64,000 nt of DNA, taken from Halichondria panicea. Taxonomy: Eukaryota; Porifera; Demospongiae; Suberitida; Halichondriidae. Below the pieces are notes generated by a model. The model saw only the letters and a list, made by a program, of their open reading frames with translations. It was not told the origin of the DNA and did no database searches. The DNA lies in assembly GCF_963675165.1 (NCBI RefSeq), contig NC_087393.1:3601502-3665501 (forward strand), given 5' to 3'. Both the position numbers and the translations under genes were made by a program. Shown here one piece after another: positions 1 to 64,000 of this stretch; the stretch's first letter is position 1; every line of letters begins with the position of its first letter.

Positions 1-1
1 T

Positions 2-814
2 GGACTATCCTCTGTGCCGAACCATCAGAAATATGGATTTAAATACACCATTGCCAATGTTTCAAGCATGTTCTACACTCAGATAACTCCTGCTGGCTAC
101 ACATTTGCCATTTGGGGGGTCATCTACCTTTGTCAAATTGCTTGGATTGTGTATGGCTGGACCTTTATGTGCCGTAAATCTGCTGTGAATACAATTTCAC
201 CTTTCACATACATCGCCTACGCCGTGGCCAACCTCACAAATATCGCTTGGATCTATGTCTGGGACAACCTTTACATCAAAGTCGCTGCTGGGGTGTTGTT
301 CCTATCCGCTATTTCACTATACATCTCCCTCGGCAGTGCAGCCTACTACCTCTACACACAAACTTCTACTCTTAGCAAGAATGATCCAAAAGACCTCCAC
401 ACCACACGAATCCTCGTTCTCAACTCTCTTGCCATCTACATGACCTGGGTAACAATTGCTTCTCTCATCGGTCTCACAACTGTCCTCCAGTACTTCACAA
501 GCATTGGTGCTGTTGCTGCTGGGACCACATCCCTCTCCATACTTGCTGTGATTGTTCTGGTCTATTTCATTCTCGAGAACACTATTTTGGATCGATACCT
601 TCGCTATGTGGGTATTGTGTACCCTGTTCTTATCTGGGCCCTCACAGGGTCTGTAGTCGCTCATTGGGGAAAGGAAACGGATGGACAGAATCCTGTCATC
701 ACTGTCGTGCTGCTGGCTGTGTCTATTTTACTGTTCTTGGTGAGGATCGTCTTGTGGATTGTCTTCTCAAAGATTCGCCCACTGCAACAGACCGTGAAAT
801 CGGTTGTTGTATGA
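2..814 (+). CDS. TspO/MBR-like polytopic membrane protein, 5' end outside window
   Basis: The open frame runs from the window edge to a TGA at 812-814, with no start codon or signal of a beginning, so this is the last exon or exons of a longer gene. About seven hydrophobic segments can be counted over 270 residues. The first contains TPAGYTFAIWGVIYL, which resembles the TP-G--FAIWG-IY- signature of TspO/MBR (translocator/tryptophan-rich sensory) relatives, here with more segments than the classical five. Family members bind porphyrins or sterols; that role is inferred, not seen. The tail KIRPLQQTVKSVVV is short and cytosolic-looking. An unrelated seven-span membrane protein is the alternative. 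Confidence 0.6.
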   Translation, partial: GLSSVPNHQKYGFKYTIANVSSMFYTQITPAGYTFAIWGVIYLCQIAWIVYGWTFMCRKSAVNTISPFTYIAYAVANLTNIAWIYVWDNLYIKVAAGVLFLSAISLYISLGSAAYYLYTQTSTLSKNDPKDLHTTRILVLNSLAIYMTWVTIASLIGLTTVLQYFTSIGAVAAGTTSLSILAVIVLVYFILENTILDRYLRYVGIVYPVLIWALTGSVVAHWGKETDGQNPVITVVLLAVSILLFLVRIVLWIVFSKIRPLQQTVKSVVV

Positions 815-1555
815 ACTACACTAATAGACAGTATCTTAGCTGTGTTTGTTCATTAGTATACACATGCATGTGTTTTAAATGTTAGAACACTCGATCAATA
901 GCTATAATTATATGCAAATTAATTAAGGCGACACTGATCTAAGAAAATTATATATAACATAGCATCCCGGGAGTAAAAAAAGGGGTCACTAATTATTATT
1001 AGTGTTCATGCTCAATGTACCTTACTTTAAATTAGCATTTATTAGAACCTTATTAACACCTTACGTTATGTAATATTTACTACTACCTTAACCATGATTT
1101 GATGTTGATGTTGATATCATACTCTTCTCTAACAATCCTCATTGTTAGTGCTCCACTTCCTCCCTTTGTTGTTGTGCGAGCCTCTGGGGCCCCGCTCCAC
1201 GTATTTAAGGTTTTGTTTACCTTTTTTGCCTCACTTCACTTTAACTTAGTTTTACCCTGTATTGTCAGTTGATGTTTTGCTTCTCAATCTAAGAATTCGG
1301 TTAAGCTACACTGTGAAGTCAATTTGTCTATAATTAGTTGTTGTTGCCTATAGCTAGGAGCCTGTCTCTAGCTAATTTGTCTAGCCTGTCTAGAATCCCT
1401 CTACACCAAGATAAGAGCTCAACAATTAGTGAGTGTTCTATCCATGAATTTCGCTTAGTGTGAGACATGCAGAGGATCTATATTAGATAATCTACAATAA
1501 AATCATATCTACACTATAGCTAGCCTCGTCCCCAGGCTTAGAGGATTCTGTTATA

Positions 1556-1764
1556 CACTTGTCAAACTAATGCTCCACCCCCCACCTACCAGGGATAGAT
1601 GGGGATTAAACCAATCTGTTATCACACCTTACTTTTGGGCATGTTAATCCCCTGGTAGCCCCTAGTATAACATGCAGGGGTTATGTGAGATTAGACCTGT
1701 ATCCGGAAACTCTAAAAGTCTAATCCCCACCTATCCCTGTAGGGGAGGGGGAGTTTGACAAGTG
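1556..1764. mobile_element. 209-bp MITE with about 45-bp imperfect TIRs
   Basis: The left end CACTTGTCAAACT and the right end AGTTTGACAAGTG are exact inverted complements. The inverted similarity continues inward through a GGGATAGATGGGGATTA-type block for about 45 bases. It has no coding capacity. The target-site duplication is not clear. Confidence 0.8.
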
Positions 1765-2406
1765 CCGCATTTAATTAGCACGGCACCAATAATATAATTA
1801 ATTAGCACCCACATTACATCTAACACTCTGGTTAAGGTTGTACAAAAAGCACCCACTACTGGGTGGAAGGTGGGCTTTAGGTAACTTCAGCCATACTGTG
1901 CCAGTATCCAGATAGTGGCACAGCTCACCATCTGAACTGTGCAATATGGCACAGTGTTTCCAATCTCAGAGGTCAAATACAACAAAGCCTGATCTAGACT
2001 GTACGTAAATAAATTTGTTCAGTTCTAAAATGGTGCTAGATCGAATAACTTACAACCCTTTCCACCTATAAATAGTGGGTTTATAGTGGTGATATCGTAA
2101 TAAGTGCGGAAAGGCCTTATATTGAAAAAAGGGAAATTAGTTAGGTAGAGAAAAAGCCAACGATTTTCGGTGAAGGTCTCTTAGAAATGTTCCAACTCAA
2201 AGATCTACATGCAACTATCACAAATTTGTTACTAAGAAGTACGCCGCTTTTTCCGTTTTTGAGGCTACTAGTTTATGCATAGATTCAAGAGTTTTCAATC
2301 TACATGTATGGTTTTACATTAGAAGCTTTGTTTCCAGGGTCAGGGCATTTGTTGTGCTTTGTTAGGACCCCTTCATCATAGTTCAGAATCACGCCGCGGG
2401 ATCATC

Positions 2407-2417
2407 TGCGCATGCGC
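2407..2417. promoter_or_regulatory. NRF1-like palindrome TGCGCATGCGC
   Basis: The core matches the animal NRF-1 consensus YGCGCAYGCGCR. It lies 136 bases upstream of the ATG of the coiled-coil gene. The same palindrome also occurs inside transposon copies elsewhere in the window, so its regulatory role is only suggested. Confidence 0.4.
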
Positions 2418-2552
2418 GTCCACTTTTAGACGCGTATCTAGTAGCTACACAGAGTCATTTTTCATTCTCAGAGAACCATTGAGACTGTAAGAAGAAGCTT
2501 CAACTTTTGAAACTATTGATCTATAGACTAATTAACTGCTACTTTAAACAGA

Positions 2553-3464
2553 ATGGGTCGTGGCAGCAAGCTGTTTCATCGCAACAAAGTCACTGTCATC
2601 GAGGAGATTCACGAGGTGGATTCTGTAGAGAAGAAAGAGAAAAAGAAGTCTCTCAAATCGATGATGAAGGGGGTCCTAACAAAGCACAACAAATGCACTG
2701 ATTCTGAAACAAAGCTCAAAGAAGAGCAGGAGGCCGATTACCGAGTGTACCTCTCTCAAAAGGAAAAGATTGCTGAGCTCCTGGTCAAAATGAAATGGAT
2801 GGAGAGAAAACAAGAAGGAAAGGAGAAGAGAATCGAAGACATGGAGGACAGGCACCTCACTTTTGATGAAAAGATGCAGCTCAAGGCTCTCAAGAACAGC
2901 TCGAAGAGGTTGGAGGACAAAATATTTGTCGTGAACACTGAGCTCCGACGACGACGAATCACCGTCAACCTGCTTGGGATCGATGTCAGCAAAAAGAAGG
3001 CATCTTTAAACGAGACACCTGCACCAGAGTTCTTAGCACCAAGGTGCTGGGAGGAAAACAGATATTCCACAGACCGATACACCGTACACTTGGATCCAAA
3101 GCAAGCAGCGAGCGCCAAACAATACATGGATATGTCTGTTACTCAGAAGGACAGAGTGTATGAGCTCAAAGAAAAGTTGGTGTGGATGGAAAGCAAACGT
3201 AAATGGAAGCAAGACAGAATTTTGGCCACGAAAAGAATGGAAGAGAGCCTGAATTTTGATCAGAAAATTCAGCTTAAAGGACTCAAAAGCAGCTTGAAGA
3301 GGCTTGAGAATGCGATTACTATAGTTAAACAGCAAGTGTCACGGCGACTAGACACAGTCAGCAAAGCTGAAGAATTCCACAAGAAACTAGTGGCACTATA
3401 TGTACCTAACCACTCAGTGGAAGGGAGCTCAACTCTACTAGATATTGAAGAACTTGAAAATTGA
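2553..3464 (+). CDS. Coiled-coil protein with internal duplication, unknown function
   Basis: Intronless 303-residue basic protein; I do not recognise a family. Residues 1-60 are Lys-rich. Residues about 65-138 and 194-269 are two copies of one helical unit, offset by 129 residues: SQKEKIAELLVKMKWMER pairs with TQKDRVYELKEKLVWMES, and LTFDEKMQLKALKNSSKRLE pairs with LNFDQKIQLKGLKSSLKRLE. A Pro-rich linker (residues 150-165) separates them. The C-terminus is acidic. No signal peptide or membrane segment is visible. The start codon is the first ATG in this frame and has an A at -3. It differs from the zinc/coiled-coil family further downstream, lacking both their CxxC motif and their C-terminal domain. 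Confidence 0.75.
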   Translation: MGRGSKLFHRNKVTVIEEIHEVDSVEKKEKKKSLKSMMKGVLTKHNKCTDSETKLKEEQEADYRVYLSQKEKIAELLVKMKWMERKQEGKEKRIEDMEDRHLTFDEKMQLKALKNSSKRLEDKIFVVNTELRRRRITVNLLGIDVSKKKASLNETPAPEFLAPRCWEENRYSTDRYTVHLDPKQAASAKQYMDMSVTQKDRVYELKEKLVWMESKRKWKQDRILATKRMEESLNFDQKIQLKGLKSSLKRLENAITIVKQQVSRRLDTVSKAEEFHKKLVALYVPNHSVEGSSTLLDIEELEN

Positions 3465-3874
3465 ACGTGAAAATTGATACCTTTTATAATTATAGTTGTT
3501 TTCTGCACAAAATGTATGTTGTCTTTTCAATTTGAATTTAGGCATAATTATGTTCACTCCAAAAATTAGGGTGCACTGCCATGCATGACAGTTATAACAG
3601 ATACTTGATTATAATAACTCATTTTTCAATGTAGTATCACAAAATATTTTAATCATGATGGGTGAAGTACGTCTATAATGGGTAAAAAAAAGAAGCAGCT
3701 ATAGAGAGCGATTTTTGATCAAAAATTCAGCTTAACTACATCAAGAGCTATAGATATACCACCGAGTATAATTTTAAGCGCTCTTAATTGACGTCATGGT
3801 CAGTGCATGTATTTGTTACCCAGTGAGTGGGTAGATCAAAGCAATCCAGTGCTCTGTATTATGCATGCGGCATG

Positions 3875-3920
3875 TTGCATCACTACCATAGCAACTATGG
3901 TTGCTATGGTAGTGATGCAA
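3875..3920. repeat. Perfect 21-bp-arm hairpin
   Basis: Positions 3875-3895 and 3900-3920 are exact inverted complements, separated by the four bases TATG. Neither flank extends the symmetry, so this is a compact hairpin and not the edge of a larger element that I can see. Confidence 0.9.
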
Positions 3921-4139
3921 TCATTGAGTCTTGACATACTGTACTACTCGCTGAAGAAGATAGAGACATCATCGTAGATCGACCAGGTGCGATTAATATA
4001 AGCTCACGCATAGAACAATATTTAGCGGCATGTCCCTGTTTCTGCATGGTTTCTATTCTATTAGTGGGAAGCAGGATGTGTCGCACATTATCCATCTCTG
4101 ATGTTATAACTGTCACATCCTTTGTTTTTGGTTTTTGGT

Positions 4140-4580
4140 GTTGTCCGTTGTCCGTAGATAGATTTGGGCAGGAAATGCTGCATCCACAGTGTGGGTTTTA
4201 ATGCAGGTCCTGTCAAACAAAAACAAAAAAAATCAAAAAAAGTATAGAGTTTTAGTTATTAGTTTAGTTGCAGTCAGACATTGAAGTGAACGCTGGTACT
4301 GTCTCTTGAGCTCTTGAGGAAGTGAGTTGTACTTTATTGCTCGAAACTTTTCCTGAGTGCCTAGTGGATAGTCTTGGGAGGTGGAAGTTATCCTGTCCAC
4401 GAGTTGACACTTGTGCTTGTCTATGTTTAGAAGTCTTGGTGAAAAGTTCTTGCATGTACTTAGGTGCATCTTTAATTATGCTGCGGTGGACTAGCTTGTA
4501 CCAGCATTAGCTCTTCTCTACGCTGTTCAAGAGTAGTCCACCCTAGCTGGCTACGCAACGATGAACTTGGAGTCCTGAAG
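4140..4580 (-). mobile_element. Decayed non-LTR retrotransposon fragment (3' end of ORF2)
   Basis: Read on the minus strand, frame-shifted pieces match the C-terminal part of the better copy at 41035-41781. SSSLRSQLGWTTLEQRRE corresponds to SSSPLRDQLGWTTLQERRQ there, followed by a second piece with KYNSLPQEL corresponding to HYNRLPLSS. The downstream tail (GGATGCAGCATT, then TCTATCTA) also matches the 3' tail of that copy. Frames are broken, so it is dead. Confidence 0.75.
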
Positions 4581-5047
4581 TATGCAACGATGTTCGCATA
4601 GAACCGAACCTGCAGCCAATTACTGAAGAAACACTCCAGAATGCTACAGCTAATACTCAAGAAAGAGCTCGTCTTGACATCTCAGCAAACGGGGTATGGG
4701 GAGGCAGACTTGAAAAGACCTATTTGATGTAAGAGTGTTCAATCCCCATGCCCCATCAAACAAAGGCTCACTAATAGCTTGCTATGAGAAACACAAAAGA
4801 GAAAAGAAAATATCCTAAGAACAGAGAGTACGAGAAATAGAACATGCATCATTCACACCTTTGGTAATGTCTACCACTGGAGGGCTAGGGATGGGCAGAG
4901 GCCACAACCTTAGAAGGGGGTGTCTTTTAGAAGAAGTAGTCCGAGGTACGTGCATGCACTCTGAACTTTGTAGATCTACCATGCCAACCCCTCCCACCTA
5001 GATTGTTTATTTGTGATCTTGTTTCGATCCTCCTCTGGTTTCGATCC

Positions 5048-8000
5048 ATGGCTAGCCTGTTAAGAGCTAGAGCTGGTAGAGTGGGGTTACTCTCTAGTTG
5101 GAAACCGTGAGTATACACACAGTGACACTACTATAAAATCACACACAGTCATTGCATTGGTTTCTATAAATTGCCATGCCTTTGTACTTGTAGAGATACC
5201 TAGCTGCTACTTTGTAACTTCTTGTCACAGCTCTTCCTCTTCTCTGGTCCGTTGCTTCTCTGTGACTCCGCCCACTCGAACTAATGGTGGTCCAAGAGAG
5301 GAGGCCATCTTCACGAAGGAGCATCGGGAGATTAGGGATGCTCTGCGTAAGCTCATCGACAAGGAGATCAACCCATACGTGGACGAGTGGGAGGCAGCTA
5401 AGGCGTTCCCTGCCCATGAGGTGAGATAAGTAATCGTATTGCCAAATGTAATGTATCTCGACTAATTAGGCTTATCTTGTTTGTCCCAGTGGGGTCTTAG
5501 ATGATTGATTAGATCATAATGATCTATGTAGATAGAGTAGAGAGGGATTGGAAACAGAAGTACCCTCGAAGTACCATCCGTGTATCCCGCGGTTTTAATC
5601 GAGGCTTACTTTTTAACACGAGGGCTAAACATGAATAATTAATGAGATTTGTTTTGCTCTCTGTATTAAAGTAGTCCACGAGCAGTTCTGCTGCTAAACA
5701 TCGACTTTCATCTCATACTTAGGCCATTTGGGACACAGGACACTATTCACATGTAGTTACACAGCCTTAGCTATATCATAGGTACTATAGGAACACAAGT
5801 ATGAAAAAGCGCTCTGTGTATCTCTAGCTACTTCACGACAATCAGGATTATAGATACCTACTATCAGTGATTCAGTAATGGGGGTAGCTATGTGAGATGT
5901 ATGCATTGGACACAATAAGTTTCCTGGGCTTTTGCGGGAGTTATGAAGAGATACACGGATGGTCTTCATTGTAAAACATCACGTGAATCACTTCTGTTTC
6001 CAATCCCTCTCTACTCTATCTATGATTAGATACAGGAAAAGAGGGATTGGAAATGGAGTGGTGCACGTGATGCTTTTACATTGCATCTATAGTGAAGCCT
6101 CAAAAACTATCCGCTTTTCGCCCTTGAAACGATTCTTTTTGCCGGGGTAACTCGCTCAAACTAAGTTTCCTCGAGACATAATCTCTTTCAGACACGCCTA
6201 TTCTGTGAGCCTCACGTAGTACTTTCTAATAACTGACCACACCCAGTAAAAAGGGACATTCCATACATTGTGTATAAGTTTCCAAGTGCTGATTTAGGTC
6301 TTATATTTTTGCTATAACGTGTAAGCGTACTGGTTATAACTACTACAATAGGTATAGACCTTTAAATAATAAGTGAGTTGCACAGAATAAGCATATTTTG
6401 CGTGTGGTTATTATGGAACTGTGTGTTGAAATAGGCCATCAGCTTAGCTAGCCAGGCCACGTCCATGTACAACTTTGGCTTGTTACACAGCCTCAAATGA
6501 ATGAATAAATATACAGACAAAGAGGCCTTCTACTCAAGAGGAGGCCTGTGAAGCAGGCTAACACTGTACATGTACTGTATTTACTTGATTAAACGCCCGG
6601 GCGTTTATTTCAGATCGAAGTCTTTAGAGGGGGCGTTTAAACGAGGAGGGCGTTTAATCCAGGATAGGGCGTTTATTGTTATGTCTCCTCCAAAACTCTT
6701 GCACAGCAGCAGTTATTGTGCTCTTCTTGGGCTGCTGTCTCAGCTTAAATTTAAGTCATAGGAGTGCCCTCTGTGTCGGTATCTTTCTCTCTGCCATCGA
6801 TGCATCATAAAAAGTATTATTATTCTATGCTGCCATACTTGCAACTGGGTTCCATGTGCTATTTCAGCTCCGCCCACAGTGACACGCCCCATATATGGCC
6901 GATTATTTAAGATGGGCGTTTATTGACAAAGACAGAGCTTTTACCCTGGGCATTTAAACGAGATGGGCGTTTATTCAAGGAGGGCGTTTAATCAAGTAAA
7001 TACGGTACTTATTTACTATGGCCTCTCGTATCTCTCATAATATTTGAAGTCATACACGGAGCTAGTTAGCTACAGACAGAGGTTTAGCTACAGACAGGGT
7101 TTAGTCTACTGTAGATTGGTTGCTTCTTTCTGACAGAGTCTACGTGTAGACTTAGTGTTAGATGGGCGTGGCCCGTCCATCTAGGTTAGTGTCAGCTTTC
7201 ACTCTGTTCAGATTGTTAACATAGCAGGCTAAGGGTATAACTGTCAACATGCTATTAGATGGGACTAGAACCTTCAAACTTCTATCTACTTCCTTCAATC
7301 CACTTCCGTTTGTTGTGACGTCATTGTTTACTTACCATTTACCTTGTTATCCATAGCCGCCAGATATCGACGGATGGTTAGCGCATGCACCAACGGTTGA
7401 TACCAGCTAGGCCCTCTTCCTTCGAAGTAAAGTAGGTGTGGGGACGGGGCTGGTACTGTGTACTCTCCGAATAGCAGACGTATTGGTACCAAACCCTAAT
7501 TCGGAGATTGTCGTTTATTGGGAATTTTTCCTTAAACTTTTGGAGCCGATCTCCTAGTATCTTTATAGGGCATGTGTGTGGGGGGGGGGGGAGAGGGGAT
7601 ACACAAATTCAAATAGGTCTTTTGACTCTGTTAGGCATTACAATAGAGAAAAGTCAGGCCGGGAACGAGGCTATAGCTTACACAGCTATCATGTTCAAAG
7701 TAGTGTATTGCACTTACTAGGAGAATGTACAACATTGTGGGGGTGAGCATGCGCGAATTGTGTATCTGGGTTATAGATCTATGATTCCAACTCATTATGC
7801 CAAAAGAACTGGGCGCACAGCCTAATAGGATAACCTTGATTTGGTGAACCCAAGTACAAGCAGAACAATAAATTATTGATGAAAAACCTATTTCTAGCAA
7901 GTCAGCTGCTAAAAGTGTGCCTGTGACCTTCTGAGTTCCCATCTGAGCTGCTCTGATCTGATGCAGGCATCTCTGCATGTATCCCGTCTGAGCTGATGTA

Positions 8001-11000
8001 TAATAAAACGTACGGCTCCTGGATCCAGTATGCAAGCAGTGAACAATTGTTGATGAAAAACAACCGTCTATGCTGCTGTGAGCTGTTGCAGGTGGCCTGT
8101 GTGACCTCACGAGTGTCCATCTGAGCTGCTCCGACCTGCTTCAAGCGTGCCTATGTCCCAATCTCCTCAAGAGCTCTTTGCATTGCCTGGTTATTGTGCG
8201 TATGCGCAATAATCACGTAAAAGTTGGTAAAGATCATGGGTGTCAAAACCAAATTATCGTGCCGGTCCATGACATACATACAGACAAACAGAATTGCAAC
8301 GTTGAAGACTAGGGTAGGGACTTGCTTCGCTCGCCTCAATGAGCATAAAAACATGAGCAATCTGTTTTATAGTCATTTGAGAAAGGCTATCAGCATTGGT
8401 TTTAGCTACATTCGTTTTAGCCATGCAAATTGGATGACTCCTCAGCAGTTGCAGTCATGAAAAGTAGTTGGATAAGATTAGCCTTGAATCCAGGCTGCTT
8501 GAAGCGGCCTGGTTCGAGTCTAAGTCTCCATAACATCATACCCGGAAGTGACCCGCCCACTATCCGTTAGCCATTAAATATTTCATGTAGAATTTGATGA
8601 ATTTGATGTATGGGACAAGCGACCATGACAGTAGTCCGGAAATGGGAGATCCGTATTCAGGCCGGGTGTGTATAGTTTGTTTACTATGTCGATCCGTACC
8701 TTGAGCTGTGTCTTTAATAGAGAGTTGGCTACATGTAGGATGACTGTATACGTACTAGAAGGTAGTGTGCAGTTTTCTGACTGTCTTAGCTTCTCTTCTT
8801 CTCAGTATTGGAGGAATCATTTAACTGTACAATGTACTACTCTTTCAGGTGCTCAAGAAGCTAGGTGACGGTGGTTTCCTTGGTCCCACAAGAGATCCTA
8901 AGTATGGTGGCCTAGGACTGGACTACAGCTACTCAATGGCCATTGCTGAGGAGTTGGGTCACATACGCTGTGGAGGGGTCCCCATGGCGATAGGAGTGCA
9001 CACAGGTAGGTAGAGAATTGTTTATCAAAGTAGTAATACCTTCCAGACGACACTTAATTGTGATACGTACTTTAGCTGAGGTACATACAGCAGGAAGTCC
9101 ATTAATCCCTAGCTAAGGTTGCCCCTGCAATCAGTTTCAAACCCTAGCTAAGGTATATGTTTTCGTTTACACACGCACCTTGGTATAGACTCCTGACTAA
9201 TTGATAAAAGATTACTCGGCTTTTTTATTATGAGGCTAATATAGTGTTTTCATGCAAATGTGTCGTTTCTGCTGCTTAGAATCTAAGTTATATTTATTGT
9301 CCACTACATCGGCAGTAAATCTACGAGGGTGAAGCCCCGAGACCAAGGATGATTTGCATTGCCATAAATTTGAATGTAGTGGACAACAAGTAGTTATATA
9401 CCCACTGGAATGAATGCTACCTAATCTACCTCACCTTGGATACTAGCTAACAGTCTCAAAAACTATTGAAAACAAACGACAAGCTTGCATATAGCTTGTA
9501 ACCAGTGCTAAGCTTATAGCTCTACGTACTAACTGACCATGTCCAAGCAGTGAGCCTCATCGTTTTTAGCGACCCCACCCATCTGTTCTGCTCTTGCCAA
9601 CAAGTGTCAACATCTTCTTTTTGGCTGTGTAGATCTAGTTTAAAATCAGTACACCCTCAAGGCAAGGAAGAGGTAATTAACCCCCCCCCTCCTGTTGCTA
9701 TGATACAGACCCCACATGGGGTATATGGCCACTATAAATCTTCTGAGACCTATATACCTTTGGTGTACGTGGTGATATTTTAGTTACTATGTGTGCATGT
9801 AATAAATTATTATGCTGATCAACTACCTTTATATAATACCTTGCCCCACCCAACACGCACACACACACACAGACATGGCGGTTCCAGCTCTGGCCAGGTT
9901 TGGCACTGACGAGCTTAAAAGAGAGTTTCTTGCTCCCTCTATTTCCGGAGACATCCTCGCCTGTTTGGGTGTGAGTGAGGTAGGCGGAGGCTCCGATGTG
10001 GCCAACATCAAGACCACAGCTGTACCCAAGAAAGGTGAGGGAGGGAATTGAATATGTGCGCGCGTGTGTGTGTGATTTTGAAATCACACTGTAGATATAC
10101 ATAGTAACCATTCTCATACGTAACTACATTCAATGCCTACCCCCACAATGTGTGTGTGTGATTCATCGTATAGCGGGTATATTTCGAGGGTATAAATATT
10201 CGCGGATTAAGCCTGTACCGCGAAAATTTATGAATAGTAGGCGTGTTAATATTATTGACCACACCTATCGACAATAAAAAAGGAATCAAGAGACAAGGAC
10301 GCCGGTATAGCCAGCTAACTTGCTCTACGTCTGTAGCGTTATGCACAGCTAGGATTGTGAGAGAATAAGTAGCTACAGTAAACTACTCTTTTAAGTTCAA
10401 CATGTGTTTAAGATGCAAGATCATAATACTCCGCATGCTCAATAAATATAGGAGCTGCACTATCATATAACATAATACATAGTAATACATAGTATAGTTT
10501 CATTGTCATTGTCCAGAACACAACACTACAATGTCTACTGTATCCCCTGACCATGGCAAATGTTCTGCTACAGGTGGAGGACATAGTACCTCACCGATTC
10601 TATTATTTTATACAGGCTAGGCCTGAATTTGAGGCTAACGGTGTGGAGGTACAGCTGCATGTTGATGTGCGCATGCACCAAAAGGCTGGAACTCACACCA
10701 CGAAAATAAAATCCGCGAAATCCTTTGTAGAGGTCCATCCGCGAAAATTTATACCCTCAAGATATACCCGCTATACGGTAGTTCCTTAGTTAACATTAAT
10801 TCTCATACATAACTACATTCAATGCCTCCCCCACATACCTCAGACAGTGATGACCTAGTTATCAATGGCAGTAAGATGTGGATCACGAGTGGAACCCAGG
10901 CTGACTGGATCTGTCTCCTTGCCAACACCAACGATGGCCCTTCACACAAAAACAAATCCCTTATCTGTGTTCCCATGGATACCAAGGGTGTCTCGGTAGC

Positions 11001-12636
11001 CAAGAAAATTGACAAGATTGGCAACTTTTCTTCGGATACGGCACAGCTGTTCTTTGAGGACGTGGTGGTGCCCCGTAAGAATTTGATAGGCGAGGAGGGT
11101 AAAGGGTTCACTTACCAGATGGTGCAGTTTCAGGAGGAGAGGATGTGGGCCATTGCTGCATGTGAGTGAGGGTGTGTGCAGGGTTTCCTTAGATGTTCAG
11201 TTTTCTTCTTACTTTGCAAGCAACTGCATATCGATTAACAATTCAACCAACAGAATTCATCGAGGTGACATGAAAATACCCAGTAGGGGGAACATGTTCA
11301 CATTTTTTATGCCTTTATTGTGGAGTGTTTTTATTTACATTTTTTATGCCTCTATTCGTCTCCCATGCTTCACTGCAGCCCTGGTGCCGTTTGAGCGATG
11401 TATAGAGCAGACCGCGGAGTACTGTCGTGAGAGGAAGGCATTTAGTCGGCCCCTACTTGACAACCAGGTCATCCATTACCGACTGGCAGAGCTACAAACA
11501 GAGGTGGAGCTGTTGCGTTCCCTACTCTATAGAGCCATTGGTAAGTACAATTTTATCTACGGTACAATGTAGGCCTCGTGTACACACTTATACATGTGAG
11601 TACGCGTATCTGTTATCTACCACCTAATCTGAGGATAATTGCCATTGTACGTACACAGGTACATGTATGCTGGCTAAAGTGACAATTTTATATACCGTAT
11701 AGCGGGTACTTTTCGGGGGGCAAAACATTGGTGGTTGAGCAATATTTAGTCACTTCGTAGCCTCCTTCACTGGCCTCCCCTAAAGAGAAGGCCTGCTGCT
11801 GACTGCTTGCGCATGCGCAAAGTTATTTTATTTATCAGAGAAAATATCTTGACGAAGTATTAAAAGTCATACACAGAGCTATATAGCTAGCTAGAGACAA
11901 AGCTGTAGGTTTGTTACAGCTATTTTCTTTCTGATAGAGTCAGTAGCAGTAGTATAGTCGAAGTTAGTGTTAAATGGGCGTGGCCTGTCCATATAGGCTC
12001 TTGTCAGCTTTCACCCCGTTCAGACAATTTTCATCCACACTGTTGCAGACTGTGAGTCTTTTGTTAACATAGCAGGCTAAGGGTATAGCTGTCAGAATAC
12101 ATCAGATGGGCTAGAAACCTTCAATTCAAACTTTCTATTTACTTCTGTTCGTTGTGACATCATCGTTTTACTGAGCATATACGATGTTATCCAAAGCCCC
12201 CAGATGGGTGGATTAGCGCATGCGCAAGCAGTGGATATACCAGGCCCACTTCCCTGATGAAGTGCCGCCTGGGAACGAGGCTATAGTCACTTCGTGGTTA
12301 TAAAATCAACTGTTGCCTGAAAGGATTTTCAAGATTTAATCATTTATTTGTCACTCTACCCATGCTGTCATAATTATCTGAACACGTGGTTGCTGCTTCC
12401 ACTGCAGGTAAAGGTAGGCAAGGTCGCTTCATTCGTGGGTAAAATATTCGTGGTCAGAGCTTCAACCACGAAAAACCACGAATATTTTGCCCCAAGAAAA
12501 TTACCAGCTGTAATGTACATCTAATGTTTCTCCTCGCAACATCAATTCGCAATTCCCTCTCACTATAACACCTTTATGCACACATTCTGCGTTGAGGGTA
12601 CGTACATGTACTTACACACATCATTCACGTACTCCT

Positions 12637-12675
<39 letters not shown>

Positions 12676-12913
12676 CTTCTTCGTCCAAGGCCACGATGTC
12701 ACTCTGTTGGCCTCTATGGGTAAACTCAAGGTTGGTCGTCTTGGACGCGAGCTCTCGGACAGCTGTCTCCAGTACTGGGGTGGGATGGGCTACACTAACG
12801 AGGTGGACGTCAGTCGATTGTGGCGAGACTCACGGCTCACGTCTATCGGGGGTGGGGCAGATGAGGTCATGCTCTCTATCATCTGTAAACTACAAGGAAC
12901 ATTACCCAAGTAG
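5048..12913 (+). CDS. Mitochondrial acyl-CoA dehydrogenase (7 exons)
   Basis: Exons 5048-5106, 5231-5420, 8849-9005, 9873-10034, 10844-11161, 11379-11540 and 12675-12913 join in phase to 428 residues, a normal length for the family. Residues 1-36 (MASLLRARAGRV..., rich in Arg, Ser and Leu, no acidic residues) look like a mitochondrial transit peptide. The N-terminal helical domain, FAD-binding middle domain (SEVGGGSD; VINGSKMWITSG) and C-terminal helical domain follow. The likely catalytic base is Glu288 in QEERMWAIAA, the helix-G position used by isovaleryl- and long-chain-type enzymes; the usual C-terminal YEG position reads IGGGADEV instead. It should oxidise an acyl-CoA at C2-C3 and pass electrons to ETF. 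The exact chain specificity cannot be read. Introns 2, 4 and 6 are loaded with transposons. Confidence 0.93.
5525..6026. mobile_element. MITE family C copy, about 500 bp, in dehydrogenase intron 2
   Basis: The left end GTAGATAGAGTAGAGAGGGA and the right end TCCCTCTCTACTCTATCTAT are inverted complements, followed inward by GGAAACAGAAGT versus ACTTCTGTTTCC. A partial second copy of one arm (GAGGGATTGGAAATGGAGTG) lies directly downstream at about 6040-6130. Other copies are at about 28828-29347 and 38884-39208. Confidence 0.8.
6573..7006. mobile_element. MITE family B copy (TIR GTATTTACTTGATTAAACGC)
   Basis: Left TIR TACTGTATTTACTTGATTAA is inverted at the right end, TTAATCAAGTAAATACGGTA. The interior repeats the GGGCGTTTA motif many times in both orientations (subterminal repeats). 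There is no transposase. The copies at 40614-41007 and 52696-52986 share both ends. Confidence 0.85.
7022..7470. mobile_element. Interspersed repeat D, copy 1 (dehydrogenase intron 2)
   Basis: The order of motifs (TCATACACGGAGCTA, TTTCTGACAGAGTC, GGGCGTGGCC, TTGTTAACATAGCAGGCTAA, GCGCATGC) is repeated in the same orientation at about 11838-12250 in intron 6 of the same gene. No open frame is conserved between the copies. It is probably a non-autonomous DNA element. Confidence 0.65.
7848..8160. repeat. Degenerate tandem duplication, unit about 170 bp
   Basis: Two units share AATTRTTGATGAAAAAC, then CATCTGAGCTGCTC, then a run ending TGTATCCC or TATGTCCC. The first covers about 7848-8000 and the second about 8025-8160. 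Weak open frames here on the minus strand are products of the repeat and are not called. Confidence 0.6.
10166..10778. mobile_element. MITE family A copy (TIR CCGTATAGCGGGTA) in intron 4
   Basis: The left end CGTATAGCGGGTATATTTCG is inverted at the right end, before TACCCGCTATACGG and a flanking TA. Inside, ATTGACCACACCTATCGACA and AGGCCTGAATTTGAGGCTAA also occur, reverse-complemented, in the copy at 58254-58582. About 300 extra bases in the middle (about 10280-10600) are absent from that copy and look like a further insertion or a longer variant. Confidence 0.85.
11695..12515. mobile_element. MITE family A copy interrupted by repeat D
   Basis: The left end TACCGTATAGCGGGTACTTT is clear. The right end (GCCCCAAGAAAATTACCAGC) is degenerate. 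The element is split by repeat D (about 11760-12285). TAGTCACTTCGT occurs at both junctions (11750 and 12285 regions) and looks like a target-site duplication of about 12 bp. The inserted copy begins near AGCCTCCTTC and ends near GAACGAGGCTA, giving inverted TAGCCTC/GAGGCTA ends. Confidence 0.65.
12637..12674 (+). repeat. (CA)n microsatellite forming a splice acceptor
   Basis: About 18 CA units run directly into CAG at 12672-12674, which is the acceptor used by the last dehydrogenase exon. Exon 4 of the same gene (acceptor at 9872) and exon 4 of sphingosine kinase (acceptor at 48148-48149, minus strand) have the same arrangement. Confidence 0.85.
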
Positions 12914-13052
12914 AACATCTAGCAGTATACACGTACTCTTTGTCAGTAATTCCATGTTTTTTTTAACAATAATTATTTTGAATATAAAAACAATTTTGTT
13001 TTTAGTCTAACAGAATTATCATAATAGTTTCTAAATATTAGAAGGTCAATTC

Positions 13053-15838
13053 TCACATGCAAGCCATGCACTTGCTAGCTGATGTGCACTTGCTAACTGG
13101 TATTGCAGAACTTCCAGTGATCGTGAAATTCTTATCCAGCTCATCCACTTGGAACGTGTAGGTACCAGGGAATATGTACCGTATCCCATCTTGATCAACC
13201 AGTGATAACATGTACGCGTCGATCTTGTAACTCGCTACACGAGTCATTCCCGCCTTTATCGTAGCTCGGTCAAATGCAACTAGTTCAATGTTTGGAAAAG
13301 TCTTGTTGGATATTTTTGGAGGCTTGAGATATACCAAAGTCACTTCATCGCCCATCACGTTCCCTGTGTTTTGAATCGATACAGACACGTTGACTGAGTC
13401 ACACTCCTTAATAGTAGCTGGTGTCACCACAAGGTTGGAATATTTGAACTCTGTGAAAGACAGTCCGTAGCCGAATGGAATTAAAGGTTTTCCGTTGTAG
13501 TACCGATATGTTCGACCAATCGATCCAGGCATGTTATAATCAACTGCAAGGGGTAAGTCCTTCTCTGATGAATAAACAGTGACCGGCATTCGACCTCCCG
13601 GGTTGTAAGCACCAAACAAAACATCTGCCACAGCAGTACCTCCCAGGGCTCCAGGGTAGAAGGCCTCAATAGCACCAATTACAGCAGTGTTATCGAATAT
13701 CTTTGTGTAAGTTACTGGTCCGCCATTGATGAGCACAAGGATAACGCCAAAGGGGATATGTAGTGTGGATAGTTGATCTAATAGCTGCTCCTGGCATCCT
13801 GGGAGAGCTAGATTATCGATTGGGGCCCCATTACAGTTTGTTTTTACACGATCGCGACCTTCTCCTTCTATTGATCCATCTAGACCCATCACTGCTATGA
13901 CTACATCAGATCCCATGGCCAGTTTAAGAGCATCGTTAAACTTAGATGTGTCTTCACACTTGGTGGAGGAGCAGCCGGGAGCATAGTTAACAGCAACGGT
14001 CTTATTCTGAGCACTTACAGCATTTTTAATCCCCTCCAATACACTGACAATTTTTGATGCTGTCCCTTGGTAATTGGAGAGGAGTGTTTCGGTAGCATTT
14101 GCATTGGGTCCAATCACAGCAATTTTTCCGAGAGTATCCATGCTAAGTGGCAGACCACCCGCAAGATTCTTTAGCATGACAATGGATTGTCTGGCTGCTT
14201 CCAGATTTAGCTCTTGGTTCATTGGTGTGTCCAGATGGGTCTTATCAATAGACTGATACGAAACCATTGATGGTGGGTCGAAATCGCCAATACGCATTCG
14301 CAGATAAAAACTCCTAGTTACAGCTTCTTTGATAGATTCCAGGGCAACCAATTTCTGATCGAGTGCCGACCCAAGAAACTTTGGGTAGATACTATCATGC
14401 CCCAAGTCTAAGTCAGTAGAAGCATTAATACACACTGCAGCACCGTGTGTATTGTCTTTGGTGTAGTGATGACCTGAAGTGACAAATGCTACACCGCCAT
14501 TGTCTGATACAATCGATATATTAGGAGCTCCAAATTCATTTCTGAGGACAGTCTTGAGAAGGAAAGGGTTTGCAGCATCCGGAGCCCCATCTGGTTGGTA
14601 TTTACACCTTAGGCCACTGTATGCAGGCATCATCTGTGAAACTTTTGCTCCTATTACTTGAGACTTGAATGCTGGCAAATAAGTATCGTAAAGATCGTGA
14701 AGAGATACGTTAGCACTGAATTTTAATCGAAGTTCCTCTGGTCCACTGTGAACTGAAAAATGCTTAGCGCAAGCTCCGACTTTGAGGTACTTCGGGTCTT
14801 CTCCTTCTTGTAGCCCTCGGGTATACGCATTTCCAATTACTGAGATCAAGTAAGGATCTTCCCCAAAGGTCTCCATACCTCTTCCCCAACGCGGATCTCG
14901 AAACAAGTTTACATTTGGAGAGAAACAGTTCAAACCAGCTGCCTCTGTGCTCGAGCCATTAAATGTCATTAGCATCTCGTTGTGCAGGGCCCTCCCCTCA
15001 TCAGCTGTCGCCTTCCCCACCTTGTTAATCAACTCAGAGTTGAAAGTAGCTCCTAGGTTAATAGGTGCAGGAAATACAGTCCACTTTAAATCACTCGTAA
15101 AATGCCCCCCGCTTTCTGCCCACCCGTGAAGACAGTTGGAACGCCAGTTGTAATCTTTGATACCGAAACGAGATATAGCCGGTGCAATGGAGGAGGTTTG
15201 CTGAATCAGCTCCTGTGTGGTTAGTCTTGATACAAGGTCCACAGCTCTTGCCATTGGGGACAGTGATGTACTATAATTATGGTGAGTGGGGAAGATTTAA
15301 AAAACTAAATGGCATAAAATTAAGAAAAGCAAATCAGTATACTGCAGTAGATGTAGTCAGCTACAGCGCGCGTGCCTATATTAGTAGACTAATACTGTTT
15401 CCAAATTCGAGCACCACCTTACCTTACATTGCGCAGTATTGGTATTTCAACAGTACTAGCATCACACAATTAAGCTATAGATCTAAATTGTTTGGAGTGA
15501 ATTGGTCAATGCAACAGTACCAGGATCACACGATTCAAAAAGCTGGATCCACTAGACTAGCAAACATTAAGTCAGTGAAACAGACAAGATCCCAGATCTA
15601 AGCTATTAATACAGTTAGACTCTACCTGCAGAAAGGCAGATCAGCTTGGGGCTTGTTCTGACAGTCCACAGAGGGTGGTGGGGTGAGTTGAGGTGTTTTG
15701 CATGCTTGAGACATGCCCTTTCCATGTCTGTTCAGACTTGACGTCCAGGGGGTGGGGCTCCTTGCTGTGAGATTTCACTGGAGCAATGCCCAGGCCCAGC
15801 AAGCTAGCCACTAGCACTATAAAGAGTGAGATTTCCAT
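13053..15838 (-). CDS. GH3 beta-xylosidase/glucosidase-like; leader out of frame
   Basis: Exon 2 (15270-13053) encodes a GH3 N-terminal barrel (KHF motif), the nucleophile motif IVSDNGG (Asp about 286 in the model below), the second alpha/beta domain with GLDGSIEGEGRDR, and a C-terminal fibronectin-III-like domain (FGYGLSFTEFKYSNL...). It is closest in style to the plant/fungal beta-D-xylosidase branch. A 355-nt intron (15271-15625) joins exon 1 as LPFC-S-TSLSP, exactly where relatives read FC(N/D)TSLS. In that frame the first ATG is 15714, giving 768 residues without a signal peptide. An evident signal peptide, MEISLFIVLVASLLGLG, starts at 15838 but is one base out of register and stops at 15641. 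A lost or gained base near the C-run at about 15750-15755 would explain this. Convergent with the dehydrogenase. Confidence 0.85.
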
Positions 15839-16003
15839 TTTGATATTATTATTATTTCCTACTGAATTATGCAATGATCGTCATGAGTGATGGAAAGAGA
15901 ATAAGAATCTAGGAGTTTTTAAAGAAATGGCCCGCGAGACTAGATCCACAGAAGGTGGGAGGGGCTCATAGTCATATAAAGGTGGAACTTGGGAGTGTAA
16001 AAG
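15839..16003. promoter_or_regulatory. Head-to-head intergenic region, GH3 / Pkr1-like
   Basis: There are 165 bases between the GH3 leader ATG (minus) and the Pkr1-like ATG (plus). The stretch must hold both transcription starts. I see no strong TATA box or palindromic site. Confidence 0.5.
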
Positions 16004-16522
16004 ATGGACACTGACCCACAGAAGACAAAGTCTGCTACAGCACAAGAGAATGAGCAGTCCAATGTTAGAATTCAGCATCCAGAATCAAGGGGGGTCTTTG
16101 CTGACATCGTCCTAAATACGATGGAGCCAGGGACCAATCAAACTGTATTGATTTTCCTCAATTTAGTGTTTCTTTTACTACTGGCTACGTTGGCTGGTGT
16201 GTCCGTCTTCACTGGTATCAACATCCACGTCATTGTACTGGGCATCATCACTATTGGTCTTTGTGTAGGATTTAATCTGTAAGTACGAGGTGCCTGCTTT
16301 GAGAGCACAGCACATGTGATTTACGCTCAAATATACGAGGCCACCCTCTGTACTACGTGTAGGCCTATATAAGGCCACCATGACGTTACCAAGCTTAACA
16401 CGTGTACAGAAGTTTGTGTTGGTATACTAGCTTATGTTCATGTACTGCAATATTAATTGCCCAGGTTCATCTCGCAGCTGCCCAGTGAAGTGGAGCAAGA
16501 TGATACGAGAAAAAAGGACTGA
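16004..16522 (+). CDS. Small two-span membrane protein, Pkr1 family-like
   Basis: Exons 16004-16278 and 16465-16522 join in phase (L at the junction) to 110 residues. A soluble N-terminus of about 35 residues precedes FADIVLNTMEPGTNQTVLIF, which fits the 'PGTN-T-L---N--F--LL' signature of Pkr1, an ER membrane factor for V-ATPase assembly in fungi. Two hydrophobic segments follow (about 46-69 and 73-94), then FISQLPSEVEQDDTRKKD at the C-terminus; the charged tail after two spans is also typical. The family assignment rests on one motif plus topology and size. Any role with V-ATPase in this organism is inference. Confidence 0.6.
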
Positions 16523-17289
16523 CATTTATTATTTTCACAATTCAGCCCAATTCTGACACTATAGTTTGTACATGCATATATACTCACTGACAATCTCAAT
16601 GATTTCTTGATTATACTATATATAGAGAGTGTGATATGGGATGAATAGTATATAATTATAATAATCCAAAATAGCATGAGTAACAAGGTACGAGGCGACT
16701 CAGGCGCGAGTGCTATTTACCCTAACCCTACTATTACCTTATAATATTGCGTAACCATACTGCTAACCGCATATATAAACAAAGTTTGCATGCTAAGAAT
16801 AATTTGTAGATACACCTGTACACAATGATATGCAGTTACCTATATACCAAGAGTAGATAGAGCAGGAGCACATAAAGGGAAGGGGGGAAGAGTGGAAGAG
16901 TGGAATAATTATGTGAAAGTGTTGCTGTGTTGTGGTTTTGTCAGCTTGTTACTACACCACTTAGACAAATTATTCTGAGACTACATGTACAGGGAGTTCA
17001 ACCATCTATGGTTCAACACTCTTACTCTTATCTACTCTTGCCTATAATACAAATGTGCATGTAGTGTACACCATACTGCATTACACCAATAATCATTTTG
17101 ATGCAATTATGCCATGGCACTGTGTAGAATATTATATAAATGGCTGGCTGTTTCATGCAGTGAAAAGAATTGGAAATTATATAGCCATGCATGTAAGCCA
17201 CTTATTTTTATGTTACTTATCATCTTTCAAAAGCTATAGATCTACCGGTATAAGTTAAGGCTAATTCTAACAATTAGACAATTATTCAA
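16523..17289. other. Convergent intergenic region, no feature seen
   Basis: It lies between the 3' ends of the Pkr1-like gene and the first zinc/coiled-coil gene. AT-rich, with TATATA and TGCATG runs and one ACCCTAACCCTA stretch (about 16718). No open frame, RNA gene or paired terminal repeats were found. Confidence 0.5.
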
Positions 17290-18237
17290 TTATTGCTCGG
17301 TTGTCATGCGTTCACCGGTTTCTTCAATTGGACCGGGTACGGTTTCTTTTGGAACCATCGGTGGTGCTGGTGGTGGTGCTGCAACAGCTGGTTGTTGTGG
17401 TTGCTGAATTGCAGGCTGATTGCCAACGTTGACTAGCAAGGCGGCAAGGGCCGGATCAATACCATCTGCAAACTTTATGGTTGCAGTACTCCCAGATGAC
17501 GTTGCCAATTGTAACGTAGCTTTTGTTCTGCCGGCAAATTCCTTCTCCATTTCAAGCCGTTCGTTGTCAGCATGCTGTTGAAAGGCAGCAGAACGTTTCT
17601 TTAGTTGCAAATCAAGATCCTGACTTTCTTTTTCATATTTGAGTGATTGTTCTCTTTCTTGCTTTTCAAACCCAATTTTCAGTTCAGCCATTGCATTCCT
17701 CTCCTGTAACTCAGCCTTCTTGATTTTTTCCTCCGCTTGAACTCGCACCCTTTCTTCTCTGATTTGCAATGTATTCATTTCTTCTTCCAATTTACGTTTA
17801 ATTTCATTGCCTTTCTTTTCGTCTAGCTGTTTTGCTTTTTCGTATTCTGCCTTGTTCATTTCCATTTGAACTTGAAGTTGTGCCAACTGATTCGACTTTT
17901 TTGCTTCAATGTCTTGCTGAGCCTTTTCCCTCTCAAGTTTGGCCTCACGCTCTTTCAGCTCCAGTTCCGCTTCTCGTTTCTGCTTATCTAATTCTGCTTT
18001 GAGCTTTTCCTTTTCGTGTTCGTTAACACCTCTCATTTTGTTAATTTCCAGCTCATCTTTGGCAAGCTTATTCGTCACACAGCTGTATTGGTTTATAATC
18101 ACAGCATGGCACATAATTATATTTGCATCACATTGCTAAAAAGCGTACCTTTGACACCAACCGGAAAAGTCTGGTGTATCAGAAACCTGCACAGCTTCCC
18201 TGCCACATTCCTTACACTTTGACTCTCCTTCTCCCAT
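17290..18237 (-). CDS. Zinc-knuckle/coiled-coil family, left-hand type, copy 1
   Basis: Exons 18237-18149 and 18082-17290 join to 293 residues. Exon 1 gives Cys8-x2-Cys11, and the junction gives Cys28-x2-Cys31 (GWCQSC), a plausible four-Cys zinc site. The 66-nt intron is phase 2 and splits the Ser codon just before Cys31. Residues about 35-210 are an unbroken, highly charged coiled coil (KREAELELKEREAKLE). A short non-helical domain follows (ATLQLATSSGSTATIKFADG then DPALAALLVN), then a Gln/Pro-rich tail. It is paralogous to the gene at 31962-35239 (KREAELELKERE is identical; NPALAALIF matches). No known family is recognised. It diverges from the gene at 18448 across 210 bases, with a TATAAAAC box on the minus strand at 18336-18329. 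Confidence 0.85.
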
Positions 18238-18447
18238 ATTGTTACACCGCAGAAAGAAACAATCCGAACTGAAGAAGCAAAAAGTGAAGCAAATGGTTCT
18301 TGCAATTACCAGTTTGCAAAAAAATTCTGTTTTATAGAAAACCTGATAATTATATGCATGCATGCACGTGTGGGTGCATGGAAGCTGAGTTGTATAAAAG
18401 ACATTGCACATGATGTTGCAGCAATTTTGATTTTTTAAGACTGAATC
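18238..18447. promoter_or_regulatory. Bidirectional promoter of family pair 1
   Basis: TATAAAAG at 18393-18400 lies 48 bases before the plus-strand ATG. TATAAAAC on the minus strand (18336-18329) lies about 92 bases before the minus-strand ATG. The corresponding minus-strand box in pair 2 lies about 95 bases from its ATG, so this part of the layout is conserved. Confidence 0.6.
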
Positions 18448-19367
18448 ATGGCAAAAAGGCTGTACAATAAGTTCATAGGAGGCGGATCGGGAGGTGCTAC
18501 AGAAGTCTGCCTATTTTGTTTAAGAGAGATTAAAACTACTGAAGACAAAGAAAGAGGCAATCTCCATGAGAGGTAACTGTCTTCCTTGTTAATATGACAG
18601 AACAATAATTATTACCTTTCCATAGGTGTGCTGTGCTGGATAGTAAGCGTGCCCAAGTACTGAACTACACTTCTGAAGAGCAGGATGAAATTCGAAATCT
18701 CCGTCCCTCTGAGTGGACAAGGATCATGAAAGAGATCAGCATAAAAGAGATGGAGCAGATACAATACGAGCATTCCAAAGAAGAAAAGAAAATACGGGGA
18801 GACCTTGAATTCCGTGAAAGCATAATTGAGAAGAAAAAAGAAGAGTTAAAACACCTTCATGAAGATAGACTCGAGGAAATTGAAGCTGGAGCAGAGAAAA
18901 GAATAGAAGACCTGAAGGACAGCACTCGAAAAAAACAGCAGGATCATGCAGTTGAAATGAAAAAGTATGAAGAAGCTCACAAGCTTAAAATACGAAGAAA
19001 GAAAAAGGAGCTGTTGGACCTAAATAAGAAATCAGGTGAAATCAAAGACAAATACAAGGAAGCGTTTGAAAAACAAGAAGACTTCATTCAAAAAAGAGAA
19101 CAAGAGCTAGACTCTGACTTCAGCAAGAAATGGGATGAACAACAAGTAAAGCTTGAGAAAAATGCTCTGGATCTCGAAGCCGAGCTCGAGCAGAAGCAGC
19201 TACAGTTTGAAAAGGAGATGGAAGAAAAACGTATTGCTTTCGACAAGCAGCTTGACAGCCAAATGACAGCCGAGATAAAAATGACTAAAGAAGACGGCAC
19301 TACATTGGAAATGCGTGAAAAGGGACCAGGGATAGTGACAGACTTTATCAATACTATGATGAATTAG
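18448..19367 (+). CDS. Zinc-knuckle/coiled-coil family, right-hand type, copy 1
   Basis: Exons 18448-18572 and 18626-19367 (53-nt phase-2 intron) join to 288 residues. Cys21-x2-Cys24 and His40-x2-Cys43 (LHERC) form a CCHC-type zinc-knuckle candidate. The intron splits the Arg codon before Cys43. Next come VLNYTSEEQDEIRNLRPSEW, about 170 residues of charged coiled coil, and a C-terminal domain TAEIKMTKEDGTTLEMREKG then PGIVTDFINTMMN. It is paralogous to 35567-36552 (RCVELQAKRGNVLDYTPEE; GTVLEMREKAPGIVT). No signal peptide or membrane segment is seen, so it is probably cytosolic or nuclear. It likely partners with its divergent neighbour (inference from coiled coils plus a shared promoter). Confidence 0.87.
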
Positions 19368-20601
19368 AATACTATAATTATACTAGAAAAAACTTGATAA
19401 ACACCTCACAACCGTAAATGTTGTTCCTCATTTGTGAATGTATATCCTCTCGAACTTCAGTTACCCCACCCCCATCTAAATGGCATAATAAAAAATATAT
19501 ATAACTCTCTTGCCTACACAGCCAAAAAGAAGCTAGACACTTGTTGGCAAGAGCAGGATATTTTTATGGGTGGGGCTCACTATAAACACCAGGAAAGCTG
19601 GGAAAGGGTGGGGGGCTCACTGCTTGGACATTGGAGTACAGTGCAGTTTTGGCTGCAATAGCGAGGTGGCTGTATTTCAGAAAATACCTGCGGTCCTGCC
19701 TTGAAACAAAACATTACGCTCTCTACACCCAACACGACATATATACCCGGGTGTAATAAAAATGTGCCAGAACTGACAGTACGAAATAGTGAGGTGGTTG
19801 CAATTCAGGGCGAGTTTTGTACGGTATGATCTTCTAGTAATAATAATGTGCCAGAGTCTATATACTGTAGTTGGCATATACATGCAAAGCCTAGTTATTC
19901 CTAAGTGTCAGTAATTATTTGACACTGTGCAATTCAAGTGGGTAGTGCATGTACAGTGTTGATCGTACAGTGCATGTTTATATACAATGTAGTGCATGTC
20001 AGTAGTATAATGAGAGGTTAATTAGCCAGTTTCAGTATCATCTAACAGCAAAGTCTATAACTATTTGTGAGCTTAGTTTGGCCATGCACTGGTGCACTGT
20101 GCAATGCGTATATAGATAACTCAAGGTTGGGGTTAATAGCTATAGGGGAGTTATAAGGATAGGGGTTGGTAGATTATGCTCGAGATATTACTTTATTATG
20201 CTATCCTTTTATGCTCAAGTTATATTAACAGCCTAATAAATTGCCTACAAATCGCCTATTATTCCTCTAAAGAACACAATAGGCCCCCTTATCTTTGCAC
20301 AAGTAACAAATATTGGTCACATGACTCTATCATTAACAGGAGATAATTAACACGACTTGCATTCCCAAAACTTGCCTATTATCTCTCATAATTGTTTTGA
20401 AGGTGCCTATTATGTCAGCATAATTCTCACCAAAAATGTGACTATTAACTACCATGCAGCATAATCTACCAACCCCTATACACATATAGGGCCCATGCAT
20501 GCTATACGATAAGTTATACTGCAGATGTACACCAAAATAGTGTTCGCTGCATGCATGGGTTGTGGTTGCATGGGTATAAATTATACACTCTTATTTGTGT
20601 A
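19368..20601. other. AT-rich spacer, no gene seen
   Basis: Two loosely similar blocks (about 19665-19770 and 19785-19870) share GCGAGGTGG/GTGAGGTGG followed by AATAATGTGCCAGA or AAAATGTGCCAGA, suggesting an old tandem duplication of about 110 bp. No coding frame is supported. Confidence 0.45.
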
Positions 20602-21494
20602 CTAGGCAACAACATGTACTAGTATAAATTGAATTCGTGATTTCCCTGGGATTATCCCTTTATATAGGGTAGTATCTGATGGAATGAGCCCACAACTTTC
20701 AGTAATGCACATGGGAGTGAATAACATGCACCGCAGATAACAAATCTGACCAATTCACATGCATGCATGGCTTTACTACCAAAGCTTATCAACCGCTGAG
20801 GCCATTGGCCCTTATAATGTTCAGTGTGTATAATTATGTATAGTGAATAACATACACTGCTGATAAACAAACTTGACCAATTTACATGCATGCATGGCTT
20901 TACTTATCACCACTGCAGGCACAGCAGCTGTCCATATTATACCGTGCATGCCATGCAGTATTAGCTACGCAATAAACACAACAGCTGAAATCCCTCCAGC
21001 CAAGGGCCGCAAGCAAAATCTTGGATGGGCATAACCAATATGTAGTACAACCAGCAAAACGGCTCATATAATTATACCAGACTTGGCAATATGGCTTTGC
21101 AATGCTTCTCCGTATACATGCACGGCAGTCATAATCTCCAAATACCCGGATATATAGGGCTACCTCCCTTCTCCTAAAAAACATTGCATACCTCAGCCAA
21201 AGGTTACATGCATGACATAATTATTATCAGTTATTGTTACGCCATACGGTACTAGATCTATACGGAAACTGAAACTGGAATCATACAATAACACTAGTGG
21301 ATAGTGAGTGCATGCATGTATGGTGTGTAAGCGGGTGAATGTCACACGCTAAAAAACAGCTGACAGGGAATTCGTTACTTTGAGCAATGTCTGTATTATT
21401 ATAGTTACAGGCTCTCATGACTGCATGCAAATGGATGACTGAAGATAATATCTCACGCATGCGTGCAGTACTGTAGCAACTGAAATTGATACGT
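20602..21494. repeat. Segmental duplication, copy 1
   Basis: Starting at GGCAACAACATGTACTAG and ending near GTAGCAACTGAAATTGATAC, the stretch is repeated in the same orientation at 22092-23800. Shared landmarks include CACTGCAGGCACAGCAGCTG, GTAGTACAACCAGCAAAACG and GTGAATGTCACACGCTAAAA. Neither copy codes for protein. Confidence 0.8.
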
Positions 21495-22091
21495 TATATA
21501 ATATAGTTTACTATGATCCATAGCATAACCCTTTACTGGTCAAATTGTTGTAAATTTTACAACAACAATCTGGGAGGGAGCGTGTTATCAACTTGTGAAT
21601 GTTGCATGATATTGAATTCTGTGGCAGATTGGATAGTATCATGAATGCGATTATCCTTTGAAGTTCTGCTGAGCTGTTCAATTAGGACACATGACTGGTT
21701 GTTGGCCAAATGCCATATTATTGTAGAAAACCGTTACCCTAACCCTATATATAGGCTATAATACAAAGGGCCTGGGAATCAAAACATCTGTCTCCTTAAA
21801 CCTCTGATCGACATACATGCACCGCAGTTAGAAACAAACTATAGCCTCAAACCAGGCCGCTTTAAGTTGTACTCTCTTGCATGATCAACCATGATTGTTG
21901 CTAAAAAGAATAGATACCAAAACTCCAAAGTCTGGCTGCTGTATATAAACAGAGCTAGCCTCGATTCCAGGCCGCTGAGGCCTTGTGAAGGAGGCTAAAA
22001 CAGAGCCTGCAGAGCTTTGCAGCTTTTTTCTCTTTTCTCCTCTTATGCAGCTATATATATATATAGCGTTTTAGTGCAGAGTAAGTATATA

Positions 22092-23800
22092 TAGGCAACA
22101 ACATGTACTAGTATGAATTGAATTCTGATTTCCCTGGGATTGTCCCTTTATAGTATCTCTGAGCCCACAACTTTCAGTAACTCAGGTAGGTTAAGGCAGC
22201 TTTTCAGCAAAACAGCATTAAATTGAAGATAAAGTGTACTGTATACAACTCAGATTTATTGTATAATAATATTATCTTGACAATAGTACCTTTTTTCACC
22301 CAAAATGTATTGTGGACATAAATACAATGCAGCCTCCAATACTACAAAGCAATATTACTACCAAAAGAAAGCTATTGGTGATATCTAATAGAAAAATGGT
22401 TAGTATTTGGTATGAGGTCATTCTAGCTCAGATTACAGTAACTTGAATTGATAAAAATGCTGAAAAATGGAGAAAATTAATAATTCATATGCATACTGTA
22501 CAAAATACATGAAAGCATCCCTAAATACTAGCATAGTTCCTACTGTACTATAGTAAGAGCTTTCTTTTGATACTAAGACATAGGCGTAGGAACCAGGGGG
22601 GCAAGGGGGGCAGTTGCCCCCCTCAGCCAAATATTTTGCTTTTTCGCCCCCCTTAGCCAGCACTGCTCTCTAATAGATATTTTGGAGAATTTTAAATTGT
22701 GTCTCAGTGATATTGGTATAACATATTGTTTGCCCCCCTTAGGTAAAACATCTTCCTACCCCTATGTAAGATGGGGTCATGAAATTGTGTATTGGAGGCT
22801 GCATTCTGAAAAGAGTTGTTTAAAATAAATGGTCACAGGTAACACACACACAACATGCCAGTAACCATGGCAATGATGTTATCATACTGATCCTTTCTAC
22901 GTATAAGATATAATTCAAGAGCAAAAACATGCATTGATGATGCCATTTCACAATGACAAGGCACTTCATTAATTATACTATTTATGGCACTGATCTTAAT
23001 AATTATGCCTTAACCTACCTGCATGAGAATACATGCATGGGAGTGAATAACGTGCACCCAATATAATTATGCATTCAATATGCATGTATGGCTTTACTAC
23101 CAAGGCTTATCAACCGCTGAGGTCATTCATCTGAAGTTGTCCATAAACCATGCAGCCCTACTATATATATAAGCGGCTGGTTGGGATTGGCCCTTATAAT
23201 GTTCAGTGTATAATTATAATTATAGTGAATACCATACATGCACTGCTGATAACAATTTACATGCATGCATGGCTTTACTCAAGGCTTATCAACCACTGCA
23301 GGCACAGCAGCTGTCCATACTATACCATGCATCAGGAGTGCCGATGAAACCTAATATGTAGTACAACCAGCAAAACGGCTCATACCAGACTTGGCGACAT
23401 GGCTGCATGCTTCTCCGTATACACAGCAGTCATAATCTCCAAATATCCGGAGAGGACCATCTCCCTTCTCCTATAGCTCTACCAAAAAAACGTTGCATAC
23501 CTCATGCCAAAGGTTGCATGACATAATTACTGTCAGAGTATTATTATTACGCCATGGATACTACGGTACTATAAGCAAGTACTGAAACTGGAAAATTAAT
23601 CATAAATAATATAGTGGATAGTGTGCATGCATGCATGCATGATGTGTAAGCGGGTGAATGTCACGCACTAAAAAACAGCTGACAGGGAATTTGTCACTTT
23701 GAGAAATGTCTATAGTCACAGGCTCTCATGACTGCGTTGCAAATGGATGGTTGAAGATATACCTCACACATGCCGTACTGTAGCAACTGAAATTGATACC
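22092..23800. repeat. Segmental duplication, copy 2 (interrupted)
   Basis: Same landmarks and order as 20602-21494, but with an 839-bp TIR element (22183-23021) inserted after CCCACAACTTTCAGTAA. After the insertion the shared sequence resumes at GGGAGTGAATAACGTGCACC. Local duplication therefore came first and the insertion came later. Confidence 0.8.
22183..23021. mobile_element. 839-bp TIR element inserted in the duplication
   Basis: The ends CAGGTAGGTTAAGGC (22183-22197) and GCCTTAACCTACCTG (23007-23021) are perfect 15-bp inverted repeats. A second inner inverted pair, ATGCAGCCTCCAATAC (about 22328) and GTATTGGAGGCTGCAT (about 22791), is also present. No transposase frame is seen. A shorter G/C-run inverted segment (about 22582-22765, AGGCGTAGGAA to TTCCTACCCCTAT) is nested inside. 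Confidence 0.8.
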
Positions 23801-24679
23801 TTAGGGGTATCAGTATAGTATAATTATAGTAAAGCCACAGTAAGTTGGTTGTATCTGCATGTGGTGTATGCATACGTTATTCACTCTGCATGCACATACC
23901 GGTTTCACATATTCTCATATAGGGTCAAATCCCAGGGGAACTTCATGCATGCATGTTATTCACTCTGCATGCACATACTGAAAGCTGTGGTTCGCATATT
24001 CTTATCTTATAGGGTCAAATCCCAGGGGAACTTCATGAATGCATAATTATAATAGCAGTGTTAATTGCAAGCTGCGCTGTGTTAATGCCTCTCGCCATGT
24101 TATGCTTTTGTTCAAAAAGTATTGGAGTGATAGAGTAGAGGGAATAAGTTTTTTCTATGAAGTTCGAATTTATACCCTTCATATACATATCTATAACTGA
24201 GAAGACTAGTGCTCAAGCTGGCGCTGTGCTAATTCCTCTCACCATGTTTTTGCTTTCGCTAAAAAGTATTAGAGTGTTATATTAGTTTCTATAATATTAA
24301 AGTTAGCTTATCTATATAAAGTCACTGAGAAGAAAAGACTTATTTACATGCATCTATTGTTGTTATTATTTATTGTATTATGTGGCTTACCAGGACCTCA
24401 AGAAAGAAGAAAATTGATTCTTCCAAGATCTGTAGTTCAGTGTATATAATATCTAAGAAGAAAAGATCTGTGTACATGCATATTGTTATCTATATTGTTA
24501 TATGCCATGGTAGTGTTTTGTGGCTTACCAGGCCCTCAAGACAAAGATGATTCTGCCAGGAGGATCTGGATCTGGATCTTGGATATTATTTTCTCACACA
24601 TGGGGAATAAGCGCGCATGCGCATTACATCCATAGGAATAATTAAAGGGTGTGTCCAAAGAGATCAATTTCACAAATGG
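23801..24679. other. Small duplicated blocks, no gene
   Basis: CATGCATGTTATTCACTCTGCATGCACATAC and neighbouring AGGGTCAAATCCCAGGGGAA are repeated (about 23875-23945 and 23947-24035). CAAGCTGCGCTGTGTTAATG-type blocks at about 24065 and 24218 recur at about 28031. These are short local duplications. Confidence 0.5.
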
Positions 24680-27080
24680 CTACCGTACCGAGGGTCCGCA
24701 ACGGGCCAAAATTCTGTACGAGATTCTGGAATCTTAAGATTCCAAGGAGATTCCGATGAGATTCTGAGATTCCATTCAGGATTCCAAGATTCCTGAGATT
24801 CCATTAAGATTTCAAGATTCCATTCAAGATTCCAAGATTTCTAAAGATGATTCCTATAACTCTTTCCTTGGCAATCTGTTGTAGAAATTACAACAATGGG
24901 TAAGGAATCGTTATGATGAATTAGATGAAGTTGTATGTGAGCTCCTCCCTGACAAACAAACTGTAGTCTAGGTAACCGCCTTATCAGTCAAGTAGGCTAA
25001 AAATCTGTGTCCTTTGATGTAAGCTTTGATGTCTCTTTGTGCATATGTAGTTATAAAAAATAAAAAATAAAAAAAAGAAACCTTTGACTAGCTAGGAAGA
25101 GTAGCAGCAGTAGTAGTAGCAGTGCAAGCAGGACTAGACTAGATTAAAAAGTTGGTGGAAAGAATAACTGACCGTTTGGACGTCACCTGGCTGCCAGACT
25201 TTCATCTGGACTCTTCCCCCTGAGTAGCTGGCCTTTCTCTAAGCCACAAAACTGAGCAAGAAGCTGAAGAAGCAGCTAGACAGAGACATGTACCTAGCCT
25301 TGAGAATTGGGAGGCGTGGCTCAACTAGTTAGCCCAGCCCAGAGGAATTGTTACCGTGGGTACTGAACAACCGTAGAAGTAGGGCTACCCCTGGCTTTAC
25401 TGAATTAACTAGCTGTGTCTGCTGTCTAGTTGGACCAGATTTAGCTAGATAATGGGGTAGAGAATAGTTGAGCGGTGCTGTGTGTAGCTTGAACTGTACT
25501 GGCTGGCAAGAATCTAGTAAGCACCCTATGCACTGATAACTCGTCAGAATGGAGGGTATGTTCTAGGGATCTGGACAGCTGTACATCCAAAGGAGCCAGG
25601 GAGTGCCAATCATCTTCTCCCAGTCTCTGACACGCTAAACAAAAGGAGCTAGAACTGGGAGTCCCAGCTAGAATTGCTAGCCGGATCTAGACTAATAGAA
25701 TGACATGGAGGCGTGGTGAGGCCGGATCCACACTAATTGATCGACCTAAAGACGCTCCTGTTCCAGATTTCACGAATGGCAAGGAAAGGGTTATGACTTT
25801 TGGCTAGTCCTGGGCGTGGCCTTTCTGAAGATTGTGGGCCACGCCCTGATCTAGTCGATCTCGCCGCCCCCCTTCTTCCGGGCAACGATAGAGGGCGGCG
25901 GCGATCGACTAGCCCTGATCCATTATAATTAACCCGAGGCGCGTGGGCGGACACGGGTTATAGTAGTCATTATATCTGAATTGATGAACATAAAATAATT
26001 TTATAAAGACTAGACTATACGTCTTGTTGGCTATAAAGTCATTGATTCTAACTACTTTATCGCTTTATTGACACTTGGTTGCAATACCATTTTTTTTGGC
26101 GGCGTTGATGCATCTACCAATCTTCACATCCGTCACAGCCTACCTTGGCCATCATCTGCACATCGACAGTAGCAATAGACAGGGATTTTCAAAGTGCTCT
26201 CTTTGTCCATCCTGTGATACATAATATTTTTTCATGTATACACTGGTATACTGCAGGTCAGACTCACCGGCACCATAAGCTCCCTACCAATAGGGGAGCC
26301 TTGTCCCTCGCTTCGTCCATCCTGTGATGCATATACAAACTTTCATGACAACAATTATTTCGCTGATACTGCATACCACCATAAGCTCACTCTCATTAAG
26401 AGTGGACAGTTTGGACTTGAAGCCTTGTCCCTCGCTTCGTCCGCCCTGTGATGCACAGACCTATATATAATTATGCAACTTTCAACTATAAATTATTACG
26501 CTGGTACTGCATCAGACTCACTCACCATAAGGTCACTCTCGGCATTAAGAGTGGGCAGTTTGGAGCTGATTTTGGGAGAGCTTTGTCCATCACTTTGCTG
26601 TTCAGCATGCATGTACGTATACACATTTTTTCATGACTATAACAATTATTATTATTATGCTGGTTAAACTCACCTTAATCTCTTTAGGAAACGTCTATAA
26701 TCTGCACACAGAGCTGCATGCTATGAGGATAGAGAGAGAGAGATGTGTACTCTAGTTTTAATTAATTAAATAGCAGCTGAGCCTGCAACCGCAATTGCAA
26801 TCGATAATCGGCCTGGTCTCGAGGCTACTGCAACCTCAATAATAATCTACGGCAAAGTATACGGTTTATTTATATACATTTACGGGTATCTCATTAACAT
26901 TCCACAAGATTCCAGAGATTCCAAGAGATTTCAGAGATTCCAAGGGATTCCAAAGATTTCACAAGATTCCAGAGATTCCACAAGATTTCAAGATTCCAAG
27001 TGAGATTTCAAGATTTCAGTTGAGATTCCAAAAATTTTGTACGAGATTCCTGGCCGTTGCGGACCCCTCGATGGCTACTG
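24680..27080. mobile_element. About 2.4-kb element with inverted ends and AGATTCCA arrays
   Basis: The left end (GAGGGTCCGCAACGGGCC, about 24699) is inverted at the right end (GGCCGTTGCGGACCCCTC, about 27052). Immediately inside both ends lie arrays of degenerate AGATTCCA repeats (24719-24850; 26900-27040). The interior holds a GC-rich block (25800-25950) and a tandem array at 26195-26630. No open frame resembles a transposase, so it is probably non-autonomous or built of several insertions. Confidence 0.65.
26195..26630. repeat. Degenerate tandem array, unit about 125-150 bp, three units
   Basis: Each unit carries CTTTGTCCATCCTGTGAT or a variant, a TTTCATG block, ACCATAAGCTCACTCTC and CATTAAGAGTGGACAGTTTG. 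The third unit is the most diverged. Confidence 0.65.
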
Positions 27081-27117
27081 CTAGCTAGCTGTTTTAACAG
27101 ATATTTTCTGAGTATTG

Positions 27118-27340
27118 TAGCTAACAAAAAGCTAGCGCTTTAGTGCAAGGCTAACTCATATGTTTAATAGAAAGTTTGTGCGGACAGATGATGCTATGAA
27201 AGATTCTGAAGAGACTGCAACAGCCTTCAATGTGAGTCAAACTAGCCATAACTCGAGAAAGAAGCTTTAGTTTGCTAATCCACGAATCAACATCCAAGAG
27301 AACGTAGCTAGAAGCCTATAGAAGCTGTTAGCTTTCGTCG
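27118..27340. repeat. Dispersed direct repeat, copy 1
   Basis: AGCTAGCGCTTTAGTGCAAG, GATTCTGAAGAGACTGCAAC and GAAGCTGTTAG occur in the same order and orientation at 29648-29880. The two copies flank the composite element at 28638-29625. Confidence 0.7.
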
Positions 27341-27599
27341 CATTGCAACCGTTGAGCAGTTACAGCTTGAACAGATACACAGAACACAGTCGTATCCCTC
27401 GTGCGGCTACGCCTCGAGGCATAAAAAGACTTGTGTACATGCATCTATTGCATAATTATGGTAGTGTTTTGTGGCTTACCAGGACTCACCTCGAGAAAGA
27501 TTCTGCCAAGGAACTGGGGTTCATAATTATGTCTTTTACTCTTTGACATTAAAAGAATTAATTGCAGCATGCAACTTAACATTGTCTAGGAAACCATCG

Positions 27600-27927
27600 A
27601 CCATCGATATAGTTATACCAAAAGTCCAAAGTCTAAAATTAATGGCTGCTGGATCAGCAGAGCCTTAATTGCAGCTCTTTTCTTACTCTTGCAGCAACCG
27701 ATAGCTAGCGTTCTGCAGAGCTTACTTAACTACTAAGTAGAGTAGCAACACTCCATGGAAAAGTTTTGTATGCACTCTTCTTTAAAAGGCTGCAATGGCA
27801 TTCCAAGTAGGCAAAACTCGAGAACCAAGTAATATTTTGCAAAATCCATAAATTAAAAATATGACTAGCCTATAGAAACTCTTACTTGCACTTTATTGAT
27901 CTTGAGTAGCTGTATAGCAGTTTGCAT

Positions 27928-27945
<18 letters not shown>
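27600..27945. mobile_element. Interspersed repeat, inverted copy at 45541-45845
   Basis: AAAGTCCAAAGTCTAAAATT, CTAAGTAGAGTAGCAACACT and CCATGGAAAAGTTTTGTATG are found, reverse-complemented and in reverse order, at 45541-45845 inside the sphingosine kinase gene. Both copies abut a (CA)n/(GT)n tract, so the microsatellite probably belongs to the element end. Confidence 0.7.
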
Positions 27946-27976
<31 letters not shown>

Positions 27977-28637
27977 TATACCTCGGCTTGTGCATGCGCA
28001 CCAATTAAGGCATACAAATGAGTGGTGCAAGCTGCGCTGTGCTAATGCCTCTCATCATGTTTTGCTTCGCTCAGGTATTAGAGTGTTGCAGAGCCTCCAA
28101 GTAGAGACTTTTCTCTTCAGTATTAATCAGCTCATTTTTCCGTATTTAATGATGATTTTCAGTACAAAACATAGAAATGAGATGAAATGCTGTTTTAAAT
28201 TAGTGGCTTTGTAATTACCCGCCCCTTCAATAAAGGGGCGTGGCAAGCGAGACTTGGCTTTACAAGATAAAATTTATAGCTGTCTTTCAGTATCAGACTC
28301 AGGGCATAGAGCTACTACAGCTGTAGGGATGCTACTAGATCATTCACTGTCAACTATAAGGCCAGTTAACTTATTCTGTAAGCTGACAAAAGGTCACTTC
28401 TAGTCTTCTAGATCTACATGTATATCCGTATTTTTGCAGTTAATTCCGTATAACCGTATTAGAAGACAGAAATCCGTATAAATACGGAAAAAACCGTATA
28501 CTTGGAGGCTCGCTGGTGTTGTAATTAGATGAGGTATAATGTGTAAGCATGTAGATCTACAATGTAGAAATATTATTTAAAAAAGGGGTGGATCTGCAAT
28601 AGGTCAGAGTTCACAAGGGCTGCTGGCAATGATTATG

Positions 28638-29625
28638 TACTAGATGGGCGTGCCCGTCCCCAGCTATAAAAGGGGGGATGGGTTCATGCCTATCAAGTAT
28701 TCGTTCTAATTAATGCAGAAAGTCATGCAGCACGAATTAGATTGCGAAGTGCTTACGTAATGTATTTCAGCATCAATCAGATTGTAATGCATTTGTTGGC
28801 TTCTCAGCCTCTCTCCTTCTCTGCAGCATAGATAAAGTAGAGAGAGGGATTGGCAACGGAAGTGGTACACGTCATGCTTAGTCTACGTGGCCTTAAGCCA
28901 TCCCAAGCATTCTATCCGTGTTTCGCTCTGAAACTCCTGCGAAAACCCGGGAAACTTAGTGTATCCAATGCATGCTTCTCAAAGACCCCTCCAACACTTA
29001 ACCTAGTGCCCCCTGATGGTGAGTATCATTTGGAAGAGAAGAAAATGATTGTCGTGAAGTAGCTAGAGGTACACAGAATACTTGTGTGCCTATAGTAGCT
29101 ATGACATAGCTAAGGCTGTGTAAGTAAGTAGTGTTCTCTGTCCCAAATGGCCATAAGTATGAGGTTAAGTTGATGATTAGCAGCAGAACTGTTTGTGGAC
29201 TTTTTACAGACAGAAAAAATGATTTTCATGAATTATTCATGATTAAATTTCCACGTTAGAAGTAAGCCTCGATCAAAACCGTGGGGAAACACGGATTGAA
29301 ACTCGAGGTCACTTCCGTTGCCTATTCCTCTCTCTACTTTATCTATGTCTGCAACAAGCTGAGCTCCGCAGCTACAGTTGCAGACAAAATTAATGTTAGT
29401 ACGTAATGCAGAGAATAAATGCTTGATATATAGGCTTGAAATCCGTCCCCCCATTTTATAGCTAGGGACGGGCACGTCTATGTCTGCAACAAGCTGAGCT
29501 CCGCGGCTACAGTTGCAGACAAAATTAACGTTAGTACGCAATGCAGAGAATAAATGCTTGATATATTATAGGCTTGAAACCCATCCCCCATTTTATAGCT
29601 AGGGACGGGCACGCCCGTCTAGCAG
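28638..29625. mobile_element. Composite inverted-repeat element with a nested MITE
   Basis: The outer arms CTAGATGGGCGTGCCCGTCC (about 28640) and GGGACGGGCACGCCCGTCTA (about 29603) are inverted complements, continuing inward past CAGCTATAAAAGGGGGGATG. Inside lies a family C MITE (28828-29347). The right arm is tandemly duplicated: two units of about 131 bp (29347-29477, 29478-29611) start with GTCTGCAACAAGCTGAGCTC. Confidence 0.75.
28828..29347. mobile_element. MITE family C copy nested in the composite element
   Basis: The left arm ATAGATAAAGTAGAGAGAGG and GGATTGGCAACGGAAGTGG are inverted at the right as CCACTTCCGTTGCC-type and CTCTCTCTACTTTATCTAT. The same arms are found at 5525-6026. Confidence 0.8.
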
Positions 29626-30373
29626 TGTACATGCATGCATACAGCTTTGCAGTTAACAAACAGCTAGCGCTTTAGTGCAAGGCTAACTCATAAGTTGAAG
29701 TTGAATAGAAAGTTTAGATGATGCTATGAAGATGATTCTGAAGAGACTGCAACAGCATTCACTGTGAGTCAAACTAGCCATAATTCGAGAAAAAAGCTTT
29801 ATTTTTGCAAATCCACAAATCGAAAATCAAGAGAACGTGGTTAGAAGCCTGTATAGAAGCTGTTAGTTTTCGTCCTACCAGATAAAGTCGATAAAATCGA
29901 GTTGATAAAACACATTGAGTCGATTTCAGTTTGGGACACTAACATAATTATGGTATTTTGTAATCGCCATTTTGAAACAAAAGGCTCACCATAACTACTC
30001 ACTTATTTTGGTATTCTACTCTCTAGACTGGATGCACTCTCTTTTGGCGGCTACGCCTTGAGGCATGCCTTAAAGTAACATATTTTTCACAGGTAGATTT
30101 GTCTGCGATTTCACTGTTTTTAGCTCATGCATTTTGCTGGTATTAAATTCTGCTAAATTCTGCTCAAGTTACGAAATTAATGTTCTTCGTATAATTCTAA
30201 TTACTCGCAAGTGGTTTTATTGCATTTTCCAATTGTCTGCAAGTATAATAAACATTTTTGCGATTTTACTCTCATTCGCAAAGAGCAGAAATTAATACCC
30301 GCGAAAATATTACCTTAAGATAATAAAAATACCCAGTATAAATTGCTGAGTCTGAACATATGCTCTTTCAGCA

Positions 30374-30695
30374 TAGTCTCGCGAGCCACGCCCCTTCACA
30401 TGAAGAAGGATCTGGAAACAGTGTGCATGTGGAGTTGTCCCAGTGGAATTTAATTACGTATTCACTCTGCCATGCCCACTCAAAACTGTCAAAAGTGGGC
30501 GTGGAAGATTAGTTTTTCGGCTAATTCATTATGTCATGTGGGTGTGGTTTTATGATACAAGTGGGTTGATGACCTTTTACAAATCCTATGATCTGATAGG
30601 CAACGTCAATTTAGGATCCTGGCGTAGGGGACAACTCCACATGCACAATGTTTCCAGACCCTTCTTCGTGTGAAGGGGCGTGGCTTGCGAGACTA
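30374..30695. mobile_element. 322-bp MITE with about 65-bp TIRs
   Basis: The left end TAGTCTCGCGAGCCACGCCC and the right end GGGCGTGGCTTGCGAGACTA are inverted complements. The pairing continues through AGAAGGATCTGGAAACA and GTGGAGTTGTCCC. A solo end (AAGGGGCGTGGCAAGCGAGA) lies at about 28237. Confidence 0.9.
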
Positions 30696-31961
30696 CCTTC
30701 AGTGGTCGATAATCCCTGGTTTATAGAACTACACAAGCAACAAAATTTTAGGATAATACGAGTATGACACTGCATGAGCCATTCGATATACGCTTCGTAT
30801 ATTAATTTGTATCTCTTTTACCCCAATTAATCCAACATAATTATTACTCAATGTACGTTGTTGCCATCCGGAAGTGGTGCCCCACCCCATACCACCAGCC
30901 TTCTTGTTAAAACTCTATAATTATTATACGACACTAAAAGTTGTGTGCTTTTTATTTCAGGTCATCCTTTGCCAGAATGCAGAATGGTAAATTAGGAGGA
31001 ACCGTATAATTATTATAATAACTGACAGGACATATTATTTTATGTACCTCTTAGGCTTACCTAACTGGAGAGTGCATGCACTATCACATTGACAGAAGTG
31101 AATAGTATTCCGGTGAACCTCTTTGTGCACCTGTTCTTCTCTTCGGTTCTTGGAGCTCTTCGGCTCTCTGGAGTTGCTCCTTGTCATGCATAATGCAATA
31201 AAAAAGCTTATAGATTTAGCTATCTCTATCTATTTACAAATCTGTAAGTGCAAATCTGTAAGTGCAAAAAATTAGTATAATTTTGCTGTGAATCTGACGA
31301 TTTTTTTAATGAAAATTTCGGTCCATGGACTGAAAAATATGCCCCCCGCCCTGAAAATTTCGGTCCGCTAATCTTGTGGTTGCACTAGTAGCAATAGAGC
31401 TATGCATACAGTAGTTATATATAGGGTCTGATAAATTATGTTCAATTATTTTATAGAACAGGGTAAATATCTTTTAAAAGTCCTTTAATATAGTGTATAC
31501 AATTATGTATCCCTAGTTTAATAATGATACCTCCATGCAGATTTAATCAATCTACATGCATGCATGTATGTATATAGGTCTATTAAAGCTGCAACTCACC
31601 CACACTACAGTCTGGTTGTCCTTCAGCACTATTTTATATCAAATATCAAGGTACATGTACTCTTCTCTGGCAGCACTTTCTCTTCAAGCCCCACCCTATA
31701 AGCTGTATAATCTGCATAATTATAAATTTTGAAGTGCACTTGGACCCTTTCCTCATTTAAGCACAGACCAGACAAATATTTGGTGCTAATAAATTATACT
31801 CTATACAGCAACGTAAAGTTAATTATCTGACCACAAGAAGTGGTGTCAGTGGGGTTGGGCAACGGGTATACTGATGGCAACTACTATAGACAACACAACA
31901 CCTCTGCACAACCTAGAGTTTGTATGAAATTTACATTATCTACAAAAGACTTCACGGAGAT
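30696..31961. other. Spacer without a recognisable gene
   Basis: AT-rich, with short stop-bounded frames only. A GAAAATTTCGGTCC motif is repeated (about 31313 and 31361). Nothing else is supported. Confidence 0.4.
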
Positions 31962-34900
31962 TTAATTGGGTACACTTTGACCAGAAGGTTTTTCATTCCG
32001 TCCTTGTACAGGTTCTTCCGTCCAACTAGGTGCTTGAATTGATTCTTGCTTTCCCGTACCAGCCATTCTATCGAATATCAGAGCAGCAAGTGCTGGATTA
32101 AGGTCATTTGTGATGGAGAGTTTAGCAGTTTCTCCTGATGGCTTGTTCATCACAAATGTAGCAGATGCCCTCTCACTGAATTTTGCTTCAATCTCAACTC
32201 TTCGTCTCTCCATCTCTTGGTCATGCTCTTGTGATTTTTTATCCATCTCCATTTTTAGTGTGTGGATCTCTTCGGCATGCTTCAGAGCTTGTTTTTTTTC
32301 GTGCTTTTCATGCTCGGCTCTCATTTCAGCAAGTCTCTTTATTTCTTCAAGCTCAACATCTTTGAGTTTTTTCTCACATTCCAATCGCACCCTCTCCTCA
32401 TCAACTTTGAGTTTATTCATCTCAGCATCCAAGAGCCGTTTTATTTCTAGGTGTTTCTCCTTGTCTTCTTGCAAAGCTTTTTCATGGTCTGCTTTCAATT
32501 TCTCCTTTTTGACTTCGAGAAGCGCCATCTGTTCGGCTTTTTTAGCAGCAATTTCATTCTCGCGTCTTTCCTTCTCTAATCTTACTTCTCGTTCTTTTAA
32601 TTCTAATTCAGCTTCTCTTTTTCGCTTTTCTAAATCAGCCAGAAGTTGTGCACGCTCCACTTCATTTTTCTCTTTGTTTCTCTGTATCTCTGCTCTATCT
32701 CTTTCAATCTTGAGCTCAACACAACTGCAAATAGAATGAATTTTTGATGCAGGGGCGTAATTATTTGACTTTCGTCAATTCAGATCATGCTGTTATTGTA
32801 CCTTATAAGTATTAGTACTAGGTACTAATTTTAGCCAGCGCTATTACGCTATTAAATAACTAATGAAAAGGTACTGTTGAGAGTATGCTATAATCTCTGA
32901 CTCTCAAACTTTACATTCAACCTTCTCATACTTATACATCTTTTGACAAATATTGTGCTTATGAATTTGCTGCAAATCCGCCAAAATTATACTATACCGT
33001 ATAGAGGGTAATTTTCGTGGGGTAAAAAATTCGTTTATTTGGAAAACGGTGGTTTTCGTGAGTAAAAATTTCGTTTAGTCTCGTTGCCTGCACTGCATTC
33101 ATACATTCCAGTAAGCCACGCCTATGTTAAAATTTCGTGGAGGTCAGCTTGCCCACAAAAATAATGAATTTTTACCCCAAGAAAATTACCCGCTATACGG
33201 TAGTACCCTAAAAATAGAGAAAAATCTGTAAAATTACTATCGTCTATAATCATGGGCTAAGGAGGTCCGACACAACCTTGATTAGGCTGAAATTGAGATA
33301 ATTAGCCACAAGCAATAACTTTACTGTATACGTAACCAAGAATCAAGCTTAATCAAGGTACTCGTGTCGTACCTCTTCTGACCCCAAATGTTGTAAGACA
33401 GGAAGTGCTACAAGTAGCCTCATGAATATATTAATGAGAACAGGTTTTCTTTGTGTCTGGCTAAGTTATAAAAAGACACTTTAAACTTTAAATTAAGAAT
33501 TTGGTAGCATAAAGTTATGTAAAATGATTGTGGAAACTTTGAGTTTTTGAGCAAGCTGTTCACTATCAACGTAGCAAGCTACAATTAAATTGGTTGAATA
33601 ATTATTAACAAGGATCTATAAATATTCAAGGTAAATCCCATAAAATGGTGTTTGCAGCAGTTACACAAACTTTAACATTAATTACACAATTTTGTAGAAC
33701 ACATCATGAATGACTTTAAGCCTTTCAGCTTGCTGCAAAGCATGCACATGCATCAGATGCACTAGTTGACACTTGAGGGGTACACACATAGTAGGTTTGA
33801 GTTGAGGCTATATACGTTACCTCAATTCCAATTCCCTAAGACAATTCAACTGAGGCTCCGTCAATTCAACTGAGGCTACAGCATTTCAACTGAGGCTACA
33901 GCAATTCAACTGAGGCTACAGCAATTCAACTGAGGCTACGGCAATTCTAATTCGCTACGGAGATTCAACTGTGGCTCTACGGCAATTTGCTACGTTAATT
34001 CAACTGAGGCTACGTCACTATGTCAGTTCGCTTTGCAGTTGGAGAGTACGTACATGGCAGTTCAATTCATATGACTCTTAAAATTCCAGCTCAAATTACT
34101 GGAAATAATTTTGTCAATCTGTATATCACGTACACAATGTAGGCCTACTGAGCTGATTGTCAATGTATAGAACTGTATAAAACTGTTTAACATCATCGAT
34201 CAGTTCTCTCCTTTAATTAACCAGCCTATACGTGTCACAGTACTTGTTAAACAGTTTAGCTAGCTCTATAGACTATACAATTGACCTCAATTCTTGCCAA
34301 TCAGTTCCACAGTCGTTGGCATAATTATTCTATAATTTATGCATGTAACTGTGTGATTGACAAATAATGTAAGATGAGCATGCACCATATGAATTGACAT
34401 AGCACTGACTTATTAGAAGTCTAGTTGAACTGCAAAACAAATTGCCTCAAACCCCTCGAACTATTGAATTGCGTAGCAATTTCTGTAGCCTCAGTTGAAT
34501 CACCCCAGCCTCGAGCCTACTATGTGTGTACCTCAGGGCCACCGTAGCAATCACTGGAAAAATACCAACCACAAAGACTATTCAGTGACTTTTTGCTCAA
34601 TCTCAGAGGTCGAGGAGGATTGTCAGGGTCAAAAGGTCTTAATCATAAAGCTGCTTCGGGAGGACTTTAATTGAATTCCACTCAACTAGCTCCACGTTAA
34701 TTGGAGATACTAAAGGAAGAGTAGATGAGTGGTATTCAACTAAAGTCAAGCTTTTTAACCATGACAATCCTCTTCTGTCTCAAACTTGCTGAGTCAACAC
34801 ATTCCATATTGAACTAATTCATCTCCTAGTAACAAGTTCTAGTTCAGTAATTGGTATGTGTTATGAGGTTTGGAAATCCAGAAAAAATTACCGGTAGAGT

Positions 34901-35239
34901 TTTTGTAGTGTCATCATTGTTATGAAACAATTAAAATACTTGTAAAGTGAATGTAAAAGTCTCAGTGTTTGAAGGCATGCAGGCTAAGTGGCATGGGCTT
35001 AGAGAGAGTCCTAACACACAGTCGGCACAAGTAAAAATATAAGAGAGTCCCCGGCCAACTAAGTCGAGGCTTAGCCAGGTAGATCTAATTACAAAACTGC
35101 ATTTATATCTATCTACAACACTAATAAAAATGTATCTTTACCTTTTACACATGTCCTTGAAGGTGTTTCCAACTGGCGACATTTGCCCACATTTAATGCA
35201 GGTTTTCAGCGATGGTCCTTTCGATTTGCCTCCTCCCAT
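31962..35239 (-). CDS. Zinc-knuckle/coiled-coil family, left-hand type, copy 2
   Basis: Exons 35239-35142 and 32724-31962 join to 286 residues across a 2417-nt intron, which is phase 2 like its paralogue's. Cys14-x2-Cys17 and Cys31-x2-Cys34 (MCKSC) make the four-Cys site. The intron splits the Ser codon before Cys34. Residues about 35-205 are charged coiled coil (KREAELELKEREVRLEKERR), followed by the C-terminal domain (ATFVMNKPSGETAKLSI, NPALAALIFDRM) and a polar tail. The much longer intron holds at least two TIR elements (32995-33201 and 33776-34535), whereas copy 1 has only 66 nt. Head to head with 35567-36552, 327 bases apart. Confidence 0.85.
32995..33201. mobile_element. MITE family A copy, about 207 bp
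   Basis: The left end TACCGTATAGAGGGTAATTT and the right end ACCCGCTATACGGTA are inverted. The second motif TTTTCGTGGGGTAAAAAATTCG is inverted as GAATTTTTACCCCAAGAAAA. It lies in the intron of the minus-strand zinc/coiled-coil gene. Confidence 0.85.
33776..34535. mobile_element. TIR element with a 20-bp subterminal tandem array
   Basis: The ends GGTACACACATAGTAGG and CCTACTATGTGTGTACC are inverted. Inside the left end (about 33837-34015) a 20-bp unit, CAATTCAACTGAGGCTACAG, is repeated about eight times with drift. One inverted unit (GTAGCCTCAGTTGAATCAC) sits inside the right end. Subterminal repeats of this kind can be transposase-binding sites in hAT- and CACTA-type elements. No coding frame is seen. 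Confidence 0.8.
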
Positions 35240-35566
35240 TCTGAGAATAATATATCTTAGGGTTGGTTCTCAGGCAGAAATGCAAGATCTATATAGCTAT
35301 AGTTGAGTACTGACTGCAGGTTTTGTGCTGACAGATTTTTATACAGACATGCAAACAACATGAGATGACAATGCTATAGATAACAATGACAATGAGATGA
35401 CAATGCTATAGAGTGAAAATGCATGTATCATTGTGCTGAGAGGTTTTAACAGGGAAATTCCCAGGGAATCATTAGATGTAAACATTACTTGCTCAGTCAT
35501 CATATGGATGATGCAGCACATAAATTGCATAGAATAAGGGTCCATTATTGCAATTGATCTATAATA
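35240..35566. promoter_or_regulatory. Bidirectional promoter of family pair 2
   Basis: TATAAAAATC on the minus strand (35343-35334) lies about 95 bases before the left-hand ATG, matching pair 1. ATGACAATGCTATAGA is repeated at about 35364 and 35397. A clear plus-strand TATA box is not seen. Confidence 0.55.
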
Positions 35567-36552
35567 ATGGCTGGTTACTTTTTCAAGAGGAGCCTGTTTC
35601 GTCGTAAGGAAGAAGATCATGAAAAAGATCAAGAACAAGTCAGAGATAAGTTGGTTCAGTGCCAGTTCTGCAATGGATACACCAACACTGCTACTGGGTA
35701 CAACAGGGAAGAAATTTTAAGCGTTGCTGGTGGCTACCTGCATACAAGGTATATCAATACTATATTATATAGGTCTGGCCAAATCTACTTATAATATCAT
35801 GCAGGTGTGTTGAGCTGCAAGCCAAACGTGGAAATGTTCTGGACTATACTCCTGAGGAACTAGAGGAGATTGAAAGGCTTACACACGAAGAGTATGCGAA
35901 AATTATCCAAGAAAGAAGCGATAAAGAAATTGAGATTTTAAGAGGGCAAGTAGCTGAAGAGGAAAGAAAATTGCAGCATCGAATGGAAGACCATGAACAA
36001 AATATTCGAAAGCAGCGAGACGAGTTGTACAAGCAGCACGATGCAATAATCCATACAATTGAAGCTCAAACTACAAAAAAGAAAGGATTGCTGGAGCAAG
36101 ATGCTGGGAAGAAACAACAAAAACATGAACAACTGCTAAAGAAAAGTGAAGATGCTCATCAGACTGCCATACAAAAAATGAAGGAAGAATTTTCAGATCT
36201 TGAGAGAGAAACAGAGAATGTGGCTCATGACTACATGCGAAAGTTTGAAGAGCATGATGAAGGAGTTCAACAAAGAAAAACTGAGCAAGACCAAGCTTTC
36301 CAGGAGCAACAGATCAATCAGGCCCAGAAATTTAGTGAAGAAGCATTAGACTTTGAAGCTGAACTCAGACGAGAACAAGAAGAGTTTGAGAAGGAAATGG
36401 AAGAAGAGCGAATAGCCCTTGAGCAGCACTTTGATGACCAGTACCAAACAGAGCTTGTGCTCACAAAAGCTGATGGAACAGTTTTGGAAATGAGGGAGAA
36501 GGCTCCTGGCATAGTCACTAGGATAACTGAACAGTTATTAGGGGACTTGTGA
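35567..36552 (+). CDS. Zinc-knuckle/coiled-coil family, right-hand type, copy 2
   Basis: Exons 35567-35748 and 35805-36552 (56-nt phase-2 intron) join to 309 residues. A basic/acidic N-terminal extension of about 30 residues precedes Cys32-x2-Cys35, and His59-x2-Cys62 (LHTRC) follows. The intron splits the Arg codon before Cys62. VLDYTPEELEEIERLTHEEY matches the same position in the paralogue at 18448-19367. A long charged coiled coil ends in the C-terminal domain TELVLTKADGTVLEMREKA then PGIVTRITEQLLGDL. It has the same architecture as copy 1, with a longer loop between the two zinc half-sites. Transcribed away from 31962-35239 and toward the fifth family member at 37216. Confidence 0.87.
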
Positions 36553-37215
36553 TTAGTTTTAGATTAGCTATATAGACTATCATTTTTCGTTACATACTAT
36601 ATAGTCTAACAGGGTATTGAAATAATAACAGTTGTCAAAATATGTATAAGTTGCAGTGTTCGCCCATGCATGCATGCACGCAGATTATCTAGTGAGAAAT
36701 CAAGCTGTCCGAAGTTTTATAGTCGTCATTTTATATGCTAGATAATTATTGCATGCTCTTTTGCCAGCAATTAAGGCAATTATCTATTTAAACGGGGAAA
36801 GGGGCAGGGCGGCTCGAAACAATTTCTTGAGTCATCGAGTTAGAAATTCATAATTACAGGTATTATCTATATATACGGATGTAAATACATCAGTACTGGA
36901 AAAGTGGGCCGGGCCGGGAGGCTATATATAGCCCCATTGTATACATTTTTGGGGACGGGCACGCCTAGTATACAGCACCATTGTGAACTTACCTGAATTA
37001 TTATTACGGTGAAAAGTGCATGCAAAGGGAATCTCCCTGCATGGTCATTGAGCACAGTGTCACTTCCGAATCAGCAAGTCATTCTCACATTCTGACGAAA
37101 ACTCCCCGGGACTTCCCCATCCAACATCATTGCAGGCTATGCTGAGTCACTATGGGCATGGGGTATATTATAGTAAAGCCCACTGCACAAATCATGCAGG
37201 ACTGATGAAGAATCA
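36553..37215. other. Intergenic region between two family members
   Basis: No gene is visible. GGGACGGGCACGCCTAGTAT (about 36951) is a remnant related to the arm of the composite element at 28638-29625. The promoter of the fifth family gene must lie in the last few hundred bases. Confidence 0.4.
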
Positions 37216-38442
37216 ATGGATCCCCAACAAGTGAAGCCTGTGTTGAAGGATATCAAACTTTTGTTTGAGACAACAACTCCTAAGAAATCTGACACTTGCA
37301 GTGAAGCTGAAAGACCCAAAAGAGTAAAGAGAGATAATCCAGAGTGGCTAAAAGCTTCGAAAGTAGAGCCTCCCAACAATAAAGTTGATGACTTTCAGAA
37401 TTTAAAGAGGTCATCGTCTGTAAGCGTAAGCAAAAAATCATTCCAAATACCTTCAAATAGTAAGAGCTCCAACGGCACTGATATTGCACCTATAAAAGAA
37501 AGGCCAAAGAAAACTGTCCGAGACAATCCTGAATGGCTCAAAACGTCGAAAATTGAATCTCAAAGCAATAAAACTGAAGAGCTTCGGAGATCGTCATCAG
37601 TAAGTGTGCAATCAAGCAAAACATCTTTTGAGAAAGCGACAACCAAGAATCAATCTGACAATTTTATCCGTGAAAAGCCAAAGAAAACTGTTCTAGACAA
37701 TCCGGAGTGGCTGAAGTCATCACGAGTTGATTCTAGTGCTAATAAAATTGATCAGGTACGAGAAAGAGCATCATCTGTGAGCGTGAAAACGAGCAAGACT
37801 TCCTTTGAAGGAAAGGAAAGGAGTGAAAACTCTTTCAAAGCTTGGAAGCAAAAAAGGGATTCAGAAAAGTTAGCTGAAGATGCACACTTGTCTTCACTTT
37901 ATGGACATCTCTCTCCAGAGAAAAAGAAGCTCGAAATTGATTGCATGAAAATGAAAAGGAACATAGAAGCACAAATAAAAGTTGAGGCACAGTATAATGA
38001 GAAGGTAGTGGCAGTTCTTCAACTGGAGAAACCTGGAGCAGAAACTCGTACTGTCAAGTTCACAAACGTTGGTGCTGGTATTGCAGGGAATTTCACCTCA
38101 TTGTCATGCACCATATCTGAGCTGAAAACACCCGAGCAAATTAAAGCTGAACAAGGTCTACTAGCTGAAAGTATCTGCTGGGCTGAGCAAGAAGCACTAG
38201 AGCCCCCTCCGGAGGCGGAGAGGAACAAAAGTACTGGAGTGAAAGAAAATGGTGAAGTAGATTCTGAATCGATGAAGTTTACAGATGTTAAGGCCGGTAT
38301 TGCTGAGCAATTCACGGACAATTTAATGTTAAAGACACCAGAGCAAATGAAAGCTGAACGAATACAGAAATTGCGAGTGGAAAGTGGCCAAAATGTTGCC
38401 AAAGACGACTCTGTTGATCTAACACCAACAACAGAAATTTAA
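37216..38442 (+). CDS. DNPEWLK-repeat protein sharing the family C-terminal domain
   Basis: Single-exon, 408 residues, no recognised family. Three repeats (about residues 33-76, 96-139 and 153-198) each read (R/K)PK(K/R)..-DNPEWLK-(A/T/S)S(K/R)(V/I), an NK, then R(S/A)SSVSV and a (K)SF ending; the Ser-rich parts look like basophilic kinase sites (inference). Residues about 262-295 (VVAVLQLEKPGAETRTVKFT then GAGIAGNFTSL) resemble the C-terminal domain of the four zinc/coiled-coil proteins (GTTLEMREKGPGIVTDFI). The block is partly repeated at about 353-383 (MKFTDVKAGIAEQFT, LKTPEQMKAE). There is no zinc site and little coiled coil. The adjacency and shared domain suggest it works with the neighbouring pairs, perhaps as an adaptor; this is inference. 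Confidence 0.8.
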   Translation: MDPQQVKPVLKDIKLLFETTTPKKSDTCSEAERPKRVKRDNPEWLKASKVEPPNNKVDDFQNLKRSSSVSVSKKSFQIPSNSKSSNGTDIAPIKERPKKTVRDNPEWLKTSKIESQSNKTEELRRSSSVSVQSSKTSFEKATTKNQSDNFIREKPKKTVLDNPEWLKSSRVDSSANKIDQVRERASSVSVKTSKTSFEGKERSENSFKAWKQKRDSEKLAEDAHLSSLYGHLSPEKKKLEIDCMKMKRNIEAQIKVEAQYNEKVVAVLQLEKPGAETRTVKFTNVGAGIAGNFTSLSCTISELKTPEQIKAEQGLLAESICWAEQEALEPPPEAERNKSTGVKENGEVDSESMKFTDVKAGIAEQFTDNLMLKTPEQMKAERIQKLRVESGQNVAKDDSVDLTPTTEI

Positions 38443-38678
38443 GCTGAATCATTGCCATAATTACTTTTCTTAGTGTAAAATTGCATACCAGTTTGTAGTG
38501 ATCATAACCATGCATAGTTATACAAGATTAAGAAACTGTACAAAACATACATGTATAACGTAACTGAATAGTTTTACTAGACATGTACAAACAGCCTTGC
38601 ATAATGAGCATTATGATGAAGCAAGTATATAGGTTGTGCAAGCACGCTAAAAAATTCATGGAACAAATTTTGAAGCGA

Positions 38679-41600
38679 TCACTGCTCTGCTTTTTTCTTT
38701 ATATCTGGATACAGTTCCCTGGCTGAATCGCGACCAGTCAGTATAACATGACGTTTGTAGTTGCTACGCTTGCGAAATGAGAGATCCGTGGAGTGGAGGT
38801 AGTCGAGGAGACCTAGAGACCCATAGCACTCGTTGAACCTACAGAGAAAAAACAAGGCGGCCGGGATTATAACATACACTGTTTGGTATACCACTATAGA
38901 TAAGAGACAGAAGCGATTCACGTGATGTTTTACATTGAAGTCCACGTAGTGGCTCTGACCGATCATCCGTGTTTCGCCTTTAAAACTCCCGCGAAAACTT
39001 TCAATGATTATACCTCTCAAAACCCCCCCATAACTGAACCATGGCCCCTGATGGTGAGTGTCCATTTGAAAGTAACATTTTGCTTGTCGTGAAGTAGCTA
39101 GATGCTTGTGTACATATAATTTATAGCTAAGGCAAATAATTATGAGGTAAAAGTTGTGTTTAGCAGTAGAGCTGCTTTGTGAATCCCTCTCTATCCTCCA
39201 CCACGTATGGAAAGCGCGCCTGATAATCCTGCTGTTTTCGCGTGGCATGGATTTAATAGTAAATTTGTTAGTAAAACTCTCCGTAGATTATCAATAGTTT
39301 ATATCAGGAGCACATGAGGAGATGGAGCGTTTTATGACCTAATATTGCAGACTTAATATTGTCTAACTACAATTCCTTGTTTGTAAGTGCTCTGTACATG
39401 TGGCGCCTGATAATGCTAATAATGGTACCTTGAATATCATTAAATGTTAGCGGTTTGCATGTATATGGATGTTTACAGTATATATAGGACGATATCAAAT
39501 CCACATAGTAAGATGCTCCATCTCCTCATGTGCTCCAGTATATATAGATTATGAAGTAGTTAGTAGTACCAAGGGCATATGAAGAGAAGAGGGCATGCAA
39601 CTCGCAATGTACACTGTGTAGTTGTCAAAAAACTGATGAGTCAGCAGGATATAGCCAACCGCCCACACGTAAATAGGCGCGATAGTGGGCGTGAACACTG
39701 TTAAACTAGAAATGTACCACAAAATTACTTTAGAAGAGTTTAGAATTGATCAATGGCTACTTCTAGTCTATAGTATTGGTCCTTCTCTTCCGCTTGTTGA
39801 CCTTTGTGGCTAACTCTACCCAACAGTACAGTGCTAGCTCTAGCTGGCTTGGTGACTATTATGGAGTAAGTGCACGTGCAATCTATTTTTAGTGCACACG
39901 CCCCTCCCATTTGTAATTTGATAGATTGTAGTTGCATGCCCTCTTCTCTTCATACGCCCTTGGTAATACACACTTTTTTTTTAAACGTCTAGCATGTATA
40001 TATGACATATACAAAATGTATATTAAAGAGGAAAGAAATAGCTAAGTGCAGACTGTATCTACTAAAGTATTGCATCTTTGCCTTAAGCAAGAGAGTGCCG
40101 ATTCCTTGATATTGGGTAATTGGGTAGTCTCGGGGCCAGACCTAATATTTCGGAGGCAAAATCAAGGATTAGGTTTGAGGAGCATTTCTGTGTGCTCTAG
40201 CGGAATGTGGCCAGAGCCAATGAAATGCATATCCTATGTCATGTGATTTTTAACCCAATGAAATGAGAGTATTGCCTCTGTGGAATTTGGATAGAGCCAA
40301 CGAAATGAGAGTATTGCTACATCTACTCATTCTTTAAACCTCCAATGCCACAAGTCTCGAACATTCCAAGAGCACACGGAAGTGCTACAAGAGTCTCCAG
40401 ACCTTTTTTTCTGTTCCCCCTCCCCCTCCGAGAAAAGTTCTGGCCCCCAGACTAGATATTGGGTTGTGATAATTAATGGAAATGCTCTGGCACTTTTGAC
40501 CCTTTATTGTGGAGTCTACGAGGTCATAGGTGTGATGTCATAACATGCTGATGATCTAGCTCCCCTGAATCATAAAGCAGAAAAGAGGGCAAGCAACTTC
40601 ATAATTTTATATACCGTATTTACTTGATTAAACGCCCATCTACGTTAAACGCCCATGGTAAAAGCTGTCTTTGTCAATAAATGCCCCTCTTAAACAATCG
40701 CCCATGTATGGGGCGTGGCACTGTGGGTGGAGCTGAATTAGCACGTGGAACCAGCTGAAACAATTATGGCAGCATAGAATAAATAGATACTATTTATGAT
40801 GGCAGAGAGGACACAGAGGGAGAAACACCACTCTTACGACTTAAGATTGAAGCTGCACAAAGAGCATAATAACTGCTGATGAGCAAGAGTGTGAAGTAGA
40901 CAAAACAATAAACGCCCGTTTCGAATAAGCGGCCATCTCGTTTAAACGCCCCCTCTACAGGTGCTGCTAGAAAATAAACGCCCGGGCATTTAATCAAGTA
41001 AATACGGTAACTATTTAGCACTATTCTTTGTGAAATGAACCGGATGCCATTGATATGCACACAAATGCTGAATATTGAGAAAACACAAATGTTGACACTA
41101 TCCAGGAAATCGATACTTCACAGAGGTATATCGATAAATGTTTCACTTGATGGTACTGATATCCCCCAAACGGACTCAGTCAAGTATCTCGGAGTGACGA
41201 TTGACAAAGACCTCAACTGGAAAGCTCATACGGAGCAAGTACGTCGCAAATCACTGGCCGCACTCTCAACAATCAAACGCTCTAGCTCCTTCCTACCAAG
41301 CAACACCCGCAAACTATTATTTAACAGCCTTGTTCGCCCCCACCTAGACTATTGCTCAGTGGTATGGCATTCATGCAACTCTACCATCAGTAAGAGAATT
41401 GAACGTATACAGAACTATGGAATGCGTGTGATATTAGGAAAACCTCCACGCACTAGCAGCTCACCCCTCAGGGACCAACTTGGCTGGACTACACTCCAAG
41501 AAAGGCGGCAGAGGTTTATGCTCACTCTAGTTCACAGATGTCTGCTGAACCTTGTCCCTCCTTACCTGAAGAACAAGTTTAAACTCAACTCGATACTGTA

Positions 41601-43464
41601 CAACATTGGGACCCGTGGATCAGGTAATATCCACCTAGGCCAGCCAAACTCTGAACACTACAGAAGCAGCTTTGAATACTCAGGTGCTCTGCACTACAAC
41701 CGTCTCCCGCTATCCTCAAAATCATGCCCCACTTTAAAGTTGTTCAAAACCTCCCTGAAAACCCTACACATCACAATCTAGGAGAACACCTGTCATATAT
41801 GAATTAATTATCTATATGTATGTTTTATTTATTTCTTTTCTTTTATATAGGACCTGCATGAAAACCTACCATTATGGTGGATGCAGCATTCCTATCCAAA
41901 TGAAAATTTATCTATCTATCTAAATCAATTAGTTGCTTAGGAATAAAAAAGGCCACAAATAATTATGGAGCCAAGGCACCGAAGCGATTAATTCAATACC
42001 ACAGATATGTAAACCACATATCTCCACGACTGATGCTCACTATAGAGCTAGAGACTGACTCACTTGGCATGATGGAAGTCATGGAACTCATTGGACGGTA
42101 GGAAGGGAAAGTGGTAGCCACAATGGTTCAGAGTAGTAAAAAAGATGACGACAGTATAGAAGAACCATGCCACCGTGACGTGGCTACCAGTCACACAAGG
42201 GCCGATCACAACTGGCAGGAGGTTGGAGAAGACGTACTCTATAGGATGGCAGTAAATGGAGCCCACACTCACTGGGGCAATCCAATCGTGGTGTAGCTTG
42301 TGTATGCGCTTGTACAGTATTGGGGCATGGAACAACCTGTTGTGTTGTGCAAGAGTGTTGCATAATTACTACTACATACACAGTTAACTAAAGAATGCTT
42401 TCTTAAGACAGCTATATATACTATCCATTTACGACACGAACTTACCAACAATAACCCGTGTACAGTGAAACCTACGACTCCCTGGCTGGGAATGAAATAC
42501 CTTAAAAGGGAAAACTATATTTATATTATGCTTTTTAATGCCAAACTTCCTCAATACGATTACAATGCCTCTATATGAGCTTCTATTGGAACCCATTGTT
42601 CAAAGTTTCACTGTATAATTATATCGGTACATGTATGAAGGTCTTACCTATGCGCGTAATAGAAGAGCACTTCAATGACCAGCAAACAGACGACAAAGTC
42701 CCATACTACCTTGGGGAGTGACGGAAGTGAAAGGGAGCAGCTGATGGTCCTGACAGCCAAAGGGTACATCATCACCTGGACGATGAAACTCACAACCACT
42801 GCATTAAATGCTGTCAGAGTTAACGTCTTGCGATACATTGGCCAGTTAACCTGGAAGAATAAAATCGTGGAGAGAAAGCTCATTAATATTCATATGAATT
42901 ATGCCCTACATTGGCACTGCAAATGCATATAATTATGGCATGAGTGTATAGTACAAATTATGTGTATGGAACATGCAGCAGCTGACCTCTTGCATACACT
43001 GTCAGGCAAGGAACTGATGACCTGACACAAACTATAGGAAGACTCGACTCTAGTCATATCATAGTACAGTTATATATAGTACAATTTGAATAAAATGCGA
43101 CTGAGCTGAGCTGTGATATCATTCATGTAGTTACATACTGGAATAGTTTTTCCTTCCTGGGTTTTGTACTTGACGAGTGAGGAAGGCCATCCAGTGAGGT
43201 CGACCACAGCAAAGGGAATGTTGAATACAATAAGAGCGAAAGTGACAACTGATACTGACCCTGCAGTAAACATGAAACAAAGGCAGACAGTGTGTGACTA
43301 CAGTGTTGTGTCAGTCTACACAGAAAGCTCGCAAAGTTAGACCAGTATAGCTACACGTAGGTACACAAATATGATCATAACTCACCAAATGTTAAGAACA
43401 GAAACTCATTTCCACTGAATGCTGAATGAACTTGACTCCATAAATACTCTATCGGATTCATCAT
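38679..43464 (-). CDS. FAXDC2: Fatty acid/sterol hydroxylase, FAXDC2-like
   Basis: Exons 43464-43386, 43260-43139, 42850-42648, 42336-42064 and 38838-38679 join in phase to 278 residues. It is a diiron membrane hydroxylase of the sterol desaturase superfamily with about four hydrophobic segments. The histidine boxes are present: His134-x3-His138 (HRLFH), HKLHH (147-151), and HCGYH...FHDFHH before the last exon. The C-terminal exon KFNECYGSLGLLDYLHSTDL is the usual family ending and fixes the assignment despite a 3225-nt last intron. Family enzymes act in the ER on sterol or fatty-acyl substrates; the substrate here is unknown. Human FAXDC2 is longer at the N-terminus, so an upstream exon could be missing, but the MMNPIEYLW start is plausible. 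Confidence 0.88.
38884..39208. mobile_element. MITE family C copy in the hydroxylase intron
   Basis: The left arm CACTATAGATAAGAGACAGA and the interior CACGTGATGTTTTACATTGA, TTTCGCCTTTAAAACTCCCGCG match the copies at 5525-6026 and 28828-29347. The right arm ends GAATCCCTCTCTATCCTCC. It is more diverged than the others. Confidence 0.65.
39297..39548. mobile_element. Inverted-repeat element, about 250 bp
   Basis: GGAGCACATGAGGAGATGGA at about 39307 is inverted as TCCATCTCCTCATGTGCTCC at about 39517. The flanking ATATATA/TATATC sequence also pairs. Confidence 0.75.
39567..39965. mobile_element. 399-bp MITE with about 40-bp TIRs
   Basis: The left end TACCAAGGGCATATGAAGAG and the right end CTCTTCATACGCCCTTGGTA are inverted, continuing inward through AGAGGGCATGCAACT. 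No coding frame is seen. Confidence 0.88.
40614..41007. mobile_element. MITE family B copy, 394 bp
   Basis: CCGTATTTACTTGATTAAAC and its inverse GTTT(A)AATCAAGTAAATACGG flank it, with TA on both sides (40612-40613 and 41008-41009) as expected for a TA target-site duplication. It has subterminal AAACGCCC repeats. Confidence 0.88.
41035..41925 (+). mobile_element. 5'-truncated non-LTR retrotransposon (ORF2 C-terminal part)
   Basis: An open frame at 41035-41781 encodes about 248 residues typical of the region behind the catalytic palm of LINE-type reverse transcriptases: VKYLGVTIDKDLNWKAHTE, VRPHLDYCSVVWHSC, RIQNYGMRVILGKPP and a long C-terminus. The catalytic YxDD region and any endonuclease are absent, so the insertion is 5'-truncated. 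The 3' tail contains GGATGCAGCATTCC and ends in a TATC microsatellite (about 41908-41925), a common LINE-like ending. It lies antisense inside the last hydroxylase intron. Confidence 0.88.
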
Positions 43465-44457
43465 GACTGCCTCCTTGTTCCTACTGCAGTAGTAGCACTA
43501 TTAGGTAAACTTTCTAGACCAATAAAATGCTAGCTAGCTAGCTATATGGCTGCTTAGCTATATGGCTGCTTAGCTAGGCTATTAAACAGCTGCTATGTTA
43601 GATCATTAATTGAATGTGACCGGCAGCTGCTACCCACACACACACAATAAAAATTATATACAAAGATCACAACTGCATGTACTTGGCTTCAACAATGTAC
43701 ATGTATATGTAGCAGATATTATTGCATATAACTGAAATTGTGTACCAGTTGTCGTCAGTTTCCTGATTACTCAGAGCTGTTAGCTAGCTCAAACCGAAAG
43801 ATAGCTTGCAAAAGCAAACATAAATAAACAACAGATAAAGCTATTTTAGCATTCAACAGCATACAGTATCAACAACTCAACTCAATGAACTCACTACATG
43901 AACAACAAGGAATATAAGCAATTACATCTGTCTCTCGTTTCCCAAAATTCTGATACAAGATTATATAGCACAAAACAAATTGGCTGACACATCAGTATAG
44001 ACTAGTACACTGTATATATCAGCTGTATTGTTGTACTGTATACATTCTATCATTAGGTAGACCTACATCCATATCTATTTATAGTGTAGTGTTACTGAAC
44101 TCACAAAAAATCCAATAGTGTAGAGCCAGGGTGAACTGAAGGTAAGGCTGACTAAAAAACCAGCCAATAATAAAAAAAACCCCACAAAGAATGCATAGCA
44201 TCCCACACAACCTTAACCAAGAATGACAAGAATGGTGACACATGTCCCTGCCCTTATTTTTGTAAGCTAAGGGTATAACGTATAACTAAAGTACATTACT
44301 AAGTAACTACACGCACATGCAGTCACACCATGGTTTCACTTTGATCACAAATACAAACCTACACGAGTGGAAACTACTTGTACATGTCAGTAGTAACATA
44401 AAAGTAAAATGAAAGGCACATAAAGAAATCTGATGTAGCATAAATATATAGTCTTGT
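43465..44457. other. Intergenic, hydroxylase promoter side
   Basis: It lies between two minus-strand genes. A GCTAGCTATATGGCTGCTTA block is duplicated at about 43532-43575. No gene or paired terminal repeats are seen. Confidence 0.4.
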
Positions 44458-45507
44458 TCACTGTACCAGTGCTTGCTCTTTTCTCTTCCGACACATGACT
44501 CTGGCCAGTCGTGGGTGAAGTTGACACTGAATTGGACCATACGGTATCACCTCTCCGTCTATGCTAATTCTCCCCTCAGGTGTCAAAGGTTCGAGACGAA
44601 TTGCTTTCGCACTGATCACGGAGCAAGACTCCAAAGTGAGATGACCTGCACTGCTGGATTCTGTAAACATCGTGACCATGTCCCTTCGTGTCATAGTTCC
44701 GTTGAGAAGGACAATACTGAATGAGTTTTCGCCTAAGGACAAGTTGGGGTCTCCAAACATAGCCCTGCCCATGTGTGCGACTATCATGACAGCTGCCGTT
44801 ACGAAATCGTCCTGAAGTGTAATCCAATTCGAAGGCACCGGAGTTGAGAAAGAGGGTAGCAGATCTGCTTTAGGGCCGTTAGAACACTTTGTCATTATAA
44901 TATCTGCCAGGCTTGTAGTGACTGACTCAGCAGATTGTGTAGATGGTGATTCAACGCTAGCCTGACATGCGGACTCAGCAATGGGTGCAGCGTCCCCTGC
45001 TGTATCCACAGTAGTTTTCGCATCCGGGGCATTGTCCTTAGACCCATCCACCGGCTCAGTAATGGGTGCACCGTCCCCTGCTGTATCCACAGTAGTTTTT
45101 GCACCCGGGGCATTGTCCTTAGACCCATCCACCGGCTCAGTAATGGGTGCAGCGTCTCCTGCTGTATCCACGGTAGTTTTTGCACCCGGGGCATTGTCCT
45201 TAGACCCATCCACCTCGTCTTGGGAAGATTGTTTAAGCAGGTCTTGATCTGAAGAGAGGGTAGGCTCACTGCTCTGTTGGGTTTTGATGGGGTCGTTGGT
45301 GGACCGATCAGTTGATTCGTCTTCTTGAAGAGGGAGGTAGCTGAGCTTCCCCGGGTACTTTCGGTTCTGGATTATGCAGCTGATAGCACCTGGTAAAACA
45401 AAATACACAATTAAAAAGTACACAATTACGTTTTTCGGCTAATTTTCAGTGTCTACGCACAAAACAACAATTATAATTATACAAGTCATGTAGTAACTGC
45501 ATGATTA

Positions 45508-45544
<37 letters not shown>

Positions 45545-48500
45545 ACTGCTACAGCTGCTCAAGGATCAATAAAGTGCAAGTAAGAGTTTCTATAGGCTTC
45601 TAGTCATGGGTTTTTAATTCGTGGATTTGCAAATAATGTTTCGTTCTCAAGTTATGCCTAGTTTTGCTTACTTGGAACCAATGCAGCCTTTTCAGAAAAG
45701 TGCGTACAAAAAGTTGTCCATGGAGTGTTGCTACTCTACTTAGTAGTTAGAACGCTAGCTATTGGTAGCTGCAAGAGTGAGAAGAGAGCTGCAAGGCTCT
45801 ACTGATGCAGCCATTCATTTTAGACTTGGACTTTTGGTTTAACAACAATCATGTCGATCATACCCTAGGTAAACTGTATCAGATGTATGTGGAGAGTAAC
45901 GTGACTCTTCCTGTATTTGTCACACACTGACCAATCCAAGCGTGGGTGATGTAATCTATCAAGAAAGTATTACATCACCCACACTTGGATTGGTCAGTGT
46001 GCAAATTTCAAGCCCATGATAGATACAGGAAGTCACGTTACTCTCTAGTATGCCTACGTTCGACACTCTCTTCTCTATTATAATACTCTTGGTACTAGTT
46101 GTATGACTGAGTGTCCATAGCCACATACTAACAGGGTATTGAATAACAGTTTAGCTTTTTTTAGCAAAATGTTCTGGTTACTTTGCAAAAGCATGCCTTA
46201 TTTCCCCCTTCTACTTCAAAATCCCGTATGACACCCTGATAATTGGAAAAGGGGCAGTTGAGTAAACGCTTAAAATCAAAATACGCTTATGAGTGCTAAC
46301 CTGTTTTATTGTATGCTATATTGATAACCTCGCACCAGCTAACCATAAATAATAGTTACACTGTTTAGGAAGTTTCTACATGATTTAGAAGCCCAAAGGG
46401 CAAAGGGCTGGTTGTATATAGCCAATCAGATTTGAATGTTCTTATCTAATCTTTGCTACATGATTTTCTAAGTTGGATAGAACACTTCCTTTAGCCAATC
46501 AGATTGCAGTATTTATGGTAAACATGATCTAAACATAACATTGAATGGTTGCACTATGTTGGGAATACTTTTACCCACAACAGCTGGTATGACAAGCATG
46601 GTCAATAGACAGAGGAGATCAGACATGATCACATGCAACATTTGTTGCTGAGCTGGCTCATAATTATTATTGATGATACAAAGTTCTAAGCAGCTTGCTT
46701 CGTTTTGTTAGCGATCAGAGCTGACTGTTTTGGACTTCCTGGCTCCTTGGGTGAATAGCTTCCCCGACACGCAAATATCCCCTCCATTCTGACGAGTTAT
46801 CAGTGCATAGAGTGCTTACTAGATGCTTGTCTGCCAGTGCAATGCAAGCTACATACAGCACCACTGAACTATAGTCTAGCTGATCCTGGTTCAACCAGGC
46901 AATAGTAATCAGATGTTCCAGGCTTAGTAAAGTAGGACATAGCAATAACTTTTTACAGTTTTTTAGTATCTATATACATATGGTACTGTTAGCAAAAATC
47001 TTAGGAATATGTCACATGAATGACGACGCGCGTTCAACCTCCTCTGGCCAATAGGTTGTCTACCACTTTAATTCACTCATCAAGACAATGTGATCCTTAC
47101 CCAAAATAAATCTCGACGGTCCAAGTTTTCTGAGCTTCTCAGACTCAATATCGATGTCAGCCACTATACCCCAGGAGGCCAGTAAGCACATGTAGCACTT
47201 GTGGCCCCCAGGTATCTGCAATGTGGACACGTTCAAGGGAATGGGTCTTCCACGGATGATCATGAATGCTGCATTCAGAAGGCTATACTCTTCTCTGTAC
47301 ATGGGGAGGGGGGAGGGTTAGTTGACACAGAGGGAGAGGGACACAGAGGGAGAGGGAGGTACATGTAATTAAGATTAGGTAGGGGGTATAGAGATGCTGA
47401 AAGTGAATAACTTTAGAAGTGGTAAACAGATGACTTAAATACAGTACTTCATTTTTGTGCTGTCCATTCTCTAATTGACTCACCCTGCTTCATGTAGGGA
47501 AGAGGCACAGAGGGCGTTGCCTGATCCCAAGGGGAGTATGCCTACTGGGGTCTTAATGGCCGTCTCCCAATCCTCCCTTTCCATTATACCATTGATAATC
47601 TAATAAGAAGCACAAGTCACAATCATATTATTATCTTCAGCCAAAACATACACACATACACGTGTTTGTCAATTAGTGTTGTCAATTACACACTAATAAT
47701 TATACGTACCCGAAACAAATACCCAAATGCCTTTCTAAATGTATAATTGCTGTATATTACAAGCAAATAAATATTCATGGATAGCAGAAACAAAAACTGC
47801 CCTTACAAGTCACATGTACAATGTTTTGCAGAATCTTTGCAATATTAACAAAAGGCGTTGAAGGTTCCTTATAATGCAGTAGTGCAAAGCGTTCCATATA
47901 AGGAACCCTCACCCTATTGAAAGATTCTGCAAAACTCTGTAGGTGTCATGTGAGTCAATTTTAAGCATCCACTGTATACATGTACGAAATTTTTACACGT
48001 ATGTTTTTATTGTGCAGTGCTCAATGAACCCTCACTTTGGCATTCTCATTACCTCATAGAGTATACCATCACCAGATGCAAACACTATGCCATCCACAGA
48101 GGAGAGATCATATGTCTTGATCACATCTCGACCATGGTTCCGACGCTCTGTGTGTGTGTGTGTGTGACAGGAGGTCACATAGCTAAAACAAACGTATTAA
48201 TACCCGCGAAAATCTTATAGTCTACAAGGAATGTGGAAAGTATGAATCTCATTATACCACGGCTTGCCCTCGTGCTGTACAGCTAAATACATGCAGCTCT
48301 TGCTCGAGCTGTATTAGCAGTACAGCCCTCGCGCATAAATAATAACCTTTATTGCTTTTTAATAAGTGCTGACATCAGCGTTTTACATTCGAATTGCACA
48401 GGAAGCGACTCATCACCGACTGTGCAGATATTTTTCCATATCGCACACCCGGAAGTATTATTGCACACTTGTTATTGCACACTAGGAAGTGATTCTTATT

Positions 48501-50963
48501 TGGAATAAAACGTTTTCAGCAGTGAGAGAACAAGAAAAACATAGTTTACACACTTATAATCATGCATTGCAATGTTTATCAGTCTCTTTTCTTGTTTTCT
48601 GATGCTCTGTATCATTTCTGTGCTCTTTTTGCAGTGAAGCTGAGGGTCAGGAGGTTGTCAGTGTTCATATTTAACGCATCAAACAGGCATCAGTGTTGGA
48701 AGTGGGTGCTTTGAGCGGAGTTTTGCACATGTAGAAGTGTACTGCACCACCATATAAGCCTGTTCAGGCTTGTATAAAGTCGTTTTGGCTTCAAAAACGG
48801 TTGTCACACTTTTCTTCAGTTATAGCGGTGCATGTTTCCTCTTCTGATACACTGGAGCATGATAGAAAGCAAGCACATGCTGTTTATCCTTCAGAACTAT
48901 CCATTTTCAAAACGGGTTGCTGGTTGTCAACGTTTTTCTTGTCTTTTTTTCTTGCCTGTTCTCTACAAAATCTTTAAGTAGCCTTCTGCAAGCTCTCTTG
49001 GTGTTCTAGAGTCTTATTTCTTTGTCTTTCTAGCTGTTTTCTTTCTCTTAAACTCGTCTTCAACTGGGAGAACTCAATTTTGTTGCTACGCATTCTTCTG
49101 GTTGATAAAGCAACCGCATGTTGCGCATGCGCAGATTCAACCTGCATTTTGGTTGCCAAGCAATAAATGCATTATCCCATGGATACTGATGATTATCACT
49201 TGTCCGTGCCTAGTAACTGTCACTCGTGCCTTGCAGGCACTCGTGCAGTTACTGGCACAGACTCGTGATAATCTTCAGTATCCATAGGATAATATCATAA
49301 TACCCAACACCAGGAGTGCATGAATTCTGCTAACACTAACACTAACCCTGACATGAATAATCAAAACGGATAGGCAGAGAGGTTACTTTTGGCTGCGTAC
49401 AGCTTTGCAACTGTTTTCTCACTGATAGTAGTGCTTTAGTGGGAGGCTAACTATTTGCATCATTACCAACACTAATTATTATTGCATCATTATTATTGCA
49501 TCATTATTATCTGCTTAATTAGAGTATAATATTGAAGTGACTAGTGGCCTGTGGAACAATGAGATGCTACACTCTATTGTTGTGGCTGAAGAGGTTCATG
49601 ATGTGGCTAATACCCTATTGTCTAGCCGATCACATGCTTACATCTTGTGCTAGGCCTCGAGTTACATCTTGTGCTAGGCCTCGAGGATGTTTACAGTTAG
49701 CAACATTCAACATAACTTAGCAACACATTCAACATAACCTAGCAACATAAGAAACCTTAGATTGTTTCAGGGCTCAAGATACTTACCTGTGACAATGACA
49801 TCATACTTGATTTCGGCCAGGTCAAAAAGAGGTCGCACAATCCTCTCGAACTCTACCACAGCCTTCCCTTGACCCCCAACTGGGTTTATGAAAATCAAGA
49901 ATTTCCTCTGGTGGATCTCCTCTACATTGTCTGCACAAAAATAATTTTAAACCATGAACCTATTCTTCTAAATAGAACAGACTATTATTATACTGATCAG
50001 TGCCAATTATAATAACAACAAAAATGGAATTTTTAAGGTATAAAATGGTATTCATTCCATCGGTACACTAACTACATGTAGCTGATGAATACGATTGTAC
50101 TTATGATTAGACAAAGGTTGAGTATTAATGGGAAGTTGGTTACTAGGCTGGGTATACCCACAGGTCAAACAGATAACTTGCAAGTACAGGATGAATAAAC
50201 ATAGAGCTTTGGGGCGCTTGATACATTGTACTACCCTAAGGGATCAAATTTCTGAACAATACAACAATTAATTATGGTAATGGTGAGAAGGCACTATCTT
50301 ATTTGCTGTGTAATCTCACCCGCTATCTCATCAGCACAACAAAACTCCCTCTGAACAGCCCTCTCACTCTCAAGCAGTATGAGATGCTTCCACTCCTTAG
50401 CTGTCTCTACATTTGCCTCACGTGTTGCCTCGCTACAAAACTGGACACTCATCAACAAACGTTTGCGGCTTGGATACGGCTCAGCTTTACCGTAGACCGG
50501 ATAATAGTGCACATTCAGCTCACAAGCATTTACATTGTTCGTCGGTGGGTTTGATAAGATTTCAACTCCAAGTAGATCTTCAAGCAAGACCTCTCGTCTC
50601 CAGTTCTGTGCTTCATAGTATAAGCACTTACTGTTCAAAACCAACACTGTACGCACATGCCTACATATGGACAATACAGAGAGGCTATGAAAACAGACTA
50701 CATGGCTATGTCAATTTCATACAATGTCATGGATATGATATACAAACTCACCTATTGCCAGGATTTTGGCTCTCAGTACTGCTATTGGTTGTACTTTCCG
50801 AGGCCTTGGGTGTACTGCTGTCACTTCGAACGCGGTCAAATCCGGCCAGAGCAAAGAAGTTACCACTGAAACTTCTGAGACGAGACAAAGCTTGGACATG
50901 GACTACAGATGTTCGGATAGCAGCCTCTCGGCTATCACTAGATGTGCTTGATTGGTCAGACAT
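44458..50963 (-). CDS. SPHK: Sphingosine kinase (7 exons)
   Basis: Exons 50963-50752, 50660-50320, 49930-49787, 48147-48053, 47599-47484, 47294-47101 and 45389-44458 join to 677 residues. The diacylglycerol-kinase catalytic fold shows the nucleotide loop FINPVGGQGK (residues 198-207), the catalytic ASGDG (Asp259) and LPLGSGNAL. SWGIVADIDIESEKLRKLG follows, matching the sphingosine-binding part of SPHK1/2. It phosphorylates sphingosine to sphingosine-1-phosphate. The first 184 residues (Ser-rich start, then a PH-like region) are longer than in SPHK1 and more like SPHK2. An acidic linker after KLSYLPLQ contains three 27-residue repeats (427-507), followed by the conserved C-terminal lobe ending in DGEVIPYGPIQCQLHPRLAR. 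Shares its promoter region with the MitoPLD gene. Confidence 0.93.
44971..45213 (-). repeat. Coding minisatellite, 3 x 81 bp, in sphingosine kinase
   Basis: Three nearly identical 81-bp units encode VDGSKDNAPGAKTTVDTAGD plus (A/G)APITEP. Differences are single residues (G/D, A/G, last unit ending AES). The units preserve the frame, so copy number can vary without breaking the enzyme. Confidence 0.92.
45511..45845. mobile_element. (GT)n plus interspersed repeat, inverted copy of 27600-27945
   Basis: (GT)16 at 45511-45542 is followed by AAAGTGCAAGTAAGAGTTTC, CATGGAGTGTTGCTACTCTA and GACTTGGACTTTTG, the reverse complement of the block at 27600-27945. It lies in sphingosine kinase intron 6. Confidence 0.7.
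45891..46046. repeat. Long palindromic hairpin (about 155 bp) in an intron
   Basis: The inner arms ACACTGACCAATCCAAGCGT and its partner ACTTGGATTGGTCAGTGT extend through GGGTGATGTAAT. Outer arms GAGAGTAACGTGACT and GTCACGTTACTCTC pair as well. The loop is about 13 bases. Probably a hairpin MITE. Confidence 0.85.
47822..47938. repeat. Hairpin element, about 117 bp
   Basis: GTTTTGCAGAATCTTTGCAA pairs with TTGAAAGATTCTGCAAAAC, and GGTTCCTTATA pairs with TATAAGGAACC. It lies in sphingosine kinase intron 4. Confidence 0.8.
49171..49293. repeat. Hairpin element, about 123 bp
   Basis: ATTATCCCATGGATACTGAT pairs with ATCTTCAGTATCCATAGGATAAT (imperfect), GATTATCAC with GTGATAATC, and inner CAGTTACT/AGTAACTG and GTGCCTTGCAGGCAC pairs follow. 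It lies in sphingosine kinase intron 3. Confidence 0.85.
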
Positions 50964-51203
50964 TCTACACTAGAAGAACTCAGATACGTGAAGCGTTCGA
51001 AGACAATAATTTATATACTTTAGTATTAACTTATACAAGTCTTTTCAAGTGGTAGGTCTAGATCTAATCGCTGACCAGATACTGTTAATTTCCTGTGTCA
51101 ACGGCGCCGGCCACGTGGCATAACTGTACATGACTAGACTGTACATGTACATGTACATGTCAGATAAAAGTCCTTTGTGTTCTCAGTGTTAGGATTTGGA
51201 TGG
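50964..51203. promoter_or_regulatory. Bidirectional promoter, sphingosine kinase / MitoPLD, CCACGTGG box
   Basis: An 8-bp palindrome, CCACGTGG (51111-51118), sits next to GGCGCCGG in an otherwise AT-rich gap. The same octamer is present in the MRPS18C/URB1 promoter. CACGTG is the core of bHLH-ZIP sites such as USF/Myc. GTACATGTACATGTACATGT follows at about 51145. Confidence 0.6.
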
Positions 51204-51818
51204 ATGATGAGATCTCTGTATGTGATGCCCATTGTAGTAGTCGGTTCCAGCCTTTTTTTTGCCTACTGGTTTTACAGGATCAGGAGATCAGGAGCCTTTT
51301 CTAAGAAGACAATCAACAAAGTTGTTTTCTTTCCCGACAAAGCCACTGCGAAACTTCTGTCTAGGAGTCGAAAAAGAACAAATTTACAGGGCAGTAGTTT
51401 GCTGACTCTGATGGAGAGCATACAGAGTGCAAGACATTCTCTAGATGTGTGTATGTTCACAATGGCCTGTAAAGAACTCGGAGAAGTACTGATCAAAGCT
51501 CATCGAGACCGAATTACTGTGAGGGTGATTACGGATGCAGAGCAGACCGGAGCATATGGCTCCCAAATAGAGAAGCTACGGAGAGCAGGTATCCGGGTTC
51601 GAATGGACAAAACCACATTTTTCATGCACCACAAGTTCGTGGTTGTAGACAACAAGGTACTGGTTAACGGATCATTAAACTGGACGAATCAGGGTGTGTG
51701 TGGGAACCAAGAGAATGTTTTGATAACCAACAACTCAGAATTGGTGCAGCCTTTTGTGAAACAGTTTGAACACCTGTGGCAACTTTATACTACCCCTGGG
51801 GGACTAAGACTAAACTAA
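51204..51818 (+). CDS. PLD6: MitoPLD / Zucchini-type phospholipase D
   Basis: 204 residues from the ATG at 51204. An in-frame ATG at 51177 would add nine residues, but it overlaps a TTGTGTTCTCAG acceptor-like motif, so 51204 is preferred. An N-terminal membrane anchor (MPIVVVGSSLFFAYWFY) and basic residues match the outer-mitochondrial-membrane anchor of the family. One HKD half-site is present, HHKFVVVDNKVLVNGSLNWT, so the active enzyme should be a homodimer. Family members hydrolyse cardiolipin or act as the endonuclease that makes piRNA 5' ends. The Cys/His residues expected for the zinc-finger insert after VVFFPD are not visible (KATAKLLSRSRKRTNLQ instead). It ends 196 bases from the convergent UBC9 gene. 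Confidence 0.93.
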   Translation: MMRSLYVMPIVVVGSSLFFAYWFYRIRRSGAFSKKTINKVVFFPDKATAKLLSRSRKRTNLQGSSLLTLMESIQSARHSLDVCMFTMACKELGEVLIKAHRDRITVRVITDAEQTGAYGSQIEKLRRAGIRVRMDKTTFFMHHKFVVVDNKVLVNGSLNWTNQGVCGNQENVLITNNSELVQPFVKQFEHLWQLYTTPGGLRLN

Positions 51819-52014
51819 CATCCACCCTTAACCTTCACCTTCATTGTTATTACACCGTGTTTGCTTTAATATTAAATGTCACAAAAATTAATTATGCTGA
51901 ATTCAGTGATGAACACTAACATGTATACAGTACACATCAAGTATGTAAACTGGACGGTGATAAACATATAGCAGTGCAGAAACACACATTAAGAGTACAC
52001 TGTTCAGTCTGCAC

Positions 52015-55519
<3,505 letters not shown>

Positions 55520-55842
55520 GCTTTTAATTCTGCAAGAAGCATATGTTTTAATATCAATACAAGCAATACCACTTGCTACTCACTTTACTACTTTCTGCTC
55601 TCCCCAAACCTGATGAGGGAGTCTAATTTAAATTGTTCTACTATCCTGTCGCCTCGCCACTGCTATGACTTAATAGTATACGCACTCTTCCCTCCAATTT
55701 GAACTGTGACTTGAACTTGCTTGAGCAGAATTTTTGGAGAGTCAGCATGCTTAATTTTAATATTTCAGAATACGCTTAATTAGAGCACAATGTACATAAA
55801 TTTTACATAATTATTAATGGTGATCGATGAACTGAACATGCT

Positions 55843-56538
55843 CTACCTAAACAGTTTAGGGTCTTCTAAATAGTCAAATGGTTTGTATGTGTACGGCATG
55901 AATCCTGCAAAAGGGAAAATAAACATAATTATTGGCCAGCAGAGATTAAACCACCCACCTATAGATCTTGCAAGCTTGATAGCTTTTCCAATTTCCTTTT
56001 GCTTCTTCATACACAGTTCTGCATAATCATAATAAGTTTATTATCACTCCTTCCACACCAATAAATATGACGGACTAACTTGTAATTGTTCTTGGTAGGA
56101 TCATTCCAGTTTGTGAGGAAACAAACTGTGACAACAGCCTGACATTCTGTAAGTGGTTATATTACAGATAACAAGTAATACAGACAACACAATGACAATT
56201 ACACTACGAATAACATAGGCTGAGTACAACACCTTGAATGTTATATCCACATCGTTTCTTTTACACATGCACTCTTTGGGACACAAATTAATGCCAGGAA
56301 TTTTCTTGTCTGTCTCGCTCACTGCCTGTATTAAATATACAGGTCTCAAATGTTGTGTACAGTTTAATAAAGCATGATGAGCAACCACACACCATTGAAG
56401 ATGACATCCTCATTGCAAGAGCTCTCCCTATAGTATAGTACAGATCTAGTAAATCTAACATGAGAATGAATTTGCTAGTGCCTTTGCCTTACCTGGGAGC
56501 ATATGTTTGACAGAGACACCCACTCTCAGTCTGTTCAT
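55843..56538 (-). CDS. MRPS18C: Mitochondrial ribosomal protein bS18 (MRPS18C-like)
   Basis: Exons 56538-56493, 56427-56393, 56325-56233, 56146-56080, 56018-55959 and 55904-55843 join to 120 residues. The start MNRLRVGVSVKHMLPGRALA is a plausible mitochondrial targeting peptide. VDITFKNVRLLSQFVSSQTG, KLCMKKQKEIGKAIKLARSI and GFMPYTYKPFDYLEDPKLFR match the bS18m core, including the KKQKE-KAIK-AR-GFMP-TY signature. The Cys pair ahead of the core (CPKECMC) lies where C-type S18 proteins carry metal-binding cysteines. It is a small-subunit mitoribosome component. Exons of 35-93 nt are separated by short introns. Divergent from URB1. Confidence 0.94.
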
Positions 56539-56658
56539 TATGGTGTACAGAAGAAATCAGGAAAAAAAACTGAAAGAAAACCCAGAAGGAGATCACCAGC
56601 GGTGTATATGACACGTGTGTTAGCGCATGCGCAGCAGGAATGTCAGCCACGTGGAATA
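56539..56658. promoter_or_regulatory. 120-bp bidirectional promoter, MRPS18C / URB1
   Basis: It contains ACACGTGT (56611-56618), the NRF1-type palindrome GCGCATGCGCA (56623-56633) and CCACGTGG (56647-56654). NRF-1 is a known regulator of mitochondrial and ribosome-related genes in animals, so the site fits both neighbours. Binding in this organism is inferred. Confidence 0.7.
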
Positions 56659-59600
56659 ATGGGAAAGAGAAGAAGAGAAGTGGACACAGAGGACAACAGT
56701 TCTTCAGCAGTAGGGTCAACCAAAAAACCAAAGCAGGGAGAAGATGCTCTGGAGAAGCTCCTATCTCTTCTGTCCAGTGAGGGATCTGTAATTGCAGGTA
56801 AAGAAAAAACTATGTGATAAATAATGTATTAATTAATGTTCTGTTAGACCAAATGAAGAATATTTGAGCTGAGGATAAGTTTGTAGCATTTAATTTTGAT
56901 GATGTAATCATCTGGCTTGTATAAATGTGGAAAAAAAAAGATTTTTTTTATAGGCTACACAAAAGTTTAGGTTTTTGATGCGGAAATAGCTTTCAAAATT
57001 TTTTTGATGCAGTATCGGACTTGTACATAAAAAGGTCAACTAATTTATTTGATCATAAATTTAGAAAGGTCAAATGTCGGAATAAGCTTATTTTCCGCCA
57101 GTTGTATTGATAATCTTGGTTCAAAAAATGAAGTAGGTGGTCCTGAAAAAGAAGTTTATGTAGCCTTAGGCTTAGCTAACACTAACTCCTTCCTTACGCC
57201 AAAATCGGATCTCTGTTAGTGTTTGCCATCCTGGATTTGGTTGAAGAAACAGAGGGAAACAGAGGGATCAAATGGAATGTACCTTAATAATATTTCACTG
57301 CAGTGACACAGGAAGTTCCTAGTCTACGTGGCTGTAGTACAACCTTTGTGGGAAGCTCCAGAAACATAGATTTTTTTGATAACTAACCAGGGTTTGTTTT
57401 GAGACCAGTACGAAGATAGTTTATCTCTTGTCGCTTACCTTGGACCACCTCCTGTTACATCAATTACAAGACGGCTGCCTGAATATAGAGTAAGCTTGAT
57501 TTAAGATCTGACATTTTTTGTGCTTGGTTATGTTTCTCAAATTTTATCCTTCAAGTCTACTAGCCGCCCTTCAGAGAGACTGTCTGAGCATTCTTGGTAA
57601 GGTTTTTTTGACAAACTGGAATTATGGCAGCTGCTATGTATAGTAAATTAACAAGTAGTAGAGGTGTAAGGTCACGAATTTGATTACATTCCGTTGGTTT
57701 TGTGTGAGCGATCAACATTCCGTTATGAAATGACCTCAAGATAAGAGGGCGGCCAATAGACCTTTTTATTTAACTCAATGGAATGTGCTGACATTGCGAT
57801 TAGTTTTCAATGACACACTGGGGGACGTGCTGCTGCCACGCCCATTATACTATCAAATGTGCATGAAAATGATCACTTTAGTTGCAACTGCATTCTATAC
57901 TGCCATGTGCTTGATCTATTTATGCAAGACTGCATGCAAAATTAAAGTTTTAGCTATTGAATGATGCACGAGTTATTGTTAGCAAGCGCTCAGGAGAGGA
58001 GCTACAGCCCACAGAAAACAAGCAGTTATGACAGTAAATCCAACCTTCAGTGAACAAAACAAGAGTGGCAACTTGCAGTAATACTGTCTACATGGCTACA
58101 GTATGCAGTAAGCTAACGTATAGCCAGGATTTGTTGCAGAAAAATCACTCTTACTGGTTGGATCACTGTCTTACCTGCTTGCCTGCTTGTTTTCTGTGGG
58201 CTGTAGCTCCTCTCCTGAGCGCTTGCTAACTAGCACTCTTGCATTATTCAATACCGTATAGCGGGTATATTTCGAGGGTATAAATTTCGCGGATGGACCA
58301 TTACAAAGGATTTCGCGGATTTTATTTTCGTGGTCTGAGTTCCAGCCTTTTGGCGCATGCGCACATCAACATGCAGCTGTACCTCCACACCGTTAGCCTC
58401 GAATTCAGGCCTAGCCTATAACGGTGAGGCACCTCTTATTGTCGATAGGTGTGGTCAATAATACTGAACACGCCTACTATTCAATAAAGATATAAATTTT
58501 CGTGGGTATAAATTTTCGCAGTAGAGGCTCAATCCGCGAAAACCGAGAACATTTATACCCTCGAAATATACCCGCTATACGGTAGCTAAAACTTCAATTT
58601 TTCATGCAGTCTTGCATAAATAGATCAAGCACATGGCAGTATAGAATGCAGTTGCAACTAATTTTCATGCACAGTCAATTGTGAAAACAGGCGTGGCAGC
58701 AGCACTTAATTCCATTCCCCAGACTACTGGAAAAGCTAATTAACCCTTCTACCGTTGTGTGGAAAGACTATTGGACAAGGCAACTAGTAGGTTCTCAGGC
58801 ATATACTTCGGAACTTTTGGCTAGTTAAAATCTGATTGAGGAGCATGTTCTTTGTCCACTAGGGATTTGGAGGAATAGATATACTAAACAATGCAGGTAC
58901 TGCCTTACATTTTCAGTGTGGTCTAATTAGGTCATTTTTATTGATATGCTCGAGTACGAGGGGTTTAGAGTCACTTGTTTGGCCCCTCCCATACCCTCCA
59001 AGTGCTACCCCCTCGTGATAATAAGTGCTCGTTATTCACTGAATGTCTACAATGGGCAGTTCAGGCACTACGCAGCAAACACATAACCATTCTGAATCTT
59101 TCTTGTGTATAGATAGATACTGAATATAATAATGCAGTTAAATTATCTTTTGACTCTAAAATGATTCGAGTTCCATTGTATGTGATATTTGGAGATATCA
59201 AGGTTACTTAAAATTCACTAGCACCTTTTTCTTTGTATAGGGTTGACATACTTACTGACTACTATAAGACATGAGAAGAGCAATGAGTCGACTGTTGCTA
59301 GGCCGCTGTTGGCGAGGTATCTGGAGAAATTCCCAGACTGTGAACAGATCCTCAACCCTCTTACTTGGAACAAAGAGAAGAGGACTGTGGATGTGGTGGG
59401 TTGTGTCCTGAAGCCTCGTAATTATAGTAACCTCATAGGCAGCGCTACATAAAAGTAGATATAGATTATAGATCCATAAATAATTGTTTTGTATGCACAC
59501 GCACTTACATCACAGCTGCTGCTCTGTTTCGAGCTGTTGGAAGAAATGCTTCTTTTCACTGCATCTAATGAAACATCCGTCTCCTCATTTCCTACCTCCA

Positions 59601-62600
59601 CTGTGCCGTATCACATTATTGGTGTGAAGCTAACACAAACACTCACGGTCAACCACCTAAGAGTCTTCTACTCGTCGTTGATGACCTCTGTTCCGATGCG
59701 ACTGGTAGCGGCGTGCCTGAGGGTATTGGTTGCCATGGTGATGCAGGGGACGGAGTCAGCTAGAGAGCTGCAACAGGTGTTCAACTTTGGATACAAGCCT
59801 CTGGAAGTGTTTCCCAATCGTACCAATCCCATACAGGCAAGTATTGGTAGTGGACTATGCATTAATTAGGAGCGTATAATTAATTGCATGTACAGGTAAG
59901 AATTATATCACCAGTATTCAACTTTGCTGAGCATGCAGGCTGCCAAAAGTGATGATGAAGTTGATTGAATGAGATACCAATACGTGATTTTCACTCATTG
60001 TCATAGTTACCCTGATTGGTACACATGCACTCTAGGCCCAGTGTGAAAGCGTTACTACAAATGCTTATAATTATGTACTCTATTCAATGTCTCAGGGTAG
60101 GCCCGAGTCAGTGCGGACTTGCTTCATGAACTTTGCACTCTCATTTCTCATTGTTGGAGACAATGACATCATCAGGACCATTTTAGATACTAAAGGTAAT
60201 CACTGTGCTGACGACTCGAGGAGTTTATATACCAAATTAAAGTAGTAAGTCATGTGACAGGGTGTGGCAATGATGGTGTTCCACGTGATAGGAGCTCACA
60301 CCACTGAGTGTGTGCATTGATCTGTAGCAATCAATACTGAGCCACGTAGTCTACATACTTTTGAGGAATATTTGTACAACAACAAGTAAGGTGGGCACTC
60401 AATTGAAGCAAAGCATGGGTACATGTTAAAGTGTTCTTTATGCGATTTATATACAGTCTGTAAACATAATAGGTTTCCTCTCTTCTCTGTTCAAACTCCT
60501 CCCCAAGGACCCTCCGGAGACATTGATGCTCTTCTTGACAACCCTTAACCAAAAGGTGACTATGCTAGCTATTCTTAATATCAGTCTGCTTTCGTCTCCC
60601 TGAAAAACCAGTTCAAAGCATTCTTTTTTAATCTCTAATAATAATCTCTCATTCAGTATAAATAATGTTCTTGATTATTATTTTAGAAACAAACCATGAC
60701 ACCGTCTTTTTCTCCAGGTAATTCAAGATGCTGCAATACCCAAGAAAACGAAGTCACTATTCTTCAACACTTACGTCCTGAAACAGATATCTCAACTCTT
60801 AACCACACCCATTGATCACACCCACCAGGACGGCACGGCTGAGCTGCACGAGTATGTGTTTGGGTTTTTACTCAAATTGTGCACAAACTTTCAGCTGGGT
60901 ATTTGCTACAAGTGCAAAGAACGACCCGAGGGCCTGCAAAAGTGAGTGCATGCATGTACATGTATACGTAATTATATACGAGGGCTTTAGAGTCACTTAC
61001 ATGGCCTTCTCCCAAGCCGTGTGTGTGCTATGCCCTCGTGACATTAATTGCTCATCTATTCACTGAGTGGTGCCCTTGTTAGTCGGCCTCTCAGTCACCA
61101 TGTAGCACACAAATATGTAACTTGCGATTTGAAATACTTTGAATGCTCGTTCTTTTCGTACTTCAACTGTTTAGCTAAAGTCTAGTAAATGTGTGTCTTT
61201 TGAAACAGAATCATTAGTAGATGGCCGAACGTGAGACAATTAATAAGATGCTTAGCAATATGTGAATTATTTTGCAAGAACAGTGCAGGGTTTTTACCAC
61301 CTATTTATGACTGTTTATTTAGGTCGACAAATCCGGTGATCCTTCATCTTATCTCCTCGCTGACAGGTTTTCTGTCACGCCCCCTTATCCGTACACTCGT
61401 CCTCAATACCCTAACGACGTGTCACGACCTTATCATTCCATACGTCACTGCCATGACAATGAACTTCGACCCACAACCTAACTCAAAGTGGGTCTCTAGC
61501 ACTGATTTTATCACCAAGGTAATCATTATACACATAGTAATATTGCAGGTTTTCTCTTTCTGAGGGCAAAAAATTCATTGTATAATTATGTGTCGTGTTG
61601 TCTATACCTTAGCTCTACTCGCTACTGCCTCCTGTGAAGACCCTGCTCTGTGCTGAGTCAGCTGATAGCCCCAACGATGACCTGCCTCTGTCCTACCTTG
61701 ATGTGGCGGTGGAACTAACAGTTCCCTTGGTGATATCACGAAGTGCCCTCAGCCATGGATTGCAGGTGTGTTCATGTTGGTAATTAGTGCTGTAAAAATG
61801 GTCTGCTCTATTGTTCACCTAATCCCTAGCAGTATTTTCCATCTCTTGTCCCGATATTTATTTATTCTCTATTACCTATTTTAATGCCGCCATTTCAATG
61901 AAATCATACAGGCCTCGAATAATTGCACTCAGATATTCCTTAGTATCACGCAGCGATGTAGTATGGCTGCTACTCGACTGTTCTGGACAGGTGGTAATGA
62001 TGAGCACTGATTTGTCAGACGGGAGAATTGGCCGTGCTGTATTAGCATAGCTGCTCCCTGTGACCGATGCCATCATCGTCATAGTTACTCTGAACCACCA
62101 GTCAACCGTTTTTGTGATAGCAGACTCAGTTGCATCGATCCTACGTAACTGTACCGAGTATTTTCTATTTTCTTTCTTGCTCTGTACACATAGCAACCTC
62201 TCCCTCTCGTGAAGTACCAGACGTTGGCGTTGATGAGAGTCGTACTGAGACGTGCAGTCGAGACTATTGGCACTGCTGTTTTGGTCAGGAGTCTGCAGTC
62301 AAGTGAGTAACGGCGTCTAGTACTATAATTATTACACTGAACTGCATGTGCAGTTAGTTTCTTGCACAGTCTCAAAGGCGACAAATAATACTGTGTAGTT
62401 CAAAAGTTTCTGGGTGTAATAATTATTGTGCCAGTATTGTATTAATTGGTATGTAGTACGCTCTATTGCTTTCAGTGTGATGATGATTTATATATTAGCT
62501 CTATCTGTATATGCATTCATTGTATAATTTGATGAGAGACATTCACTCTGAGCACTGAAATTAGAGAATGCATGATCATAATAGTCGACACATTGATGTG

Positions 62601-63738
62601 CCACTGTTCGATACACGAGAGTGTGCGTATGCATTTCAATATTTCGATATGTTTTCGCAGTTGATTCGTTCCTTGTGACGTATGCTGACAGAGTGTTGAA
62701 GTGTCTGCCTGACATCAAAACCCTCATCTCCCTGCACCAGCATCTATCAAAGGGTGTGGTCAGTGGGTGTGCCCTCGATAAGCTGGACCACAGTGATCAG
62801 CTCAAAAACGCTGGTAAAGTTATCCTTTGTCATCGATTCTGTTTCCTTTCTAGAGGAGTCATTCCCGTGGTATGACTCCCGTGGTATGCTTTAGTTTTAC
62901 ATGGGAGCTAGCATACATGACTTTTGTCACCGATTCTGTTTTCTTTTTAAGCGTGGTATACATTATTCTGCGTGGGAGCTGGCATACAGTGACAGTTTCG
63001 CGCACACTCAATCGTATCCCTACCCTTCCGCTAATAGAGCTTCAAGAGTCACCAGACCTCCTCTCAGTCTGGCTAGAAGTGCTGCGGTATTACCAGACCC
63101 TCTCTCCCACCATCTTCCTTGTGGCCGGCTACAACCTTACCAAACTACTGCCCACGGTGGGTGGAAAGGGAATTCCCTCTGCCGTTGTCATGCCGACAAT
63201 TCAGCTGCTCACAGAAGCTCCAGTCGGGAGCATTAAGTGGACACAGAAGGTGTGTTTGTGGGAGGAGTTCCGTACCTGTTACTGTGACATTGTGCGTACA
63301 TGTATAACAGTAATTTCTATCGTAATTATAATGACTTACATGTACGTGTTACTAAGCTGTGTTCATTGAAAAGAGAAGAGAGGCACCTGCGCTTTGAGGT
63401 GTAGCCGTAAGATTGCATGTCTTGTGATGTACACAGTATCAGTATTCAACTTAAGAATCGTTTTCTATTGAATCGTAGCCATCAGACCGAAGCAAAACAT
63501 GCCTTGAGGCATTAAGCATTCGGGGTGCTTGTGGGGTTTTTGCTTCAGTAATAAAAAAAAAAATGCATTTAAGATCGAGGGTTACATAGGTATGCATTTG
63601 CATAAGATTGTCGTCTATGTCCTTTGTCATTATTGTTGATTGCCTCCACAGGGAGGGTCAGCGCTGAAGAGTGTTCTGTTGCTCATGCTCAACCCTTCAA
63701 TGGAGATAGCAACAATGGCCACTACCCTTGCTCACAAG
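56659..63738 (+). CDS. URB1: Nucleolar pre-ribosomal-associated protein 1 (URB1), 3' end outside window
   Basis: Twelve exons join in phase to 698 residues and continue beyond the window: 56659-56797, 59241-59395, 59516-59836, 60096-60195, 60473-60555, 60718-60941, 61209-61518, 61613-61765, 62194-62302, 62661-62813, 62990-63249 and 63652-63738. The start MGKRRREVDTEDNSSSAVGS is a basic nuclear-type tail. Conserved blocks follow, such as RLVAACLRVLVAMVMQGTES, CFMNFALSFLIVGDNDIIRT and WVSSTDFITK, matching the N-terminal HEAT-like half of URB1/Npa1. It acts in early 60S subunit assembly in the nucleolus. Intron 3 has a GC donor (CAG-GCAAGT). The 2443-nt first intron contains a foldback element with a nested MITE. 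Exons with few landmarks (for example 62194-62302) are less certain. Confidence 0.92.
57830..58712. mobile_element. Foldback element with about 200-bp inverted arms, in the URB1 intron
   Basis: Left-arm landmarks GCAACTGCATTCTATACTGC, CATGTGCTTGATCTATTTAT and AGCAAGCGCTCAGGAGAGGA appear inverted on the right in mirror order. The right arm is split at 58253 by a family A MITE. The central loop is about 58030-58190. No open frame is seen. Confidence 0.88.
58254..58582. mobile_element. MITE family A copy, 329 bp, with proven TA duplication
   Basis: CCGTATAGCGGGTATATTTC is inverted at the right end, TACCCGCTATACGG. It sits inside the right arm of the foldback element. The intact left arm (57951-57962, revcomp ATTCAATAGCTA) shows the original site had a single TA, now present on both sides (58252-58253 and 58583-58584). 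Confidence 0.93.
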
Positions 63739-64000
63739 GTGAGACAGTAAGTATCCAATACTATGTACGCACCTTAGAAACTAGCTGAATTAGCGTACCA
63801 ATTAATGCTCGATTTTAGGTGCCATTACCAGCTTTTGTGATGGAAATTTATAAGCGCTTTTCAAGCAATTAATGAAAACGCGTTAAGAGTTATAGACATA
63901 ACAAAAGGTGCCTATCTTTTGAGTGTGAGTATGAAGTTAATAAACTATAACCTCAAAATGTCAGTACATGTAGTCAAGTTAGTAGTCTATTAGTGCGTCT

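Follow-up and report, generated by a model that had tools for sequence, protein, structure and literature searches.

The window, a 64,000-nucleotide stretch of the genome of the sponge Halichondria panicea, contains two head-to-head gene pairs, A (LA and RA) and B (LB and RB), each composed of one left-type and one right-type gene, together with a fifth neighbouring gene, F5 (Table 1). The positions that the first-pass annotation had given to these genes are confirmed, with gene ends exact. Once spliced, the models encode proteins of 293 (LA), 288 (RA), 286 (LB) and 309 aa (RB), and all five genes look real. A single phase 2 intron, placed at the codon preceding the last zinc-ligand cysteine, is found in all four paired genes (4/4). 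As also reported earlier, the four-ligand sites read from the spliced models are CCCC in the left type (CKEC..CQSC in LA, CIKC..CKSC in LB) and CCHC in the right type (CLFC..HERC in RA, CQFC..HTRC in RB). This N-terminal Cys/His site is likely a zinc site, and the common layout described for these proteins (Cys/His site, rod and short end domain) is supported.

Table 1. Features of the two divergent gene pairs and of F5, in window positions
Feature	Position	Strand	Description
LA exon 2	17290..18082	-	last zinc-ligand Cys, rod, end domain, Pro/Gln-rich tail
LA exon 1	18149..18237	-	start MGEGESK; three of four zinc ligands (CCC of CCCC)
Pair A intergenic	18238..18447	.	210 bp; TATAAA on both strands, 99 bp from LA start and 55 bp from RA start
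RA exon 1	18448..18572	+	three of four ligands (C, C, H of CCHC)
RA exon 2	18626..19367	+	last ligand Cys, two short helices, hendecad rod, end domain
LB exon 2	31962..32724	-	last ligand Cys, rod, end domain
LB intron	32725..35141	-	enlarged, 2.4 kb; repeated elements inside
LB exon 1	35142..35239	-	start MGGGKSK; three of four ligands
Pair B intergenic	35240..35566	.	327 bp; TATAAA on minus strand, 104 bp from LB start
RB exon 1	35567..35748	+	basic-aromatic N-terminus; three of four ligands
RB exon 2	35805..36552	+	last ligand Cys, hendecad rod, end domain
F5	37216..38442	+	single exon, 408 aa, without zinc site
F5 DNPEWLK-holding repeats (n=3)	37303..37845 (approximate span)	+	z 16.0 to 21.3
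F5 left-type end-domain copy	37963..38139	+	sequence likeness
F5 second, partial copy of its own end region	38245..38385 (approximate span)	+	z 12.6

Kinship of the genes and their intergenic stretches

LA and LB are 43% identical, with a local score 44.9 standard deviations above shuffles, and RA and RB are 38% identical (34.6 standard deviations), which confirms the proposed paralogy within each type. The further proposal that a whole divergent pair had been duplicated is supported too, the genes being still divergent when they were duplicated. Synonymous change between RA and RB is near or beyond saturation (dN 0.58 and dS 2.88 by NG86, dN 0.71 and dS 1.17 by YN00); for LA and LB, dN is 0.49 and dS could not be computed. 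On the evidence of their sequences, both paralogue pairs are under purifying selection. Homology between the left and the right type is probable, mainly because the intron site coincides; the layout and the whole-length scores also count, the latter (z 5.4 to 8.7) being inflated by the helical composition common to both. Their end domains are weakly alike (z 1.5, 1.7, 3.6 and 5.9), and their zinc ends are not alike in any of the four left-right pairs (z -0.4 to 1.3).

Searches of the whole genome (131 Mb, 39 contigs) with the right rod, the left protein, F5 and both end domains yielded no member beyond these five genes; they ran exon by exon and scored the best candidates only, and diverged copies may escape them. 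The right rod gave two places and F5 one, and the left protein brought up one extra match elsewhere at chance level (E 1.5), LB exon 1 itself being absent among the matches of that search. The genome contains Wnt genes (10 matches above the cut-off, on 3 contigs, against none in 14 control genomes), as expected of an animal, and its size and compact introns suit a sponge.

The two intergenic stretches cannot be aligned, with matches of 7 to 12 bases only, which leads us to reject a conserved shared promoter. TATAAA boxes accompany the starts of LA, RA and LB, and none is present for RB in the pair B intergenic stretch. The motif occurs on both strands in 27 of 1276 stretches of 210 bp, and its placement is suggestive only. 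In the sponge Amphimedon, 45% of the genes (18,054) lie in head-to-head order, and a bidirectional promoter may serve almost one third of all genes (PMC4773876), which makes a divergent pair nothing out of the ordinary for a compact sponge genome. Head-to-head order being so commonplace, little can be concluded from it regarding an obligate hetero-oligomer. The copying of a whole pair, with both types kept in both copies, is more telling.

Rods, termini and end domains

The distance between the last ligand cysteine and the strand that opens the end domain is 187 residues in the left proteins, LA and LB alike, and 214 in the right proteins, RA and RB alike. The LA-LB alignment is free of gaps (95 of 220 columns identical), and that of RA and RB (97 of 248) has two gap columns, at the C-terminal end only. 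Because the lengths are equal, internal gaps are absent and synonymous change is near or past saturation, we consider from these alignments that rod length is kept while the sequence drifted. The equal lengths may stem from descent alone. In the AlphaFold model of RA exon 2, two short helices (residues 2-12 and 16-23) precede one helix spanning residues 27-212, followed by two strands and a helix, with pLDDT of 90 or more at 164 of 246 residues. The right rod proper is thus predicted to be 186 residues long, close to the 187 of the left type. AlphaFold readily draws long single helices from charged sequence.

The rods had been annotated as about 170 residues of coiled coil. In the RA model this stretch is one helix of 186 residues; its period is that of a hendecad in RA and RB, and a coiled coil is unsupported in LA and LB. 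Both right rods peak at 3.65 residues, within the hendecad range, and taken as a pair they reach P 0.0002 at this period with an identical a-d-e-h register. In the best-period test, RB gives P 0.001 in all three encodings and RA gives P 0.004, 0.02 and, on the KD scale, 0.062; in the a-d-e-h test, the signal is moderate in RA (P 0.031) and strong in RB (P 0.002). For LA and LB, no best period reaches significance. Tested singly for a hendecad, they give P 0.075 and 0.24, respectively, with P 0.04 for LB at 11/3 in one of three encodings, which is borderline at best, and the LA-LB pair is not significant at either 3.65 (P 0.28) or 11/3 (P 0.10). A heptad coiled coil (period 3.5) can be rejected, its signal appearing in none of the four rods (0/4); tropomyosin, used as positive control, gives 3.49-3.50 with the same script.

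The left rods, with E/K/R fractions of 0.44 and 0.51, are rich in opposite-charge i,i+4 pairs: 35 in LA against 21.0 +/- 3.7 in shuffles (P 0.001) and 41 in LB against 28.0 +/- 4.1 (P 0.002). The right rods are 45-52% charged, with net charges of -6 and -19. They also have some salt-bridge excess, nominal in RB (P 0.040) and weak in RA (P 0.084), so that salt bridges do not cleanly separate left from right.

Both left proteins start with MG...[ST]K, a pattern shared by 2 of the 592 reads in the window that begin with Met and are 30 residues or longer, and these MGxxxSK termini resemble those of N-myristoylated proteins. The N-myristoylation pattern consists of Gly2 plus allowed residues at positions 3, 6 and 7; in its stricter form it fits LB but not LA, which has Glu at position 3. 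In the right type, the N-terminal 15 residues are basic (+3 in RA, +4 in RB). No membrane span was detected in the five proteins, the highest 19-residue hydropathy being 1.16.

A strand-strand-helix arrangement is predicted for the end domain, at low confidence (pLDDT 47-68 in blocks of the RA and LB models). The model of an 84-residue LB fragment comprises a helix, two strands and a helix, and ends like the RA model. Foldseek searches with this end-domain fragment returned no match at E 0.001 or better. Ubiquitin-like chains recur among the weak matches, including the N-terminal half of ubiquitin in its dimeric fragment 1gjz (the best E over the list being 1.8, in a part modelled at low confidence), with which we claim no kinship. 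On closer inspection, mostly the helix is aligned (residues 1-45) and, since the matches are weak and helix-dominated, we do not claim the fold as new. F5 had been credited with the ending domain common to the other four proteins. This holds for the left type (z 9.3 with LB, 5.8 with LA) and not for the right type, where the likeness is unconvincing (z 2.3 with RA, 0.4 with RB). In the genome search with the LB end domain, F5 occupies the third and last place listed (E 4.0).

Known families and comparable architectures

Our searches bear out the earlier statement that no described family has this layout within Pfam, NCBIfam, PDB, GTDB and IMG/VR; animal proteomes lie outside that set. As far as tested in these databases, the family appears to be unnamed, and we claim no absence from other animals. 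None of the five proteins exceeded a curated Pfam cut-off (matches to E 1), nor did any of eight end pieces (matches to E 10), and NCBIfam gave no match at E up to 0.01 with exon 2 of the four paired genes and the whole of F5. The Pfam candidates that we rejected are Vesi_VP2 for RA (E 0.0043, 17.5 of 27.7 bits), a match to the coil, the Spt4 zinc finger for a piece of LB (E 0.014, 15.9 of 25 bits) and PHD_4 for a piece of RB (E 0.16, 12.4 of 30.6 bits). By sequence, F5 had no PDB match at E up to 1. The sole PDB matches of the four-protein profile (CdvA, E 0.047, again a coil match) and of the end-domain profile (RPA49, E 0.81) were likewise discarded. Neither GTDB, searched with the right and left alignments, nor IMG/VR, searched with these and F5, provided a confirmed locus. 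A literature search found no description of such a family, which does not prove its absence from print. Lineage-restricted genes are common.

Some better-known architectures share part of the layout. The ligand order of the right type, CxxC..HxxC, is that of the first zinc finger of LIM domains, which consist of two fingers with eight ligands; RING domains also have eight. LA, RA, LB and RB, in contrast, have one four-ligand site each, and Pfam gave no LIM match for the eight end pieces and no RING or B-box match for these or the five proteins. TRIM/RBCC proteins are similar in that their N-terminal zinc site precedes a long coil in which 11-residue repeats occur (hendecads in TRIM coils: PMC12549529). 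They differ in possessing a RING and a B-box and in coils that mix heptads with hendecads, and the TRIM-like hendecad trait is present in the RA-RB pair (P 0.0002 at 3.65) and not significant in LA-LB. The left rods may resemble stable single alpha-helices (SAHs) in their charge, their many i,i+4 salt bridges and their lack of a clear coiled-coil period, the borderline hendecad values aside; their E/K/R content is only 0.44 and 0.51, against up to 80% in SAH domains (PMC5812594).

A possible spacer rod and its alternatives

The layout is unusual, and from it we infer a mechanism that we put forward tentatively, at well below even confidence: a small lineage-restricted family of cytoplasmic spacer rods, arisen from a duplicated divergent gene pair, with the left type perhaps anchored to a membrane. 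Each protein would be a rod of ~28 nm (186 residues at 1.5 Å) that bears a zinc knuckle on one tip and, on the other, a strand-strand-helix domain pairing with its like. The right type would form a coiled-coil core through its 11-residue repeat, and the left type, whose salt-bridged helix has almost the same length, would lie alongside it or stand as a single helix. Lipidation of the left N-terminus (MGxxxSK) would keep that end at the membrane. F5 might dock through its left-type end domain, leaving its three DNPEWLK units to bind something else, and the duplicate pair would be a second isoform of one assembly. A putative obligate hetero-oligomer of the two types would fit the near-equal rod lengths (187 and 186), which common descent explains equally well.

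It may instead be, with a probability that we put just as high and likewise clearly short of one half, that only homo-oligomers form, left and right types being old duplicates that self-assemble separately for different jobs, the right as a hendecad coil and the left as a single helix, and the divergent layout being a mere trace of their origin. The two types indeed differ in rod periodicity, ligand type and zinc-end sequence, and a sponge genome may have many head-to-head genes, as Amphimedon does (PMC4773876); on the other hand, the whole pair was duplicated with both types retained in both copies, and the rods are nearly equal in length. A zinc-dependent nuclear or RNA scaffold or regulator, its knuckle binding nucleic acid or a histone tail and its rod dimerising, seems unlikely: the best sub-threshold zinc matches do include Spt4 and PHD_4, but these fall far below the Pfam cut-offs, and the left N-terminus resembles a membrane signal. 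Synuclein and perilipin have 3-11 helices that lie on lipid surfaces, and the right-type repeat could be such an amphipathic helix rather than a coiled coil, in keeping with its 3.65 period in a single register in RA and RB and with their basic N-termini. We regard this as quite improbable, given that the strong charge of these rods and their negative net charges would be unfavourable on acidic membranes and that the core fits the a-d-e-h positions of a hendecad coil.

The spacer-rod reading can be extended to a new animal rod system in which matched-length homologous subunits, one lipid-anchored and salt-bridged and the other a hendecad coil, would make a fixed spacer of ~28 nm from the membrane to an end-domain cargo, with a third protein docking by the same end domain. 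In this full form we hold it to be improbable. If left and right types do not assemble, they would represent one more lineage-restricted family, of a kind common in such genomes. If they do, this early-branching animal would possess a compact rod system complete in itself, whose length was preserved exactly across a duplication in which synonymous change is saturated, and which would offer a testable example both of a molecular spacer and of the way in which divergent genes remain paired.

TATAAA sites and repeats around the head-to-head genes

The TATAAA sites lying between the genes of head-to-head pairs A (left gene LA, right gene RA) and B (left gene LB) are listed in the table, and the spacing from site to gene start is alike for the left genes of both pairs (99 vs 104 bp). 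The enlarged intron of LB contains a repeat of ~210 bp (32993-33206) with inverted ends of ~45 bp, which is MITE-like and has copies elsewhere in the genome, with 90-94% identity, at 35 of the 40 places scored (among 1794 candidates). Two parts of another, distinct repeat are found in the same intron (33380-33778 and 34781-34936); both occur near each other at four other places in the genome, where the intervening stretch of roughly 1 kb seen in LB is absent. An interspersed repeat of ~450 bp occupies positions 28900-29347, with dozens of copies genome-wide that are 76-93% identical (40 of 2478 candidates scored).

Motifs and coding frames in the window
Feature	Position	Strand	Remarks
TATAAA	18393	+	55 bp from RA start
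TATAAA	18336	-	99 bp from LA start
TATAAA	35343	-	104 bp from LB start
Charged helical protein	2553-3461	+	~300 residues
Glycoside hydrolase family 3 gene	13053-15254	-	single-exon, Fn3-like end
Frame with tandem repeats VDGSKDNAPGAKTTVDTAGD	44461-45438	-	
Phospholipase D-like protein	51168-51815	+	single-exon; PLDc_2 E 1e-30

Other coding frames

The frame with tandem repeats matches YegS_C below the threshold (18.8 of 27 bits, E 0.0014) and may belong, as one exon, to a lipid-kinase-like gene. The phospholipase D-like protein carries a hydrophobic stretch at its N-terminus and is similar to PLD6.

A family of charged helical proteins

The charged helical protein is duplicated internally and had no match in a Pfam search. 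Its contig has near-identical copies (92-96% over the main pieces) in five further positions within ~0.6 Mb, and one of these copies contains stop codons. A distant match (36%) lies on another contig. Judging from these sequences, the protein and its copies constitute a tandem family that has spread recently.
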